A stretch of 64,000 nt of DNA. Origin: Gilvimarinus chinensis DSM 19667. GTDB taxonomy: Bacteria > Pseudomonadota > Gammaproteobacteria > Pseudomonadales > Cellvibrionaceae. The notes under the pieces were generated by a model. It saw only the letters and a program-made list of their open reading frames with translations, made no database searches and was not told the origin of the DNA. Below are positions 1 through 64,000 of the stretch, one piece after another. Numbering within the stretch: position 1 is the stretch's first letter; each line of letters opens with the position of its first letter. The DNA lies in contig NZ_KB898706.1 in NCBI RefSeq assembly GCF_000377745.1, positions 697,263-761,262 of the forward strand, in the 5' to 3' direction. The translations under genes were made by a program, and so were the position numbers.

Positions 1-674
1 GTGTTGTAGAGGCATCGTTACCGAATTTTGGGTATGTGTTTAGCGAGGCTATGGGGCAAGTTCAGGGTGTTCTAAGCGCTTTAGCGGAGAAAAACCTAAT
101 CAGGGTGCTCTCTACTCCATCATTAATGGTATTAGATAACCATTCGGCATCTATTCAAGTAGGCGATTCGACACCCTATAACTCTAGTACTACCAATGGA
201 GATTATGGCTCGACTCAGAATGTTAACTATCGTGATACCGGGGTGCAGTTAGAAGTCAGGCCCTCTGTAAATGCAGGTGGTTTAGTGACTATGGAGTTAC
301 AGCAGTCTGTTACAGACGGGGGAACCGCGAGTGAAGTTGATGGTGCACCAAAATTCTTTGAGCGATCAATCAGTAGTAAGGTGGCTGTTCGTTCAGGAGA
401 GTCTGTAGTGCTTGGAGGTTTGATTAACGATAGGAAGGACCGCACTAAAGCAGGGCTGCCATTTTTCAGTGATTTGCCTTTAATTGGATGGATGTTTGGC
501 GGTACTAACATAGAGGAAGAGCGCCAAGAGTTGTTGGTCATAATTACTCCACATGTAATGAAAAGTGATCAGGATATGCGCGATGTGACAAAAGAGATGC
601 GTAGGCGAATGAAAGGTTTGGAAGCCTTCCAGGAGTTAATTGATGATGAGAAGCTAGTTGATCCTTCGTTTTAA
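1..674 (+). CDS. gspD: GspD-like secretin, C-terminal part (5' end outside window)
   Basis: This is the 3' end of an outer-membrane secretin gene. The frame is open from base 3, so the true start lies left of the window. About 223 residues are visible. They hold the end of the secretin core: a V-G-D-S-T-P-Y segment, the V-x-L-G-G-L-I strand pair (residues roughly 140-146 of the visible part) and the closing P-L-I-G-W-M-F-G with E-L-L-V-I-I-T-P-H typical of GspD/PilQ secretins. The tail after that (R-R-R-M-K-G) is charged and may be the S-domain or a short extension. Secretins form the outer-membrane ring of type II secretion or type IV pilus systems. The family is clear; the choice of GspD over an MSHA/PilQ-type member is less certain because the N-domains are missing. 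Confidence 0.85.
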   Translation, partial: VVEASLPNFGYVFSEAMGQVQGVLSALAEKNLIRVLSTPSLMVLDNHSASIQVGDSTPYNSSTTNGDYGSTQNVNYRDTGVQLEVRPSVNAGGLVTMELQQSVTDGGTASEVDGAPKFFERSISSKVAVRSGESVVLGGLINDRKDRTKAGLPFFSDLPLIGWMFGGTNIEEERQELLVIITPHVMKSDQDMRDVTKEMRRRMKGLEAFQELIDDEKLVDPSF

Positions 675-683
675 GGTAAAGAT

Positions 684-1070
684 ATGAAATTTCAAAATCT
701 TACTTCTATTGTTTTTATGGTGTTATTAATTGGAGGCTGTGCAACTGTAAATAACCAGCCTGACGATCAGGTGGTAAAAAACCGCGCTCAGAAGTGGCTT
801 GATGCGGTAACGGACGGTGATTTTGAGCGTGCTTATAAATTCGCCAGCCCAGGGTATAGAGATGGAGTTTCACTTACTCGATTTAAAGCTAAATATCTAG
901 GTGCTCCGAATTGGCAAAATGCTAATGTAAAAAAAGTTACCTGTGAGGAAAGCAAGTGTCAGGTAGTGATTAGCTTTGAGTATACGTCTAATTTCTTTAA
1001 AGGTACCTTGCCTAGCCATAAGAACGACACTTGGATCTTAGTTGATAGCGAGTGGTGGCTCTATCCATAA
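684..1070 (+). CDS. Small lipoprotein of unknown function
   Basis: A 128-residue protein starting 9 bases after the secretin stop, so probably co-transcribed with it. The N-terminus is a lipoprotein signal: a hydrophobic stretch ending in the lipobox L-I-G-G-C, with the acylated Cys at about residue 19. The mature part is small and soluble, with one likely disulfide (C-E-E-S-K-C) and a fold reminiscent of the NTF2-like/DUF4019 proteins (a K-W-L-D-A-V-x-x-G-D helix near the start followed by alternating strands). I do not recognise a specific family. The position suggests a periplasmic or membrane-anchored accessory of the secretion system or of the following glycan genes, but that is inference. 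Confidence 0.7.
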   Translation: MKFQNLTSIVFMVLLIGGCATVNNQPDDQVVKNRAQKWLDAVTDGDFERAYKFASPGYRDGVSLTRFKAKYLGAPNWQNANVKKVTCEESKCQVVISFEYTSNFFKGTLPSHKNDTWILVDSEWWLYP

Positions 1071-1174
1071 AGAGTTGTGCGGCAGGCTGATTGTTGAGGC
1101 GGTTTTCTTTTTGTTTGGACATGAGTGCGCTGAAAAGCGGTCAGTTCGCTTTGCTGTAAACAGTAGGTGGGGAT

Positions 1175-2068
1175 ATGGGGGGTAAGTTACCCGTCACTGT
1201 CGTTATTCCGGTGTATCGTGGCTTAAGTCAGACGAAAGCCTGTTTAGACTCTGTTTTGCAAAGCAAAATAGGTGAGAGCGACGTGCTGCTGGTCAATGAC
1301 GCCTCGCCCGAAAAGGAAATAACCGCTTATTGTGAGACGCTAAGTAAAAGAGAAACAGTTTCTGTCATTAAAAATAATAAGAATTTAGGTTTTGTGGGAA
1401 CGGTTAACAAAGCTATGGAAGCTACCGGCAAGCGCGATCTGGTGCTTTTGAATAGTGATACCCGCGTTTCAGGAGATTGGTTGTCGAGGTTACAGACTGC
1501 TGCGTACCGCAAAGCTAATATTGGTACTGTCACCCCTTTTTCGAACAATGCCGAGATTTGTTCGTACCCACAGATCTGTTGTGTAAATAGTCTGCTGGAA
1601 GGGATGAATGAGGGTGAATTGCATGGGGTGGCGTCAAAGGTAAACGATGGATTGTATTTGCCTATACCAACGGCGGTTGGATTTTGTATGTATATTCGCC
1701 GAGCGTTGATTGATCAGGTTGGTCAATTTGATTCGACAGCTTTTGGAAAAGGGTATGGCGAGGAAAATGATTTTTGCCTTAGGGCTGAGGCTGCTGGGTG
1801 GCAGAATATCCTGGCTGCCGATTGCTTTGTATATCATGAGGGGGGGGTTAGCTTTAGCGAGCAAAAGCAGGCCTTGGTTGCTAATGCGGAAACGGTGATC
1901 GCGAATCGCTACCCTAGCTATTTTGATGATGTTAAAAAGTTTATTCAGCAAGACCCCATTCGTCCTTTTCGCGATAGAATAGATGCCGAAATTTTTCGTC
2001 GTAGTGATGAAGCAGCCTTAGCACTTTGGGCGCTACGAGCGCAAGAATACCTCTCCCGCTGTAATTAA
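1175..2068 (+). CDS. Family 2 glycosyltransferase
   Basis: A 297-residue GT-A fold transferase. The N-terminal T-V-V-I-P-V-Y-R-G motif and the L-V-N-D-A-S loop bind the nucleotide sugar. L-L-N-S-D-T at about residues 91-96 is the DxD-like metal site, and G-Y-G-E-E-N-D-F-C at about residue 190 holds the acidic catalytic ED pair. This is the WbbL-like rhamnosyl/glycosyl transferase type found in O-antigen and exopolysaccharide clusters. It is 11 bases upstream of the next glycosyltransferase and probably in the same operon. With the dTDP-rhamnose genes nearby, a rhamnosyltransferase is plausible but the sequence does not prove the donor. Confidence 0.88.
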   Translation: MGGKLPVTVVIPVYRGLSQTKACLDSVLQSKIGESDVLLVNDASPEKEITAYCETLSKRETVSVIKNNKNLGFVGTVNKAMEATGKRDLVLLNSDTRVSGDWLSRLQTAAYRKANIGTVTPFSNNAEICSYPQICCVNSLLEGMNEGELHGVASKVNDGLYLPIPTAVGFCMYIRRALIDQVGQFDSTAFGKGYGEENDFCLRAEAAGWQNILAADCFVYHEGGVSFSEQKQALVANAETVIANRYPSYFDDVKKFIQQDPIRPFRDRIDAEIFRRSDEAALALWALRAQEYLSRCN

Positions 2069-2079
2069 TTTGAGTACTA

Positions 2080-5000
2080 ATGGACGTTAAAACGAATATC
2101 CCCACGGCGGCCGCTCAGGCCTTAGACTTTATACTGCGTTCAGAGCTTCCTACTGTTCTTGTTGTTACCCATGGGTGGGGTGGTGGGGTTCAGCAGCACA
2201 TCCAGTGCTTGGCAGATATAAGCCATGTAAACTTTATTGTATTAAAAGGGATGGGTGGTGGTTCTGTTTCGATTGAATTAAAACCTGCTGAATCCAAAAG
2301 TGCTGTTATTGACGCTGGAGGCTTTGGCAAGAACACTTTGGAGGGGTGGCGCCTGTGGTTGTCGGCTGTGCCCGTTCAAAGAGTCCATTTGCATCATTTG
2401 CATGGCTGGCCGGTTGAAGTTCTCGAGTTGCTCCAAGTGTTGGGGCGGCCGCTTGATATTACCGTTCACGATGCTTATCTGACTTCCCGCTATTATCATA
2501 AGGATGTTACTGGCCCAAGTTGTTCTGACGTCGGATGGCCAGAAGTAGATGTGGCTCGACAGGAGCTTCTTCGCCCCATCGTTGAAATGGCTGAGCGTGT
2601 TGTGCTGCCTTCCGCCTTTCTCAAGGCAGATATAACCCAAGCTTTTCCGGCCGCTAACGTATGTGTCGTGCCACACCCTGAGCAAGTTCCAGCCTTAGCT
2701 AAAATATTCAAAGTAGTTGTTTTGGGAGCTTTATCTAAAGAAAAGGGGCTGGAGGTTGTTGAGCGGGTGGCTGAACTTGCTCTTCGTGAGGCAGTATCGT
2801 TAGAAATCGTATTGTTGGGATATCCGACCGTCCCTACTGAATCGAATATAACCGTTCGAGGTAACTACGATGCAGAAGAGTTACCGCGTTTGCTTGCCCT
2901 TGAAAAGGCAGATGTTATTTGGTTTCCAGCTCAGGTGCCAGAAACCTACAGCTTCACTTTAACCCATGCTATGGCATCGGGTTTACCGATTGTAAGTTCA
3001 AACATAGGGGCGCTGCAGGAGCGGTTAGAGACCTATGAGCGTCACTGTTTATTGAACGCCAATTCTCTGCCATTGGAGTGGTTGGATGCGTTGAAAACGG
3101 CTGCATCCTATCAGGATGCTGAAAACCGTTTTTTTGTGGATTCCCGCAGTGATTATCGAGATTGGTATCAGCAACCTTTAAGCGAAAAATCTGCAGAGCC
3201 TCTGGCCGATGTGATTGGCCTCCTGGATATTCTCCAGACTTTTCCAGCGCCTATGCCGCAAGCGGATAAGCCCATAAAATCGCTATTGCATTACGGCATT
3301 AAAACTCACCACTTTGGTGTGCTGCAGGAAGTCGCAAGACGTATGCAGGTTGTTCCCGATTCAGAAACAGAAGTGGCGGGTATGCAGCAGCTTCGAGATG
3401 CTGTGAGCAACCTTGATGACAAGACCGTTGCGCTTGATCAAGTGCAAGCTGAATTTTCGGCTTATGTGTCTGACGCTGAAGATGAACTTCGCTCCCTTAA
3501 ATATGAGCTGGGGGTTGTTAAGGTCGCGGCAGATGAAACTATCGAGCGCTACGCTAAAAACCTGGATGCCGCGCAAGAGAATATCCAAGAATTACAGGAA
3601 CAAGGTCATAATGCTCAAGAGTATATTGATCATTTAGAATCTGAGCTGAAACTGGCGCGGGAGCATGTTATACAGGCGATCAGTGAGCGAGATGCGTTGC
3701 TTGAGAGCTTCTCTTGGAAGGTAACTCGTCCTATCCGCGTGTTAAAGCGTTTTATGATTAAAGCTGTACACCTTTTAAAAGTACTGACTCGCCACGCTTT
3801 TCGCCCCGCGTCTTACCGTCGATTATTTTTATTGCTCAAGCAGGGCAGAATTAAAGACGCTGTTGGCATATTAGGTTATCAAACCCAGGGTGTATTGAAG
3901 CAGCAGAATAATTTAACGGATATCGCCAAAGAGACGGAGCAAAGAGTTCAGTACGCTCAGAAAGTTCTTGAGCCAGTTGAACAGTTATCACCCCTTACGC
4001 TCGAGACCTCAGAGCGACCTGAGGTCTCAATTGTAATACCTGTGTATGGTCAGCATCTGACGACCTATCAGTGCCTCAAAAGCATATCCGATAATCCCCC
4101 TTCTTTACCTTATGAAGTCATCGTGGCTGACGACTGTTCACCCGAGCCGGCGGCTCAGGCGTTAGACATGGTGAAAGGTATCAGGATTGTTCGCGGTGAA
4201 AGTAATCAAGGGTTTGTGGGGAATAGTAATGCCGGTGCTTTTGCTGCCCGCGGGCAGTGGGTCGTGCTGCTGAATAACGACACGATCGTAACTCCGGCTG
4301 CTTTCGACCGTTTAATCGATACATTCTCCGAGCATCAGAATGTGGGTTTAGTCGGAGCCAAGCTTTTAAATGCGGATGGCAGCTTGCAAGAGGCGGGTGG
4401 CATAATTTGGCGAGATGGCAGTGGTTGGAACTGGGGGCGGGGTGAGCGCGCCGACGATCCGAGATTTAATTATGTGCGCGATGTGGATTATTGCTCCGGT
4501 GCCGTACTCGCCTTCAAACGAGACTTATTTGTCGAGCTGAAAGGCTTTGATGAATACTACAAGCCGGCTTATTACGAAGATACCGATTTAGCTTTTCGAA
4601 TTCGACAACGTGGCCTGAGGGTGGTTTATCAGCCAGCCGCTGAGGTTTTTCATCTGGAAGGCGTGAGTCATGGTACGGATGAAACGAGCGGCGTGAAAGC
4701 GTACCAGGTAACCAACGGCAAGAAGTTTTACGAGCGCTGGAAGGATGTTTTAGCCAGTCATAATGACAATGCGATTGAGCCTCAGAGCGAATGCCACAGA
4801 GCAACCAGGGGCAATGTCTTGGTTGTTGAAGCCTGCATGATCACACCTGACCAAGATTCAGGGTCTGTACGAATGCTGAATTTGCTGCAAATTCTGAAGG
4901 CGGAGGGGTATCACGTCACGTTCATTGCCGATAATTTGGAGTTCCGCGAAAAGGTGGTGCGCCAGTTAAACGCTATGGGAGTGGAAGTGCTTTATGGTGC

Positions 5001-5898
5001 CTGGGCAGGTTCTGTTCGACGGGTGTTGCGTAAGTTGGGACCGACATTGGACGCGATTTTTGTGAGTCGACACTATATTGCCTCCCAATACATTGCGCTT
5101 GCTCGCGCTGTAGCTCCTAAGGCGAAGTTCATCTTTGATACGGTTGACCTCCATTTTGTGCGTGAAGAGCGAGAGGCAGAGCTCAGTGGCGATCAGGCGT
5201 TGTTGCAACAATCGCGTGATACAAAGCGAAAAGAGCTGGGTTTAATTAAAGACAGCGATATTACCCTCGTTGTTTCGGAATTTGAAAAAACGTTGCTCGC
5301 CGATATTGCGCCGCAAGCGCGGGTCGAGATTGTGTCGAACATACACTCTCATACGCCAGAGCGTCCCGGCTATACCGAGCGCGAAGGAATTATTTTTGTC
5401 GGTGGCTTCCGGCACCCCCCTAATGTGGATGCTGTTGAATGGTATGTTGGCGAAGTGTTGCCGCATGTTAAGCAGATGTTGCCGGGAGTTAAGACCACCA
5501 TTATTGGCAGTCAGATGCCCGACTCGATAAAGTCTTTAGGCAGTAATGAAAGCTTGAGAGTATTGGGCTTTGTTGAGGATATCGAGCCTGAATTAATGTC
5601 GGCCCGTGTTTCTATTGCCCCGCTTCGGTATGGTGCGGGTGTAAAGGGTAAAGTGAATGAGGCCATGAATTACGCTATCCCTGTCGTGGCGACTGCGTGC
5701 GCCGTTGAAGGGATGCACGCTGAGGATGGGGTGGATTGCCTTATTTCTGATGATCCCAAAACCTTTGCCAAAAATATTGCTCGGGTTTATAACGATGCAG
5801 AATTATGGAGTAAAATTTCTTTAGGTGGTATTAACAATCTAGAGTCCCATTTCTCTCCGGATGCCGCGAAACCAGCCGTGCGGCGAATTTTGTCGTAA
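2080..5898 (+). CDS. Three-module glycosyltransferase (GT4 - coiled coil - GT2 - GT4)
   Basis: A 1272-residue fusion protein. Residues ~20-390 form a GT-B (GT4-like) module with a glycine-rich G-W-G-G-G-V loop near residue 30 and a T-L-T-H-A-M-A-S-G-L-P-I-V-S-S donor site. Residues ~440-545 are a charged, heptad-like coiled coil. Residues ~640-900 are a GT2 module with S-I-V-I-P-V-Y-G, N-N-D-T and Y-Y-E-D-T-D-L-A-F. Residues ~935-1270 are a second GT4 module with G-V-K-G-K-V-N-E-A-M-N-Y and a P-V-V-A-T tail. Such fusions are known in O-antigen and cell-surface glycan clusters, where one chain makes several linkages processively. It sits between two other GT2 genes on the same strand. The acceptor and sugars are unknown. 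Confidence 0.88.
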   Translation: MDVKTNIPTAAAQALDFILRSELPTVLVVTHGWGGGVQQHIQCLADISHVNFIVLKGMGGGSVSIELKPAESKSAVIDAGGFGKNTLEGWRLWLSAVPVQRVHLHHLHGWPVEVLELLQVLGRPLDITVHDAYLTSRYYHKDVTGPSCSDVGWPEVDVARQELLRPIVEMAERVVLPSAFLKADITQAFPAANVCVVPHPEQVPALAKIFKVVVLGALSKEKGLEVVERVAELALREAVSLEIVLLGYPTVPTESNITVRGNYDAEELPRLLALEKADVIWFPAQVPETYSFTLTHAMASGLPIVSSNIGALQERLETYERHCLLNANSLPLEWLDALKTAASYQDAENRFFVDSRSDYRDWYQQPLSEKSAEPLADVIGLLDILQTFPAPMPQADKPIKSLLHYGIKTHHFGVLQEVARRMQVVPDSETEVAGMQQLRDAVSNLDDKTVALDQVQAEFSAYVSDAEDELRSLKYELGVVKVAADETIERYAKNLDAAQENIQELQEQGHNAQEYIDHLESELKLAREHVIQAISERDALLESFSWKVTRPIRVLKRFMIKAVHLLKVLTRHAFRPASYRRLFLLLKQGRIKDAVGILGYQTQGVLKQQNNLTDIAKETEQRVQYAQKVLEPVEQLSPLTLETSERPEVSIVIPVYGQHLTTYQCLKSISDNPPSLPYEVIVADDCSPEPAAQALDMVKGIRIVRGESNQGFVGNSNAGAFAARGQWVVLLNNDTIVTPAAFDRLIDTFSEHQNVGLVGAKLLNADGSLQEAGGIIWRDGSGWNWGRGERADDPRFNYVRDVDYCSGAVLAFKRDLFVELKGFDEYYKPAYYEDTDLAFRIRQRGLRVVYQPAAEVFHLEGVSHGTDETSGVKAYQVTNGKKFYERWKDVLASHNDNAIEPQSECHRATRGNVLVVEACMITPDQDSGSVRMLNLLQILKAEGYHVTFIADNLEFREKVVRQLNAMGVEVLYGAWAGSVRRVLRKLGPTLDAIFVSRHYIASQYIALARAVAPKAKFIFDTVDLHFVREEREAELSGDQALLQQSRDTKRKELGLIKDSDITLVVSEFEKTLLADIAPQARVEIVSNIHSHTPERPGYTEREGIIFVGGFRHPPNVDAVEWYVGEVLPHVKQMLPGVKTTIIGSQMPDSIKSLGSNESLRVLGFVEDIEPELMSARVSIAPLRYGAGVKGKVNEAMNYAIPVVATACAVEGMHAEDGVDCLISDDPKTFAKNIARVYNDAELWSKISLGGINNLESHFSPDAAKPAVRRILS

Positions 5899-5925
5899 TA
5901 TGCGCACACGGCATCGAGTTTAAGA

Positions 5926-6672
5926 ATGTCTTTAGTCAGCATTGTAATGCCTGCGTTTAATTGTGAGTCTACTTTAGGTGAGGCAATAGAGTCAGTTCGC
6001 AGGCAATCCTTTGAAGACTGGGAGCTTATTGTTGTAGACGATGCTTCGGTAGATAGTACATTAGTGTTAGCGAAGGAGTTTGCTGCAAAAGATAAACGCA
6101 TAACCGTGCTCTCCAATGCCGTCAATAGTGGCGGTGCGGTTGAGCCGCGTAATAAAGCCATTGCTCTGGCAACAGGTGATTTCATCGCTCTTTTGGATGC
6201 CGATGATATCTGGGGTGAAAATAAGCTGGAAAAGCAGCTGGCTTATATGCAAAGTACACAGCTAGACCTGTCCGGCACTTGGGTTGAGGTGTGTGACGAG
6301 CAGGGCTGTGTTATTGGTAAGCGTTGCCCTCCAGAACAAGTTACTTTTAGCTCCTTGCTGAAGCGTAATGTATTCGCTTGCTCCAGTGTGATGTGTGTTG
6401 CTGAGCTGCTAAAAAAAAATCCCTTCCCTAATTTGGGGCACGAAGACTACGCTCTGTGGTTATTGTTGTTGCGGGATAATGCGCAGGCAGGAATTTTACA
6501 AGAATCTCTCACTTATTACAGAAAACGAAGAGACTCTTTATCGGCAAATAAGCTGAAGGTGGTTCCTTTTTTCTGGCACATCTATCGCCAACAACTGAAA
6601 TTTTCTGTGTTTTTTTCTGTGTTTTTTACTTGCCGCTATTTGCTTTTAGCCGCCGTGCGCGATTTAAAATAA
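5926..6672 (+). CDS. Family 2 glycosyltransferase
   Basis: A 248-residue GT2 protein. It starts S-I-V-M-P-A-F-N-C-E, has V-V-D-D-A-S in the nucleotide site and L-L-D-A-D-D at about residues 89-94 as the DxD metal motif; G-H-E-D-Y-A-L-W supplies the later acidic residues. It follows the three-module transferase by 27 bases and is probably the last gene of this forward operon. Its 3' end overlaps the 3' end of the oppositely oriented GT2 gene by 47 bases, and both frames are genuine. The sugar donor is not evident. Confidence 0.87.
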   Translation: MSLVSIVMPAFNCESTLGEAIESVRRQSFEDWELIVVDDASVDSTLVLAKEFAAKDKRITVLSNAVNSGGAVEPRNKAIALATGDFIALLDADDIWGENKLEKQLAYMQSTQLDLSGTWVEVCDEQGCVIGKRCPPEQVTFSSLLKRNVFACSSVMCVAELLKKNPFPNLGHEDYALWLLLLRDNAQAGILQESLTYYRKRRDSLSANKLKVVPFFWHIYRQQLKFSVFFSVFFTCRYLLLAAVRDLK

Positions 6673-7372
6673 TCATTTCTGCAAGAACCATTTTGATTCT
6701 TGATTGTACGATGGTTGGCCAGGGACGTCGTGCCGGAGCTGAAAGGTTTTTGCCGTGCTCTCTTTTGATGAGCACTTCCTCTTCCAGGTGCGACATTTTC
6801 TTAACGGTGTTGCCAATCATTGCTATCCAGAGGTCGTGGGATTCAACATATTCTGGGATTGGAAGAACCATCTTTTTTAATGAGCGATCAAAGGCCATGG
6901 CGCAGCCATAATAGGGTCTACGGCCTAAAAGTATGCCCAGCAGATTTGAAAGGGTGTGGTTGCTCTGGGCAGCAAGCAGTATCTTCTGCTGTCTCTGAGG
7001 CGCAGTATCTTTAGTGGGCAGAATTTTAAAGTTACCCGCTACTACCTGACAATCATCTTTATCAAGTGCGCTACGCATCAGGTTCACTCTACCTGGAGGC
7101 CAGATGTCATCCTGGTCGGCCAAAAAAATGTATTTCCCGCGCGCTTCTGTTATTGCTTTGGCAAAGGTTTTTACGTGACCCAGTTGTCGATCGTTGTGGA
7201 AGAGGCGAATACGGTCATCAGCAAAGCTGCGAATGATGTTGACCGTGTCGTCTTGTGAGCAGTCGTCTACTACGACAAGCTCATCTTGCAATTGTAGCTG
7301 GTGCAAAATCGTATCGATTTGCTGCTGAATATAGTCGGCCCCGTTGTGGCTGGCCAGACAAACGCTGATCAT
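6626..7372 (-). CDS. Family 2 glycosyltransferase, coupled to the rhamnose genes
   Basis: A GT2 protein of 248 residues when started at the ATG at 7372 (M-I-S-V-C-L-A-S-H-N-G). The longer frame to 7420 adds 16 residues without family similarity and overlaps rfbD further. The chosen ATG shares an ATGA with the rfbD stop codon, so translation is coupled. Motifs are V-V-D-D-C-S-Q-D-D-T and L-A-D-Q-D-D as the DxD-like site, which is the common pattern of rhamnosyltransferases of the RfbF/WbbL sort. Being last in an rfbBACD operon makes a dTDP-rhamnose donor likely. Confidence 0.88.
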   Translation of the reverse strand: MISVCLASHNGADYIQQQIDTILHQLQLQDELVVVDDCSQDDTVNIIRSFADDRIRLFHNDRQLGHVKTFAKAITEARGKYIFLADQDDIWPPGRVNLMRSALDKDDCQVVAGNFKILPTKDTAPQRQQKILLAAQSNHTLSNLLGILLGRRPYYGCAMAFDRSLKKMVLPIPEYVESHDLWIAMIGNTVKKMSHLEEEVLIKREHGKNLSAPARRPWPTIVQSRIKMVLAEMIILNRARRLKANSGK

Positions 7373-8241
7373 GGTGAGGGCATAAACTCCACTAACGCTG
7401 TTTTTAACGAGCTTAACCAATGGGGTCTTTGAATGCAGAAATCTTTTTCCAGTTCACCGCAATCCAAAACACTGTAGTGCGGTCGTTTTGCTGGTGTGGG
7501 GAACTCTTCGCTGGGTATTGGGTGTACTTGGCAGGGGAGGTGGCGAGCTTCCATAATACAGAAGGCAAAGTCGTACCAGCTACACGCCCCGGCGTTTGAG
7601 TAATGGTAAATGGTGCCTTGTTTTTTCGCCAGTTGAGTTGATTGACTAATGTGAATGAGTGCAGCCGCCAAATCTCTGGCCCAGGTGGGGCTGCCAATTT
7701 GGTCAGCGACGACATTCAGGCGGTCTTTCTCTGACCCCAGTCGCAGCATGGTTCTGACAAAGTTATTCCCGTAAGCGCTGTAAACCCAGCTGGTGCGCAC
7801 AATAATGCCTTTGGCTCCGCTCTTAATAAAGGCACGCTCGCCCGCCAGTTTGGTTTCGCCGTATTTTCCTTGCGGACTGGTTTTGTCTGTAGTCTTGTAA
7901 GGCTGAAAGTGGTATCCGTCAAACACGTAGTCAGTGGAAATGTGTATCAGGCTCGCATCGAGCGCTAGTGCAGCACGGGCTATTTCGGCAACGGCTTGAT
8001 GGTTGATCACATCGGCCGTGGCACCCTCTTGCTCGGCTTTATCTACAGCGGTATAAGCGGCGCAGTTAATAATAATATCGGGTTTCTGCTTGATCAGTGT
8101 AGGAGCGATATTGGAAGTGTCGCTTAGATCTAACCGCTGACGATCAAAAAAAATCCACTGAATGTCATGCTCGCCACGAGACGCCAGATGTTGGAGTTCT
8201 TGGCCAACTTGTCCTGCGGCGCCCAATACTAATATCTGCAT
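7369..8241 (-). CDS. rfbD: dTDP-4-dehydrorhamnose reductase
   Basis: Catalyses the last step of dTDP-L-rhamnose synthesis, NAD(P)H reduction of dTDP-4-dehydro-L-rhamnose, in the cytoplasm. The 290-residue length fits the family (~290-300). The N-terminal G-A-A-G-Q-V-G-Q-E-L is the Rossmann dinucleotide loop. S-T-D-Y-V-F-D-G and Y-G-E-T-K-L-A-G-E carry the catalytic Tyr-x-x-x-Lys. It lies 4 bases after rfbC and overlaps the downstream GT2 start by 4 bases, so all five genes form one tightly packed operon read from 10781 leftwards. Confidence 0.95.
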   Translation of the reverse strand: MQILVLGAAGQVGQELQHLASRGEHDIQWIFFDRQRLDLSDTSNIAPTLIKQKPDIIINCAAYTAVDKAEQEGATADVINHQAVAEIARAALALDASLIHISTDYVFDGYHFQPYKTTDKTSPQGKYGETKLAGERAFIKSGAKGIIVRTSWVYSAYGNNFVRTMLRLGSEKDRLNVVADQIGSPTWARDLAAALIHISQSTQLAKKQGTIYHYSNAGACSWYDFAFCIMEARHLPCQVHPIPSEEFPTPAKRPHYSVLDCGELEKDFCIQRPHWLSSLKTALVEFMPSP

Positions 8242-8245
8242 AGTG

Positions 8246-8836
8246 CTACTCGTACAGGTTTTGCTCGTAACGAAAAAGCGAATCCGGTTCGGTGGTAAGT
8301 TTTTCGCTGAGTGTGCTCAATGTTTTGTCTTTTTCTGATGTTTGGATTTCGTTTGAATCAATGCCCCAGTCTATGGCCAGTTGGCGATCGGCAAAGTGAA
8401 TGCCGTTATCATGTTCGGGGGCGTACAGGTTATCGACTTTATAGGCAAAGATCGCTGTCTCGCTCAACACCACAAACCCGTGGGCGAAGCCACGAGGCAC
8501 GAACAATTGATGTTTATTGTCGCTGCTCAGTCGTGCTGCTACATGTTGGCCAAAGGTTGGGCTGCCAACGCGAATATCCACGGCAACATCAAGTACTTCG
8601 CCCTGAATAACCCGAACCAGCTTGCTTTGCGCGTAGGGTGCACGCTGGTAATGGAGGCCGCGCAAAACGCCGCGAGCGGAAAACGATTCGTTATCCTGAA
8701 TAAAGTTGACCGGATAACCGGTTGCGGCTTCAAAGAGGTCTTGGCGAAAAGACTCAAAAAAGTAGCCACGTGAATCACCAAACACCTTGGGCTCGACAAG
8801 CAAGACTTCGGGAATCGAGAGCGGTGTTATTTTCAC
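8246..8836 (-). CDS. rfbC: dTDP-4-dehydrorhamnose 3,5-epimerase
   Basis: Epimerises C3 and C5 of dTDP-4-dehydro-6-deoxyglucose. The protein is 196 residues, slightly longer than the usual ~180. The RmlC cupin barrel is clear: [12 protein letters not shown] near residues 19-30, the active-site H in [18 protein letters not shown] and [10 protein letters not shown]. The start overlaps the rfbA stop by 4 bases. Confidence 0.95.
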
Positions 8837-9717
8837 AGAGCGCGCTCCTCTTCTGCACGGCGCAGCAAGTATTGTCCGTACTGGTTTTTGGCTAAAGGCG
8901 CGGCCAGGCTTTGTAGTTGCTCGCGGCTGATGTATCCGAGTTCGTAAGCGATTTCCTCAATACACGCTACTTTTAAGCCCTGGCGCTTTTCAATGGTTTC
9001 AATAAATTGCGCTGCTTCCAGCAGGCTTTCGTGGGTGCCTGTATCTAACCAGGCGTAACCGCGCCCCATCAGCTCTACTTTAAGGCGGCTGTCGTCCAGG
9101 TACATTTGGTTGATGCTGGTAATCTCAAGTTCGCCGCGCTTGGAAGGTTTTACCTGCTGCGCCTTTTTTACGACGTCGTTAGGGTAAAAGTACAAACCTG
9201 TTACCGCGTAATGAGACTTAGGCTTTTCGGGTTTTTCTTCGATGCTGATGGCGTTGCCGTTGCGATCGAACTCCACTACGCCATACCGTTCCGGGTCGTG
9301 AACGTGATAGCCAAATACGGTTGCCTGGTCTTGATCGGCATTGGCTACGGCACTTTGCAAGGTTTCTGAGAGGTGGTGGCCGTAGTAAATGTTATCGCCC
9401 AGCACCAGGCAAACGGAATCGTCGCCAATAAATTGCTCCCCCAGTATAAAGGCCTGAGCCAAGCCATCGGGTGACGGCTGGGCGATGTATTCAAACGTAA
9501 GGCCCAGATGTTGTCCGTCTCCGAGCAGGCGTTGGAAACTGCTTTGGTCTTCAGGGGTGGTGATAATTAAAATATCCTGAATTCCCGCCAGCATTAATAT
9601 AGACAGCGGGTAGTAAATCATCGGCTTGTCATAAACGGGAATCAGCTGTTTGGAGACCCCTTGGGTTATGGGATATAAGCGTGTGCCGCTGCCGCCAGCG
9701 AGTATGATGCCTTTCAT
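8833..9717 (-). CDS. rfbA: Glucose-1-phosphate thymidylyltransferase
   Basis: Makes dTDP-glucose from glucose-1-phosphate and dTTP, the entry step to dTDP-rhamnose. I start it at the ATG at 9717 ([14 protein letters not shown]), which shares an ATGA with the rfbB stop; the open frame runs 18 codons further upstream, but those residues lie inside rfbB and do not match the family. This gives 294 residues, the normal RmlA size. The G-G-S-G-T-R-L-Y-P signature, the L-G-D-N-I-Y-Y-G metal site and E-E-K-P-E-K-P are all present. Confidence 0.95.
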
Positions 9718-10781
9718 GAATCTAACCCTATGCGTTCCAGTTGGTAGTGGCCGCTGAGTACATTGCTCCACCAGTGTTGGTTATCGAGGTACCACTGCAC
9801 GGTTTTACGCAGACCTGTTTCGAAGGTTTCCTGGGGACGCCAGCCGAGTTCTTTATCGATTTTCGATGCGTCGATGGCGTAGCGCAAGTCGTGGCCCGGA
9901 CGATCTTTGACAAACGTAATCAGGTCCTTGTAGCGGGCTATGCTGCTTGGTTTTTGCTCGCTGGCCAATTCTTCGAGGAGGTCGCACAGCAGGTGCACAA
10001 CGTCAATGTTGCGTTTCTCGTTGTGGCCGCCGATGTTGTAGGTTTCGCCAATTTCTCCTTCCAGCAGTACCTTTACCAATGCGCGAGCGTGATCTTCGAC
10101 ATACAGCCAGTCGCGGATTTGATTGCCGTCTCCGTAAATCGGTAAGGGTTTACCCGCAAGCGCACTGAGTATCATGTGTGGGATAAACTTTTCCGGGAAG
10201 TGATACGGGCCGTAGTTGTTGGAGCAGTTGGTCACCACGGTGGGTAGCTTGTATGTGCGCTGCCAGGCTCTTACCAAGTGGTCAGAACTGGCTTTGCTGG
10301 CCGAATAGGGTGAGCTGGGGGCGTACGATGTGGTTTCGGTGAACAGGTCGTCGGTGCCTTCCAGGTCTCCGTAGACTTCATCGGTGGAAACGTGATGGAA
10401 GCGAAAGCGTGCTTTAGCATCATCGGGCAGCCCATCAAAATAACGCCGTGATTGCTCCAGCAAGGTATAGGTGCCAATAATATTGGTTTGAATAAATTCG
10501 CCAGCGTTGGTGATGGAGCGGTCCACATGGCTTTCGGCCGCCAAGTGCATAATCGCATCGGGTTGATGCTTGGCAAACACACCTGCAATGGCAATAGCAT
10601 CACAGATGTCCACCTGCTCAAACTGGTAGCGGTCGCTATCGGATACCTCCGTCAGCGACTCTAGGTTGCCAGCGTAGGTGAGCTTATCCAGGTTGATGAC
10701 GCGATGGTCGGTGTGGTTGATAAGGTATCTGATGACGGCAGATCCGATAAAACCTGCGCCTCCGGTAACAATAATATTCAT
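9714..10781 (-). CDS. rfbB: dTDP-glucose 4,6-dehydratase
   Basis: An NAD-dependent short-chain dehydratase converting dTDP-glucose to dTDP-4-dehydro-6-deoxyglucose. The 355-residue length is typical. It shows the N-terminal G-G-A-G-F-I-G-S loop, [18 protein letters not shown] and the catalytic Y-S-A-S-K pair at about residue 160. It is the first gene of the rfbBACD-GT2 operon. The 175 bases to the divergent trpG gene must hold both promoters, but I could not identify a convincing -35/-10 pair for either. Confidence 0.95.
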
Positions 10782-10956
10782 TGCGTTCGCGGTTATCCGT
10801 TAAAGGTTTCCATTCTGGCCGAGCGTGGTTGCAAGGGCGACATCATACCTTATGGCCCCGACTCAGAGTAGTAACAAGATGTTCACCGTGTCCCAGGCCT
10901 TGAATTTCCGGCCGTCAGCGCCTAGCATTTCGCTCTTGCTCGCCATAGGCTCTGCC

Positions 10957-11553
10957 ATGCTGTTGATGATCGACAACTATGATTCTTTCACCTATAACCT
11001 GGTCCATTACTTTGAAGAGCTGGGGGCCGAGGTCGAGGTGCGTCGAAACGACTGCCTGGGCCTGGATGAAATAGCTCAGTTGGGCCCGCAAGCCATGGTG
11101 ATTTCTCCGGGGCCGGGACGGCCTGCAGAGGCGGGTATCTGCGTGCAGGCGATCAGGGCGTTTTCTGGTAAAATTCCCATTCTTGGTGTTTGTCTTGGGC
11201 ATCAATGCATTGCCGAGGCTTTTGGTGGTTCAGTGGTTCAAGCCCATCAGGTAATGCACGGCAAAACATGCCAGCTACAGCATGGCGGTGCTGGTGTGTT
11301 CAAAGGCCTGGATAACCCGCTCACGGTTACACGCTATCACTCGTTGGTGGTTGATGAATCCTCTTTACCGGCTGATTTTGAAGTGACGAGCTGGAGTGTT
11401 AACCAGATAGGGGCGCGTGAGGTAATGGGGTTTCGCCACCGTGAATATATCCTTGAGGGTGTTCAGTTTCACCCAGAGTCGATAAAAACCGAACAGGGCC
11501 ACGAGCTCTTACAGAACTTCTTACAACAATCCGGCAGTCAGCAGAGGGGCTAA
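10957..11553 (+). CDS. trpG: Anthranilate/aminodeoxychorismate synthase glutaminase subunit
   Basis: The glutamine amidotransferase half of anthranilate synthase (often shared with p-aminobenzoate synthesis). The family start is [12 protein letters not shown] at 10957; the open frame extends 44 codons upstream but these residues do not match the family. The 198 residues show the class I triad: Cys in G-V-C-L-G-H-Q at about residue 79, and His and Glu in V-Q-F-H-P-E-S near residue 170. The stop is 3 bases before trpD. No trpE is in the window, so the partner subunit is encoded elsewhere, as in many gammaproteobacteria with split trp genes. Confidence 0.95.
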
Positions 11554-11556
11554 TCC

Positions 11557-12588
11557 GTGGACATAAAGCAAGCGTTAGCGCAAATCGTGGCTCAGGTGGA
11601 TTTGTCGACTGATGAAATGATACAGGTTATGCGTCAAGTCATGACCGGTGAGGCAACTTCGGCCCAGATAGGTGCGCTGCTAATGGGGTTGCGTATGAAA
11701 GGTGAGACCCTTGACGAAATTACTGGCGCCGCGACAGTTATGCGTGAATTGGCAAGCCGAGTTGAAATAAACGCTGAGAACTTGGTCGATACCTGTGGCA
11801 CCGGCGGTGATGGCGCTAATTTGTTTAATGTCTCTACCGCCAGTGCTTTTGTGGTGGCGGCAGCCGGGGGCAGTGTTGCCAAGCACGGTAATCGCTCGGT
11901 ATCCAGCTCTACCGGAAGCGCTGATCTGCTGGAGGCGGCAGGTGTAAACCTTAATTTAACTGCTGAGCAAGTGGCTCGCAGCGTTGAAGAGCTGGGAGTG
12001 GGGTTTATGTTTGCCCCAGCTCATCACAGAGCAATGAAGCACGCCATCGGCCCCCGCAAAGAGCTGGGCCTGCGCACCATCTTTAACATGTTGGGGCCTA
12101 TGACAAACCCCGCCAATGTTAAGCGCCAGGTAATAGGTGTGTTCAGCGATAAGCTATGCCGTCCTATGGCCGAGGTGCTAAGTAGACTTGGTAGCGAGCA
12201 CGTTCTGGTGGTACACGCCGCCGATGGTCTGGATGAAATATCCCTCGCCCGTGAAACCCATGTGGCCGAGTTAAAAGCTGGCGAAGTGCGTGAATATCAA
12301 ATCAAGCCCGAAGACTTTAACATCAGTAGCCAAAGTTTAATTGGGCTTGCGGTGGAGAGCGCCGAGCAATCTTTAGCTTTAATCCAAAATGCGTTGGCGC
12401 GTAAACCCGATGCCGTAGGGCAGAAAGCCGCTGACATTATTGCACTGAATGCAGGCGCTGCCATTTACGTAAGCGGAATCGCAGACTCTCTTGTAGAGGG
12501 TGTATCGATGGCCCAGGATGCCATAGGGTCTGGTTTGGCCGGTGAAAAGCTTAACGAATTAGCAGCGTTTACGCAGTGCTTTGCTTAA
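11557..12588 (+). CDS. trpD: Anthranilate phosphoribosyltransferase
   Basis: Transfers the phosphoribosyl group of PRPP to anthranilate, step two of tryptophan synthesis. The 343-residue length is standard. It starts at GTG (11557), right after trpG. The key motifs are the D-T-C-G-T-G-G-D-G glycine-rich PRPP loop (about residues 79-87), K-H-G-N-R-S-V-S-S near 109-117 and G-P-M-T-N-P-A near 180. It belongs to the trpGDC operon. Confidence 0.96.
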
Positions 12589-12612
12589 TAAATCAACTGA
12601 ATTGAAAATGTT

Positions 12613-13413
12613 ATGTCGGACACTCCTACGATTTTAAAGAACATTATCGCCCGTAAATGGGAAGAAATTGCCGAGCGAAAGACACTGGTTAGTGCCTCAG
12701 AGCTTGAAAAAAAAGCGGCATTGCAACCTGAGACCCGGGGGTTTGTACATGCATTAGAGGCAAAAGTGGCTGCGGGTGAGGCAGCGGTTATTGCTGAAAT
12801 TAAAAAGGCATCTCCCAGCAAGGGGGTTATTCGTGAAGACTTTGTTCCCGCAGAGCTTGCGCAAAGCTATGAGCGTGGTGGGGCTGCCTGTTTATCGGTG
12901 TTAACCGACAAAGATTTCTTTCAAGGATGTGATACCTACTTACAGCAAGCTCGTGCGGCAGTAACCCTGCCGGTTATACGCAAAGATTTTCTGGTGGACG
13001 AGTACCAACTGCTTGAGGCTCGTGCCATGGGGGCTGATTGTGTGTTGCTGATTGTTGCCGCATTGACGGCGCAGAGGCTCACAGAGTTGAATCAATTTGC
13101 TCTCGATTTAGGTTTAGATGTTTTGGTTGAAGTGCACGATAAAGCAGAGCTGGATATTGCTTTAACGTTACCGAATAAATTAATAGGGATTAATAATCGC
13201 AATCTGCATACCTTTGAAGTCAGTTTAGAGACCACCTTCCAGCTTCTGCCTCATATCGATAAGGAGCGGTTAGTTGTGACAGAAAGTGGTATTTTATCGC
13301 CTTCTGATGTGGCTTTAATGCGTCAGGCCGATGTCAATGCCTTCTTGGTGGGTGAGGCTTTTATGCGTCAGGCTGATCCTGGTAAAAGTTTGCAAGAGTT
13401 TTTTTCCGAGTAA
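12613..13413 (+). CDS. trpC: Indole-3-glycerol phosphate synthase
   Basis: A TIM-barrel enzyme closing the indole ring from CdRP. The 266-residue protein is a stand-alone TrpC, not fused to TrpF. Signatures are [11 protein letters not shown] (catalytic Lys), [23 protein letters not shown] and V-T-E-S-G-I. It follows trpD by 24 bases. The convergent chemoreceptor ends 39 bases downstream; I see no strong hairpin terminator between them. Confidence 0.96.
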
Positions 13414-13452
13414 TTCAGTAATTCGACCCCTGCGTTAAGATTGATGCTGGCT

Positions 13453-15075
13453 TTATAGGCGGAATTGCTCCAGTTGGTGGCTAAGGCGGTGAGTGGCGTG
13501 GCGAATTTGTCGAGAGCTGTCTAGTGCCCCTTGCGCCGTATTTTTGGCATTAATGGACAGCTCTTCCACCTGGCTTACGTACTGTAAAATAAGGCCGCTG
13601 GCTTCGACGTGCTCTGCCATAGCCTGCCCAATATGCGATACGATGTCCTCGACCACTTTGGTTTCTTCACGAATGGATTCTACCGTGGCTCCTCCTTGTT
13701 TGGTTTGCTCAATGCCTTGTTGTAATTCTTTTACCATCGTGTCCATTTGACTTTTGCTGTCACGGCTGCTGTATTGAACCGCATTGATTGAGCTTGAAAT
13801 CTCTTCGGTGGCTTGAGTGGTACGCGACGCCAGTTGACGCACTTCATCAGCCACCACGGCAAAGCCGCGACCTTGTTCACCAGCGCGGGCAGCTTCAATC
13901 GCGGCATTAAGCGCGAGTAAATTGGTTTGTTCTGCCACCGCCGTGATGACAGATACCACCGCAGAAATACTGTCGATTTTTGCGGCCAGTTCATCAATGC
14001 TTTGCTGTGTTGAGGCGACTGTCTGATCAATATCGGTGAAGCGAGCAACAGCACTGGCAATGGCTAGGCGGCCTGACTCTGAAGTTTGTGAGGCCGCGTG
14101 GGTTTGGCTGCGAGCTTTCTCCGCTTCGCTCATTGCCTGCATGGTCTGTTGGTTAAACTCTTCAGCCACGCTGGCAATTTTTGTTGTTGCTTCGCTTTGC
14201 TCTTCAGCCATTGTGCTGCTGGCCTGGGCTTTGCCCACCATGTCATCGCTAATGCCATTTAAGGTTTGTGCGGCAGAGGTCATGGTCGCCATCATTTCAC
14301 GTAGGCCGTGGCGCATTTTCAACACTGAAGCGTAAATGCTGTCCTCTGGAGCGAGATGAACTGGATCATTTTCACTCAAGTCGCCTCCGGCCACTTTACG
14401 CACCAGCTGCAAAACTTCATTCAACTCGCCGCCTAACCCTTTTTGGATACCGCTAACAGCCAGGTGAACAGGAATAACTATCAGTAAAATAATGACCAGG
14501 CAGATCAGCAATTGATTACTAGCGCTAGCCCAGAAACGTTGATTCACCTCGTTAAAACCAATACCTGTTCCCACAATCCAACCCCAGCGGGGGGTGCGTT
14601 GAGCAATGGACAGCTTCTCTTCTACAGATCCATCGGCTTGACGTTGCGACCAAGGGTATTGGGCCAGCCCGCCGTTGGCCTGCTCAAGGGCTTGTAACAT
14701 GATATGTCCGACACTGTTACTGTCGGCGTCTTTAAATTCGTGAAAGCTGGTGTTGTGCAGTTCGGGGTCGAGAGGGGCGGCGATAAAATCGAGGTTTTGA
14801 TCGGCTACGTAAACGTATTCTGAGTCGTGATAGATATTTTGACGAAGTAATGCTGTGGCAGTTTCCTGGGCTTGCAGGTCGGTGATGGCACCGCTGGCCG
14901 CGAGTCGTTCCATCTCGGTGACCGTAGAATAGGTGCTTGCGAGCAGCTGTTTTACCCGCGCTTCGTTATCGAGGCTGGTAGCTTGGCGTAATGTCCATAA
15001 CCCTACGCTAACAATGATCAGTAAGCCTGCTAATATCAGGCCGGATAAAACCCACATTTTACAGCGCAGTGTCAT
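13453..15075 (-). CDS. Methyl-accepting chemotaxis protein with single Cache domain
   Basis: A 540-residue transmembrane chemoreceptor. The first TM is at about residues 8-28, followed by a periplasmic sCache_2-type sensor at about 35-185 (Y-V-Y-V-A-D and the W-G-W-I-V-G-T-G closing motif), a second TM at ~188-208, a HAMP-like linker, and the conserved signalling tip with [19 protein letters not shown]. The start ATG at 15075 has a GAGAGG ribosome site. A NagR-type operator lies 62 bases upstream and overlaps a TTGACA -35 box on this strand, so the gene probably belongs to the GlcNAc regulon, much as a nag-linked chemoreceptor is known in Shewanella. The ligand is inferred to be GlcNAc or a chitin product. 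Confidence 0.92.
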
Positions 15076-15136
15076 GCCAGCCTCTCTTTTTTAGTGCTCG
15101 ATGTAGTAGACAGTTTCGTCAAGGTAAACAAATGGT

Positions 15137-15150
15137 GGACAACGTTGTCA
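15137..15150. promoter_or_regulatory. NagR-type operator 1 (chemoreceptor side)
   Basis: The core GACAACGTTGTC at 15138-15149 is a perfect palindrome with the central CG typical of LacI-family operators. Read on the minus strand it contains TTGACA (15151-15146), a consensus -35 box for the chemoreceptor gene, so a bound repressor would block polymerase. The -10 is weak (TTTACC at 17 bp spacing). Confidence 0.82.
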
Positions 15151-15345
15151 ATATATTGTGGCGCAATATTCCTCTTGCGTTTAAGACGTAGAAAAGACTT
15201 AGGTGTTTGGCTATATAGAAGATTTTAAATTGGTGCAATTTACAGAGTGTGCGCCCCCATTTTGTGCGCTGGTGGCGTAAAGTTTTATTGAGGCTTGTTT
15301 GGCAACGGCTAATTTAGGTGGTAATAAGCGTTCTTTCGTGTATTC

Positions 15346-15359
15346 TGACAACGTTGTCT
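15346..15359. promoter_or_regulatory. NagR-type operator 2 (hexosaminidase)
   Basis: A second perfect GACAACGTTGTC at 15347-15358, 65 bases upstream of the hexosaminidase start. A TATTCT immediately upstream (15341-15346) could be a -10 box, which would place the operator over the transcription start; no good -35 supports this. Confidence 0.82.
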
Positions 15360-15423
15360 GTTTGCTCGGGCTTGGGGTCAGGCTTAGATTTCGTGTAAGT
15401 AAATGATAAAGAGGAAAATAACA

Positions 15424-17985
15424 ATGAAGCGACTGATTGCATGGCTGGCGGTAGCTGGCTGTTCTGTGGCGCAGGCGGCTGAATGGTCTCAGACCCAGCT
15501 GGCGACGTTTACCGATTCGGCCGAACTGACGTTTGCCGTAGTCTCTAATTTCAATGAGCAGGGTAAGCAGATGCAGCTTACCTTGGACAACCAGTCAGAG
15601 CTGAGTATGCCCGCGTCAGGTTGGGCGGTTTACTTTCACTCGGTGAGAAAAATTGCGCCGCTGGTGGATCAGCCCGTACAAATTGAGCATGTTCAGGGAG
15701 ATTTACACCGCCTGGTTCCTACCGAGAATTTTGCAGGGCTCAAGCCTGGCGCTGCGCTCAACGTTCTTTATCAACCTTCCGCGCACATGGTGAGTTACAC
15801 CGATTTTATGCCGCGTTCGTTTATGGTGGCGGATGGGTTAAACGCTGAGGTTTTTGCCAATACCGATACGGAAGATATGACCGCGTTTGTGGCACCTATT
15901 GTTAAGCCTGAACAGCAGTTGCGAAATCCGCAAGATAACTACCAGATTGCCACAGCGCAAAGCCGCTATCATCAAAATGCCGATCTGGCGACGATTGATA
16001 AAGACGCGGTTACACGGCGTATTATTCCAGCCCCGGTTTCCATGCAGACCCATCGCGGAGAGGCACTGCTGAGTGCTGAGTGGCAACTGCGTTACGCTGG
16101 AAGTTTAAAAACAGAGGCGGAGTATTTAAACACTCGCTTGCAAGAGTTGTATGGCTTTACCTTGCCGTTGCAGGCTGATCATGTTCCTTCGCAAGGCCCT
16201 ACAATCTTTCTTCGTGCTACCGGGCAGGGTGAAAAAAAGCTGCCAGTACCAGAGGCGGCAGAATCTTATGTCGTTAAAATTGACGATGACCGTATTGTGA
16301 TTGATGGTCGAGATGCTGCAGGTGCCTTTTATGGTGTGCAAAGTTTGCTGGCGCTGGCTCACAAAACAGACAAAGGGGTAAGCGTTAAAAACGCCAGCAT
16401 CAGCGATAGCCCACGCGCTGGGTGGCGCGGTATGCATTACGATATGGGGCGCAACTTTCATGGCCAAGAGGTGACCCTGCGGCTTATTGAGCAGATGGGG
16501 CGTTATAAGCTCAATAAGTTGCACATGCACTTAACCGAAGATGAAGGTTGGCGTTTAGAGATTCCGGGGTTGCCCGAGCTGACCGAAGTAGGGGCTAACC
16601 GCTGTTTTGATTTAGAAGAAACCCAATGTTTGTTGACCCAGCTAGGCACTGGACCTGACTCCAGTGGCTCAGGTAACGGTTTTTACAGTAAAGCAGACTT
16701 TGTTGAAATCTTACGCTATGCCGCTGCCCGTCATATCGAGGTTATCCCTGAAATTGATATGCCGGGACACGCTCGGGCGGCCGTAAAGGCGATGGACGCC
16801 CGCTACACTAAGCTCATACAGGCAGGGGATGAGGCCGGTGCAAAAGAGTATTTGCTGGCTGACCCCGAGGATGCGTCTGAGTATCTTACCGTACAGAACT
16901 ACACCGATAACTCCATTAATGTCTGCCTGGAATCCACCTATCGGTTTGTCGATAAGGTGATCTACGAGCTGCAACAAATGTATCGCGAAGCGGGCCTGAA
17001 ACTGTCCACCTTTCACATGGGGGGCGATGAAGTGGGTAAGGGTTCCTGGAGTGCCTCGCCTGTTTGTCAGCAGCTGTTTGCCCGCGAACTGGGGGTGGCC
17101 GGGCCCGCCGATTTAAAGCCTTACTTTGTCAGTCGTGTTTCTGAGCTGGCCAGTGAACGAGGTTTGGATTTAGCTGGCTGGGAAGACGGTTTGATGTATG
17201 ACCCCACTAACACCTTTAATCGTAAGCAGTTTGTGAACGACCATGTGATCGCCAATGCCTGGGATAATATTTGGGAGTGGGGTGTGGCCGACCGGGCTTA
17301 TCGCCTGGCCAATAACGGCTACCAGGTGGTTTTATCACACGCCACACATTTGTATTTTGATCACCCACATGAGGCGCATCCGCAGGAGCGTGGCTATTAC
17401 TGGGCTGCGCGTTATACCGACATCGGCAAAGTGTTTAACTACCTGCCTGATGACATGTATGCCAACGCAGACTTTACCCGTAACGGTGATGCCATTGAAA
17501 ACCTTGAAGCCTTGGTGGGACGTCCGCTGCCGCCATTGCAAAAACCTGAGAACATACTGGGCATTCAGGGGCAGGTATGGAGCGAGACAATCCGCACCGC
17601 AGTTCAGTTGGAGCAAATGATTTACCCGAGAATGATCGTCATGGCGGAGCGTGCCTGGCATAAAGCGCCGTGGGAGGCAACGCGCTCGCAGCAGCAACGC
17701 CAAGCCGACTACCAGGGGTTTTCCAGCGCGCTGTTTGGCCGCGAAATTCCCCGTCTGCAAGCGCAGGGGGCGGCGCTGTATATTCCCCCGCCTGGTGCTC
17801 TTGTAAAAAATGGCTTGGTACAACTTAATAGCTCTTATCCAGAATCCGAGCTTGAATACAGCGTGGATGGTGAGAGCTGGCAGCTTTACCAGCGGCCGTT
17901 CAAGCTGGAGGGTGAGGATCTTTATATCAGAGCGCGGTTAGGTGAGCTAAGTAGTCGCGCAGAGCAAGTAACACTTCATCATTAA
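15424..17985 (+). CDS. Secreted beta-N-acetylhexosaminidase, GH20
   Basis: Removes terminal GlcNAc from chitin oligosaccharides in the periplasm or outside. I start it at the ATG at 15424, preceded by AAGAGGA, rather than the ATG 21 bases upstream; this gives 853 residues and a clean signal peptide ending A-Q-A-A. Domains in order are a CHB_HEX carbohydrate-binding N-terminal domain (~20-150), a GH20b domain (~190-315), the GH20 barrel (~320-770) and a CHB_HEX_C tail. The catalytic pair in H-M-G-G-D-E is D535-E536; substrate aromatics (W-D-N-I-W-E-W) are also there. The family uses substrate-assisted catalysis by the N-acetyl group. The operator upstream places it under NagR. Confidence 0.95.
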   Translation: MKRLIAWLAVAGCSVAQAAEWSQTQLATFTDSAELTFAVVSNFNEQGKQMQLTLDNQSELSMPASGWAVYFHSVRKIAPLVDQPVQIEHVQGDLHRLVPTENFAGLKPGAALNVLYQPSAHMVSYTDFMPRSFMVADGLNAEVFANTDTEDMTAFVAPIVKPEQQLRNPQDNYQIATAQSRYHQNADLATIDKDAVTRRIIPAPVSMQTHRGEALLSAEWQLRYAGSLKTEAEYLNTRLQELYGFTLPLQADHVPSQGPTIFLRATGQGEKKLPVPEAAESYVVKIDDDRIVIDGRDAAGAFYGVQSLLALAHKTDKGVSVKNASISDSPRAGWRGMHYDMGRNFHGQEVTLRLIEQMGRYKLNKLHMHLTEDEGWRLEIPGLPELTEVGANRCFDLEETQCLLTQLGTGPDSSGSGNGFYSKADFVEILRYAAARHIEVIPEIDMPGHARAAVKAMDARYTKLIQAGDEAGAKEYLLADPEDASEYLTVQNYTDNSINVCLESTYRFVDKVIYELQQMYREAGLKLSTFHMGGDEVGKGSWSASPVCQQLFARELGVAGPADLKPYFVSRVSELASERGLDLAGWEDGLMYDPTNTFNRKQFVNDHVIANAWDNIWEWGVADRAYRLANNGYQVVLSHATHLYFDHPHEAHPQERGYYWAARYTDIGKVFNYLPDDMYANADFTRNGDAIENLEALVGRPLPPLQKPENILGIQGQVWSETIRTAVQLEQMIYPRMIVMAERAWHKAPWEATRSQQQRQADYQGFSSALFGREIPRLQAQGAALYIPPPGALVKNGLVQLNSSYPESELEYSVDGESWQLYQRPFKLEGEDLYIRARLGELSSRAEQVTLHH

Positions 17986-18008
17986 GTAGACGTTTGTTTT
18001 ACCTTTCA

Positions 18009-18040
18009 AGCCCGGTCAGGTTTTCTGATCGGGCTTTTTT
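18009..18040 (+). terminator. Rho-independent terminator after hexosaminidase
   Basis: An 11-base stem (18009-18019 with 18025-18035, one G-T pair) closed by a TTTTC-type loop and followed directly by a run of T to 18040. Confidence 0.88.
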
Positions 18041-18200
18041 ATGTGCGCGACCTCTTTTTTCTGTGTCTTTTTGTGGTGCAATAATTAAACAAGCTTGTGC
18101 TTTTTGTTGGTGCGGTTAATCGACGCGTAAATTTTTTTGCATCCTTTAAATGCGATTTTTTTGAGGCGGAAGTTTTTTTAAAAAATCGCTTTAAAACCGT

Positions 18201-18230
18201 TTGACAACGTTGTCATTTAAGCCGTAAAAC
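18201..18230 (+). promoter_or_regulatory. TBDR 1 promoter with overlapping NagR-type operator
   Basis: TTGACA at 18201-18206 and TAAAAC at 18225-18230, 18 bp apart, form a sigma70-like promoter. The operator TGACAACGTTGTCA (18202-18215, perfect palindrome) covers the -35 box and part of the spacer, consistent with repression. The TBDR 2 promoter has the same arrangement and the same TAAAAC. Confidence 0.8.
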
Positions 18231-18414
18231 AATAGCCACTCCCTGAAAAAGCCCAAGGGTTATTTGTTTACTGCATCGTGCGTTGCAGCAGTGCGCAAAA
18301 ACTAACAAGAGGCGAGGGGGACTCAAGTCGGTTGTGGTGCAAAGCAGCAATCACAGACTGTTAACACAACGGCCTGATCGACTTTCCTAAAAGCTTAGAT
18401 GTGAGGATGTGGTT

Positions 18415-21156
18415 ATGAAAATGGGTCATCGTGGTTTCCAAAAGAAAATGCTGGCATCCAGTATTGCCAGTTGTTTATTGCTGCCGGTAATGGCACAGGC
18501 TCAGGAAACCGAGCAATTATTTGAAGAAGTGGTGGTAACCGGTATTCGCGGTTCGCTTGAGTCCTCCTTGGACATGAAGCGCGATGCCAGCTCCGTGGTG
18601 GATGCTATTACCGCTGAAGATATTGGTAAATTTCCCGATAAAAACGTCGCCGAATCTTTGGCGCGCATTCCCGGTATTACCATTGATCGTGACTTTGGTG
18701 AAGGCCAGGGCGTTACCATTCGTGGCGTGGCTCCAGACCAAAACATTACTCTGCTTAACGGCCAGGCAGTGGGTACCAGTAACTGGTTTGTACTGTCTAA
18801 CCCAACTCGTAACTTCAATTACGAAATTCTTGCCTCGGAAATGATTGCTGGGGTTGAGGTGTATAAGTCGGCGCAGGCCGACATTGATGAAGGTGGCCTG
18901 GGGGGGACTGTTATTCTGCGCACCCGCAAGCCGCTTGATTTGGATGCAAACACTTTTCACGCCAGTATAGAAGGTCAGTACAGCTCAAACGGTGAGAATT
19001 TCGACCCGGCCGCGTCAGCTATGTACAGCTGGAAAAACGATGCGGACAGCTTCGGTGTGATGGTTTCGTTGTCGCAGCAAAATCGTTCAGTATTCCGTGA
19101 AGGGATGGAAGACTTTGGGTACTTCGGACCCTCAGTGGCACGTGTAGAAGGTTTGATGGAAGGCCCGACGTTGGCCGACGGTACCAACGATGATAAAGGT
19201 GCAATTCCTTGGGGGATGGGTTCGGCGTTATTTGAACAGGACCGCAAACGTACCGGTATCGATATTACGGCACAGTTTGCCCCTTCTGATAACCTTGATA
19301 TGTCATTGCATTACCTGTCATCGGAAATGGAAGCGGATAACGTTAACTCTAATCTGATTGGTATTCCATTTCGCGGCGTTGCTTATTTAGGCACTGACAC
19401 CGACATGGGTAATACCAACGAGCAGGGCATTACCGACGAGCTGTACGTTCGTGGTGGTGAAAACCACGAGGCGGCGAGCTGGTCTCGCTTTCTGGCGTAC
19501 GACAATATTTACCGCGATGGCTCAGAAATGAGTACCGAGGTGATCGACTTTGAAGGGACCTATTACAATGGCCCGCACCAGTTGCATTGGCAAGTGGGGC
19601 AAACAACCGGTGAAGGCACCAACCGCGATTTCTTTACCGAATTTTGGGGTGCCCCTACCGACGAGCGTACCGGCTTTGATTTTTATAACCCCGGCGGCCA
19701 GACTCCGTACATAGATTTTACCAGCTACAACGAATGGTTGAGCAACCCTACCGACGAACTTTGGCTGGGCGGCGCTTTTGATCAAATTAACACCGCTGAA
19801 GATCAAGAAAACTATGCGCAGTTGGATTACGACTTAGAAGTTGATCTTGGTGCGGTGAACATGTTGAGCTTCGGTGCAAAAGTTCGCGACCGCTCCTTCT
19901 CGCAAATGCGTTTTCAGACCAATCTCGCCAACTTCAACCCTACCGGTGAAGGTAGTCTGGGGCCAGCCGGCGACTTCTGGACCGGTGACATGATTACCGT
20001 TGATCATTCTGCAACTGCAGGCCGCGGTAGCCAAACCTACTTCATGCCCGACCGTGAGTTGATGTACAACGCCTTCTATGCAGTTGACCCTTGTGCAACA
20101 GATACCACAGTGTTGTGCCGCGTGGATGATCAAATTCAAAACTTGGCGTCTTTCGAAGTTGAAGAAGATATTACCGCGCTTTACGCCATGGCAACTTTTG
20201 AAAGTGATGGTATTCGCGGTAACGTTGGTTTGCGTTACGTTGAAACAGATCAGTTGGCTTACGGCTACAATGCAGACGGTTCGGCTCAGGATGCCTACGA
20301 GTCTGATTACGCCGAGTTTTTGCCCAGCTTGAACGTAGCCTACGATTTGACCGAAGAAGTCGTGCTGCGTTTTGCCGCAGGCCGTGCCCTGACCCGTCCA
20401 GCACCTTTCCAGTTGGCACCTTCGTTTAACCTTACGCCAGAGACGGGCCGAGGTACCGCGGGTAACCCGAATCTAAAACCTCTGGTGGCGGATCAGTACG
20501 AAATGGGCATCGAGTGGTATTTTGCTGATGCGTCTAACTTGAGTGCGACGGCGTTTAAAAAAGACATTACCAACTTTGTCTTTAACCAAACCGTAAGCGC
20601 TGAAATTGATGGTGTGCAGTATAACCAGTTACAGCGTCCGGAAAACGGTGGTGCGTCGAATATTGACGGTGTTGAGGTGCAATTTACCCATACCTTTGAT
20701 TCTGGTTTTGGTTTGTTGGCTAACTACACCTACACCGATGTCAGCCCTGCAGAAGTTCAAAATGCTGTGCCCGTTCTCGACGATGAAGGAAACATCACTG
20801 GTGCAACGCTTGAAACCAGCACAGTTCGCTTCCCCAATGCCTCGAAAGACACTTACAACCTGGGTGCGTTCTACGAGAATGATGTTATCAGTGCGCGGAT
20901 GAACTACAGCTATCGTTCAGAATACTTTATGGCACAAACTGAAATTGGTAACCAGATGCGCGATGAGCAAGTACAGCTGGACGCTCAAATCTCATACTAT
21001 GTTACCGATAATTTGAGCCTGAAGCTTGAGGCGCTCAATCTCACCGATGAAGTCATAGAGAACTACTACATCAGAGCAACCGATGGTGCTCGTTTAGGTG
21101 GAACCTCGTTCTCTAATGGTCAGCGCATTTTTGTTGGTGCGAGCTACAAGTTCTAA
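18415..21156 (+). CDS. TonB-dependent outer-membrane receptor 1 (Caulobacter type)
   Basis: A 913-residue TBDR that imports a ligand across the outer membrane using TonB energy. The ATG at 18415 with GAGGA 7 bases upstream is preferred to the GTG at 18409. The signal peptide ends A-Q-A-Q. There is no STN domain. A TonB-box-like E-E-V-V-V-T-G-I-R-G precedes the plug (~45-165: D-I-G-K-F-P-D-K-N-V-A-E-S-L) and the barrel ends in a C-terminal Phe (Y-K-F). This is the TIGR01782-like class common in carbohydrate loci of Alteromonadales, Cellvibrionales and Caulobacter. Control by the NagR-type operator suggests chitin oligosaccharides or GlcNAc as ligand; the sequence alone cannot tell it from TBDR 2. 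Confidence 0.93.
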   Translation: MKMGHRGFQKKMLASSIASCLLLPVMAQAQETEQLFEEVVVTGIRGSLESSLDMKRDASSVVDAITAEDIGKFPDKNVAESLARIPGITIDRDFGEGQGVTIRGVAPDQNITLLNGQAVGTSNWFVLSNPTRNFNYEILASEMIAGVEVYKSAQADIDEGGLGGTVILRTRKPLDLDANTFHASIEGQYSSNGENFDPAASAMYSWKNDADSFGVMVSLSQQNRSVFREGMEDFGYFGPSVARVEGLMEGPTLADGTNDDKGAIPWGMGSALFEQDRKRTGIDITAQFAPSDNLDMSLHYLSSEMEADNVNSNLIGIPFRGVAYLGTDTDMGNTNEQGITDELYVRGGENHEAASWSRFLAYDNIYRDGSEMSTEVIDFEGTYYNGPHQLHWQVGQTTGEGTNRDFFTEFWGAPTDERTGFDFYNPGGQTPYIDFTSYNEWLSNPTDELWLGGAFDQINTAEDQENYAQLDYDLEVDLGAVNMLSFGAKVRDRSFSQMRFQTNLANFNPTGEGSLGPAGDFWTGDMITVDHSATAGRGSQTYFMPDRELMYNAFYAVDPCATDTTVLCRVDDQIQNLASFEVEEDITALYAMATFESDGIRGNVGLRYVETDQLAYGYNADGSAQDAYESDYAEFLPSLNVAYDLTEEVVLRFAAGRALTRPAPFQLAPSFNLTPETGRGTAGNPNLKPLVADQYEMGIEWYFADASNLSATAFKKDITNFVFNQTVSAEIDGVQYNQLQRPENGGASNIDGVEVQFTHTFDSGFGLLANYTYTDVSPAEVQNAVPVLDDEGNITGATLETSTVRFPNASKDTYNLGAFYENDVISARMNYSYRSEYFMAQTEIGNQMRDEQVQLDAQISYYVTDNLSLKLEALNLTDEVIENYYIRATDGARLGGTSFSNGQRIFVGASYKF

Positions 21157-21179
21157 AGCCCGTTGGCTTTTCTCACCTT

Positions 21180-21205
21180 GGCTGGCCCTCGGGCCAGCCC
21201 TTTTT
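21180..21205 (+). terminator. Hairpin terminator between TBDR 1 and halogenase homologue 1
   Basis: A perfect 9-base GC-rich stem (21180-21188 with 21191-21199) with a 2-base loop and five T after one C. It lies only 15 bases before the next start. Read-through past it would give much less halogenase than receptor mRNA; no separate promoter is visible in the gap. Confidence 0.82.
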
Positions 21206-21219
21206 CTCGGTGAATTGAT

Positions 21220-22734
21220 ATGATTAACAACTCTCTCAATGGTCTTAACCTGATCATTGTTGGTGGCGGTACTGCTGGCTGGATGGCTGCAAATTTAATT
21301 AAACATCATTGCCCCGATGCTGAAGTTACTTTGATAGAGTCAGACAAAGTTGCCCCAATTGGAGTGGGTGAGGGCTCAACGCCTTATTTAAAACAGTTTT
21401 TTAACACACTGGGGGTTGAAGACTCTGTCTGGATGCCCGAGTGTGATGCGACCTATAAAGCTGGAATCCGTTTTCCAGGATGGTCTGAAGTTTCAGGCTT
21501 TGAAAGTTATTTTCACCCGTTTTTTTCTGAATTAGATATTCCTACCGCCGAACCCTTCTTTGAATTTAGTAAAAAAGCCTTGCGAGGGGTTGGCCAGCCA
21601 GTACACCCAGACGATTATTTTGTGAATCAGCCCTTGGCTGCGTTGGGGCTGGCACCGGTTGCGAAAGATCCGTCGTTGAATATCGACTACGGATATCATT
21701 TTGATGCAGTAAAGCTCGGCCAGTTTTTAAAACGTAATGCACAAAATCTCGGCGTTAAATGTGTCATTGATCATGTGGATAAGGTTTTTCTGAACGATAA
21801 GGACGGAGCTATAAAGGCTTTGCAAACGCGCACCAGTGGTTTGATGCGGGCAAATATGTTTGTCGATTGCACAGGCTTTAGTGGGCTTTTAAGTCAGCAA
21901 ACGTATGCTTTAACGTTTAAAAGCTACGCGGATTACCTCTTTAATGATCGCGCCGTTACCGTTATGACAAAAGCGGATTCAACTCTTCAGGCTCAGACAA
22001 CATCCACCGCCCTGAAAAATGGCTGGGCCTGGAAAATTCCGTTACAAAGCCGCACAGGTAACGGCTATGTTTATAGCTCGAAGTACTGTTCAAACGATCA
22101 GGCCGAGCACGAATTGTTGAGTTTTTTAGGGGCTGAAAAACAAGGGGCCAATGTTCGTCATTTGTCGATGAAGGTGGGCCGTTTGAGCGAGCATTGGCAC
22201 AAAAACTGTCTTAGTGTCGGTTTGTCTCAGGGGTTTATTGAACCGCTGGAAGCTACCGCGCTTATGCTGGTGCAATACACCGTTGATACCTTTATACGCT
22301 CTTTTGATTCAGCAAAACCTGTACTGGAAAATAACCAGCAGCAGGTGAATGACAAGGTTAATTGCTTAACCGACGGTGTGTTGGATTATATTTGTGCGCA
22401 CTATCGCATGAACAGTCGCAGCGATACGGCGTATTGGCGCGATTGCCGTGATGCACCTGTGCCACCAACACTGGCGATATTAATTGAGGCATGGCGCAAA
22501 GGCGAAGACTTTGATGCGGTTTTGCAGCATCAGCATAATGAATTAGCGTATTTGCGCCCCTCCTGGTACGTGTTGTTGGCCGGCATGGGGTGTTTTAAGT
22601 CAAGCAACTGCCATCGTCAGTTCGATCAGATTGCAGCTGCAAAATGTAAGGCGAAAGCACAACACGCCTTCCCTGATCAGCGAACGTTATTGAAGGCGTA
22701 CTCCGAACGTGTAAAAGCAAAGGCCAAATCGTGA
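21220..22734 (+). CDS. Flavin-dependent tryptophan halogenase-family protein 1
   Basis: A 504-residue FAD-dependent monooxygenase-fold protein of the tryptophan halogenase (PrnA/BrvH) family. The FAD loop is V-G-G-G-T-A-G-W-M; the halogenase fingerprint W-x-W-x-I-P is present as G-W-A-W-K-I-P. The Lys that carries hypohalous acid or haloamine in PrnA (K79) is K80 here (A-T-Y-K-A-G-I), and the catalytic Glu (E346 in PrnA) is E344, followed by Ala instead of Ser. Its stop overlaps the GTG start of homologue 2 by 4 bases (GTGA). It sits directly behind TBDR 1 in a sugar regulon, so free tryptophan is an unlikely substrate. Family assignment is sure; activity and substrate are unknown. Confidence 0.9.
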   Translation: MINNSLNGLNLIIVGGGTAGWMAANLIKHHCPDAEVTLIESDKVAPIGVGEGSTPYLKQFFNTLGVEDSVWMPECDATYKAGIRFPGWSEVSGFESYFHPFFSELDIPTAEPFFEFSKKALRGVGQPVHPDDYFVNQPLAALGLAPVAKDPSLNIDYGYHFDAVKLGQFLKRNAQNLGVKCVIDHVDKVFLNDKDGAIKALQTRTSGLMRANMFVDCTGFSGLLSQQTYALTFKSYADYLFNDRAVTVMTKADSTLQAQTTSTALKNGWAWKIPLQSRTGNGYVYSSKYCSNDQAEHELLSFLGAEKQGANVRHLSMKVGRLSEHWHKNCLSVGLSQGFIEPLEATALMLVQYTVDTFIRSFDSAKPVLENNQQQVNDKVNCLTDGVLDYICAHYRMNSRSDTAYWRDCRDAPVPPTLAILIEAWRKGEDFDAVLQHQHNELAYLRPSWYVLLAGMGCFKSSNCHRQFDQIAAAKCKAKAQHAFPDQRTLLKAYSERVKAKAKS

Positions 22735-24269
22735 ACCCTGCTCGTATCGTTATTGTTGGTGGCGGTTCTGCGGGATGGATGTGCGCCTGTTTACTGGCGC
22801 ACCGCTGGAAAGCTAAAAATGTCGCTGTGACGGTGGTGGAATCCCAGGTCATCGGTACCGTGGGGGTTGGCGAGGGCTCTACCCCTTTTCTGCGTGATTT
22901 TTTTGCGGAACTTGGTATTGCCGAAAACGTATGGATGCCCGCCTGTAACGCCACCTATAAGTGTGGAATTCGTTTTGATGGCTGGTCTGAAAGGGCAGGC
23001 TTTAACAGCTACTTTCACCCATTTAATACGGAGTTAGACCACTCTGGCGCCGTACAGTTTTTTAAAGATTGCTACGCACGGCGTATGGGCTATGACCTGT
23101 CCCCTGTGCCGGATGATTATTTTGCCTCCAGCGCCATTGCAAAAGAGGGGCGAACACCGTTTGCGCGAATTTCTGACGGCTCTGAAAAGCCACTCACAGA
23201 TTACGGCTATCATTTTGATTCACAGTTGCTGGGTGAATTTCTTAAAAAGCACGCACAAGCATTGGGGGTTGCTCATGTTGATGACACAGTCGTTGACGTC
23301 GAACGAGGGGATACGGGCGATATCATTACCTTGCAGCTGGAGCGCGAAGGGCGAGTAGGCGGCGACCTTTTTATCGACTGTTCAGGGTTTAAGTCGGTGC
23401 TCATGCGCGAAGCTTTACGGGTGCCCTTTATCAGTTGTCGTGATCGCTTAGTCAATAATGCGGCCATAGCGCTGCCCTCCAGTCATACTCCGAGTAACGA
23501 GGTCAATTGCGCTTCTGACAAGCACAGCGATAACCGATGGCGCTATCCGACCGAAACTTTGGCGGAGGCTAAGCCCAATGGATGGATGTGGCGTATTCCT
23601 CTCACTGAGCGTTGGGGGAACGGCTATGTGTTTAACAGCGACGATACGTCGTTTGATGAAATAGAGCGCCAACTGCGCACTCAATTGGGCAGTGATTCAG
23701 ACGCTTTTTCTGCACGCAGGTTGAGTTGGCAACCTGGGCGGCTTCAGCGTCACTGGGAAAAAAACTGCGTTGCCATTGGTTTGTCACAGGGTTTTTTAGA
23801 GCCTTTAGAGGCGCCGATGTTGCGAATTATTCAATTCAGTTGTGAGCGGTTTATTGAGCTCTATGAACAAGAGGGTGCCACTGCCACTGCCACGGCGCGC
23901 GACGAGTTCAACCACTCGGTCAATCGACTTATTGACGGTAATATCGATTATTTACAGGCACATTATTTGGTCAGTGCCCGCACCGATACCAACTACTGGC
24001 GAGTAGCTCGTACGAATGACCATGTCTCCCCAGTACTGCGATGCTTGTTGCTCGCCTGGAGGGGGCAGGATAGCTTTGATGCGGCGTTAAACGAGGTAAA
24101 GGATGCTTTGGTTTATCACAAAACGTCCTGGTACTGTCTGTTGGCCGGTAAAGGTGAGTTTGGCAAGGCTTTTCGGCATACCCCAGCAATGGCATATCAT
24201 CCCCAGTGTCGATTCAAGGAGCATAACGCGCGTTTGGCTCGCCAGTGCACACTGGCGATAGCGGGCTGA
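22731..24269 (+). CDS. Flavin-dependent tryptophan halogenase-family protein 2
   Basis: A 512-residue paralogue of protein 1, starting at GTG and coupled to it. It has V-G-G-G-S-A-G-W-M for FAD, G-V-G-E-G-S-T-P, the active-site Lys K77 (A-T-Y-K-C-G-I), G-W-M-W-R-I-P, and E360 followed by A361-P. Proteins 1 and 2 share the E-A variant and the G-E-G-S-T-P loop, unlike proteins 3 and 4 (E-S and G-E-A-T-I-P), so two subfamilies are present. A 25-residue insertion before the W-x-W-x-I-P motif explains its extra length. The promoter is shared with TBDR 1. The gene ends 58 bases before the first of two operators serving TBDR 2. Confidence 0.9.
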   Translation: MNPARIVIVGGGSAGWMCACLLAHRWKAKNVAVTVVESQVIGTVGVGEGSTPFLRDFFAELGIAENVWMPACNATYKCGIRFDGWSERAGFNSYFHPFNTELDHSGAVQFFKDCYARRMGYDLSPVPDDYFASSAIAKEGRTPFARISDGSEKPLTDYGYHFDSQLLGEFLKKHAQALGVAHVDDTVVDVERGDTGDIITLQLEREGRVGGDLFIDCSGFKSVLMREALRVPFISCRDRLVNNAAIALPSSHTPSNEVNCASDKHSDNRWRYPTETLAEAKPNGWMWRIPLTERWGNGYVFNSDDTSFDEIERQLRTQLGSDSDAFSARRLSWQPGRLQRHWEKNCVAIGLSQGFLEPLEAPMLRIIQFSCERFIELYEQEGATATATARDEFNHSVNRLIDGNIDYLQAHYLVSARTDTNYWRVARTNDHVSPVLRCLLLAWRGQDSFDAALNEVKDALVYHKTSWYCLLAGKGEFGKAFRHTPAMAYHPQCRFKEHNARLARQCTLAIAG

Positions 24270-24325
24270 GCTTTCGAGTCTGCGTGATACAGAAACGGCT
24301 ATTCATCTGTCCGGGGGTTCATGGT

Positions 24326-24339
24326 GAACAACGTTGTCA
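24326..24339. promoter_or_regulatory. NagR-type operator, imperfect upstream copy (TBDR 2)
   Basis: AACAACGTTGTC at 24327-24338 matches the operator core with one change (A for G at the first base). Its distance of 162 bp from the promoter copy suits an auxiliary operator for looping; alternatively it is a relic. Confidence 0.68.
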
Positions 24340-24486
24340 TTGGCGTGTTTTTTTTCATATTTTGGTGAGATAAAGAGGTTTGTTTATACGGTAAAAATTC
24401 TGTAACTCTCTGTTATTTAAAGGTTAATAAGTAACCTGCAGTCTGGGTGTCTCTGTTGCTAACGTAAGCGGCTTCAAAAAACTTTC

Positions 24487-24516
24487 TTGACAACGTTGTC
24501 GGGGCGGGTGTAAAAC
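24487..24516 (+). promoter_or_regulatory. TBDR 2 promoter with overlapping NagR-type operator
   Basis: TTGACA at 24487-24492 and TAAAAC at 24511-24516 with 18 bp spacing. GACAACGTTGTC (24489-24500, perfect palindrome) overlaps the -35 box exactly as at TBDR 1. Confidence 0.8.
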
Positions 24517-24721
24517 TACATTCCGTAACATGCGAGCTTTCTAATGATCAAAATTAAGGGCTAGTAAATCTATATATCGCTTGCGTTGTGACTACGTGCA
24601 AGTGCTATATCCATAAGAAAAGTCGATTGAGTTCGTCCGGCGGACTCGGGGGTGGGGTAACCGCTGCTGGAGCCGTCATTAAGTTTGAAAATAACATTAA
24701 AACGATAGTGAGGAGACAGTT

Positions 24722-27700
24722 ATGGAATCTAACAAAGGCACTTTCCGGAGGAAGGTACTGGCTTCCAGTATTTCATCCTGCCTGTTGGCATCCGCTTATA
24801 TGGCTCAGGCGCAAGAATCTGAGCCAATGCTTGAAGAAGTTGTGGTGACCGGTGTTTACGCATCGCAACAAAATGCTATTAACACTAAGCGCGACGCCAC
24901 TTCGGTCGTTGACGCCATCTCTGCCGAAGATATCGGTAAGCTCCCCGATGTAACCATTTCCGACTCGCTGCAGCGTATTCCTGGTATTCAGGTAGAGCGT
25001 ACCGCTGGTGAGGGTGGCCCGGTACAAATCCGTGGTTTAAGCAATGTGGGCACCATGCTCAATGGTGAAGTATTTTTGAGCGCCACCACCATTGATGCGT
25101 CCAGTGCTGACTTTGGTGATCTGCCGTCACAACTGTTCTCTGGCGCAGAGGTGTACAAATCACCCCGTGCCGACGTGAGCGCGCAGGGTATTTCGGGTGT
25201 TATTGACCTGCAAACCCGTCGTCCGTTCGACCTGGATGAAGGCTGGACCTTTTCTGCCGGTGCAGAAGTAGACCACGGCTCTATCAGTGACGAATACGAC
25301 CCCACTGTTAATGGCTTAATTGCCTATAATGCGGAAGATTGGGGCATTCTGGTCAGCGCGGTAACCACCGAGAAGAATCTGGCAACCGATTTTAACGGTT
25401 ACTTTGATACCTCTGAAAATGGCGGCATTGGTGCGACCAACAGCAACCATACTTGGAGCACTCCTGCGGTAAACCCAAATACCTATCACTTGGTTCCACA
25501 AGGTTTTGCGGCTTTCCATAAAGAAGAAGAGCGTCAACGCGATGGGGCCAATGTGTCTTTCCAGGCGCAATTGACCGATGGTGTTGAGCTGGTAGCTGAT
25601 TATTTCTACAGTGAGCAAGACCGCTTTAACCGTCGTGCGGGCTTCTCTCACAACAACCGCTGGCAGACGTTTACCGGCTACGCGTTTGAGACCGAAGCTG
25701 GATTGCTGGGTAATGAATTTACCTTTATTCCTAATGAAGGAACCCCCGAGGAAGGTGCGCCTCAGTCGTGGAATACCATCAATGCTTTCTACGCCAACCC
25801 TTACCGCTTACAGTCTTTCTCTCAGGTTAACCGCAACACCGAAAAATCTGAAAATGCCAGTGTTGAGTTAAACTTTGACAATGGCGGTCCGTTGACCGGT
25901 CAAGTACGAGTTACTCGTGCGACAGCTTCTGCCAGCATGCGTCATGGTTATGTGGAAGGCGATATGCTGAGCATCGACCAAGGCACGCTGGTAACTGGCC
26001 CTGGTGGTCTGGTACCTGGTAAATACTGTGATGGGACGAATCATATCCCTGGCTCAAGCATGGGTGATGACGGCGGGTGCTACATTCAGTATGCGCCGGG
26101 CGGCATTGAAGATGACGAGTTCCTGATTAAGTACGACGCTTCTGGTGAGCATCCGGTATTCAGTGGTTTCGATCAGATTGTTGACGGTGGCCAAGGTCAA
26201 ATGACCGTTGCTGAGTATATGGCCAGCATCGATTCCTACCATGTAGGCGCCATGTCATCGGAAAACAACACTGATGATGAAGGTGAAATTAACACCTTCA
26301 GCACTCGCTGGAATTACGAGTTTGATGACACTGCTTTCATTACCAGTGTGGATTTCGGTGTACGTCAAAGTGAACGCTCAGTAGATCACGACGTGTTCTC
26401 TTACTTTGGTACATTTCCCGATACTGGCTGTATGGCTCAGTGGAAAGCGGTAGACCAGTTTGCCAACACGCCTGATTGTGATATGAGCTTGCAGCAGGGT
26501 GAAATGGTTGATGGTGAGTTTGTTCCGTACACTTTATTGATGCCTACTCGCATTGATGAGCACAATGACGTTGTGTGGATTGATGACTTTGGCCCGGTAG
26601 AGGGTATCCCCGGTGTTTGGACCGTTGATCCTAAAGCGTTGGATGACACCCTGGCTTACCAAACCCAAGTGTTCGGTGAACAAACTAAATTTGTCCAGCC
26701 AGGACAATCCTATAAAGTTGGGCTGGATGAGTTCAGCTACTTTGGTAACGTCAACTTTGCCGTTGGTGATCTGAGCGGTAACTTGGGTGTTAAGGTTGTT
26801 GAAACTGACCTTACCGTAGTACAAAACGTTACCGGTGATGCCGTGCCTCATTCTGGCGTAAGCTATGACGCGGGCGATGTGGTGACCGAGCGCGGTTACA
26901 CCGATGTGCTGCCCAGCTTGAACCTGTCATACCATTTAGCTGACGATTTAATTCTGCGTGCTTCTTACGGTAAAACCATGCAGCCTTTGGACCTTCTCAC
27001 CTGGGGTGGTGCTAAATCCGTTGGCCGTGTCTTTAACGAAGACTGTAACTGCATGCGTGTTACCGGCGGTAACTTGAACGGTAACCCGACGCTTGATCCT
27101 ACCCGCGCTGAAAACATGGATTTGGCAATCGAATGGTATCTGGGTAGCGCCTCTATGGTGGGTGCCTCTTTGTTCGATATTGAAATCGATAGTTTTGTGC
27201 AAACGGGTACGACCTACCTAGACGAGCCTGACGCTGACGGTATCAACCGTGGTCCTTGGCCATTCCAAGGTCCGACTCAGGGAACTGGCGGTAGCGTGAC
27301 CGGTGTAGAATTGCAGGCTAAAGTGGCCTTTAGCGATATCACCGATGGCTTTATGTCTAATTTCGGTTTTGATGTGAACTACACCTACTCTGACAGCTCA
27401 CAAGAGGCCGAGGGCGTGAACGGAGAGCTGCCATTCATCAACAACTCTGAAGATACCTACAACGTTGTGGGTTGGTTTGAGAATGATGTATTGGCGGCAC
27501 GTTTGGCTTATAACTTCCGTTCGCCTCGTTTGATTGCTCAAGGTAATGATGCCACAGGCTCTCAGGCTTTGTATCAAGACGATTACGGTCAGTTAGACAT
27601 GAACGTGACTTGGTATGTGACTGAAAATATCGATTTGTATGTCAATGGCTCTAACATTATGGAAGAGTACCAGCAGACCTACGTTGAGTTCTCAGATCAA

Positions 27701-27760
27701 AAAGCCTTCCAGAACATTTACGAAGCTCGCTGGGCACTGGGTGCTCGCGTAAACTTCTAA
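24722..27760 (+). CDS. TonB-dependent outer-membrane receptor 2 (Caulobacter type)
   Basis: A 1012-residue TBDR, about 100 residues longer than TBDR 1. The ATG is preceded by GTGAGGAG. The signal peptide ends M-A-Q-A-Q; the TonB-box-like E-E-V-V-V-T-G-V-Y follows, then the plug (D-I-G-K-L-P-D-V-T-I-S-D-S-L). The barrel closes with R-V-N-F. Extracellular loops contain Cys pairs (about residues 438 and 450, and 557 and 571) that may form disulfides. It shares signal peptide and plug motifs with TBDR 1 but the barrels diverge, so the ligands probably differ in size or linkage. It is the first gene of a unit followed by halogenase homologue 3. Confidence 0.93.
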   Translation: MESNKGTFRRKVLASSISSCLLASAYMAQAQESEPMLEEVVVTGVYASQQNAINTKRDATSVVDAISAEDIGKLPDVTISDSLQRIPGIQVERTAGEGGPVQIRGLSNVGTMLNGEVFLSATTIDASSADFGDLPSQLFSGAEVYKSPRADVSAQGISGVIDLQTRRPFDLDEGWTFSAGAEVDHGSISDEYDPTVNGLIAYNAEDWGILVSAVTTEKNLATDFNGYFDTSENGGIGATNSNHTWSTPAVNPNTYHLVPQGFAAFHKEEERQRDGANVSFQAQLTDGVELVADYFYSEQDRFNRRAGFSHNNRWQTFTGYAFETEAGLLGNEFTFIPNEGTPEEGAPQSWNTINAFYANPYRLQSFSQVNRNTEKSENASVELNFDNGGPLTGQVRVTRATASASMRHGYVEGDMLSIDQGTLVTGPGGLVPGKYCDGTNHIPGSSMGDDGGCYIQYAPGGIEDDEFLIKYDASGEHPVFSGFDQIVDGGQGQMTVAEYMASIDSYHVGAMSSENNTDDEGEINTFSTRWNYEFDDTAFITSVDFGVRQSERSVDHDVFSYFGTFPDTGCMAQWKAVDQFANTPDCDMSLQQGEMVDGEFVPYTLLMPTRIDEHNDVVWIDDFGPVEGIPGVWTVDPKALDDTLAYQTQVFGEQTKFVQPGQSYKVGLDEFSYFGNVNFAVGDLSGNLGVKVVETDLTVVQNVTGDAVPHSGVSYDAGDVVTERGYTDVLPSLNLSYHLADDLILRASYGKTMQPLDLLTWGGAKSVGRVFNEDCNCMRVTGGNLNGNPTLDPTRAENMDLAIEWYLGSASMVGASLFDIEIDSFVQTGTTYLDEPDADGINRGPWPFQGPTQGTGGSVTGVELQAKVAFSDITDGFMSNFGFDVNYTYSDSSQEAEGVNGELPFINNSEDTYNVVGWFENDVLAARLAYNFRSPRLIAQGNDATGSQALYQDDYGQLDMNVTWYVTENIDLYVNGSNIMEEYQQTYVEFSDQKAFQNIYEARWALGARVNF

Positions 27761-27804
27761 GTTCTGAAGCAATTCGTGCGTCGCTTGGCGGCGCATATTT
27801 TTCT

Positions 27805-27846
27805 AACCGCCACCTAAACTTCAGGGTTTTGTGTGGCGGTTTTTTT
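27805..27846 (+). terminator. Rho-independent terminator after TBDR 2
   Basis: An 8-base GC-rich stem (27806-27813 with 27833-27840) with a 19-base loop, followed by six or more T. It separates TBDR 2 from halogenase homologue 3, the same layout as at TBDR 1. Confidence 0.82.
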
Positions 27847-27882
27847 GTATAAGCTGAAATAAATAATGTCAGGGGAAAAGTT

Positions 27883-29391
27883 GTGACTCAAACTTCGGTG
27901 AAACGTATTGTAATTGTTGGCGGCGGTACAGCCGGTTGGATGACGGCAGCTATGCTGGCCAAGCACTTTCGTAAAACCGATATTGCACTGACGTTAATCG
28001 ACTCATCTGAAATTGGCACCGTCGGGGTGGGGGAGGCAACCATTCCCACCTTGCGGCGCTTTTACGCCGAATTGGGAATGAATGACCTGGATGTTATGCG
28101 TGCCTGCCAGGCAACGTGTAAATTGGGCATTGAATTCCGTGACTGGTATCAACAGGGTAGTCAATTTATTCATCCTTTTGGTCTTTATGGGCAAAAGGCC
28201 AATGGTATCGATTTTCACCACTACTGGATGTACCTGCGTGAGCAGGGTGAAGCGGGTAGTCTCGACGAGTACTCCTTGGGGGTACAATTAGCCAAACAGC
28301 ATAAATTTATTCAGCCTTCACCAAAACCGCCTTCTGAGTTGTCTGTTTTTGATTGGGCGCTGCACTTCGATGCCGCTTTGTTTGCCCGCTTAATGCGCGG
28401 CTACGCCTTGGAAAATGGCGTTATTCATGTTGATCAAAAAATTGAGCGAGTAGACGTTGCTGGTGATCAGAGCGTCAGCGCGTTGAAGTTACAGAATGGT
28501 GCGATTGTTACAGCGGATTTGTTTGTAGATTGCTCGGGCTTCTCAGGTTTGTTGATTGAGCAGGCACAACACACCGGCTACGAGGATTGGAGCCAGTGGC
28601 TTAAGTGCGACCGCGCCGTGGCGGTGCAAAGTGTTCGCGAGGGTGAGGCGGCGCCTTATACTGTCAGCCAGGCGCACCGAGCGGGATGGCAGTGGAAGAT
28701 ACCCCTGCAGCACCGTCAGGGTAATGGCCACGTGTATTGCAGTAAGCATGTCAGTGACGATGAAGCCGCCGCTACCTTAACGAATCATATTGATGGCGAA
28801 CTGATGACCGATTTGCGCGCGTTTCAGTTCGTGGCCGGGCGGCGTAAGAAAGCCTGGAATAAAAACGTGGTGGCTGTTGGTTTGGCCGCCGGTTTTCTGG
28901 AACCGTTAGAGTCCACCAGTATTGCCTTGGTAGAAACCGCTATCGAAAAGATTCGTCGAGTCTTTCGTGGTCCTTTTTACACTGAAAAGCAGGTGCAGGA
29001 ATTCAATGATTTAACCGCTCAAGAATACGAGCGAGTGCGAGATTTTATTATTTTGCATTACAAGCTGAATCAGCGGGGTGATAGTGATTTTTGGCGAGAG
29101 TGCCAGATGATGGATATTCCCGACACTCTGAGCCGCAAGCTAGATGCGTTTAAAGAGAGGGGTGATTTGATTCGTTACCCTATTGAAATTTTCGGTCCGC
29201 CCAGTTGGCTGGCAATATACAGTGGTTTTCATTGTCTGCCTGAACGCTTTGATGAGCGCGTTAAAAAAATGGACCCGGCTTATTTGCAAAAAGCCCTGGG
29301 TGATATGCGGCGTTCGGTGGCCAATGCCGTGGCCAGCGTACCTGGCCACGATGAGTTTATTACTGAAAATTGCGCCGCAGCCGCACCCTAG
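27883..29391 (+). CDS. Flavin-dependent tryptophan halogenase-family protein 3
   Basis: A 502-residue member starting at GTG. It shows V-G-G-G-T-A-G-W-M, G-V-G-E-A-T-I-P, active-site Lys K80 (A-T-C-K-L-G-I), G-W-Q-W-K-I-P and the E-S pair E343-S344, as in characterised tryptophan halogenases. It is closer to protein 4 than to 1 or 2: both share the H-H-Y segment near residue 112, L-Q-H-R after the W-x-W motif and G-F-L-E-P-L-E-S-T-S-I. Behind TBDR 2 and its terminator, with no separate operator seen. The enzyme would need reduced FAD from a partner reductase. Substrate unknown. Confidence 0.9.
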   Translation: MTQTSVKRIVIVGGGTAGWMTAAMLAKHFRKTDIALTLIDSSEIGTVGVGEATIPTLRRFYAELGMNDLDVMRACQATCKLGIEFRDWYQQGSQFIHPFGLYGQKANGIDFHHYWMYLREQGEAGSLDEYSLGVQLAKQHKFIQPSPKPPSELSVFDWALHFDAALFARLMRGYALENGVIHVDQKIERVDVAGDQSVSALKLQNGAIVTADLFVDCSGFSGLLIEQAQHTGYEDWSQWLKCDRAVAVQSVREGEAAPYTVSQAHRAGWQWKIPLQHRQGNGHVYCSKHVSDDEAAATLTNHIDGELMTDLRAFQFVAGRRKKAWNKNVVAVGLAAGFLEPLESTSIALVETAIEKIRRVFRGPFYTEKQVQEFNDLTAQEYERVRDFIILHYKLNQRGDSDFWRECQMMDIPDTLSRKLDAFKERGDLIRYPIEIFGPPSWLAIYSGFHCLPERFDERVKKMDPAYLQKALGDMRRSVANAVASVPGHDEFITENCAAAAP

Positions 29392-29457
29392 CCTCTGTTA
29401 TCTACGGGCACTCTTCTAGCCTGTAGATACGGCGATAGTAAGAGCGCGGTTGGCGGC

Positions 29458-30966
29458 TTACTCCGGCGCCGCACAGTGGCGTTGAATAAAATCCGCGTGG
29501 CTTAACGGTTGGCTCGCAGCTTGGTGCACAGCGTTGCGCATTTTTTCCAGCTGCTCTGCCAGCTGACTGCTGGTTAGGGTGTTCGCGCGCCGATCATAGT
29601 CTTGTGGGAATTTATGGAAGCCTAAGTACATGGTAACCCAGCTGTCGCGCTCAAAGGCTTCGGGTTCCAGCATCACCACCTTACCCCGGCTGTTAAACAC
29701 CTCCATTTTATGCGCAAGTGTGTCGGGAATGTTCATGGTCTGGCAGTGCTGCCAGAACGGGGTGTCGCTGCGATTACTGGCTTTGTAATGCAGGATAATA
29801 AAATCGCGAATGCGCTCAAACTCGTGTGCGTGCTGGCGATTCACTTCATTTTGGTCTGCCGTGTTGATGCCGTTGTGAGGAAAGAACTCTAACAGTTTAC
29901 TGATGCCAGTCTGAATCAGGGAAATACTGGTTGACTCTAATGGCTCTAAAAAGCCAGACGCCAGGCCGAGCGCAAAACAGTTTTTGTGCCAGATTTTTTT
30001 CCGCTTGCCGGTCACAAACTGAAACCGGCGCGGTTCGGTTAGCACTGTGCTATCAAGCCCATCTAGCAGTGTGGATTCGGCCTTGTTCTGATCACAAAAC
30101 TCACTGGCGTACACATAGCCGTTACCCGTGCGGTGTTGCAACGGGATGCGCCACTGCCAGCCGGCGGCTTTAGCCGTGGTGCGAGTGTAAGGGGTCAGCT
30201 CGGCGGCTTTATCGCTTTGCACGGCAATGGCACTGTCGCAGGGCAGCCAGCTGCGCCAGTCGTCATAGCCGGTGTGTAAGGCTTTTTCAATCAGTAAACC
30301 GCGAAACCCCGAGCAATCGACAAAGAAATCAGCGTTTACTGTGCGTCCATCGCCCAGTGTTACGCAAGTGATGTTTCCGCTATCCGGGTGGTGTTGGGTG
30401 GTGGCGATTTTTCCTTCTACCCTGTTTACACCACGAGCTTCGGCATAGCGACGTAAAAACCTTGCGTAGCGACCAGCATCAAAATGATAAGCGTAGCCGA
30501 AATCGGCTAAGGGCGATGGCGGGTTAGGGTGCGGCTGGGCAAACCGGTTTTGCCAGGCAAGCTGAGTGGCAAAGGAGTATTGTGCTGGGTCTGCCGGTAG
30601 GTCTGCTATTTTTGCGCGAGCTAAATAGTGATGAAAAGCGACGCCGTTTAAATCAATACCATAATCGGCGAAAGGATGAAAAAAACGGCTGCCTTTTTCT
30701 CGCCAATCTCGAAATTCAATACCGAGCTTAAAAGTGGCCTGAGTGGCTTTAATAAAATCAATTTCATCAATGCCGAGTGAATCATTGTAACTGCGAATGC
30801 TGGGAATCGTCGCTTCACCCACGCCAACAGTGCCAATGTCTTCGGATTCAATAAGCGTGATTTTTATATTAAAGTCTGCCAGTTGTCGGCTGATGGAGGC
30901 GGCGGCCATCCAGCCTGCTGTGCCGCCGCCGACAATGGTAAGGTGATTGATTTGACTGTGTGACAC
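29458..30966 (-). CDS. Flavin-dependent tryptophan halogenase-family protein 4
   Basis: A 502-residue paralogue of protein 3, transcribed towards it; the two genes end 66 bases apart. It starts at GTG (30966) with a weak ribosome site. FAD loop V-G-G-G-T-A-G-W-M, K80 in A-T-F-K-L-G-I, G-W-Q-W-R-I-P and E344-S345 are all present. The inverted order of 3 and 4 suggests duplication with inversion. No NagR-type operator was found upstream of 30966, so its control may differ from the other three. The GST and rdgC genes follow on the same strand but upstream. Confidence 0.9.
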   Translation of the reverse strand: MSHSQINHLTIVGGGTAGWMAAASISRQLADFNIKITLIESEDIGTVGVGEATIPSIRSYNDSLGIDEIDFIKATQATFKLGIEFRDWREKGSRFFHPFADYGIDLNGVAFHHYLARAKIADLPADPAQYSFATQLAWQNRFAQPHPNPPSPLADFGYAYHFDAGRYARFLRRYAEARGVNRVEGKIATTQHHPDSGNITCVTLGDGRTVNADFFVDCSGFRGLLIEKALHTGYDDWRSWLPCDSAIAVQSDKAAELTPYTRTTAKAAGWQWRIPLQHRTGNGYVYASEFCDQNKAESTLLDGLDSTVLTEPRRFQFVTGKRKKIWHKNCFALGLASGFLEPLESTSISLIQTGISKLLEFFPHNGINTADQNEVNRQHAHEFERIRDFIILHYKASNRSDTPFWQHCQTMNIPDTLAHKMEVFNSRGKVVMLEPEAFERDSWVTMYLGFHKFPQDYDRRANTLTSSQLAEQLEKMRNAVHQAASQPLSHADFIQRHCAAPE

Positions 30967-31062
30967 GGGTTCGCTCGCTTGAGAATTTATACCGCGAGAA
31001 TAACCAATGAGTTAGTGAGCGTCCAGCGCGGCTTCGCGCCAGGCGCTCTTTATCGCTAGAGT

Positions 31063-31623
31063 TTACAGCGCAGGCGGTGCCGTATCACGAAACGGTTGGT
31101 AGTTATTTAACGTTTCTAAAAAATGCGCAAGCTGCGGGTAGCCCCCCAGGCTAAAGCGCTGCCGATAAATGCCCCAGGCAAGAAAACACCCCAAGCGCAG
31201 TTCCATATCATTGTAAGGGGCGCTGTGGGGTAGTGGCATTTTTTCCAGCTCGGCGAAAATAGAGTCCACCCGTGCCTGCTGGCGTTTTAAGTAATCGCTG
31301 CGCGCCGGGGTCAGCCCTTCTTTTTCCAAGAAAAATAAATTTACACAGGCGTCCATGGCGGTGTTTACCAGGCAGAAGACATCATAGGCGGCAACATCGC
31401 TGAAATAACTGCCGCCGGATTTCTCGCGCAGGTACTTTAAAATGGATGTTGAGTCAGTCAGCTGAGTGTCGCCATCGTGTAAAAATGGCACTTTTTTACT
31501 GGGGGACTTTTGCGCGCTGGCGGCTGCGTCGGTTTCAATAAAATCGCACTTAAGCTCCGTCTCTAGCAGGGCTATACGACAGTGGCGCACAAACGGCGAG
31601 GTGTAACTTCCGTACAGTTGCAT
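31063..31623 (-). CDS. Glutathione S-transferase family protein
   Basis: A 186-residue GST-fold protein from the ATG at 31623, which has GGAG just upstream; the frame is open to 31635 but that start lacks a ribosome site. The thioredoxin-like N-terminal domain (~1-78) has M-Q-L-Y-G-S-Y-T-S-P-F-V-R-H, the glutathione-binding V-P-F-L and D-S-T-S-I motif; the helical C-terminal domain follows. It resembles the YibF type. The function is not predictable; it lies 23 bases after rdgC on the same strand and may be co-transcribed. Confidence 0.87.
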   Translation of the reverse strand: MQLYGSYTSPFVRHCRIALLETELKCDFIETDAAASAQKSPSKKVPFLHDGDTQLTDSTSILKYLREKSGGSYFSDVAAYDVFCLVNTAMDACVNLFFLEKEGLTPARSDYLKRQQARVDSIFAELEKMPLPHSAPYNDMELRLGCFLAWGIYRQRFSLGGYPQLAHFLETLNNYQPFRDTAPPAL

Positions 31624-31646
31624 ACTTGGCTCCATTTGCTGTGGCT

Positions 31647-32564
31647 TTATATTGGTTCGTTGATGCTATCTTCACCGCCAAAAGCGTCCAGGGCGGCTTG
31701 AATAAACGCACTTAGCTCCAGGGTCATAATGGCGAATTCGTTGTCGAATTGTTCGGCCATTGTCTCTGGGTTGCGGTCACCGGCGCGCTCTAGCAGTTCG
31801 TCGGAAAACTTAACACGTTTGAAGGTGAATTGGTCGTCAATTAAACAGCTGATAGTCTCTTTCCAGCTAACGGCCAGCTTGCTGGCAAACATGCCTGTGT
31901 CTAAGTGTTGAGTAATTTGATCATCCAGTAAATCGAGCTTTTTACCGCGAATAACACGCTCGTCTTTACTGGCGATTAATTCACACTCATCGCCCAAGGC
32001 AAAATCACCCTCCGGCTCGCCGGTTTTTAACCATGCGGTCATGACGCTGCTGGCGGGCTGCTTGGGGTTGAGTGGCGTGGCTTTTAAGCTGCCCAAGGCA
32101 TCGCGCAGGGCGCTTGTGAACTCTTCGGCTTTATTGGCGCTGGCGCAATCGACCACTAACAGGCGGTTGCGAGTGTCGATAAAACCGTGGCAATGGCTGG
32201 ATTTGCTAAAGGCTTGGGGCAACAGGGAAAAGGTAATTTCATCTTTTAAGTTTTCGCGCTCTTTACGCCCTACCGGACGGCTTTCTTTACTGCGAATTTC
32301 GCGCACCTTTTCTTCCACCTGCTCTTTTATGACGCCAGCGGGCAGGATTTTGTCCTGCTTTTTGGCGCACAGGGCAATGTAGCCACCGGCGCCGTGGGCG
32401 AGGCTTGCGCCCTCAGGCCCCAGGGGCGAGACCCAGCCGTAACGCGACAGCTCCATTTTGCCGCAGGGCACAAAGCTGGCGGGCTCCAGTTGCTCGGCGA
32501 GCTGTTCAGGCGTTAGGTTAAAGGCTTCGCCAAGGCGAAATATACGTAAATTCTTATACCACAT
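31647..32564 (-). CDS. rdgC: Recombination-associated protein RdgC
   Basis: A 305-residue, ring-forming DNA-binding protein that restrains RecA at replication forks. The N-terminus M-W-Y-K-N-L-R-I-F-R-L and G-W-V-S-P-L-G are characteristic, as is the full length (E. coli RdgC has 303 residues). It appears to be a housekeeping gene placed between accessory genes. The 110-base gap to the divergent beta-propeller gene holds both promoters. Confidence 0.95.
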   Translation of the reverse strand: MWYKNLRIFRLGEAFNLTPEQLAEQLEPASFVPCGKMELSRYGWVSPLGPEGASLAHGAGGYIALCAKKQDKILPAGVIKEQVEEKVREIRSKESRPVGRKERENLKDEITFSLLPQAFSKSSHCHGFIDTRNRLLVVDCASANKAEEFTSALRDALGSLKATPLNPKQPASSVMTAWLKTGEPEGDFALGDECELIASKDERVIRGKKLDLLDDQITQHLDTGMFASKLAVSWKETISCLIDDQFTFKRVKFSDELLERAGDRNPETMAEQFDNEFAIMTLELSAFIQAALDAFGGEDSINEPI

Positions 32565-32674
32565 ACCAATCTGTCTACTCTGGAAAAACGATGGGCGAGT
32601 GTATCACCACTGGAGGGGCTGCGGGTGGGGTGAGTTCTGGTTACACTGTCTCTAACGATCAAAGGAAGAACTTT

Positions 32675-33499
32675 ATGAAACCGTTCAAAATAATACTGGC
32701 TTTTTGTTTGGCTTCGCAGGCGCTGGCGGAAACACCCTCGCTTGGGGCTCCTGAATGGCAAGTTGAGGGGTTGCGTACTCCCGAATCAGTGTTGGTTTGG
32801 CAAAGCCCAGAGGGTAAACAGTTGTTGGTGTCCGAAATTGAGGGGGATTCAACCGCCGCGGACGGCCAGGGCGGTATTGCGTTGTTGAGTACCGAGGGCG
32901 ACATAAAAGACCAGAACTTTATTCGCGGCCTAAACGCGCCCAAAGGTATGGCGGTGGTAGGAAGCACCTTATATGTGGCCGATATTACAGAGTTGGTGGC
33001 CATTGACTTGGCAGCGCGTAAACGTATTGCTTCGTACCCGGTAGAAGGGGCGGTATTTTTGAACGATGTGGCCGCGGACGCCGAAGGCACTGTGTACGTA
33101 TCGGATACGCGTACGGGGAGGGTGCATGTGTTAGTGGATGGGGTTATATCCACCTTTTTATCGGGCGTACCTAATGCGAACGGGTTACTGGTGGAGGGCG
33201 ATAGCCTGGTGATTGCTGCTGGAGATACCTTGTATCGCTTTCACGACGGCGAGTTGGAAGTCATTGCCAAAGGTTTTGCAGAGAAAGCGGATGGGGTTGA
33301 ACCTCTGGCTGAAGGCGGTTACCTCGTTTCCTGTTGGGCGGGGTTGGTGTATCGAGTGGATGGCGCTGGTGCCCTGACATTATTGCGCGATAGCCGTGAG
33401 CCGCAGGTCAATACTGCCGATATTGGCTATGACCCTGCAACCAACCGGCTTTATATTCCGACCTTTCTATCCAATGGTGTGCAAGCTTACCGCTTATAA
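32675..33499 (+). CDS. Periplasmic SMP-30/NHL-like beta-propeller protein
   Basis: A 274-residue exported protein. The ATG at 32675 has AAAGGAAG upstream; the frame is open 28 codons earlier but those lack signal-peptide character. The signal peptide ends A-L-A-E. Repeated blades with Y-V-A-D, V-Y-V-S-D-T and N-D-V-A-A-D resemble the SMP-30/gluconolactonase/LRE-like and NHL propellers. The metal-binding Glu and Asn expected of gluconolactonases are not all obvious, so a catalytic role is uncertain. It ends 184 bases before the nagK operators. Confidence 0.8.
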   Translation: MKPFKIILAFCLASQALAETPSLGAPEWQVEGLRTPESVLVWQSPEGKQLLVSEIEGDSTAADGQGGIALLSTEGDIKDQNFIRGLNAPKGMAVVGSTLYVADITELVAIDLAARKRIASYPVEGAVFLNDVAADAEGTVYVSDTRTGRVHVLVDGVISTFLSGVPNANGLLVEGDSLVIAAGDTLYRFHDGELEVIAKGFAEKADGVEPLAEGGYLVSCWAGLVYRVDGAGALTLLRDSREPQVNTADIGYDPATNRLYIPTFLSNGVQAYRL

Positions 33500-33512
33500 T
33501 ATGAATCACTCT

Positions 33513-33533
33513 GAGTGCCCAGAGTGGGCACTC
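33513..33533 (+). terminator. Stem-loop downstream of the beta-propeller gene
   Basis: A perfect 8-base stem (33513-33520 with 33526-33533) and a 5-base loop, 13 bases after the stop. There is no T run, so it may be an mRNA 3'-end stabiliser rather than an efficient terminator. Confidence 0.5.
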
Positions 33534-33682
33534 GTGTCACCTTCCGTTCTTTTCTGGTAAAAAGTACCGCTTAGGTGAAAATAATAAGAAAAATATTAAC
33601 TTTCCCCTTTGGTTACCTATAAGCTATTGAAAATAAAGTGAAAAAAAGTAATGTTTAAGTGCTAATTAATTTTATATAACTA

Positions 33683-33733
33683 TTGACAACGTTGTCTTAT
33701 GGGCCTAAAGTTAGAGTCGTTGACAACGTTGTC
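33683..33733 (+). promoter_or_regulatory. nagK promoter with two NagR-type operators
   Basis: TTGACA (33683-33688), 17 bp spacer, TAAAGT (33706-33711). One perfect GACAACGTTGTC (33685-33696) covers the -35 box and a second (33722-33733) lies just after the expected start. The centres are 37 bp apart, so the two sites bracket the promoter. A further half-site TTGACAACTT follows near 33746-33755. Confidence 0.83.
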
Positions 33734-33932
33734 CTGTGGCGCAACTTGACAACTTCTGGGTCGCGCTAGCGGCAGCAGACAAATTTGGTGTTGGGTGATT
33801 ATTATGGGCATTTTAATCACTCGACCTGAATCGCGGTGCCAGGGATCGCATCGTGTGATACGCAGGGACTGTAAGTATCATCTATCATGGCTCTCCTTGT
33901 GGTTGGTGCCAGTTGGCACCAACCACCTTTTT
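33718..33932 (+). ncRNA. Candidate structured leader or small RNA upstream of nagK
   Basis: From the predicted start near 33718 to the terminator at 33932, about 215 bases. It contains a 9-pair hairpin (33793-33801 with 33814-33822, one G-T pair) and ends in a textbook terminator. Either transcription stops here and releases a NagR-controlled small RNA, or this is an attenuator regulating nagK. No known riboswitch class is recognised. The boundaries are inferred from sequence only. Confidence 0.4.
33899..33932 (+). terminator. Strong terminator inside the nagK leader
   Basis: A perfect 13-base stem (33899-33911 with 33914-33926), 2-base gap at the tip, then C and five T. It lies between the operator-controlled promoter and nagK, 98 bases before the nagK start. 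Confidence 0.87.
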
Positions 33933-34030
33933 CAGAGTCGTATGAACTTGATAATCAAATAAATGTTCTGTGGCGTCTGCGGCAGAATGGGTTCCCTCCG
34001 GAATCCTATAGACAATAAATGAGGGTGAGC

Positions 34031-34942
34031 ATGGGCAATCAGCCTGGAATCGGTGAGACTTTGTACTTAGGTATTGATGGGGGGGGTACTAAGTGTCGCG
34101 CTGTGCTGGTTGACGAAAATAACCAGGTGCTAGGGGTGGGTAATGGCGGCCCGTCAAATCCATATCATGGTGTGGCCCGCGCGCTTGAGTCTATCGTCAA
34201 TGCCACCGATAACGCACTGCGTAGCGCTGGTTTAACGCCAGAGGATAAGTCGCGCGTAGTGGCAGGGCTAGGTTTGGCGGGAGTTAATTTACCCAGCTTG
34301 TTCAAAATTGTTGACCAATGGGAACACCCTTACAAAGCTCAGTATCTGACTACCGATTTACATATTGCTTGTATTGCTGCGCATGAACAAGACAATGGCG
34401 CTGTGATTGTATCCGGTACGGGTTCCTGCGGTTTTGCGCATGTTGATGGTCAATCCCTCACCTTAGGTGCACATGGTTTTCCCTGTGGTGACGTGGGCAG
34501 CGGTGCCTGGATTGGCCTTGAATGTATTAAAGCTGTATTACTGGACTCGGACGGTTTAGGGCCAGCAACAGCGTTGACTGAATTAGTTTCTGAGCAGTTG
34601 CAGGCTCGTGGAATCATGATTGTAGAGCGTTTAAATGGCGCGAAGTCCAGTGATTATGCCAAGCTGGCGCCTATCGTGTTTGCCGCTGCGGAAGAGGGTG
34701 ATGAAGTGGCGCTTTCTATTATTCGTGGTGGCGCTGATTATCTGACCGATGTGGCTCGTAAGTTGTGGGCGCTGAACCCTCCGCGTATGTCTATGCTTGG
34801 TGGTGTGTCTACCCGCATAGTCGACTGGATGGACGCTGACATCGCTTCGCGCATGTCTGATCCGTTAAACCAGCCAGAATTTGGTGCTGTCCACTTTGCT
34901 CGTAGTAGTTACGCAAGTGAAGTAGTCGCGGTAGCGCAATAA
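34031..34942 (+). CDS. nagK: N-acetylglucosamine kinase, BadF/BadG family
   Basis: Phosphorylates GlcNAc to GlcNAc-6-phosphate with ATP in the cytoplasm. I start at the ATG at 34031, which has GAGGG 5 bases upstream; the ATG 12 bases earlier is the alternative. The 303-residue protein has the ASKHA phosphate-1 loop G-I-D-G-G-G-T-K and phosphate-2 motif I-V-S-G-T-G-S, plus L-G-G-V-S near the C-terminus (adenosine motif). BadF/BcrA-type kinases replace NagK in many nag loci. It is followed after 55 bases by nagX and preceded by NagR-type operators, which fits the role well. Confidence 0.9.
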   Translation: MGNQPGIGETLYLGIDGGGTKCRAVLVDENNQVLGVGNGGPSNPYHGVARALESIVNATDNALRSAGLTPEDKSRVVAGLGLAGVNLPSLFKIVDQWEHPYKAQYLTTDLHIACIAAHEQDNGAVIVSGTGSCGFAHVDGQSLTLGAHGFPCGDVGSGAWIGLECIKAVLLDSDGLGPATALTELVSEQLQARGIMIVERLNGAKSSDYAKLAPIVFAAAEEGDEVALSIIRGGADYLTDVARKLWALNPPRMSMLGGVSTRIVDWMDADIASRMSDPLNQPEFGAVHFARSSYASEVVAVAQ

Positions 34943-34997
34943 TGTAATTTTACAATCTGACAGGGCCGTCGAGTGATAATCTTAATAAGAGGCAACG

Positions 34998-36074
34998 ATG
35001 GCAAAACAGCGTTACATTGCGCTTGATGCAATGCGTGGGCTGACTTTGGCCCTGATGATTTTGGTAAATACCCCCGGCTCTTGGTCTTACGTGTATGCAC
35101 CCCTGCTGCACGCTGATTGGCATGGAGCCACTTTTACCGATTATATCTTTCCGTTTTTCCTGTTCATTGTCGGCTCGGCAATGTTTTTCTCAAACCGTTC
35201 GCAACAGGCTGTTGCAAAATCAGAACGAACGCGAAAGATTTTTAAGCGTACGGCCTTAATGTTTTTGATTGGCCTGCTGTTAAATGCTTATCCGTTTACG
35301 GGCGCGCTGGATGAGTTGCGCATCCTCGGGGTGCTGCAGCGTATTGCCCTGGCTTATTGTGCTGCTGCGTTTATTGTCTGGCTTCCCGGTATGTGGCGGT
35401 TGGTTATTGGCACTGTTTTGCTCGCTGGGTATTGGGGAGTGCTAAACGTTTCCGCAGATCCTTACTCCTTAGCAGATAGTGTGGTTCGTCACATCGATCT
35501 TGCTGTGCTGGGTGCGGAACATCTGTGGCAGGGTAAAGGTATTGCTTTTGATCCTGAGGGATTGTTGAGCACGTTACCTGCGATTGTGAATGTCTTAATT
35601 GGCTTTGAAGCTGCACGCATTTTAATTGGCAGTGAAAATAAACAGCGTGCGCAATTGACGCTATTGGGGTTGGGGGGGCTGAGCGTTCTGGCTGCTTTAG
35701 CTTGGCATCCGCTGTTCCCTGTTAATAAATCTTTATGGACTAGTTCGTTTGTGTTGCTTACTTCCGGTGCGGGCATGCTTACGCTGCTGGCTTTAGTGTG
35801 GTTGGAAAAGTTGCCAGCGGCGGTGCCGGTGTTAAAAAGTTTTACTCTGCTGGGGAAAAACCCTTTATTTATTTACGTGTTGAGCATTCTTTGGGTAAAA
35901 ACCTACTATCTGTTCAATATTGATGGTGTATCGCTGTATCAGCATATTTTTGAGTTGTTTACTGATTTTTTAAACCCTTACAACGCATCGCTTATGTTTG
36001 CTTTGCTGCATGTTGCCATTCTTTGGGTTATCGCGTGGTGGTTGGATAGGCGTAATATTGTTATTTCTATTTAA
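34998..36074 (+). CDS. nagX: NagX-type inner-membrane acyltransferase-like protein
   Basis: A 358-residue integral membrane protein with about ten TM segments. The N-terminal R-Y-I-A-L-D-A-M-R-G-L-T-L-A-L-M-I-L-V-N is the DUF5009/DUF1624-like heparan-alpha-glucosaminide acetyltransferase signature, with F-P-F-F-L-F-I-V-G-S-A following. NagX is a recurrent nag-regulon member in Alteromonadales and Xanthomonadales; a role in GlcNAc or chitooligosaccharide transport or transacetylation has been proposed but the reaction is not settled. It has an AATAAGAGG ribosome site and shares the nagK operon. Confidence 0.9.
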   Translation: MAKQRYIALDAMRGLTLALMILVNTPGSWSYVYAPLLHADWHGATFTDYIFPFFLFIVGSAMFFSNRSQQAVAKSERTRKIFKRTALMFLIGLLLNAYPFTGALDELRILGVLQRIALAYCAAAFIVWLPGMWRLVIGTVLLAGYWGVLNVSADPYSLADSVVRHIDLAVLGAEHLWQGKGIAFDPEGLLSTLPAIVNVLIGFEAARILIGSENKQRAQLTLLGLGGLSVLAALAWHPLFPVNKSLWTSSFVLLTSGAGMLTLLALVWLEKLPAAVPVLKSFTLLGKNPLFIYVLSILWVKTYYLFNIDGVSLYQHIFELFTDFLNPYNASLMFALLHVAILWVIAWWLDRRNIVISI

Positions 36075-36125
36075 GGTTTCGCGAGCGGTTTACGCACAAG
36101 GGTTGGCTGAGTTTAATGCTACCCG

Positions 36126-37145
36126 CTATTTGGCGGGTGGCGGGCAACTGGATTCGCGAACAATCAGTTCAGGGTAAAACCCTTCGCTTTCCACTTTCTT
36201 GCTTTCACGCAGAGACTTTATCAGCAGTGAGGCCGCCTTTTGCGCAATAGTGCTGGTGGGCTGTGCGGCAGTCGTGAGATTTGGCCAGGCCTGGCGTGAG
36301 AAGGGGCTGTCTTCAAAGCCTGCTATGGACAGGGTTCGAGGTACATCAATACCTTCTATGCGTGCCGCGAAAAGTGTTCCGGCGGCAATTTCATCGTTAC
36401 AGGCAAAAATAGCCGTAGGGTTCTCCCCTTTTGAGGTAAGCAGTTTACGGGTGCGCTCCACGCCAGACTCAAAAGAGTAGCTGCCGGGTAAAAAGCGTTT
36501 CGCCACGTATTTAATACCGTTGTCCTCAAGGGCCGCTTTATAGCCGGCTAAACGCTCTCCGCTGGATTGGTGTTCCTCGTCACCGCCTAAAAAGGCTATG
36601 TCCCGATGGCCGAGCTTTATCAAATGCTCCGTGATGGCGTAGGCTGCGTTGCGGTCATCAATGTAGATACAAGGAGACAAATCATCGGGAGCTTTAGCGC
36701 CGGATAAGACGCGGACAAATTTGATGTTGCGCTCACTGATGGCGGCGAGTATTTCTGCGTTTTCAGAAATGGGCGGGGTGAGAACCAGGCCGCCAACGCG
36801 ACTGCGGTCGATCATTTCCTGCACTTCTTGAACAATTGAACGGTTTGCGGCATCGCAGGGGTGAATCACCAACTCGTAACCTTGCTTGCGGCATTCATCG
36901 AGAATACCTTTTTGCATGTCGATGACGTAATTGCTGTTGGGGTTGTCGTAGATAAAGCCAATTGAGGATGCTGCGCCACGCAAGCCTCGAGCCGATAGGT
37001 TGGGGCGGTAGTTAAGCTGTTTTACTGCTTTCCAGACGCGGTCTTGAAGCTCTTGCCCAACTGTGCCCTCATTATTGATGACGCGCGAAACGGTTTTGAA
37101 GGAAACGCCGGCCAGCTTGGCAACATCTTTAATGGTGGGTTTCAT
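36126..37145 (-). CDS. nagR: LacI-family regulator, probable NagR
   Basis: A 339-residue LacI/GalR regulator. The N-terminal helix-turn-helix (residues ~4-26: T-I-K-D-V-A-K-L-A-G-V-S-F-K-T-V-S-R-V-I-N) and the hinge helix with L-S-A-R-G-L are followed by a periplasmic-binding-like effector domain (~60-335). Its position next to nagKX, and the LacI-style palindromes with a central CG at seven places in the same window, make it the likely repressor of the GlcNAc genes. The inducer in related systems is GlcNAc-6-phosphate. No GACAACGTTGTC lies upstream of nagR itself, so it may not be autoregulated through that site. It converges with nagX. Confidence 0.85.
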   Translation of the reverse strand: MKPTIKDVAKLAGVSFKTVSRVINNEGTVGQELQDRVWKAVKQLNYRPNLSARGLRGAASSIGFIYDNPNSNYVIDMQKGILDECRKQGYELVIHPCDAANRSIVQEVQEMIDRSRVGGLVLTPPISENAEILAAISERNIKFVRVLSGAKAPDDLSPCIYIDDRNAAYAITEHLIKLGHRDIAFLGGDEEHQSSGERLAGYKAALEDNGIKYVAKRFLPGSYSFESGVERTRKLLTSKGENPTAIFACNDEIAAGTLFAARIEGIDVPRTLSIAGFEDSPFSRQAWPNLTTAAQPTSTIAQKAASLLIKSLRESKKVESEGFYPELIVRESSCPPPAK

Positions 37146-37189
37146 GAGTATTCTTATTCGAGTCCTTGTAAGCGATAGCAGTGCATTTT

Positions 37190-37202
37190 CCGTAAGTTAC
37201 GG
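37190..37202. promoter_or_regulatory. Palindrome upstream of nagR
   Basis: CCGTAAGTTACGG, 6-base arms around one central G, 45 bases upstream of the nagR ATG. It differs from the NagR-type motif and could be an operator for another regulator. The chance of a random 6+6 match is not negligible. Confidence 0.35.
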
Positions 37203-37314
37203 TTATAAACCAGCAAAATGTAACGGATTTAGCATTGTCGAAGTTTACCGTGTTTATGGGCGTGTGGCGAGTGGAAAGGACGCTTCAATAGACGCTCTTT
37301 ATCGCGCTTTTACT

Positions 37315-38274
37315 TTATTGCGCGGCTTCAAACGCATCAAAGTGGACCGCTCTGGGTTTAGCGCCTTTTAGAAAACATTGTTTGCGCATCTTCTGTACAA
37401 AGCTTGGTGCACCACAAAGGTAAATACGATGGTGGCCGAGGTTCTCTGACAGGTTTTTTATGTGGTCGTAAGCGTCGGCTTGGTTAACATCGGCAGTACT
37501 TTCGTTATTTTGAGCCAGGCATTTCAGGGTGATGTTGCTGTGTCTTAGCGCAAGGGTTTGCAGGGTTGTCTTTAGGTAAAGGGAATCTGCACGTCGGCCA
37601 CAATAAAGAATGGTTATTTCACCCTGATGCTGTTGGGATAGTGCGTCTCGAACAATGCCATACAGAGGGGCGATACCGGTGCCTGTGGCGGCAAAAAGCA
37701 ATGGTTGTTCAGGGGCATCATTGTGGTAGTAACAATCACCAGACGGCCCGGTCAACCCTATGGTTGAGCCCGGGGTCAGGTTTTCGAGCGCCCACTGACT
37801 GAAACGGCCATTCGGATGCCGTTTGACGTGAACGCTGATGTGGCCATCAGCAGGCAGGCTGGCGATGGAATAGCAGCGGGCGGTTTGGTGGTCACGCCAC
37901 AAAGTGATGTGCTGACCCGCTCGAAAAGGCAATTCACAACGTAAAGAAAGTTCAAATACTTCAGGGCTTAGAAGCTCTAAGGAGGAGACCTGCGCAAGCT
38001 GTTGTTCGGCACGAGGGTCGTAGAGCTGAATGGCCATGTCACTGTGAAGGCGGCATTGGCAACTCATCATCAATTGCTTTGATTTTTGTGAGTCGCTTAG
38101 CCCCGCTTGCGTTTCACCGGGAGGTGAGCCTTCAGTCAGTTGCACCAGGCAGGATTGGCAGACTCCGGCACGGCAGCTGTAAGGTACTTGGAAACCGTTG
38201 TCTAGCAGTGTGTCTAGTAGGGAGCTGCCAGAATTGGCTTCAATAATCTGTTTATCTACTACCAGCTTTACCAT
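37315..38274 (-). CDS. 2Fe-2S ferredoxin / flavin oxidoreductase fusion
   Basis: A 319-residue electron-transfer reductase when started at the ATG at 38274 (M-V-K-L-V-V-D-K); the longer TTG start at 38325 adds 17 residues without support. Residues ~1-90 are a plant-type ferredoxin domain with Cys spacing C-x4-C-x2-C (S-C-R-A-G-V-C-Q-S-C) and a fourth Cys near residue 76. Residues ~95-195 bind FAD (R-C-Y-S-I-A-S) and ~200-319 bind NAD(P)H (A-T-G-T-G-I-A-P). The layout matches AscD/benzoate-dioxygenase reductase types. The partner is unknown; supplying reduced flavin to the halogenase homologues is a speculation from proximity only. Confidence 0.87.
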   Translation of the reverse strand: MVKLVVDKQIIEANSGSSLLDTLLDNGFQVPYSCRAGVCQSCLVQLTEGSPPGETQAGLSDSQKSKQLMMSCQCRLHSDMAIQLYDPRAEQQLAQVSSLELLSPEVFELSLRCELPFRAGQHITLWRDHQTARCYSIASLPADGHISVHVKRHPNGRFSQWALENLTPGSTIGLTGPSGDCYYHNDAPEQPLLFAATGTGIAPLYGIVRDALSQQHQGEITILYCGRRADSLYLKTTLQTLALRHSNITLKCLAQNNESTADVNQADAYDHIKNLSENLGHHRIYLCGAPSFVQKMRKQCFLKGAKPRAVHFDAFEAAQ

Positions 38275-38398
38275 AGTGTGATTGGCTATTGAATGTATTA
38301 ATCTATTGTAAAGCATTTGCGCCAACAGGTTGGCTCAGGTGCTTTATCTGGTTATTCCTAATTTCTCGAATTGGGTGTATTGGCAATTTGGAGGCTTT

Positions 38399-38974
38399 AT
38401 GAAACATTTATCGGTATTGGTGGTTTCGTTCATGTGGGTGTTTTTGTTTTCGGCAGCACAAGCGAATGAAGATGAAAAGTATCAAACAGCGTTAAAAACT
38501 TTTAAAGAGTCACCTCAGGTGAGCACTTTTTTTAACACCGCTTATGGGTATGCAGTGTTTCCAACCATTGGTAAGGCGGGTGTAGGTGTCGGCGGCGCAC
38601 ATGGCAAGGGGCGAGTTTATGAGCAAGGGGTTCATGTGGGCAATACCAGCATGACTCAGCTAAGCATTGGTTTCCAGCTTGGGGGGCAAGCGTTTAGTGA
38701 AGTTATTTTTTTTGAAACCAAAGCAGATTTTGAAAAGTTTACTTCAGGTAACTTTGAGTTTGGTGCCCAGGCGAGTGCGGTGGCCATTACCGCCAGCGCA
38801 AACGCTAAGGTGAGCACAACAGGCACTGGTGTTGGTGCGTCGGGTACTTCTGATAAAGTAGGTTTGCAAAAGGCTATTTATAACGAGGGAATGGCGGTCT
38901 TTACTCACGCGAAAGGTGGCTTAATGTACGAAGCGGCCTTAAGCGGACAAAAGTTTAAATACTCAGCCTTGTAA
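38399..38974 (+). CDS. SYLF-domain (Ysc84-like) lipid-binding protein
   Basis: A 191-residue exported protein. The ATG at 38399 follows GGAGG and gives a good signal peptide ending A-Q-A-N; the upstream 23 codons are not protein-like. The SYLF fold is indicated by Y-G-Y-A-V-F-P-T-I-G-K-A-G-V-G-V-G-G-A and G-G-Q-A-F-S-E-V-I-F-F. Family members bind phosphoinositides or other lipids in eukaryotes; bacterial ones are periplasmic and of unclear role. It starts about 125 bases from the divergent reductase gene. Confidence 0.88.
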   Translation: MKHLSVLVVSFMWVFLFSAAQANEDEKYQTALKTFKESPQVSTFFNTAYGYAVFPTIGKAGVGVGGAHGKGRVYEQGVHVGNTSMTQLSIGFQLGGQAFSEVIFFETKADFEKFTSGNFEFGAQASAVAITASANAKVSTTGTGVGASGTSDKVGLQKAIYNEGMAVFTHAKGGLMYEAALSGQKFKYSAL

Positions 38975-38978
38975 GCTA

Positions 38979-39006
38979 ACCCCCGGCAAGCGCTCTTGCC
39001 GGGGGT
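38979..39006. terminator. Hairpin between the SYLF gene and the surface protein gene
   Basis: A perfect 12-base GC-rich stem (38979-38990 with 38995-39006), 4-base loop. It lies between two convergent genes, so it can serve both, although neither side has a long T run. Confidence 0.72.
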
Positions 39007-39012
39007 ATTCAC

Positions 39013-42000
39013 TTAACGACGGTCGCTAGTGACTTTAAGTAGCCTGCGGCGGCCCCAAAACCCTATCGTCAATAACCCTGCGAGTGTAGCCAGCAGTGCC
39101 AAGGTATTGTTGACAGGTAGACTGGTGTTTCGGTTTAGCCCAGGTTCAGTGGTGGTTGACGCAACACCAACAGGGTCTACTAGCAACCCATCGATGGCGG
39201 TTCCATCCCCTAAAGCCCCGTCAGTGAGGGTAAAACTCACCACCCTTGAGTCTGTGTCTAGAGTAGCTGATGGAAACGCATACCAAGCGTCTGGGCTGGT
39301 AAAGTCAGGTGCAACAGGGCCATATTTATGGACCGCGTATCCGTACTCTAAACTACTGCCAGGCCAGTGAATTTCGACATAAGAACTGCTACAGCTCAGG
39401 CTAAAGCTGGCGAGGCCGTCAGGGTACAAATGATGGGCGTTGTCCGGTAGCGTCGCTGCGTCAATGATCGTAAAACTGACCAGATTGCAATTGTCATTGT
39501 CGAAAACTAATGACACTGGCAGGCCCGTTACCGGGCTGATAATACTTGCCACGCCGGCTTGCAGGTAATCATCGATTCCATCGTTGTTGACATCACCTAA
39601 AGGCTGTTCAACGCTTGAGGCCACTCCGTCGCCATCGGCGTCAGTGTTATAAGCCGAGCCTATGGTGCCAATGATAATGTCCGCGCTAGGTGACTGGTCG
39701 CCGTTGGCGTTATCGGTTAATGCCCAGTGTATGACGGTATTGTCTGTGTTAATGCTTCCGGCAAAATCAAACCAATGCGGGGCGCTGCTTGAACCTGGTG
39801 TCTCACGGCCGAACTGGCGTAGATGGGTGGTGCTCGAAATACTGCTGCCGGGCAAATGAAGCTCTAGATCAGAGCCGCTACAGCCATGAAGCTCAAAGCG
39901 AGCTACACCATCGGGGTAAATAAAGTTGCCATCCGGTCCCAGATCGCTTGCGGCGACCATTGTGAAACTGGTTAATGAGCACGCCGAGTCGAATACTAAC
40001 GATACGGGCAACCCTGTTACTGGACTGATAATACTGATCACGTTGGCCTGTAGGTAATCGTCAATACTGTCTCCGTTGACGTCTCCTAAGGGCTGTTCAA
40101 TGCTCGAGTCTATACCGTCGCCGTCCGGGTCTGGGTGTATGCCAGGACCGATCGGGTCGATAATAACATTCGCGCTCGGGGACTGATCTCCAGCGCCATT
40201 ATCGGTGAGGCTCCAAAGAATGACTTCAGCGGAAGCATCGATTGACCCTGAGAACTCAAACCAGTGTGGCGCAGCTGTGGAGGAGGGGGTTTCGATGCCG
40301 AACTTACGAATGTTTGTCGCATTGGTGGTGCTGCCACCTGGAAGGTGCAGTTCCATGGCTGAACCACTGCAACCGCGAAGTTCAAAGCGGGCGATTCCGT
40401 CGGGGTAGACAATGTTGCCATCGGCACCTAAACGGCTTGCATCCACCATTGTGAAACTGGCCAGTGAACAGGCAGGGTCAAACACCAGCGAAACCGGCAA
40501 GCCGGTTATAGGGCTAATAATACTGGCGACGTGATCTTGTAACGCATCGTTGATGGAGTCTCCGTTGACGTCACCAAGCATTGTTTCAATTGCCGAGTCA
40601 ACGCCGGTTGGAGTTTGGCCATTGGCAGTGGCGCCCAAATCTCTCGCATCACCTGGAGCTAAAATGGATAGCTGAATAGGGTGATTTGGGGCGTTAATAA
40701 AGCTGCCATCGAGTTGGTACAAAATTGATTGGAAAATATGGTGGTAATCACCGGATAGGATGTTGGCAGGAACCTCAAGAGGTATGTTGAACGTACAGCT
40801 CTCCCCCGCATTTAATGCGCCACCCGAGAGGCCAAGCCCAGAACCACTTGGAGTGATAGCGGAGCTCGCACCACAGGGCGGGTTGGGGGATGGCGGTAAG
40901 GTGGCCGTCAACGAACCCGCCAGCTGATTAGGGTCGAAAGTAAAGCTCAGATTAGAAATGGCATCGGTGCTGGAGGCGTTTTGGAGAGTCACCGCTAACG
41001 TTAGGGTATCCCCTGGCTCAGCAGGCTGGTCACTTATTAGTGTGCTGATGATTAAACCCGGTATTTCGATCTCAAGAGGGTTTAACGTTTTTTGCATGGC
41101 TTGCCCTGCGCTGGTCGAGCGCACGGTGCTACCGCTAAGGGAATAGTGACCAAAAGCCGTGTCAGGTGGAATTTGAGCGGAGAAGTTGACTTCACAGCTC
41201 TCACCTGCAGCCAGCGTGCCCCCGCTGAGGCTTAATGCCGTTGTACCATTGAGGCTGCTGTTACAGCCTGACACAGGCGTGTTGAGTGCGCTTAAGCCAG
41301 GAATGAGTGTGGCTAAGTCAAGGTCAAACTGCAGGTCGCTGTAACTGGGGTATACATCTTGATCGATAACTTCTGACTCAGAGCCTCCTCCAAGAGCAAT
41401 GGTGAAATCAATAAAGCCACCGGGTTGGGTTGTTTGTGGTTCGGCGCTAATTTTCGCGGCGATAGCGCCGACGACTTCAACGCTGTTTTGTTGGACCAGT
41501 GCTTTTAAATCACTTTGACCGTTCGAAGTGTAGGTCGCGAGATCGGTTCCGATTTCTAGGGCGGTGTTGGCCCCCGCATTTTCATCAATCAGTAACCGGG
41601 TGGAAAAAGTGCAGCTAGAGCCGGCGGCAAGGACGACGCTGTCAATTATAAACGACAGGGGATCAGAGCCGGATGGATAGGTGTAATAAAAGTTGCCACT
41701 ACCGTTACAGGCCCCAGCGGCGGGTAAAGCCGTCAAATTAGCGACTTCTGTGGGTAAAGGATTGACGATGTAAATGTCACTGGTAGCGTTTACAGGGTCA
41801 GGGTTGGTCAGGGTGAACGCCAAGTCCACTTCATTGCCAGCCCCCACCACAGGTGTTACGAAGGCTTTAGAAACCAATAAACTATTTTGAATTTCAATAG
41901 GCTGGGCACTGGCAATGCCGCTAGTGGGAGCGCCATCAATAAGTCCTGTTGGTGAGGTGTGGTGCAGTGCGTGCCCTCCTGAAGGGGCAGTGGCAGGAAT

Positions 42001-43116
42001 ATTGATGGTCGTGCTGAAAGAGCAGCTACTGCCAGCGGGTATATTAAGGTTGCTTGCGCTAAGCAGTGATGAGCCACTTAAGCTGCTGCCGACACCACAA
42101 ATATCGTTTTGCGGCAGCCCTGAGGCCGTTAAACCACTCAAGGCTGCGTTAAGGTCGGTATTAAAGTTGACGTCCGAGACCTCAGAGCGCCGATTGGTGT
42201 TGGTAACCGTGTAAGTCAAGGTGGCCGTTTGGCCGGGGGAAATAAACGTCGGGCTGATGCTAGACGATACGTTTAATCCGGAGCTGGTTACGGCGATATC
42301 TACGCTGGCGTGACCAGGCTTTAATGACAATGAAGCTTCAAAATGTGTGCTGCTAACCGTGACTTCAGGGGCCGAGGTAACTCTGATGTTAAACGCAATC
42401 GTACACGTATCACCAGCGGCTACCGCAGGATAAATATTAGTACCGTAATAGCCATAGATAAGTGTGTTGTTTTCGCTGCTAAAGGTAGAGGGCGGGATTA
42501 AATTGTGCTTGCAATCTGTTTCTAGATCGGGGTTTGCGGCAAAGCTGACTCCAGCGGGCAGTGGGGCGCGCAGGGATAAATCAGAGACCTGAGTGCTGCT
42601 TAAACGGTTATCGATTGTAAAAGTCAGTCTCGATTCGGCCCCGTAGTTTACATTATTTGGCGATGCAGAGAGGGTTAAGCCTGGGATTTCAGAATCAATA
42701 GTGAGCTCTGTTGTGCCAGAAGTGGCACTGCCAGCGCTGTGGTTAAGGGTGACAGGGGTAAGTGAATGAGTGCCCACTGTACTGCTGGTAACCGGTATGC
42801 GCATGGAACAGCTTGTATCTTCACCTTGCCGACCGTTTGAGAAACTAATGCTGCCTGTTCCCTTTGGTGCGTTGAGTGCACCCAAACAGCTGTTTTGAAT
42901 GCGCCCAGAGGCCACTGTAACGGCGGCCGGTAAGGTGACAGAAAAAGATTGATCTGTAACGGGATCGAGGGAAGTATTGGCCAGAGTAAAGTCCAGGTAG
43001 GCTTGGCTGCCCGGCCCTATACTCGCCGGTGAAAAATTGACATCAATGGTTGATTGGGCATGGCTTAGCGGTGCGACTATTGCCAGTAGGTATAAAAAGT
43101 GTTTGGCGATTCTCAT
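39013..43116 (-). CDS. Large repetitive surface protein with C-terminal sorting tail
   Basis: A 1367-residue secreted protein. A signal peptide ends S-H-A-Q. Residues ~20-830 are a series of immunoglobulin-like DUF11/DUF7933-type domains (repeating G-S-S-C-x-F and N-P/T-x-L motifs, many disulfides). Residues ~838-1320 hold three near-identical units of about 160 residues, each starting G-D-V-N-G/N-D with a calcium-binding-like pattern and containing I-S-P-V-T-G-L-P-V-S-L-V-F-D (choice-of-anchor U type). The C-terminus is a short linker, a hydrophobic helix and G-R-R-R-L-L-K, an IPTL-CTERM/PEP-CTERM-like sorting signal. It probably becomes attached to the cell envelope or exported by an exosortase-related route. 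Function unknown, possibly adhesion. Confidence 0.82.
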   Translation of the reverse strand: MRIAKHFLYLLAIVAPLSHAQSTIDVNFSPASIGPGSQAYLDFTLANTSLDPVTDQSFSVTLPAAVTVASGRIQNSCLGALNAPKGTGSISFSNGRQGEDTSCSMRIPVTSSTVGTHSLTPVTLNHSAGSATSGTTELTIDSEIPGLTLSASPNNVNYGAESRLTFTIDNRLSSTQVSDLSLRAPLPAGVSFAANPDLETDCKHNLIPPSTFSSENNTLIYGYYGTNIYPAVAAGDTCTIAFNIRVTSAPEVTVSSTHFEASLSLKPGHASVDIAVTSSGLNVSSSISPTFISPGQTATLTYTVTNTNRRSEVSDVNFNTDLNAALSGLTASGLPQNDICGVGSSLSGSSLLSASNLNIPAGSSCSFSTTINIPATAPSGGHALHHTSPTGLIDGAPTSGIASAQPIEIQNSLLVSKAFVTPVVGAGNEVDLAFTLTNPDPVNATSDIYIVNPLPTEVANLTALPAAGACNGSGNFYYTYPSGSDPLSFIIDSVVLAAGSSCTFSTRLLIDENAGANTALEIGTDLATYTSNGQSDLKALVQQNSVEVVGAIAAKISAEPQTTQPGGFIDFTIALGGGSESEVIDQDVYPSYSDLQFDLDLATLIPGLSALNTPVSGCNSSLNGTTALSLSGGTLAAGESCEVNFSAQIPPDTAFGHYSLSGSTVRSTSAGQAMQKTLNPLEIEIPGLIISTLISDQPAEPGDTLTLAVTLQNASSTDAISNLSFTFDPNQLAGSLTATLPPSPNPPCGASSAITPSGSGLGLSGGALNAGESCTFNIPLEVPANILSGDYHHIFQSILYQLDGSFINAPNHPIQLSILAPGDARDLGATANGQTPTGVDSAIETMLGDVNGDSINDALQDHVASIISPITGLPVSLVFDPACSLASFTMVDASRLGADGNIVYPDGIARFELRGCSGSAMELHLPGGSTTNATNIRKFGIETPSSTAAPHWFEFSGSIDASAEVILWSLTDNGAGDQSPSANVIIDPIGPGIHPDPDGDGIDSSIEQPLGDVNGDSIDDYLQANVISIISPVTGLPVSLVFDSACSLTSFTMVAASDLGPDGNFIYPDGVARFELHGCSGSDLELHLPGSSISSTTHLRQFGRETPGSSSAPHWFDFAGSINTDNTVIHWALTDNANGDQSPSADIIIGTIGSAYNTDADGDGVASSVEQPLGDVNNDGIDDYLQAGVASIISPVTGLPVSLVFDNDNCNLVSFTIIDAATLPDNAHHLYPDGLASFSLSCSSSYVEIHWPGSSLEYGYAVHKYGPVAPDFTSPDAWYAFPSATLDTDSRVVSFTLTDGALGDGTAIDGLLVDPVGVASTTTEPGLNRNTSLPVNNTLALLATLAGLLTIGFWGRRRLLKVTSDRR

Positions 43117-43157
43117 GGTTTGACTCGCTAGCGGTAGGTTGATAGACGTATCACGAA

Positions 43158-43997
43158 TTAGTGCACAGCGTTAAGCTGTGACTTTAGGCTGTCTATCTGT
43201 GCTTGCTGTTGAATCGTGTAGAGCGTGAGTTCTTCCACTTTTTTCAAAAGCTGTACCTGCATTTCTGTCAGGTTCAGGCCTTCTTTACTGACTTGGGAGG
43301 CTGAAGGAATGCCCGGGAGGTGACTATTGCTGCGAACGTATTGATGCAACTCACCTAAGGGCATAAGAGGATAGTCATGGGCGAATACATAATCGGGGAA
43401 CGGGCCGGCGCCTTGGCTTGAGTGAACAGTGCCAGATACGTAAAGATTTCCAGCAGAATCTATGGCAGCACGCTCGATACCATCTGTGGAAAAGTGAATG
43501 CCGTTCTCATTGACAGTGATATCCCACTGTGCGACGGGAAACCCGGCCGATCCATCTTGTTCAATACGAATGCCGGGGGTGTTATCGGTTACCACATGAA
43601 TGGCTTGTTGCGGTGAATCACTGCCGAAACCGGTGTTGCCGTTACTGTCGATAAATAGACTGTTCTCCGGAGCTCCGGCCATTATCGTTAGGTTTTCACG
43701 GCCGGCTGTCGAGTCTTCTATAGAGAAATGACTGCGCCCGGCGTTTTCAGGGTCATTGATAACGATTCGCCAATCGTTTGTGGGAAAGCTGGCGGAGGTG
43801 CTTGTGTCATTGAAAAACAGTCGCAAATTATTTTCTTTAAATATCATGGTGTCGAACGAAAAATGCTCTCCGTTGACACAGTCCAGCCCGATACATGCAC
43901 TGCCATCCACAACAACATCATCAGAGATGACGTTATCGGCGAAAGTAAAAGACGATAGAGAAGCGAAGACACCGCCCAGCAGGATTTTGCGTGACAT
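43158..43997 (-). CDS. Exported tail-fibre-like protein with coiled-coil C-terminus
   Basis: A 279-residue protein with a signal peptide (S-F-T-F-A-D). The middle is built of repeats with I-D-S-N-G-N-T-G-F-G and I-D-S-A-G-N-L-Y-V-S-G-T-V, as in phage tail fibres and surface proteins of the S74-like group. The C-terminus carries Y-P-L-M-P-L-G-E-L, H-L-P-G-I-P-S-A and a coiled coil (Q-L-L-K-K-V-E-E-L), which normally ends in an intramolecular chaperone domain; the catalytic part seems missing. It is 41 bases upstream of the large surface protein gene on the same strand and is probably co-expressed with it. No phage genes are near, so a cell-surface role is likelier. Confidence 0.7.
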   Translation of the reverse strand: MSRKILLGGVFASLSSFTFADNVISDDVVVDGSACIGLDCVNGEHFSFDTMIFKENNLRLFFNDTSTSASFPTNDWRIVINDPENAGRSHFSIEDSTAGRENLTIMAGAPENSLFIDSNGNTGFGSDSPQQAIHVVTDNTPGIRIEQDGSAGFPVAQWDITVNENGIHFSTDGIERAAIDSAGNLYVSGTVHSSQGAGPFPDYVFAHDYPLMPLGELHQYVRSNSHLPGIPSASQVSKEGLNLTEMQVQLLKKVEELTLYTIQQQAQIDSLKSQLNAVH

Positions 43998-44211
43998 AAA
44001 AGTTCCCCCAACAGGATATAAATTTGTTTTATAAATTGAGTTGGATTTTAACTTAAATGTTATAGGTTCGACCAGTAATTGTACTGATTGGTGGCTTTTT
44101 GAGTGATTTTTTAGCTTTTTTGAGGAGGATCGTGGATGCAGCAGCGGCTGGGGGTGCTCCTGGCTGCCCGGTTCCAGTATGGGCTTTACCTCATGCCGCT
44201 AGGCGTTTAAA

Positions 44212-44227
44212 ATGAACGATTGTTCAT
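44212..44227. promoter_or_regulatory. TetR operator copy 1 (tetR promoter)
   Basis: ATGAACGATTGTTCAT: 6-base inverted arms around GATT, 15 bases before the tetR ATG. An identical 16-base copy is found before the pump genes. Confidence 0.82.
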
Positions 44228-44242
44228 TTTCTCGGGTGATGT

Positions 44243-44848
44243 ATGGCCGACGATAAGCGCCGTTCCATATTGCATGCCACGCTATGTTTGCTGGCTGAGC
44301 GTGGTTTGCATGGTTTTTCGATGAAGCAGTTGGCGGAGAAGGCCGGTGTCGCTGCGGGTACGATCTATCTGTATTTTGAAGATAAAGATGACCTGATCCG
44401 TAAGCTGCATGAAGACATCTTGAGCGAGGTCGCACGCCGCCTGTTCGTTAACTACGATGCCAGTTTGCCCTTATTTGAGCAGTATCGACGCATGATGGAA
44501 AACCTGTGGTCCTTCCATCGTGATTGTCCCGAAATTATGCTCAGCAAGGCTCAGTTTGACACCATGCCGCCAGATTTATTGTTTGGCCATCAGGGTAAAG
44601 ACCCGCAGGCGCTGTTAGATCAGCGCAGTACGCTGCTGGCTGTGTTCCAGCCGATGCTGGACTTATTCGCCAGTGGGCGTGAGTTGGGCATGATCAAACC
44701 CCTGGGCGATGAATTTCTGTGCGCGCTGTGCATTGACCCGCTGTGCGATCTCGCACGGGGGCATTATCTGGGGATTGTCTGTGTGACCAATGATGACCTG
44801 AACGCGCTAATAGCGGCCAGCTGGGACGCGATTAGTACACATCCCTAA
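44243..44848 (+). CDS. TetR/AcrR-family repressor of the RND pump
   Basis: A 201-residue regulator. The N-terminal helix-turn-helix (~10-55) includes H-G-F-S-M-K-Q-L-A-E-K-A-G-V-A-A-G-T-I-Y-L-Y-F, the TetR signature. The C-terminal ligand domain is helical and unrelated in detail to AcrR. The gene is followed by acrA-type and acrB-type genes after 119 bases, and identical palindromes stand before both units, which suggests autoregulation and control of the pump. Inducers would be pump substrates. Confidence 0.9.
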   Translation: MADDKRRSILHATLCLLAERGLHGFSMKQLAEKAGVAAGTIYLYFEDKDDLIRKLHEDILSEVARRLFVNYDASLPLFEQYRRMMENLWSFHRDCPEIMLSKAQFDTMPPDLLFGHQGKDPQALLDQRSTLLAVFQPMLDLFASGRELGMIKPLGDEFLCALCIDPLCDLARGHYLGIVCVTNDDLNALIAASWDAISTHP

Positions 44849-44893
44849 AGTTTTGTTAAACAGGCTTACCAGCCTGCTTCTATTTGCCTGATA

Positions 44894-44909
44894 ATGAACG
44901 ATTGTTCAT
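44894..44909. promoter_or_regulatory. TetR operator copy 2 (pump promoter)
   Basis: The same 16 bases as copy 1, 58 bases before the ATG of the membrane fusion protein gene. Two exact copies in 700 bases, each before one of the coupled genes, are strong evidence of the TetR operator. Confidence 0.83.
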
Positions 44910-44967
44910 CTGGGCGTCAGATTTTTATTGTTACCGCAGGTTTTGACCTGCCACAAAGGAGCTGCAA

Positions 44968-46149
44968 ATGTTGTTACGTTCAATTGGGAAAGGCGCGCTA
45001 AGCCATAGTCGGTCAGTCATAGCTTTGGCTTTGTCTGTGGCATTGCTGAGCGCGTGTGGAAAATCAGCCGACGCTCCAGCCGCAGGTGGGGCAGGGGCTA
45101 TGCCTCCACCTGAGGTAACGGTAGTGACACTACAGGAGCAGGAGGTAGATTTGAATGTAGAGCTTCCTGGTCGGGCAGTTGCTTTTCGCAAAGCCCAAGT
45201 TCGCCCTCAGGTGAACGGTATTATTGAAAAGCGTCTGTTTACCGAAGGCGCCTTTGTTGAACAGGGGCAACAACTGTATCAGATTGATGCAGCGCGTTAT
45301 GAAGCCGCTGTGGCTAACGCCAAAGCGCAATTAGCTCGCGCCCGTGCCAATGTTTCTACCACCGAGGCCCGTGAGAAGCGTTATAAGAACTTGCTGTCTG
45401 AAAAAGCCGTGAGCCAGCAGGATTACGACGATGCGTTAGGAGCTTACGACCAGGCAAAAGCCGATGTCGCGGTGGCCGAAGCGGCTTTACGTACGGCTGA
45501 AATTGATTTGCGTTACACCGAAGTAAAGGCACCCATTAGCGGTCGCATCGGTATTTCCAGTGTTACTGAGGGCGCATTGGTGTCTGCTCAGCAGGCGGCT
45601 GTGTTGACCACGATCAACCAGCTGGATCCGATCTATGTGGATGTGTCGCAGTCGGCAAGCCGCATTTTGCAAATGCGCCGCGATGTGCAAAACGGCAAAG
45701 TTTCTCGTGCCGAAACACCTAAAGTGAAACTGATTATGGAAGACGGTAGCGAATACCCCCATGTGGGCGAATTGCAGTTTTCCGATGTGAGCGTGAACGA
45801 GAGCACAGGGACCGTGGTAGTTCGTGCGCTGTTTGAAAACCCGGACAGCATGCTAATGCCGGGCATGTTTGTACGAGCAGAACTGGCTGAAGGTGTGCGC
45901 AGTAACGCGGTGCTAGTGCCGCAGCGCGCTGTACAACGCGACCGGGAAGGTAACGCCAGTGTGATGCTGGTGAACGCTGAAAATAACGTTGAGCCTCGGC
46001 CCATCACGGCAAACCGTGCTGTGGGCAGTCATTGGTTGGTTGAAAGTGGCGTGAGCGCCGGTGATCGGGTCATCGTTGCCGGGCTGCAAAAAGTCCGCCC
46101 CGGTGCGCAGGTGACAACCATCGAAGAAGGCAGCGCTCAGGGAGAGTAA
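44968..46149 (+). CDS. acrA: RND efflux periplasmic adaptor, AcrA/MexA type lipoprotein
   Basis: A 393-residue membrane fusion protein linking the inner-membrane pump to an outer-membrane channel. The N-terminus is a lipoprotein signal with lipobox L-L-S-A-C. The biotinyl-lipoyl halves, a coiled-coil hairpin (~105-185: A-K-A-Q-L-A-R-A-R-A) and the beta-barrel domain (G-A-L-V-S-A-Q-Q) follow. AAAGGAGC is the ribosome site. It ends 3 bases before the pump gene. No TolC-type channel gene is nearby, so the pump must share one encoded elsewhere. Confidence 0.94.
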   Translation: MLLRSIGKGALSHSRSVIALALSVALLSACGKSADAPAAGGAGAMPPPEVTVVTLQEQEVDLNVELPGRAVAFRKAQVRPQVNGIIEKRLFTEGAFVEQGQQLYQIDAARYEAAVANAKAQLARARANVSTTEAREKRYKNLLSEKAVSQQDYDDALGAYDQAKADVAVAEAALRTAEIDLRYTEVKAPISGRIGISSVTEGALVSAQQAAVLTTINQLDPIYVDVSQSASRILQMRRDVQNGKVSRAETPKVKLIMEDGSEYPHVGELQFSDVSVNESTGTVVVRALFENPDSMLMPGMFVRAELAEGVRSNAVLVPQRAVQRDREGNASVMLVNAENNVEPRPITANRAVGSHWLVESGVSAGDRVIVAGLQKVRPGAQVTTIEEGSAQGE

Positions 46150-46152
46150 ATT

Positions 46153-49100
46153 ATGGCGAAGTTTTTTATCGATCGCCCAGTCTTTGCCTGGGTGATCTCA
46201 ATCATCATTATGTTGGCGGGGGCGTTGGCCATCAACACGCTGCCAATTTCACAGTACCCCGAGGTGGCGCCGCCGTCGGTTGAAATTCGTACCTCTTACC
46301 CGGGTGCATCGGCCAAAGTGGTGGAAGATTCGGTGGTGCAAATCATCGAGCAGAACCTGACCGGTATTGATAACGTTCAGTATATGTCCTCGACCAGTGA
46401 CTCCTCTGGTGTTGGCCAAATTACTGTGACCTTTGACGCCGGCACTGACCCGGACATCGCTCAGGTACAGGTGCAGAATAAGCTGCAGGGCGCTATGACG
46501 CTCTTGCCCCAAGAGGTACAGCAGCAGGGGATTCGGGTGAATAAATCCTCGGCTGGTTTCTTGTTGGTATTGGGCTTTGTTTCTACCGATAACAGTTTGG
46601 ATAAATACGATATTGCGGATTATGTAGCCGCAAACGTTCGTGAGCCTCTCAGTCGAGTGGGTGGTGTGGGCGACATTACGATATTTGGCTCGCAGTACGC
46701 CATGCGAATTTGGCTGAATGCAGACAAGCTGGCTACCTACAAGTTAACCAGTGAAGATGTGGTAGCGGCCATTCGCTCGCAGAACGTTCAAATTGCAGCG
46801 GGTGAATTAGGTGGAGCACCGGCACTACCTGGCCAGGACGTGAATGCCAGTATTGTGGTTCAGTCACGCCTGGAAACACCCGAGCAATTTCGCAATATTT
46901 TATTGCGGGTTAATGAAGACGGCTCACAAGTTCGTATGGGTGACGTCGCCCGAGTTGAGCTGGGCGGCGAGAATTATCAGTTTGAAACCGAATATAACGG
47001 CCAGGCGGCGACAGGTTTAGCCATTACCTTGGCATCGGGTGCGAACGCCCTGGAAACGGCTGAAGGCGTACGTGAACGTATTGATGAGTTAAAACCCTTC
47101 TTCCCGGATTCAGTGGAGGTGGTCTATCCGTTCGATACTACGCCGTTCGTAAAGCTTTCAATTGAAGGCGTGGTGCATACGCTGATTGAAGCGGTGGTGT
47201 TGGTGTTTTTGGTGATGTACCTGTTCTTGCAGAACTTCCGCGCCACCTTAATTCCGACCATTGCCATTCCTGTAGTGCTGTTGGGTACTTTCGCGATTCT
47301 GGAAGCCTTTGGTTTCAGCATTAACACCCTGACCATGTTTGCCATGGTGCTTGCTATCGGCTTGCTGGTGGACGATGCCATTGTGGTGGTGGAAAACGTC
47401 GAACGGGTAATGCACGAGGACAAATTGCCGCCGCGCGAAGCCACGCGTAAATCCATGGATCAGATTACCGGGGCGCTGATTGGTATCGCCTTGGTGTTGT
47501 CGGCGGTGTTTGTGCCCATGGCTTTCTTTGGTGGCTCGACCGGCGTTATTTACCGTCAGTTCTCTATCACGATTGTATCGGCGATGGTGTTGTCGGTGGT
47601 GGTGGCGTTAACGCTAACCCCGGCGTTGTGCGCCATTATGCTTAAACCGACCAGCGATGGTCACTACGACAAAAAAGGCTTTTTTGGCTGGTTTAACCGC
47701 TTTTTTGATCGTTCATCCAATGGTTATCAGAACAGTGTTAAAGGTATTTTAGCGCGCAAAAGCCGCTTTATGCTGGTGTATCTGGCCATTGTCGTGGTAC
47801 TCGGTTTAATGTTTGGTCGTTTACCTGGCTCGTTTTTGCCCGACGAAGATCAGGGCATTATGTTTACGCAAATGACACTGCCGGTGAATGCCACCAAAGA
47901 GCGCTCGATTGAGGTAATGGATCGCGTCGAGAATTATTACTTACAGCAAGAAAAAGCTGTGGTGGAATCGGTATTCTCGGTGATCGGTTTTAGCTTTAGC
48001 GGACGCGGTCAGAACAATGGTATTGCCTTTGTGAAGTTACGCGATTGGGAAGAGCGCGGTGAAGAGGGGCAGGATGTACAGTCCCTGGCCGGGCGTGCCA
48101 TGGGCTACTTTATGACCATTAAAGAAGCCATGGTATTCCCTTTTGCACCGCCCCCGATCATTCAGTTGGGTACGGCTTCCGGCTTTAATTTACAACTTAA
48201 AGACTTGGGAGGCGTGGGGCACGAAGCCTTGATGAATGCGCGTAACCAGTTGCTGGGCATGGCCTCGCAGGAGTCTGAGTTGGTTGGTGTTCGTCCCAAC
48301 GGCCAGGAAGACACGCCGCAATTTAAGCTGGATATTGATTTTGAAAAAGCCTCTGCGTTAGGCGTATCCATCAGCCAAATCAACAGTGTATTTTCCACAG
48401 CCTGGGCCGCGTCTTACGTCAATGACTTTATTGATAACGGTCGTATTAAACGGGTGTATGTGCAGGGTGATGCGCCTTATCGCATGATGCCCGAGGATGT
48501 CGGCGACTGGTATGTACGCAATGGTGCCGGCGAAATGGTGCCTTTCTCGGCGTTCTCAACAGGCCGTTGGGTTTACGGATCGCCAAGGTTGGAGCGCTAT
48601 AACGGCGTGTCTTCGTTAAATATTCAAGGCCAAGGCGCACCCGGCGTCAGCTCTGGTCGAGCAATGGAGATTATGGAAAGTCTGGCCGCACAGTTACCGC
48701 CCGGTATCGGCTTTGAATGGACCGGTATGTCTCTGCAAGAGAAAGAATCCGGTGACCAGGCACCAATGCTTTACGCTCTGTCGATTCTGGTGGTGTTCCT
48801 GTGTTTGGCCGCGTTGTACGAGAGTTGGTCAGTGCCTTTCTCGGTGATGCTGGTCGTGCCGTTGGGTGTTCTCGGTGCGCTGTTGTTTGCCATGGGGCGC
48901 GGTTTGTCTAACGACGTTTACTTCCAGGTGGGGCTACTCACCACGGTGGGTCTGTCGGCGAAAAACGCGATTTTGATTGTGGAGTTTGCCAAAGATTTGT
49001 ACGAAGAAGGTATGGATCTGATTAAAGCAACTATGGAGGCGGTGCGGATGCGTTTGCGCCCCATCATTATGACGTCGCTGGCGTTTGGCCTGGGTGTTAC

Positions 49101-49275
49101 GCCGCTGGCGATCAGCACCGGTGCCGGCTCTGGTGCGCAGAACGCCATTGGTACCGCAGTGCTTGGTGGGATTATTTCTGCCACCTTCCTGGCAATCTTT
49201 TTTGTACCGCTGTTTTATGTCGTGGTGGTGAAATTTGGTGAATGGATTTCACCGAAAAAGAGAGACGAGCTTTAG
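46153..49275 (+). CDS. acrB: RND multidrug efflux pump, HAE1 family (AcrB type)
   Basis: A 1040-residue inner-membrane drug/proton antiporter, same size as AcrB (1049). It begins [13 protein letters not shown] and shows the HAE1 motifs [11 protein letters not shown], the TM4 proton-relay pair of Asp in [13 protein letters not shown] (about residues 407-408), and the TM10 Lys in G-L-S-A-K-N-A-I. Twelve TM segments and two large periplasmic loops are evident. Substrates cannot be read from the sequence. Confidence 0.96.
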
Positions 49276-49300
49276 TGAGCTAGGAAATTTTCCAGGGTAA

Positions 49301-49328
49301 AAAGGCGGCCTAATGGCCGCCTTTTTTT
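49301..49328. terminator. Bidirectional terminator between pump and hybrid kinase
   Basis: A 7-base GC stem (49304-49310 with 49315-49321) with TAAT loop, flanked by A on one side and seven T on the other. It serves the pump on the plus strand and the kinase on the minus strand, with the T run overlapping the kinase stop codon. Confidence 0.9.
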
Positions 49329-52300
49329 ATTGGACTGGTTCTATGAACTCTTGAAAGGCGTCCAGCGTTTTTGTCAAGGTTGAGCTGAAATCGACTTTCA
49401 AGGTGTTAATGAGGTTTATATTTTGCTCTTGTGCGGCGTGTTCGATTTGCTGGCATATGTCTTGTAAACGGTGCGCTTTGAGCTGACCGGCACTGCCTTT
49501 TAAGCTGTGGGCCAGCCGATTGATTGCATCAGTATCTTGGTCATTTACTGCGTTTTCAAAAGAGTTGAGTTTGTCGTTGGCGGTGTTAATAAACTGAGTG
49601 AGCAGGTTCTGTAAAAACTCTCTCTTATTGAATAAGCTTTTTAGAGCTGTGTCTTGATCCCAAAGGGCAGCCTCAGCACTTTTCTCTGGTAGTTTAGGTT
49701 TAGGTATCGATGGCTGCTGGCTTTTGTGCAATAGCCAGTGGTGTAGCGTTGAGTGCAGCGATTGACCCTGAATGGGTTTGCTTAAATAGTCATTCATCCC
49801 CTTTTGCAAGCACAGTTCCCGATCCCCTTGCATGGCGTTGGCTGTCAGCGCAACGATCGGGGTGTTGCGATAACGCTCACCAGCATCACCTTTGCGAATT
49901 GCTTCTGTGGCTTCAAAGCCGTCCATTTCTGGCATCTGGCAGTCCATAAGGATGAGCGTGTAGGGATGTTGGGCGGGTGATTGCCGCAGAGCAACTAAGG
50001 CTTCCTGACCATTGCCAGCGCAGTCGGCGTTTAAGCTCAACTCTTCGAGCATAAGCTTTGCCACCTGCTGATTAATGGAGTTGTCTTCCACCAAAAGAAT
50101 ACGGGTATTTTCCGGCCATGTGTTTGGGAGGGAGTTGCTTTTTGTATCTTTGGGAGCGGGCTTTGTGTGTAGAAATCCAGTATGTGGGCAGATGTCACTC
50201 AATAATTGCATCAGGCTTACAGTACTAACAGGTTTGTACAGATAATGGTCAACATGGTGCCGTTGAAAGGCCTCGCTGAGACCTATCATTGAGGAAAGTA
50301 AGGTTATTGATTGATTTTCTTTTAACTCAATCAGCTTGTTTAGGGCTTTGTCTGAGCATTTACTGTCAATAAGAGCGAGGTCGAAACGTTCTCGGGGTAA
50401 AGAGAGAAGGTCATCTTCTACGTTAGTTAACCGTACGCAAACTCCCCAGCTTTGAAATTGCCGGCTAAGGCTATCGGCGAGCAATGTGCTGGGGGTATGG
50501 ATTAATATTTTGGGACGATGTACGGATAGATCGGGTGAGCGGAAGAGCGTTTTTGACGCAAGCCCCAAGCGGACATTGAATTCAAAGGTAGATCCTTCTC
50601 CTTCTGTGCTGTATGCACTGATATCGCCACGCATTAAATGAGTCAGTTGGCGGCATATTGCCAGTCCCAAGCCGGAGCCACCAAAACGCCTGGTGGTGGA
50701 CGCATCAAGCTGAGAAAAAGGGTCGAACAGTTGTTGGATCTTGTCGTCTGGAATACCGATGCCGGTGTCATGTATTTGTGCTGAAAAATGTAATTCGTTG
50801 TCTTTTACATGGCTTTGGCACTGAATGTAGATACTACCTTGTGAAGTGAACTTAATGGCATTACCCACTAAGTTCGTGAGTATTTGTTGTAGCCGGCCGC
50901 AATCACCGTTAGCGCTTGTTTGCGACAAATCCGCTTTATCGATGACAAGCTCCAGTCCTTTGTTTTGTGCTCGCATCGCCATGGTATGGCAGAAACCATC
51001 GAGAAACTGGTGCAGTTCAAAGTCGGTTTGCTCCAGTTCTAATTTTCCTGCCTCCACTTTCGAAAAGTCTAAAATATCGTTGATAATAGTCAGCAAAGAC
51101 TCCGCACTGGTTTTTGCGATGTGAATTTTGTGCAGGTCTGGTTCATGTAAGTCAGAGTTTTGTAAAAGGTTTAGCATTCCCAGCACCCCATTCATGGGGG
51201 TACGTATTTCGTGGCTCATCATGGCGAGGAATTCACTTTTTGAACGCGCGGCAGACTCTGCTTCCACTTTCGCGCTCTGCAGCGCAAATTCAGCTAATTT
51301 TCGCTCGTGTATATCTTGAAATGAACCGAACATGCGTACGCACTGTCCGTTTTCTATCACAGCCTTACCAGTGGTCGAGATCCACTTCTCACGGTTATTT
51401 GCAGTCACGAGAATCAGTTCGTCTTGAAATTGTGTACCTTGATTTATGGTGGTTTCGACTAATTTCTGGATTCGTTCCCGGTTTTCTCCTGCCTTATAGA
51501 ATTCCATACCGGTTTCCATATCTGGCTGATAATCGTCGGGGACCTCATGAATTTTTTTGGTCATGTCTGACCAGTAAAGAGTTCCTTTAACTAAATCGAC
51601 TTCCCAAGCTCCAATGTTACCTAGTTCGCTCATAGCCTCTAACATTTCGCTCTGACGCTCAACCTTTTTGGCATAGCCTTCCTGCTCGGTTATGTCGATA
51701 GCTGAAGCGTAGAGCTTTCCGGTTTCTGAGTCTGCGTTAGAGCTCCAAAGTAATGAAATATACCGTCCGTCACGGTGGCGATAGCGGTTTTTAAAAGAGT
51801 TCAGGGCTTTTCCGCTGATCAGCATTTGCAATGCATCAACAGTCGGCTGAATATCGTCTGGGTGTAAAAAATCGACTATCGGCGTCAGTAAAAGTTCTTG
51901 TTCTGTGTATCCGAGAGCTGTTGTAAAGTGCCGATTAACTCGCTCAAACATCCCATCACTGTTAGCAATACACAAAAATGAATTAGCGTTCTTGAAGTAC
52001 TGGTTTAACTCGCGTTGCGATAGCTCCATGGCGTGAAGCGCTTCTTTGTGCTTTGTAATATCCAAGTGTGTGCCAACCATGCGTTTGGGGCTACCATCGT
52101 CACTCCACTCGACCACTTCGCCGGTATCATTAACCCATACCCAATGTCCATCCTTGTGCCGCATACGACACTCACAGGTATATTTATTTTCGTCCCCATT
52201 CCAGTGACGTTTCAAGCTTTGTTTTGACGTTAGTAAATCGTCTGGATGTACATGCTTGTGCCAAGTGCCAATAAACACCGGCTCTAGCTCTTTTAGCGTA

Positions 52301-53670
52301 TAGCCAATAATATTGGCCCAGCGCTCGTTAAAAGCGACCTTTCCACTGGGGATATCCCAGTCCCAAATGCCGACCTCTGTGCTTTCGATCACCAGTTCCA
52401 GTTGTTTGCGCTGTTCTTCGAGTTTGCGCGCCTGCTCCAGCTGCTCGCTGATATCTTCGGCAATGCTCCAGACCAGCTGGCGGCCCTGTTGGTCTTTTAC
52501 CAATACACTGCTTAATTGCACCGAAAATATCTGCCCGTTACGGCGCCGATATTTCAGTTGCGCGGGGCCAAACCTTCCTTGGTCACGCAAGTTGTTGCGT
52601 AGTGACTGTAATTTATCAGTATCAGATTCGCAGATTAAATCGTATACGGTCAAATGTCGTAAATCGTCATGAATGTATCCACAGTACTGCAGTAATGCCG
52701 GGTTAGCGTCTAGGAACTCGCCACTTTTGTAGTCATGCAGCGAGAGCGCTAGAGGGGAGAAATTGAATAAAGTGTGTAGTCGTTGCTCGGTGCCACGACG
52801 CAATTCGTGCAGATATATAACCCAGAGCAGTGGCGCTAGGATTAGGCAGGCCACTAGAAATATCGCCATGCGCAAAGCGGTAGCATTAGGAGCCTGATCT
52901 GGCCAGCCGTTTTTGGGGGTTGCGGATAAATACCAGCGATCGCCCGGTAAGTCTACCTGAGCCGTGACTGGATCGCTTTGAGCGATGCTATCGTCCCCCC
53001 AAAAAGCTGCATCGGATTTCTCTCGCCGAATGCTTATGTCTATTTCGTGTTGCTGATCTAAGCTGCTACGTCGATAGAGCGCATTAAGGTCGATTACCGC
53101 TGAAACGATACCCCAAAACTGGTTTTTATCATCATAAACGGGTATACGGCCAATTAGCCCTTGGCCTCCTTGTAAAAGCTGTAAAGGGCCATCTATGGTC
53201 ATTTTTCCAGAGGCGATAGTCTTTTGTACGGCAAGTTTTTGCTGAGGGTGCTCAAAGTAATGGAGACCGAGCGCCGCCTTGTTGTCTTCGTAGGGATAAA
53301 TCAGTGAAAGGGTTAAGTCGGGGGCGCCACCGATGTTTCTGAGTAAGCTGTTGCTGCCGAATAAATGCTTTGCGTAGTGGCTGAATACAGGTTGCGTCAT
53401 GTCAGGGTTAACCTGAATGGCGGCGACTAACCCTTGCACCGTTTGCAGGCTTGCGTTGATATTGCCTTCCAGCCTGGCCCGCAGCAGTGCGAGGTCGTCC
53501 TGAGTTTGAGCCCTGACTTGGTGCAGATGGTTTTCATAGTTGAGCCGATCTATATAGTAGCCGCTTGCAAGGGCGGTAATGCCCACAATGAGGGAGATGA
53601 CTAGGTAGTAAGTGCGAGAGATGAACAACCGCTGGTTGCTTGCACTTGTAGAAATAGAGGTGGCGCGCAT
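49327..53670 (-). CDS. Hybrid sensor histidine kinase (CHASE-PAS4-HK-REC-REC-Hpt)
   Basis: A very large two-component sensor. I use the ATG at 53670 (1447 residues); the frame runs to a TTG at 53703, and neither start has a good ribosome site. An N-terminal TM, a CHASE-type periplasmic sensor (~70-270) and a second TM (~285-305) are followed by about four PAS/PAC modules (~310-820), HisKA with M-M-S-H-E-I-R-T-P-M-N-G, HATPase with D-T-G-I-G-I-P and G-G-S-G-L-G-L-A-I, a divergent receiver, a canonical receiver (L-L-V-E-D-N-S-I-N, L-M-D-C-Q-M-P-E-M-D-G) and a C-terminal Hpt domain (H-S-L-K-G-S-A-G). All elements of an internal phosphorelay are present. The signal and output regulator are unknown; the gene is alone on its strand. 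Confidence 0.93.
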   Translation of the reverse strand: MRATSISTSASNQRLFISRTYYLVISLIVGITALASGYYIDRLNYENHLHQVRAQTQDDLALLRARLEGNINASLQTVQGLVAAIQVNPDMTQPVFSHYAKHLFGSNSLLRNIGGAPDLTLSLIYPYEDNKAALGLHYFEHPQQKLAVQKTIASGKMTIDGPLQLLQGGQGLIGRIPVYDDKNQFWGIVSAVIDLNALYRRSSLDQQHEIDISIRREKSDAAFWGDDSIAQSDPVTAQVDLPGDRWYLSATPKNGWPDQAPNATALRMAIFLVACLILAPLLWVIYLHELRRGTEQRLHTLFNFSPLALSLHDYKSGEFLDANPALLQYCGYIHDDLRHLTVYDLICESDTDKLQSLRNNLRDQGRFGPAQLKYRRRNGQIFSVQLSSVLVKDQQGRQLVWSIAEDISEQLEQARKLEEQRKQLELVIESTEVGIWDWDIPSGKVAFNERWANIIGYTLKELEPVFIGTWHKHVHPDDLLTSKQSLKRHWNGDENKYTCECRMRHKDGHWVWVNDTGEVVEWSDDGSPKRMVGTHLDITKHKEALHAMELSQRELNQYFKNANSFLCIANSDGMFERVNRHFTTALGYTEQELLLTPIVDFLHPDDIQPTVDALQMLISGKALNSFKNRYRHRDGRYISLLWSSNADSETGKLYASAIDITEQEGYAKKVERQSEMLEAMSELGNIGAWEVDLVKGTLYWSDMTKKIHEVPDDYQPDMETGMEFYKAGENRERIQKLVETTINQGTQFQDELILVTANNREKWISTTGKAVIENGQCVRMFGSFQDIHERKLAEFALQSAKVEAESAARSKSEFLAMMSHEIRTPMNGVLGMLNLLQNSDLHEPDLHKIHIAKTSAESLLTIINDILDFSKVEAGKLELEQTDFELHQFLDGFCHTMAMRAQNKGLELVIDKADLSQTSANGDCGRLQQILTNLVGNAIKFTSQGSIYIQCQSHVKDNELHFSAQIHDTGIGIPDDKIQQLFDPFSQLDASTTRRFGGSGLGLAICRQLTHLMRGDISAYSTEGEGSTFEFNVRLGLASKTLFRSPDLSVHRPKILIHTPSTLLADSLSRQFQSWGVCVRLTNVEDDLLSLPRERFDLALIDSKCSDKALNKLIELKENQSITLLSSMIGLSEAFQRHHVDHYLYKPVSTVSLMQLLSDICPHTGFLHTKPAPKDTKSNSLPNTWPENTRILLVEDNSINQQVAKLMLEELSLNADCAGNGQEALVALRQSPAQHPYTLILMDCQMPEMDGFEATEAIRKGDAGERYRNTPIVALTANAMQGDRELCLQKGMNDYLSKPIQGQSLHSTLHHWLLHKSQQPSIPKPKLPEKSAEAALWDQDTALKSLFNKREFLQNLLTQFINTANDKLNSFENAVNDQDTDAINRLAHSLKGSAGQLKAHRLQDICQQIEHAAQEQNINLINTLKVDFSSTLTKTLDAFQEFIEPVQ

Positions 53671-53751
53671 GAGTAATGGCTTAGTGCTAATGAGTTTTAG
53701 CAACTATAGCGTAAAAATGCGCGCGCCTTAATAACAAGAGTTGATGCTAGT

Positions 53752-53780
53752 AGGGCTGAACCGGACCAAGGTCCAGCCCT
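53752..53780. terminator. Hairpin downstream of pullulanase
   Basis: A 7-base stem (53752-53758 with 53774-53780) with an inner G/C pairing, between the pullulanase stop and the kinase start. No T run; moderate evidence only. Confidence 0.45.
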
Positions 53781-53793
53781 TTAGGACAAGTAA

Positions 53794-56700
53794 TTACTTA
53801 GCTTTAGTAAATACCGCAGTGGTCAGGGCGGGTACGGTAAGCTCTGAGCCTTCAATTGCTGCGCTGCGGATAGTGGCATCCACAGAGTTGAATTGAACTG
53901 GATGTAAAGTGAAATCTCCGGTTAAAGGGTTAGCAATGTTAACCGACTGCGAGCTCGGGTTAAACACCACGACTATTGCATCGTAATTAGGGTCGCGTTG
54001 CAACTCGTCTGTGAGGCTCATAACAATAACTCCCGGTAGCTGCTCGCTGCCGGTGTTGTGAAACGCAAGCGTTTGCTCTACTTCACTGGCGTTGCGCAAC
54101 CGAAACAGCGGCGAGCTGGTGCGAATGGCGAGCCACTCTTGAAACAGTTGGCGCGCGGTGTCGATATGCTCCGCCGAGGGCGCGGCCTGTTCATCCGCGA
54201 TAATCTCACCAATTAGGGGCCAGTTGCTGCCGTCTTTGTCCTCGCGGGGCAGGCCCATATTCCAGTTGTTGCTCTGGCCGGTAAAATCTACGCGGTTAAA
54301 CCAATCGCCGGAATCGTAGCTGTCGCGCTGCATGGATTTGGATCGCAGCAAATCTACGCCCATATGGATAAACGGAATGCCCTGAGCCAGCATAGGCACA
54401 CTGAGCGAGAAGTTCTGCATACGCACACGCTCGGCCGCGGTTAACGTGCTGGGCGCTTTGTATTGCAGGTTATCCCACAGGGTTTGATTGTCGTGCTTGG
54501 AGATATAATTGATGCTCTCCTGCGGGTCTTCGGTGTAGCCGGCATTGAGGTCAAAGTAGGGCACTTCGCCGCCGGTGGTTGGGTCGCCGTTGCGATCCAC
54601 CAAAGGGTAGGTTTTTAAGCTGCCCGCCAGGTTTACTCGCAAGCGGTCGGTTAAATCCGTTAATGCCTCGCGTTCGCTCTCGGCGCCTGAATTTAAGTTG
54701 TTGGGGTAATGGAACAAGCCGGTGCCATAGCCCTGGTTGCGGCGAATGGCGTCGCCACTGTCGAAGGGGCCACCGCCTCGTACCGCATCGCGAATGCGGT
54801 CGTTAAAACTGCCCACGCCGGTGCCTGCCATATTATTTTGGATGGCATTAACGCCCCGGCGGCTGTCGGCCACTTCGCCGAAGTTCCAGCCCTCGCCGTA
54901 AAAATAGCTGTCGGCATCCACCGCTTGCACGGCATCGCGGGCAGCGAGAATATCTTCGCGCATATGATGGCCCATTAAATCAAAGCGGAAGCCGTCAATT
55001 TTGTAGGCATCGGCCCAAACCACCAGCGAGTCCACCATCAGCTTTTCCATCATCTCGTGTTCGCTGGCGGTGTTGTCGCAGCAAGAGGACATTTCTACCG
55101 CGCCCGATAGTTCGTTGCGGCGGTGGTAGTAGCCAGGTACTAACTTATCCAACACGGATTTATCTCCCAGGCCCGACGCGTTGGTGTGGTTGTAGACCAC
55201 GTCCATTACCACGCGCAGGCCCATCTCGTGCAGTGATTGCACCATCTGGCGAAACTCTACAATGCGGGCAAAACCTTCGCTTTGCGTGGCGTAGCTGCCT
55301 TCGGGGGCGGTGTAGTGGAAGGGGTCGTAGCCCCAATTAAACGAGTCCAGCCCGCGCACATTATTCATCAGCGCTTGCGCCTCGGCGCTTGTGGGGTCAA
55401 AGCCCGCCAACACAGATTCGATGGTTGCACTGCTGTCGGCGGAACCGCAGATAGCCGCGCTGGCGTTTAGGGCACATAAGTCGCCCACAGTGTCGGTAAT
55501 ATCTACCCGCATACTCTCGTCTTCGTTGACGGTGGCGATATCAAAGGTGGGCAGTAGGTGAATGGTGTTCAGCCCCGCTTGCTGCAAATCGCGCAGGTGA
55601 TTAACCGGCGCACTGTCGGCAGCGCTAAAGGCTAAGTATTTACCGCGATGGGCTTCGGGGGTGCTGGCGTCCAACGCCGAGAAATCGCGAATATGCACCT
55701 CGTAAATCACTGAGTCTTCGGGGGCGGCCAGTGGCGGCACGCTGTGATTACTCCAACCACTGGGCTGGGTGTCGGCGCGGTTTAAATCCACCACCTGGGC
55801 CAGAGTGCTGTTGCTGGACAGGTTGAGCGCGTAAGGGTCGGTGGTGGTCAGGCTTTCTACCGAGTCAGTTAAGTAGTGGTACACATCGAACCGATAGCGG
55901 TAATACTGGCCGTGTAGGTCGCCTTCTACGCTGGCTTGCCACACGCCTTCATCGGTTTGGCTCATGGTGTGGGTTGCGCTGGGCTCATCACTTACCGTGG
56001 CAAAAACTTCCAGGGTCATGTTACGCGCGGTGGGTGCCCAAACGGCAAAGTGCGTATTGCCGCCGTCAATCCAGCTGCCCAGTTTGGCGTCGGTGGTAAA
56101 GTAGGCATCCAGCGCCCCCGGTGTTTGCACGCTGGTGGCTTTGAGTAAATTGCCGTCGCTGTCGTAGGCGCTGGCTACCAGTTCACCGGCTAGCCAAGCC
56201 TGGCTATCGATGCCGTTAACCGGAATCTTAAACGCTTGCCAGCTGGCAATATGAGGGAATTTTTCCGCGCTGGTGGGGCTGAGTTCGCCCGCGGTTAATT
56301 CAACGCCTGTACCGCCCGTGAGTTCATTATTGTTTACATTAATCTCGCCCGCGCTCTCGGCGTGCAACATTATGCGGCTGGCGTTGGCGGGTGCAGCCCA
56401 GACCAGGGTGTCGGCGTCTACCCAGTGGGCGGCGTAACCCGAAAGAGTGATTTGCGCAGGGCCTTGTTCGCCCTGGTAAATAATGGCGCTGGAGCCGTGT
56501 TCGGTATAGGCGATATTGCCCTGGGTTAAGTCCATCGCCAAATCGGCGTCGCCCAGCGCTTTTTCATCGCCCTTGTGCAAAATAAAATTGATGCAACCGC
56601 CGGGGTTGTTTAAATCCAATACATAGTAAGCACCGCGCTCGGCATCGACGCCGGTGGCGGGCATGGGGTTATCCCAGGTAATGCCGTTAACGCTGTTGTC

Positions 56701-57360
56701 CGCCAGGGCGTTACAGTCGCCGCCGTTCCACAAGTGCAGGCCCCAGCCTTCGTACTCGCCATCGGCGCGGGTGTAAAAAATAGCGGCCTGGGTGTCGCTT
56801 AAGGTAAAGGGCAAAGGCGCTTCGCCACTGTCGTCTTGCGGGTATTCAATGCTGGCTAAACCGTGCTGGGTAAGGGCAATATTGCCGCGCTCTAAATCGA
56901 GTATTAAATCGTTTTCGCCCAGTGCTTTATTGTCACCTTGGTGCACAATAAAGTTAACGCAACCGCCTTCGCTTGTCGCCTGCGCCAAGTCTAAAACATA
57001 GTAAGCGCCGTAGGTTTCATCGATACCTGTAGGGGCCATGGGGGTGTCCCAGGTGACGCCTTCTACTGCAGAGTCTGCGAGCGCACCGCAGGCGGCGTTA
57101 TTCCATAAGTGCAAACCCCAATCGTCGTAGTTTCCATCCTCGCGAGAATAAAACACGATGGCCTGGGTATCGCTGAGCGCGACCGGCAACTCCATGCTCG
57201 GCACCGAGCTGGAAGAACTGGACACGCTGGAGGAAGATACACTGGAAGAACTTGAAGATTCGATACTGCTGGATGAGACCGAGTGGTCGTCGCTGTCACT
57301 GCCACCGCAGGCACTGAGCATAGCGGCGCTGATAAAAACGCCAAGCGTAATAGAGCGCAT
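53794..57360 (-). CDS. Outer-membrane lipoprotein pullulanase, GH13
   Basis: A 1188-residue alpha-1,6 (and possibly 1,4) glucan hydrolase anchored by a lipid. Lipobox L-S-A-C at ~18, then a Ser-rich flexible linker (~27-53) typical of Cellvibrionaceae secreted enzymes. Two tandem pullulanase-associated PUD/CBM41-like domains (~55-165 and ~178-290), further N-terminal beta domains, the GH13 barrel and a DUF3372-like tail follow. Catalytic residues: nucleophile D794 ([10 protein letters not shown]), acid/base E823 (Y-G-E-G-W-N) and transition-state Asp D957 (S-K-H-D-N-Q). D-V-V-Y-N-H-T is region I. It starts 67 bases after a long inverted repeat that is a probable MalR operator pair. It shows no NagR-type site. 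Confidence 0.95.
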
Positions 57361-57426
57361 GGATAAACTCTCCGTATTTTATGGTTATTGGAGTGGGAGA
57401 GATTACGCCAGGAAATCCCAGGCAGA

Positions 57427-57468
57427 AATTTGCATACGTATTCATTTTTATGAATACGTATGCAAATT
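57427..57468. promoter_or_regulatory. Perfect inverted repeat, probable MalR-type double operator
   Basis: Arms of 19 bases (57427-57445 and 57450-57468) around TTTT. Each arm contains the small palindrome ATACGTAT with a central CG, as in LacI-family operators. The element is therefore two operators in opposite orientation, or one cruciform. It stands 67 bases upstream of the pullulanase start; a maltose-type LacI regulator (MalR) is the natural candidate, but no such gene is in the window. Confidence 0.68.
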
Positions 57469-57535
57469 CTTTAAGAGAGAAAGGCTGAAAATAAATTCTC
57501 TACTATTGATATGCCCGTGTCGCCGGGCGTTGCGA

Positions 57536-57694
57536 GTTACTTTTTGCGGCAAAAAGTAACCAAAAACCTCGCCCAACAACTGGCCCCTGCGGGGTTCCCT
57601 TACTCCAGCCTATTTTAGCGGGCCGTATCGACAGGCCTTCCATGGCCTGACGATACTTGCGCAAACGTCCTGTTTGCTTACCCACTAAAATAGG
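57536..57694. repeat. Nested palindromic intergenic repeat element
   Basis: Four inverted repeats. A 12-base perfect one with G at the centre (57536-57547 with 57549-57560), a 14-base one with one mismatch (57609-57622 with 57681-57694) enclosing a hairpin with two 6-base stems separated by an A-A mismatch (57625-57656), and a third small hairpin (57661-57677). The first palindrome resembles a sequence I recall as recurring between genes in many proteobacteria (often yielding spurious frames). It may be a mobile-type repeat or a strong transcription barrier. Confidence 0.7.
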
Positions 57695-57828
57695 CCTCCG
57701 CTCGGCTCAGTCATAATCGGGCGAAAACCCCTAGTTATCTCCACATTTTGTGTGCTAAAAGCGCCAGAAATAGTGGCTTTCGGCCTTGTCTCCTTTTGGA
57801 AGTTTCTGTTGCTATTTAAAAATAACGA

Positions 57829-58590
57829 TTAGTTTTTTAACTTGTACCCGGTATGAAAAACCCAGGCAATCAGGCCGCTGCAGATGGCGATAAACAGGGT
57901 GATCATCGCCAGGCTGACACCGATATGAACATCGGCGCTGCCGTAAAAGCTCCAGCGAAAGCCGCTGACTAAGTAAACCACCGGGTTTAACAGGGTGACC
58001 TTTTGCCAAAACTCCGGCAGCATGCTGATGGAGTAAAAGGTGCCGCCCAAAAAGGTGAGCGGGGCTATGACCATCATCGGAATAATTTGCAGCTGCTCAA
58101 AACTATTGGCCCACAAACCGATTAGAAAACCCAGCAGCGCAAAGGTAACGCAGGTAAGCACCAAAAACAGCAGCATCAGCAACGGGTGAGCGATGGAGTA
58201 ATCCACAAATAACCGCGCCGTGAGCAAAATAATCAGCCCCAGAAGAATGGACTTTGTAGCCGCAGCGCCCACATAACCCGCCACAATTTCAAACGCGGAC
58301 ACGGGCGCTGATAAAATCTCGTAAATGGTACCGCTGAATTTCGGCATATAGATTCCGAACGAGGCGTTGGAGGTGCTCTCGGTGAGAATGGTCAGCATGA
58401 CCAGCCCCGGAATAATAAACGCCCCGTAACTGATACCGTCAATGGACACAATCTGCGAGCCGATGGCCGAGCCAAACACAATAAAATACAGCGAGGTAGA
58501 TAGCACCGGCGAGGCGATAGATTGCATTAAGGTGCGCCAGGTGCGCGCCAGCTCAAACAAGTAAATAGCTTTAACTCCGTAAGTGTTCAC
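57829..58590 (-). CDS. yadH: ABC-2 type transporter permease, YadH-like
   Basis: A 253-residue inner-membrane protein with six TM segments. [11 protein letters not shown] and G-G-T-F-Y-S-I are landmarks of the ABC-2 family. Size and partner match E. coli YadH (256 residues). Its start overlaps the ATPase stop by 4 bases. The exported substrate is unknown. The reading frame ends inside an AT-rich stretch without terminator. Confidence 0.92.
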
Positions 58591-59513
58591 GCTTTTTCCT
58601 CCACCAGCGAGACGAAAATTTCTTCCAGCGAACTCTGTTTGGTCGACACATCAGAATAGTCGATGCCCGATTGCGCCAGCGTTTGCAATAATTCTGCAAC
58701 ACCGGTATCCGTCGCGGCAGTATTGTATTGGTAGCTTAGGCTCAGACCATCCGCTGCCAGCTCTACGGTTTCGCTATCGATAGGGCTGGGTAAAACGGCA
58801 AGCGGTTGAGTGAGATGAACGGTCAAACTCTTACGGCCCAGATCGCGCATTAAGCGGTGTTTTTCTTCCACCAGCATTAACTGCCCCTTATTGATGACAC
58901 CAATGCGGTCGGCCATATCTTCGGCCTCTTCAATATAATGGGTGGTTAAAATAATGGTCACCCCTTCATCGCGCAGACGGCGAATCATGGCCCACATATC
59001 CCGGCGCAGCTCAACGTCGACCCCGGCGGTGGGCTCGTCCAAAAATAAAATTCGCGGCTGGTGGGCGAGGGCTTTGGCGATAAGCACCCGGCGTTTCATG
59101 CCGCCGGATAACGCCATAATGGTGCTGTCTTTTTTGTCCCACAAACTCAGGTTTTTCAGCAGCTGCTCAAGGTAGGCATCGTCCGGTGCGCAGCCGAACA
59201 GTCCGCGACTGAACTTTACCGTGTTCCAGACGGACTCGAAGATATTCACGGCTAACTCTTGCGGCACTAAGCCAATGCGCTGGCGCGCCTGGCGGTAATG
59301 GCGTTGAATGTCTAACCCGTCAGCGGTGATAGTGCCGCCTGAGGCATTCACAATGCCGCAGATAATACTGATTAAGGTGGTTTTGCCTGCGCCATTGGGC
59401 CCCAGTAAGGCGAATATCTCTCCCCGTTTGATGCTTAAGTCGATGGGCTGCAACGCTTGAAACCCGGTCTTATAGGTTTTACTGACGTTATTTACTTCAA
59501 TAATTGAATCCAC
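58587..59513 (-). CDS. yadG: ABC transporter ATP-binding protein, YadG-like
   Basis: A 308-residue ATPase, the size of E. coli YadG. It starts at GTG with AAGGAA upstream. Walker A G-P-N-G-A-G-K-T at about residues 39-46, signature L-S-G-G-M-K-R-R, Walker [13 protein letters not shown] and H-loop T-T-H-Y are all present. It powers the YadH-like permease encoded next. The next gene on the strand ends 36 bases upstream and may be co-transcribed. Confidence 0.95.
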
Positions 59514-59549
59514 AGTGGTTCCTTTTTAAACGCTCAAATAAACACTCGC

Positions 59550-60065
59550 TTAGTGGCAGGCGCAGTATTCGCGCACCCTATCCCGGCAGCGGGAAAAGAG
59601 CCCTGGATAATGGCCGGATGGGTTGCTGGTGTCGGGCTGGTTATTGGGCTGAGGCACAAGCGCCGCCAAACGAACTTGAAAATCCAGCTGCACCAAACAC
59701 TCTGCCATCAGTAAGTTCCAGTCCAGGTAGAGACTATAGCGCTCGGCGTCAAAGCTGGCACCTGTAAGCTCGGCAAGGCGTTGAAAGCGGGGGTTTAACT
59801 TTGTTAGCAGAGCGCTCAAACGTAAGGAGCCGTCTTCCAGTCGATTGGCCAGCACTGGGTCGTACTCGCGCAATACCGGTTCAAGATGATTACTGGTCTT
59901 TTCGAGGGCGGTGTTCAGTTGTGCGGATAGCTGAAAAAATGCCGAGACAGCGTCTGCCGCCCCTTGGTGGCTGGTATCGGCCAGACGGTTTGTCAGCTCA
60001 AACATAAGGCGGCGAAGGTTATGCAGACGAGTGTCGTCAGAGGTGAGCGATGCGTCGGTATTCAT
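59550..60065 (-). CDS. Uncharacterised alpha-helical protein
   Basis: A 171-residue protein from the ATG at 60065 (GGAC upstream); the frame runs 21 codons further to 60128, without ribosome site. It is rich in Leu, Ala and Arg with several amphipathic helices (H-N-L-R-R-L-M-F-E-L) and a Cys pair near the end (C-A-C-H). I do not recognise a family. It is divergent from the WYL regulator gene, which may control it together with the YadGH exporter. Confidence 0.6.
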   Translation of the reverse strand: MNTDASLTSDDTRLHNLRRLMFELTNRLADTSHQGAADAVSAFFQLSAQLNTALEKTSNHLEPVLREYDPVLANRLEDGSLRLSALLTKLNPRFQRLAELTGASFDAERYSLYLDWNLLMAECLVQLDFQVRLAALVPQPNNQPDTSNPSGHYPGLFSRCRDRVREYCACH

Positions 60066-60155
60066 GGGGGCGTCCTTTTCAAAATAAGTAGTCGTTAACT
60101 CAAGGGTGAATTCGACCGGATCATTCAAATTGATAAAAACGCTACGCTAATCCTG

Positions 60156-60180
60156 ATATACGTCATATTCTGACGTATAT
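60156..60180. promoter_or_regulatory. Inverted repeat in front of the WYL regulator gene
   Basis: Perfect 10-base arms (60156-60165 and 60171-60180) with a 5-base centre, in the divergent gap. Probably the binding site of the WYL regulator or another dimeric factor, covering both promoters. A TATACT at 60178-60183 could be a -10 box for the regulator. Confidence 0.65.
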
Positions 60181-60220
60181 ACTCGTTAGGGTTAAAAGAG
60201 TTTCGTCGAGCGTACATATT

Positions 60221-61261
60221 ATGGCTAGTACCGCAACCCGTTTAATTCATCTGATCATGGCGCTGCAGCGTCAACCCAATCTGCCCGCTTCCAAGCTGGC
60301 CGAAGAACTTGAAGTGTCCGTGCGCACGGTGCAGCGCTATATCGGTATGCTGGAAGACATGGGAGTGCCGATATACGCCGAGCGCGGAACCCATGGCGGT
60401 TATTCATTGGTGCGCGGTTACCGTATGCCGCCTTTGATGTTCTCGGCCGAAGAGGCGGTGGCGGTGTGCCTTGGTGCTGAAATGGTGGCTCGCGCCTGGG
60501 GTAAGCTGTTTCGTCCTTCGGCGCAAAGTGCGGTGACGAAAATTGCCAATGTGTTGCCCGAGACTCAGCTCGCCGATATCAACTGGGCGCGTGAGAGTTT
60601 GTTAACGCGGGGTATGCCGCGCATTAACCCCAGTGTTGATGAAGACACATTACAAATGGTTTACAGCGCTGTGCACGAGCACACCCGGCTTGAGATTGTA
60701 TATCGTGGCCGGGGCCAGCTTAATACGGAGCGCCGCACGATTGACCCCTACGCGCTGGTGTACAGCTGGGGGCAGCAATACTGTCTGGCATTTTGCCATT
60801 TACGTGGCGCGCTGCGCTCATTTCGGGTGGATCGGATTGAAGCGGTAAAAACCTTACCGGAGACGTTTGTAAGGCCTGCCGATTTTGATGCCGATGAACA
60901 CTTTAACCCTAATGCGTTGGATGCCGACCCTTTTGTGGTGGTGCTGTTTTTCCCTCCCTCCCACGCTTTGATCGCCAAAGATCATCCCTGCTGCTGGGAC
61001 TCATTGATGGAGCATGACGACGGTGCGGTTACGGTCACTTTTAAAAGCGCAGACTTGTCCATGGCCGCTTGCAGGGTGATGGGCTTTTTACCGGGGGCAC
61101 GACTGGAGAGCCCGCCCGAGTTGATTACTTTGGTGCGGGATAAAGCCCGTGCCATCGCCGCCAGTTACGATACAACAAACATGGATAACGAGATAAAAAG
61201 CGACGAACTCGCAGTAAACGCTCCATCAGCCAAGGAACCTGCTTATGCCAAACATTATTAA
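60221..61261 (+). CDS. WYL-domain transcriptional regulator (YafY/DeoR-like)
   Basis: A 346-residue regulator with an N-terminal winged helix-turn-helix (~5-60: A-S-K-L-A-E-E-L-E-V-S-V-R-T-V-Q-R-Y-I) and a WYL domain (~145-225, R-T-I-D-P-Y-A-L-V-Y and Y-C-L-A-F-C), plus a WCX tail. WYL proteins respond to nucleic-acid or small-molecule ligands. Its 3' end overlaps the cupin gene by 17 bases, so they are coupled. Confidence 0.88.
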   Translation: MASTATRLIHLIMALQRQPNLPASKLAEELEVSVRTVQRYIGMLEDMGVPIYAERGTHGGYSLVRGYRMPPLMFSAEEAVAVCLGAEMVARAWGKLFRPSAQSAVTKIANVLPETQLADINWARESLLTRGMPRINPSVDEDTLQMVYSAVHEHTRLEIVYRGRGQLNTERRTIDPYALVYSWGQQYCLAFCHLRGALRSFRVDRIEAVKTLPETFVRPADFDADEHFNPNALDADPFVVVLFFPPSHALIAKDHPCCWDSLMEHDDGAVTVTFKSADLSMAACRVMGFLPGARLESPPELITLVRDKARAIAASYDTTNMDNEIKSDELAVNAPSAKEPAYAKHY

Positions 61262-61751
61262 CATCGCGGATTTAAACACGCAGCCCATGCCGCCGGGTAT
61301 GGCCCCCGAGGGCGATGCCTGTGAAAAGTACGGCGCGACCATGGCTTACATAGGCCCTTTACTGGGGGCGCAAAAGCTCGGTTATAACCTGACCCAGATA
61401 GAGCCGGGTAAAAGCGCTTTTCCCTATCATTGCCATCGGGTGAATGAGGAAATGTTTTTTATTTTGGAGGGCGACGGGCAGCTGCGCTTTGGAGATGCAC
61501 ACCAGGCGATTAAGGCGGGGGATGTGATTGCTTGCCCCGCCGGTGGTCCCGAAACGGCTCATCAAATTATTAACACCGGCGGTATTCCGCTGCGCTTTTT
61601 AGCGGTGAGTACCCGTTTAACCCCGGAGCTGGCCGAGTACCCTGACAGCGGCAAGTTCGGTGTGATGGCGCAATACACAGGCGCCGACGGTAAACCGGAG
61701 ATGTTTTTACACGTCGGTAAGCGTGAACAAAATTTACCTTACTGGGACTAA
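61245..61751 (+). CDS. Cupin-domain protein
   Basis: A 168-residue single-cupin protein. The metal motif is F-P-Y-H-C-H-R-V-N-E-E with the second part P-A-G-G-P-E-T-A-H-Q. The fold fits sugar-phosphate isomerases or metal-bound storage or sensor proteins; no substrate can be named. It overlaps the WYL gene and converges with the frameshifted VOC gene, their stops overlapping by 4 bases. Confidence 0.85.
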   Translation: MPNIINIADLNTQPMPPGMAPEGDACEKYGATMAYIGPLLGAQKLGYNLTQIEPGKSAFPYHCHRVNEEMFFILEGDGQLRFGDAHQAIKAGDVIACPAGGPETAHQIINTGGIPLRFLAVSTRLTPELAEYPDSGKFGVMAQYTGADGKPEMFLHVGKREQNLPYWD

Positions 61752-62166
61752 TCGCGCTCCTGCGGATCGCAATTGATCATCCACTTAATGCCAAACTTGT
61801 CGGTAAAGGCGCCGAAGCGGGCGGCCCAAAACGTTTTCTCCAGTGGCATGTGTATATCGCCGCCCACGCTTAACGCGGCGTACAGAGATTCAGCCTCGTC
61901 GGCGTTATCGGCTTGTAAACAAATCGAAACCCCTTGTGGCTTCTGATAACTATCGGGTAGGGCATCCGAGGCCATGAGCGTGGTTGCGCCTATGCGCATG
62001 CTGGCATGCATAATTTTGGCGTCGTACTCAGCGCCCACGGGTGATCCGCCCGGCGCCTCGCCATAGCTCATCATCACCTCGATGGGGCGTGTAAAGTGTC
62101 GCGGTAAAACTCAAATGCCGTGCGGCAATCACCGTTGTAAAAAACATAGGGATTTAGCTCTCGCAT
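61748..62166 (-). pseudogene. PhnB-like VOC protein, frameshifted
   Basis: The C-terminal 108 residues of a PhnB/3-demethylubiquinone-methyltransferase-like VOC protein are read from 62077 leftwards. The missing N-terminus is encoded upstream in another frame: an ATG at 62166 opens M-R-E-L-N-P-Y-V-F-Y-N-G-D-C, a PhnB-family start, and ends in a stop after 30 codons. Adding one C in the C4 run (G4 on the plus strand, 62084-62087) joins the two halves (…A-P-I-E-V-M-M-S-Y-G). The intact gene would be about 139 residues. Either a true pseudogene or a sequencing error in a homopolymer. Confidence 0.82.
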
Positions 62167-62188
62167 AACCGGAAACTCCTTTGGGCCG

Positions 62189-62602
62189 CTATTGCTCAGT
62201 GTTCTGCAGGTGAGAAGGGTCCATATAGAATAGCTCCCAGGTGTGGCCGTCCAAATCTTCTAACGTACGTTGAAACATAAAACCGTGGTCCATAGCATCG
62301 CGTGGCTCGCAGCCGCCCAGGGATACGCCGCGGTCAACGAGTTGGTTAACTTCGTCGCGGCTTGCGCAGGATAGGGCCACAAGGGTTTCAATATCGGTGC
62401 GGGTATTACACAGCTGTTTCGAGGTAAAGTTTTTAAAGTAGGTTTCGGTGAGCAGCATAACGAAAATATTGTCATTCACAATCATGCACGTGGCGTTGTC
62501 GTCGGTAAATTGTGGGTCGAATTCAAAACCGAGGCCGCGAAAAAATTCAATGCTGGTGGTTAGATTTTTAACCGGTAGATTCACAAAAATTTTGTCAGGC
62601 AT
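62189..62602 (-). CDS. VOC-family (glyoxalase-like) protein
   Basis: A 137-residue single-module VOC protein beginning F-V-N-L-P-V-K-N-L-T-T-S-I-E-F-F with the second half D-L-D-G-H-T-W-E-L-F-Y carrying the metal Glu. It resembles the YcgJ/extradiol-type hypothetical family. It lies between the frameshifted VOC gene and the DGPF gene on the same strand and is probably in one operon with the sigma factor. Confidence 0.86.
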   Translation of the reverse strand: MPDKIFVNLPVKNLTTSIEFFRGLGFEFDPQFTDDNATCMIVNDNIFVMLLTETYFKNFTSKQLCNTRTDIETLVALSCASRDEVNQLVDRGVSLGGCEPRDAMDHGFMFQRTLEDLDGHTWELFYMDPSHLQNTEQ

Positions 62603-62677
62603 TTTATTGTGCTCCTGATAGTCGGTAATTAACTTTGTCGATACAAAGGCTTGTGGTGTAAATGGTCACTGCGCTCT

Positions 62678-63025
62678 TTAATCCACCTGCAACTGGCGCA
62701 CGGGCCTTACTTCAATGCTGCCTACCCGTGCAGGCGGTATACCTTGGGCGATACGTAAAGCCTCGTTTAAATCTTTCGCCTCAATCATATAAAACCCCGC
62801 CAGTTGTTCCTTGGTTTCGGCAAAGGGGCCGTCGGTAATGTGTACCTCGCCGCCTCGCACGCGCACGGTGGTGGCACTACTGACGCTTTGTAAGGCTTCG
62901 CCCGCAACGAGATGCCCGCTCTCGGCAAGAGTTTGAGCATAAGCGGCACACTCACGATCTTCGGGGCTGTCGGGCAGGCCGTGCAAATCTTGCTCGTCGC
63001 TGTACACCAGGCATAGGTATTTCAT
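62678..63025 (-). CDS. YCII/DGPF-domain protein
   Basis: A 115-residue protein of the YCII-related family. K-Y-L-C-L-V-Y, the D-G-P-F-A-E-T-K-E-Q-L signature and A-x-R-I are landmarks. Such DGPF proteins are almost always encoded next to ECF42-type sigma factors, which is the case here (74 bases upstream). Its function is unknown. Confidence 0.92.
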   Translation of the reverse strand: MKYLCLVYSDEQDLHGLPDSPEDRECAAYAQTLAESGHLVAGEALQSVSSATTVRVRGGEVHITDGPFAETKEQLAGFYMIEAKDLNEALRIAQGIPPARVGSIEVRPVRQLQVD

Positions 63026-63099
63026 AGGGGTTTCCTTTTACGTTAGAAGCTGATGGTAGAGGTTAGTCGTTTTGCGTGATGGGTAATCGACAGGCGGGT

Positions 63100-64000
63100 T
63101 CAGTTTTTTTCGCACTCGTTAATGCGCTGACGCATATAGCGTTGCTCTGGCGTTTGGTTAGACAGTGCCAGTGCTTGGCGGTAGCTGTCGGCCGCCTCAC
63201 TGAGGCGGCCCATGCGGCGCAGTAAGTCGGCCCTTGCGGCGTGGGCCGGGCAGTAATCGGTAAGTTCGGTTTGCGTTAGCCGAGCGACGGTAATCAGTGC
63301 CTGCTGTAGATTACCGGCCATAGCTTGCGCTACGGCAAGGTTTAATTGCACCACAGGGCTTGGACTGCGAGCGTACAACGCGCGATACAGCCCGTAAATT
63401 TCCTGCCAATCGGTGTCGGCTGCGCTTTTTGCCTCGGCGTGCAGGGCGGCAATGGCGGCCTGCACGCCATAGGGGCCAGTGGCTGGCCCCACCAAGGCAT
63501 GGCGCACCAGCGGCAGGGCTTCTGCGATGGCTGCTTGGTTCCAGGCTGTACGGTCTTGTTCGGCCAGCAGCACAATATCGCCCTGGGCATTGGTGCGTGC
63601 ATCGCGGCGGCTGTGGTTTAGCAGCATTAAGCACAACAAGCCGTACACCTCAGGCTCTGGCAGTAGTTCGGTTAACAGCCGTCCGAGGCGAATGGCTTCC
63701 TCTGCCAACTGGTGGCGAATGAGTGTTTCACCTTCGCTGGCGTGGTAACCCTCGTTAAAAATCAGGTATAGCACCTGTAATACCCGCGGTAGGCGTTCCC
63801 CCAACTCGTGTTTGCCTGGTACTTCATAGGGAATGCCGGCGGTCTGAATTTTTCGTTTAGCTCGAACAATTCGCTGGGCGATGGTGGTTGGCTTGGTCAG
63901 ATAAGCATTGGCAATCTCTTCGGTGCTCAGATCGCAAATTTCGCGCAGGGTAAGTGCGGCGGCGGCCTCGGCATTAAGGCTGGGGTGGCAGCAGGTAAAA
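63100..64000 (-). CDS. ECF42-like RNA polymerase sigma factor (5' end outside window)
   Basis: The frame is open to base 64000, so the gene starts outside. In the last 900 bases there is F-T-C-C-H-P-S-L, a sigma4 helix-turn-helix (T-T-I-A-Q-R-I-V-R-A-K-R-K-I), then the long C-terminal part with the Y-L-I-F-N-E-G-Y motif and TPR-like repeats (DUF6596). This C-terminal extension is characteristic of ECF42 sigma factors and replaces an anti-sigma factor. The TTG at 63804 is only an internal codon. It likely controls the DGPF and VOC genes downstream. Confidence 0.9.
   Translation of the reverse strand, partial: FTCCHPSLNAEAAAALTLREICDLSTEEIANAYLTKPTTIAQRIVRAKRKIQTAGIPYEVPGKHELGERLPRVLQVLYLIFNEGYHASEGETLIRHQLAEEAIRLGRLLTELLPEPEVYGLLCLMLLNHSRRDARTNAQGDIVLLAEQDRTAWNQAAIAEALPLVRHALVGPATGPYGVQAAIAALHAEAKSAADTDWQEIYGLYRALYARSPSPVVQLNLAVAQAMAGNLQQALITVARLTQTELTDYCPAHAARADLLRRMGRLSEAADSYRQALALSNQTPEQRYMRQRINECEKN

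Follow-up and report, generated by a model that had tools for sequence, protein, structure and literature searches.

We analysed a 64-kb stretch of the Gilvimarinus chinensis genome (64,000 nucleotides; the window), in which four genes for homologues of flavin-dependent halogenases (FDHs), named H1 to H4, lie with two genes for TonB-dependent receptors (TBDRs), T1 and T2, at a GlcNAc/chitin locus. The features are as follows.

15138..15149, NagR-like operator core GACAACGTTGTC, exact match, ahead of the GH20 gene
15347..15358, NagR-like operator core, exact match, ahead of the GH20 gene
15403..17985, plus strand, GH20 beta-N-acetylhexosaminidase with chitobiase domains (Pfam)
18203..18214, NagR-like operator core, exact match, ahead of T1-H1-H2
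18409..21156, plus strand, T1, TBDR, 63 bases ahead of H1 (TIGR01782, 637 bits)
21180..21205, plus strand, T1-H1 gap, terminator-like hairpin with T tract
21220..22734, plus strand, H1, FDH homologue of 504 aa; K80, E344, halide-site motif E-A-T-A (PF04820, 390 bits)
22731..24269, plus strand, H2, FDH homologue of 512 aa; K77, E360, halide-site motif E-A-P-M (PF04820, 368 bits)
24489..24500, NagR-like operator core, exact match, ahead of T2-H3
24722..27760, plus strand, T2, TBDR, 122 bases ahead of H3 (TIGR01782, 518 bits)
27776..27802, plus strand, T2-H3 gap, terminator-like hairpin with T tract
27883..29391, plus strand, H3, BrvH-like FDH of 502 aa; K80, E343 (PF04820, 582 bits)
29458..30966, minus strand, H4, BrvH-like FDH of 502 aa, convergent with H3; K80, E344 (PF04820, 614 bits)
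33685..33696, NagR-like operator core, exact match, ahead of the NagK-like kinase gene
33722..33733, NagR-like operator core, exact match, ahead of the NagK-like kinase gene
34019..34942, plus strand, BadF/NagK-type kinase, probable GlcNAc kinase (PF01869)
34998..36074, plus strand, NagX-like membrane protein (HGSNAT_cat, PF07786)
36126..37145, minus strand, LacI-family regulator, probable NagR (PF00356 and Peripla_BP_3)

H1, H2, H3 and H4 are all intact open reading frames, those of H1 and H2 sharing 4 bases, and their PF04820 matches span nearly the whole model, for which the curated cut-off is 21 bits; the original prediction of four halogenase homologues was thus confirmed. The FAD glycine motif, the catalytic Lys and Glu and the W-x-W-x-I-P motif are present in all four, with the Lys, the Glu and W-x-W-x-I-P at the predicted positions. 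At the halide site (Ser/Ala-Thr after the Glu), H3 and H4 carry E-S-T-S and H1 carries E-A-T-A; H2 has Pro at the Thr position, where SttH, its best relative in the PDB, reads E-S-T-G. This Pro recurs in the H2 orthologue of the related genome G004 (L044:9530) and in none of 139 complete FDHs at 80 loci of other genomes, the best-scoring 80 of at least 586 confirmed matches. The Thr backbone plays a role in the halide site of PrnA and RebH. Comparison of G000 with G004 indicated purifying selection on H3 (dN 0.072, dS 1.19) and H4 (dN 0.076, dS 1.13); dN was 0.153 for H1 and 0.197 for H2, with synonymous sites saturated for both. The view that the four genes are not degenerate holds for their reading frames and motifs, with a caveat for H2 because of the Pro at its halide site.

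The window has six exact copies of GACAACGTTGTC, against none in 100 shuffles, which bears out the assignment to a sugar-uptake regulon, and the positions of T1 and T2 bear out the clustering with TBDRs. An exact-site search of the window found no such core ahead of H4, which lies downstream of rdgC and a GST gene. The T1-H1 hairpin ends 14 bases upstream of the H1 start, so there is no space for a whole promoter behind it. The statement that no tryptophan metabolism lies nearby proved incorrect: trpGDC (GATase, Glycos_transf_3 and IGPS by Pfam) occupies 10825-13413 of the same window, as a separate cluster 7.8 kb away from H1. Apart from trpGDC, the Pfam-scanned neighbours in the window suggested no secondary-metabolism pathway.

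Halogenase genes accompany receptors across unlike glycan loci

The source genome contains 20 intact PF04820 genes, 18 of which have a TIGR01782 TBDR no more than 3 kb away (random mean, 1.4). The receptor-linked loci cover at least eight unlike glycans, with sister FDHs standing behind receptors at starch, xylan, agar/galactose, beta-glucan, GH95, GH127/sulfatase and GH3 loci. These data point to the receptor, and not to one glycan, as the constant partner of the FDHs; since the FDHs accompany TBDRs across such unlike loci, the receptor rather than the sugar is the partner likely to be served. A chitin-specific role was rejected on account of this spread, which also disfavours the chitin-linked aromatic substrate initially suggested. 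Modification of a TBDR ligand, also suggested initially, is a possible role. There are 16 TBDRs among the 29 of the source genome with no FDH within 3 kb, and one FDH (C8:72119) adjoins a GH20 gene with the nearest TIGR01782 TBDR 52 kb off. In the class sample, two genomes with an FDH lack a strong TIGR01782 TBDR. Terminator-like hairpins were present in all nine close receptor-to-FDH gaps and in 8 of 15 gaps between a TBDR and another gene; because hairpins are frequent in the latter too, they may merely end the receptor transcript.

That halogenase genes of the BrvH kind are known near TBDR genes found no confirmation in the literature, the word "TonB" being absent from the excerpts of PMC5945002, the Xcc4156 paper and PMC8269204. 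Full-text searches likewise yielded no paper whose title or opening lines of the abstract showed a linkage of halogenase and TonB. The word "halogenase" is absent from the excerpts of three papers on sugar regulons or TBDR loci (PMC5507952, PMC2996990 and PMC1790865), and those of PMC12914433 contain none of the words dioxygenase, hydroxylase, oxygenase, PiuC and CciT.

A catalytically dead halogenase lies between live ones in many loci

For the 80 loci of other genomes, an FDH was called complete when Lys80, Trp270, Trp272 and Glu344 (H4 numbering) were all retained, and dead when at least one of them was missing or cut off. A triad of FDH, catalytically dead FDH and FDH occurred at 20 of these best-scoring 80 of at least 586 matches; this count is the sole frequency for triads, because those of the Gilvimarinus family were picked for a gap between FDH pairs. 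The 20 loci contain 21 middle genes, two of them shorter (368 aa in L071 and 344 aa in L084), and genes within triads show 4-base overlaps. The dead gene is not always in the middle, being last in L079 and at the sequence end in L100. Altogether 30 dead calls were made in the best-scoring 80 loci, including 24 of at least 440 aa, among which the Lys is kept in 6, the Glu in 2 and Trp272 in 2. The dead FDH gene is under purifying selection, and structure prediction suggests that the fold is intact; the conservation analysis used 25 of 28 dead FDHs, with three very divergent proteins omitted. For SapC, no credible relative was found among solved structures.

The E-S-T-S halide site is present in 125 of the 139 complete FDHs from the best-scoring 80 of at least 586 matches. 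Adjacency of FDH and TBDR genes was seen in both Alpha- and Gammaproteobacteria; at 22 loci the HMM found no TBDR, the Pfam scan having covered 5 of the 22 and several of the other 17 being short contigs. These results indicate that the FDH-TBDR system is widespread in bacteria, sometimes with a dead copy between live FDHs.

Receptor features and co-variation with the halogenases

No receptor column diagnostic of FDH partnership was found, either among the 29 TBDRs of the source genome or in 58 FDH-linked against 37 unlinked TBDRs, a comparison that omitted one TBDR sharing an operon with a linked TBDR. The best aromatic columns had Trp, Tyr or Phe in 29 of 58 linked and 0 of 37 unlinked receptors, and Tyr in 47 of 58 and 13 of 37, respectively, figures that stand among 18732 tests and are not corrected for kinship. 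Aromatic composition did not differ between FDH-linked and unlinked TBDRs (Trp 1.43 vs 1.32 per cent, p 0.37), and FDH-linked TBDRs did not cluster on the receptor tree (8 changes against a shuffled mean of 9.8, with 80 of 500 shuffles as low).

T1 and its FDHs change jointly. The distance tests had n = 23; they excluded L068, which nearly duplicates L060, any middle gene not exceeding 440 aa and any triad that lacked a TBDR of more than 850 aa. In a set of 10 alphaproteobacterial operons (T-b 0.54, T-a 0.65, T-D 0.82), the co-evolutionary link between the receptor and the third FDH failed and was not specific. No single part of the receptor co-varied with the FDH; the signal extended across the whole receptor, with the first 84 residues highest at 0.55, the third gene of L062 being represented in this analysis by an over-long ORF that contains a fourth FDH.

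Proposed role and alternative explanations

We tentatively propose, at less than an even chance, that the FDHs are oxidases partnered with the co-encoded receptor, whose function they condition, probably through modification of the receptor, with the dead copy as a partner subunit. H1 to H4 would belong to a large family of O2-dependent, probably cytoplasmic flavoenzymes that partner TBDRs. The enzyme sets lie directly 3' of the receptor gene behind the gap hairpin, which may let only some transcripts pass, as in attenuation; partial read-through would therefore yield catalytic amounts of enzyme beside abundant receptor. The enzyme would condition receptor function whichever glycan is imported. 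Its most likely chemical target would be the co-encoded receptor, which hypohalite or oxygen chemistry would alter at an aromatic side chain prior to export. Some operons add a second FDH and a catalytically dead protein of the same predicted fold; the two probably form a complex, in which the dead protein would supply binding rather than chemistry. In the window, T1-H1-H2 and T2-H3 would form two receptor-FDH modules under a NagR-like repressor, with H4 as an additional copy on the opposite strand. Several results speak against this proposal: no receptor column marks FDH partnership, linked TBDRs are scattered over the tree, the link to the third FDH fails within Alphaproteobacteria and is spread over the whole receptor, other TBDR gaps often contain hairpins, and some TBDRs and FDHs occur apart from each other. 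The models for CciO likewise do not involve modification of the receptor. The bolder claim that co-encoded halogenases, partly in a complex with a conserved pseudo-halogenase, halogenate or hydroxylate the TBDRs of Alpha- and Gammaproteobacteria ahead of their export, as an unrecognised system of outer-membrane protein modification, is possible but doubtful.

The FDHs might instead process the cargo, halogenating or hydroxylating an aromatic group imported along with the glycan (xylan-bound ferulate, the catechols of cuticle chitin, phenols from algae) for detoxification or sugar release. Their location in glycan loci fits this, as do the acceptance of indole by BrvH (PMC5945002, in part) and the models in which CciO acts on a receptor substrate or inhibitor (PMC12004947, in part). 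However, the family also occurs at starch, beta-glucan, agar/galactose and other loci for glycans that lack typical aromatic groups, and about 20 paralogues would be required in one genome, so we consider cargo processing unlikely. A role without halogenation deserves about the same low credence: the proteins could be flavin-dependent monooxygenases or redox sensors, or could regulate receptor synthesis, and the halogenation that relatives show in vitro would be a side activity. The loss of the halide-site Thr in H2, the conservation of the dead paralogue and the weak similarity of H4 to the monooxygenase QhpG (E 2.5e-10; 39.8 bits vs a cut-off of 240) agree with such a role, but the halide site prevalent among the complete FDHs speaks against it, as do the Lys, the Glu and both Trp, which these enzymes keep by definition.

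Synthesis of a halogenated indole or phenol for secondary metabolism or signalling, or release of hypohalite against competitors, seems less probable again. BrvH and three Xanthomonas enzymes use indole derivatives, the latter with bromide only (excerpts of PMC7336383), and trpGDC is 7.8 kb away from H1, but the other Pfam-scanned neighbours in the window offer no such pathway and the FDHs are tightly tied to receptors. Finally, FDH duplicates might have spread with TBDR loci by coincidence, with no common function. The scatter of FDH-linked TBDRs over the receptor tree fits this view, which we regard as very improbable given the adjacency in two proteobacterial classes, the purifying selection on FDHs, the overlaps inside triads and the way T1 and its FDHs have changed together.

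The reading in which FDHs serve the receptor can be tested directly now and, if true, would reveal a further level at which bacteria dependent on many TBDRs control nutrient uptake. The substrate question for BrvH-type enzymes is narrowed by the finding that FDHs accompany receptors and not one glycan, and by the dead halogenase that many loci retain, flanked by live copies.

Comparison with known systems

Like BrvH of Brevundimonas sp. BAL3 (PDB 6FRL), H3 and H4 belong to the halogenase family and carry the Lys, the Glu, W-x-W-x-I-P and E-S-T-S; BrvH was the best PDB match of H4 (508 bits), followed by 9LUQ and Xcc4156. H3 is BrvH-like (group C) by its HPFGL motif, as in BrvH, and H4 falls in the same class, though with HPFA where the HPFG type is expected. 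BrvH and Xcc4156 (6Y1W) are non-tryptophan FDHs, for which the available passages mention neither receptor linkage nor a dead partner. As originally stated, BrvH-type halogenases still await the assignment of a natural substrate (PMC5945002 and PMC7336383, in part).

H1 and H2 lie outside group C, their best PDB matches being AbeH and SttH (298 and 283 bits). All four share the family, the FAD fold and the catalytic Lys and Glu with the tryptophan halogenases PrnA, RebH, PyrH, SttH and AbeH, but differ in their receptor-operon setting, and H2 also lacks the halide-site Thr. In tryptophan halogenases, a C-terminal motif of the YYHG..YS type binds Trp (excerpts of PMC8269204). In alignments judged by eye, the YYHG-type motif was not found in H1 to H4: at the PyrH/AbeH motif position H4 has EAFERDSW and H1 LAYLRPSW, H2 has LVYHKTSW near the SttH motif though not column-exact, and H3 has EIFGPPSW, taken from its sequence and not aligned to the PDB.

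Membership of the QhpG/LodB/GoxB families was not supported (best 39.8 bits vs NCBIfam cut-offs of 240 or 400). QhpG acts on a protein, and MibH is biosynthetic and not known to be linked to a receptor. MibH (5UAO), a lanthipeptide tryptophan halogenase that acts on a peptide (PMC8269204, in part), offers a precedent for a polypeptide substrate of an FDH, at low similarity (125 bits to H2).

According to excerpts of PMC12004947, the Caulobacter TBDR CciT strictly needs the co-encoded cytoplasmic O2-dependent dioxygenase CciO, whose target is modelled as the receptor's cargo or inhibitor and not as the receptor itself. CciT-CciO, and Fiu/PiuA with YbiX/PiuC, resemble the FDH loci in pairing a TBDR with a co-encoded O2-dependent enzyme, which in those systems is cytoplasmic and obligatory. 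CciO is a 2-oxoglutarate/Fe(II) dioxygenase with iron as cargo, whereas H1 to H4 are PF04820 flavoproteins in glycan loci, and the FDH loci further differ by multi-gene sets with a dead paralogue. Without claiming membership of that type, we infer by analogy that the FDH-TBDR sets may work like CciT-CciO.

The window locus and its halogenase homologues

The four halogenase homologues of the original prediction (flavin-dependent halogenase homologues, FDHs; H1–H4) are all intact, match PF04820 over almost their full length and carry their active-site residues at exactly the positions given. The sugar-uptake regulon in which they had been placed was borne out as a GlcNAc/chitin locus encoding a GH20 hexosaminidase, two TonB-dependent receptors (TBDRs; T1 and T2, both TIGR01782), a BadF/NagK-type kinase, a NagX-like protein and a LacI-family regulator. 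An exact operator-like sequence, GACAACGTTGTC, occurs six times in the window, upstream of GH20, T1, T2 and the kinase. Sites of this type number 15 genome-wide, and the one at C5:145878 precedes a separate operon of the order receptor–Cupin_8–FDH–FDH. In the available part of a Shewanella study, NagR is a repressor of the LacI family that acts on this pathway (PMC2996990), and GACAACGTTGTC is a putative operator of NagR. The statement that no tryptophan metabolism lies nearby did not hold:

Window 10825-13413: trpGDC cluster (GATase, Glycos_transf_3, IGPS)

The window also encodes a 1367-aa protein (39013-43116, minus strand) with five DUF7933 stretches and a signal-like start.

The FDHs fall into two branches. 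H3 and H4 share 48% identity, and the nearest solved structure to H4 is BrvH. H1 and H2 belong to a separate branch, with 42–45% identity within H1, H2 and C5_152007 and 30–31% to H3 and H4; their top-scoring solved relatives are Trp halogenases, and the Trp-binding motif of these enzymes is absent from both. The description of the four as not degenerate fails in detail for H2, which has Pro at a halide-site position. Among the 139 complete FDHs (Lys80, Trp270, Trp272 and Glu344 of H4 all kept) in 80 loci of other genomes, the best-scoring 80 of at least 586 confirmed matches, 125 have S-T-S after the Glu and none has Pro at the Thr position. The Pro is conserved in the sole H2 orthologue observed (L044 of the relative G004).

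Genome-wide association of FDHs with receptors

The genome (4.07 Mb, 18 contigs) contains 20 intact PF04820 genes, 19 complete and one dead (at least one of the four residues lost). A broken relic (C2:623316-624046) separates an intact FDH from the next receptor; one further match is weak and probably unrelated. Of the 20 genes, 18 are within 3 kb of a TIGR01782 receptor and a 19th is at 3.1 kb; the last, 52 kb from any such receptor, adjoins a GH20 gene. Conversely, 13 of the 29 full-length TIGR01782 receptors have one or more FDHs within 3 kb. Neighbours of the FDH loci indicate chitin (GH20), beta-glucan and mannan (GH16-type, GH26), agar/galactose (an agarase CBM and a gene with a galactokinase-like start), xylan (GH43), starch (GH13, GH15) and the substrates of GH95, of GH127 (there with a sulfatase-like gene) and of GH3; the galactokinase and sulfatase calls come from N-terminal sequence rather than Pfam. 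PF04820 matches number 16 to 23 in each of seven same-genus relatives and 22 in a second genus of the family. Across 143 class-sampled genomes, this one included, strong FDHs were found in 4/4 genomes with a strong TIGR01782 receptor and in 2/139 others.

At the T1 module, receptor and FDHs change jointly. The T1-H1-H2 block is missing from G006, which retains GH20, T2, H3 and H4. In G001 and G002, identity of T1 falls to 31–32%, and the genes behind it encode an FDH of a different subgroup and a DUF6445 protein, T2-H3-H4 being 62–73% identical; an H1-like gene is present in G001 (57%) and missing in G002. G004 retains all six (T1 94%, H1 78%, H2 72%, T2 75%, H3 87%, H4 89%). This comparison covers these four relatives; the regions from G003, G005 and G008 (of seven) end before T1.

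Hairpins in receptor-to-FDH gaps

A hairpin with a T tract was found in all nine receptor-to-FDH gaps of 40–400 bases in the genome, compared with 11/43 other same-direction gaps and 8/15 gaps between a receptor and another gene. In the loci of other genomes the counts were 22/31 for receptor-to-FDH gaps versus 21/144. Two terminator-like hairpins lie in such gaps of the window:

21180-21205: hairpin in the T1-H1 gap
27776-27802: hairpin in the T2-H3 gap

Because the T tract in the T1-H1 gap ends 14 bases before the start codon, H1 needs either read-through or a promoter within T1. We read the gap hairpin as a probable attenuator, by which less enzyme than receptor would be made; a simple terminator of the receptor transcript that lets some read-through pass would also fit the data.

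A dead FDH between two complete FDHs

The dead FDH has kept its length and lies behind a TBDR:

L009:6832-8331 (C1:186831-188330 of this genome), plus strand: dead FDH paralogue between two complete FDHs

The complete–dead–complete order recurs in 20 of the 80 loci of other genomes (best 80 of at least 586). We compared tree distances by rank correlation in 23 operons that encode a receptor (T) together with three FDHs, the first (a), the dead one (D) and the third (b); L074 and L050, and likewise L131 and L054, are the same regions, and one of each pair was used in the tree and distance tests. The strongest pairs were a-D (0.84) and T-b (0.73), the remainder being 0.31–0.47. Partial correlations were 0.81 for a-D (given b, T), 0.69 for T-b (given a, D; within-class permutation p 0.001), 0.24 for T-D (given a, b), -0.01 for T-a (given b, D) and -0.18 for b-D (given a, T). 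Since T is mostly encoded beside a, DNA distance does not explain T-b. In 13 gammaproteobacterial or other operons, T-b was 0.90, T-a 0.66 and T-D 0.51, and across the two groups T-b was 0.70 and T-a 0.36; in 10 alphaproteobacterial operons the order was inverted (T-b 0.54, T-a 0.65, T-D 0.82). The a-D correlation was stable at 0.74–0.84 in each split, which makes a complex of a and D likely. The T-b correlation hints, less strongly, that the receptor is served by the b-type FDH. Where the dead gene was absent (27 loci), the uncontrolled correlation between receptor and its FDH was 0.69.

The Caulobacter vibrioides genome of locus L116 has an FDH array (G161 C18:92053-97834) whose middle gene is apparently interrupted by a stop.

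Other oxygenases in FDH positions

Three of the four genomic Cupin_8 positions fall within receptor-FDH operons, and the one protein compared has the protein hydroxylases FIH and JMJD5 as its nearest solved relatives by sequence. SapC lies within such operons in 2/3 cases, and the xylan operon carries a PhyH protein. Beside the swapped T1 modules are two DUF6445 proteins, whose HFD...H pattern looks by eye like that of a 2OG-Fe(II) oxygenase:

L041:7900-8604: DUF6445 protein (G001)
L042:9195-9914: DUF6445 protein (G002)

All five proteins tested beside FDHs in loci without a TBDR by the receptor HMM (L066, L109, L112, L122, L124) contain the 2OG-Fe(II) oxygenase domain PF13759 plus TPR matches, some below cut-off. 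The receptor candidates tested in HMM-negative loci proved to be TBDRs by Pfam (5/5), with shorter TBDRs confirmed in L066, L112, L122 and L097.

Proposed role and comparison with known systems

Enzyme family, residues, adjacency, hairpins, selection and the dead paralogue are direct observations, and we consider it highly probable that the FDHs serve receptor-dependent uptake. Mechanistically, partial read-through of the gap hairpin would supply the FDH, which may act in the cytoplasm before receptor export, with the receptor as its target and the dead FDH as a binding partner. The complete mechanism, receptor as target included, is a tentative proposal about which we are rather doubtful; no residue in the receptors marks a modification site, the main weakness of taking the receptor as target. 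Among the full-text search matches listed, judged on titles and abstract openings and with subscription papers mostly outside them (such as a 2019 Xanthomonas enzyme report), no paper dealt with a link of halogenases to TonB, glycan loci, gene neighbourhood or inactive copies.

As far as the accessible portions of the reports go, the natural substrate of BrvH is unknown and indole is used poorly (PMC5945002), the natural substrate of Xcc4156 and its sister enzymes is likewise unknown (PMC7336383), and FDHs of group C do not carry the Trp motif (PMC8269204). Another receptor, CciT, is described in the available text as strictly dependent for its function on the cytoplasmic oxygenase CciO, for which the models proposed there centre on cargo or inhibitor (PMC12004947).
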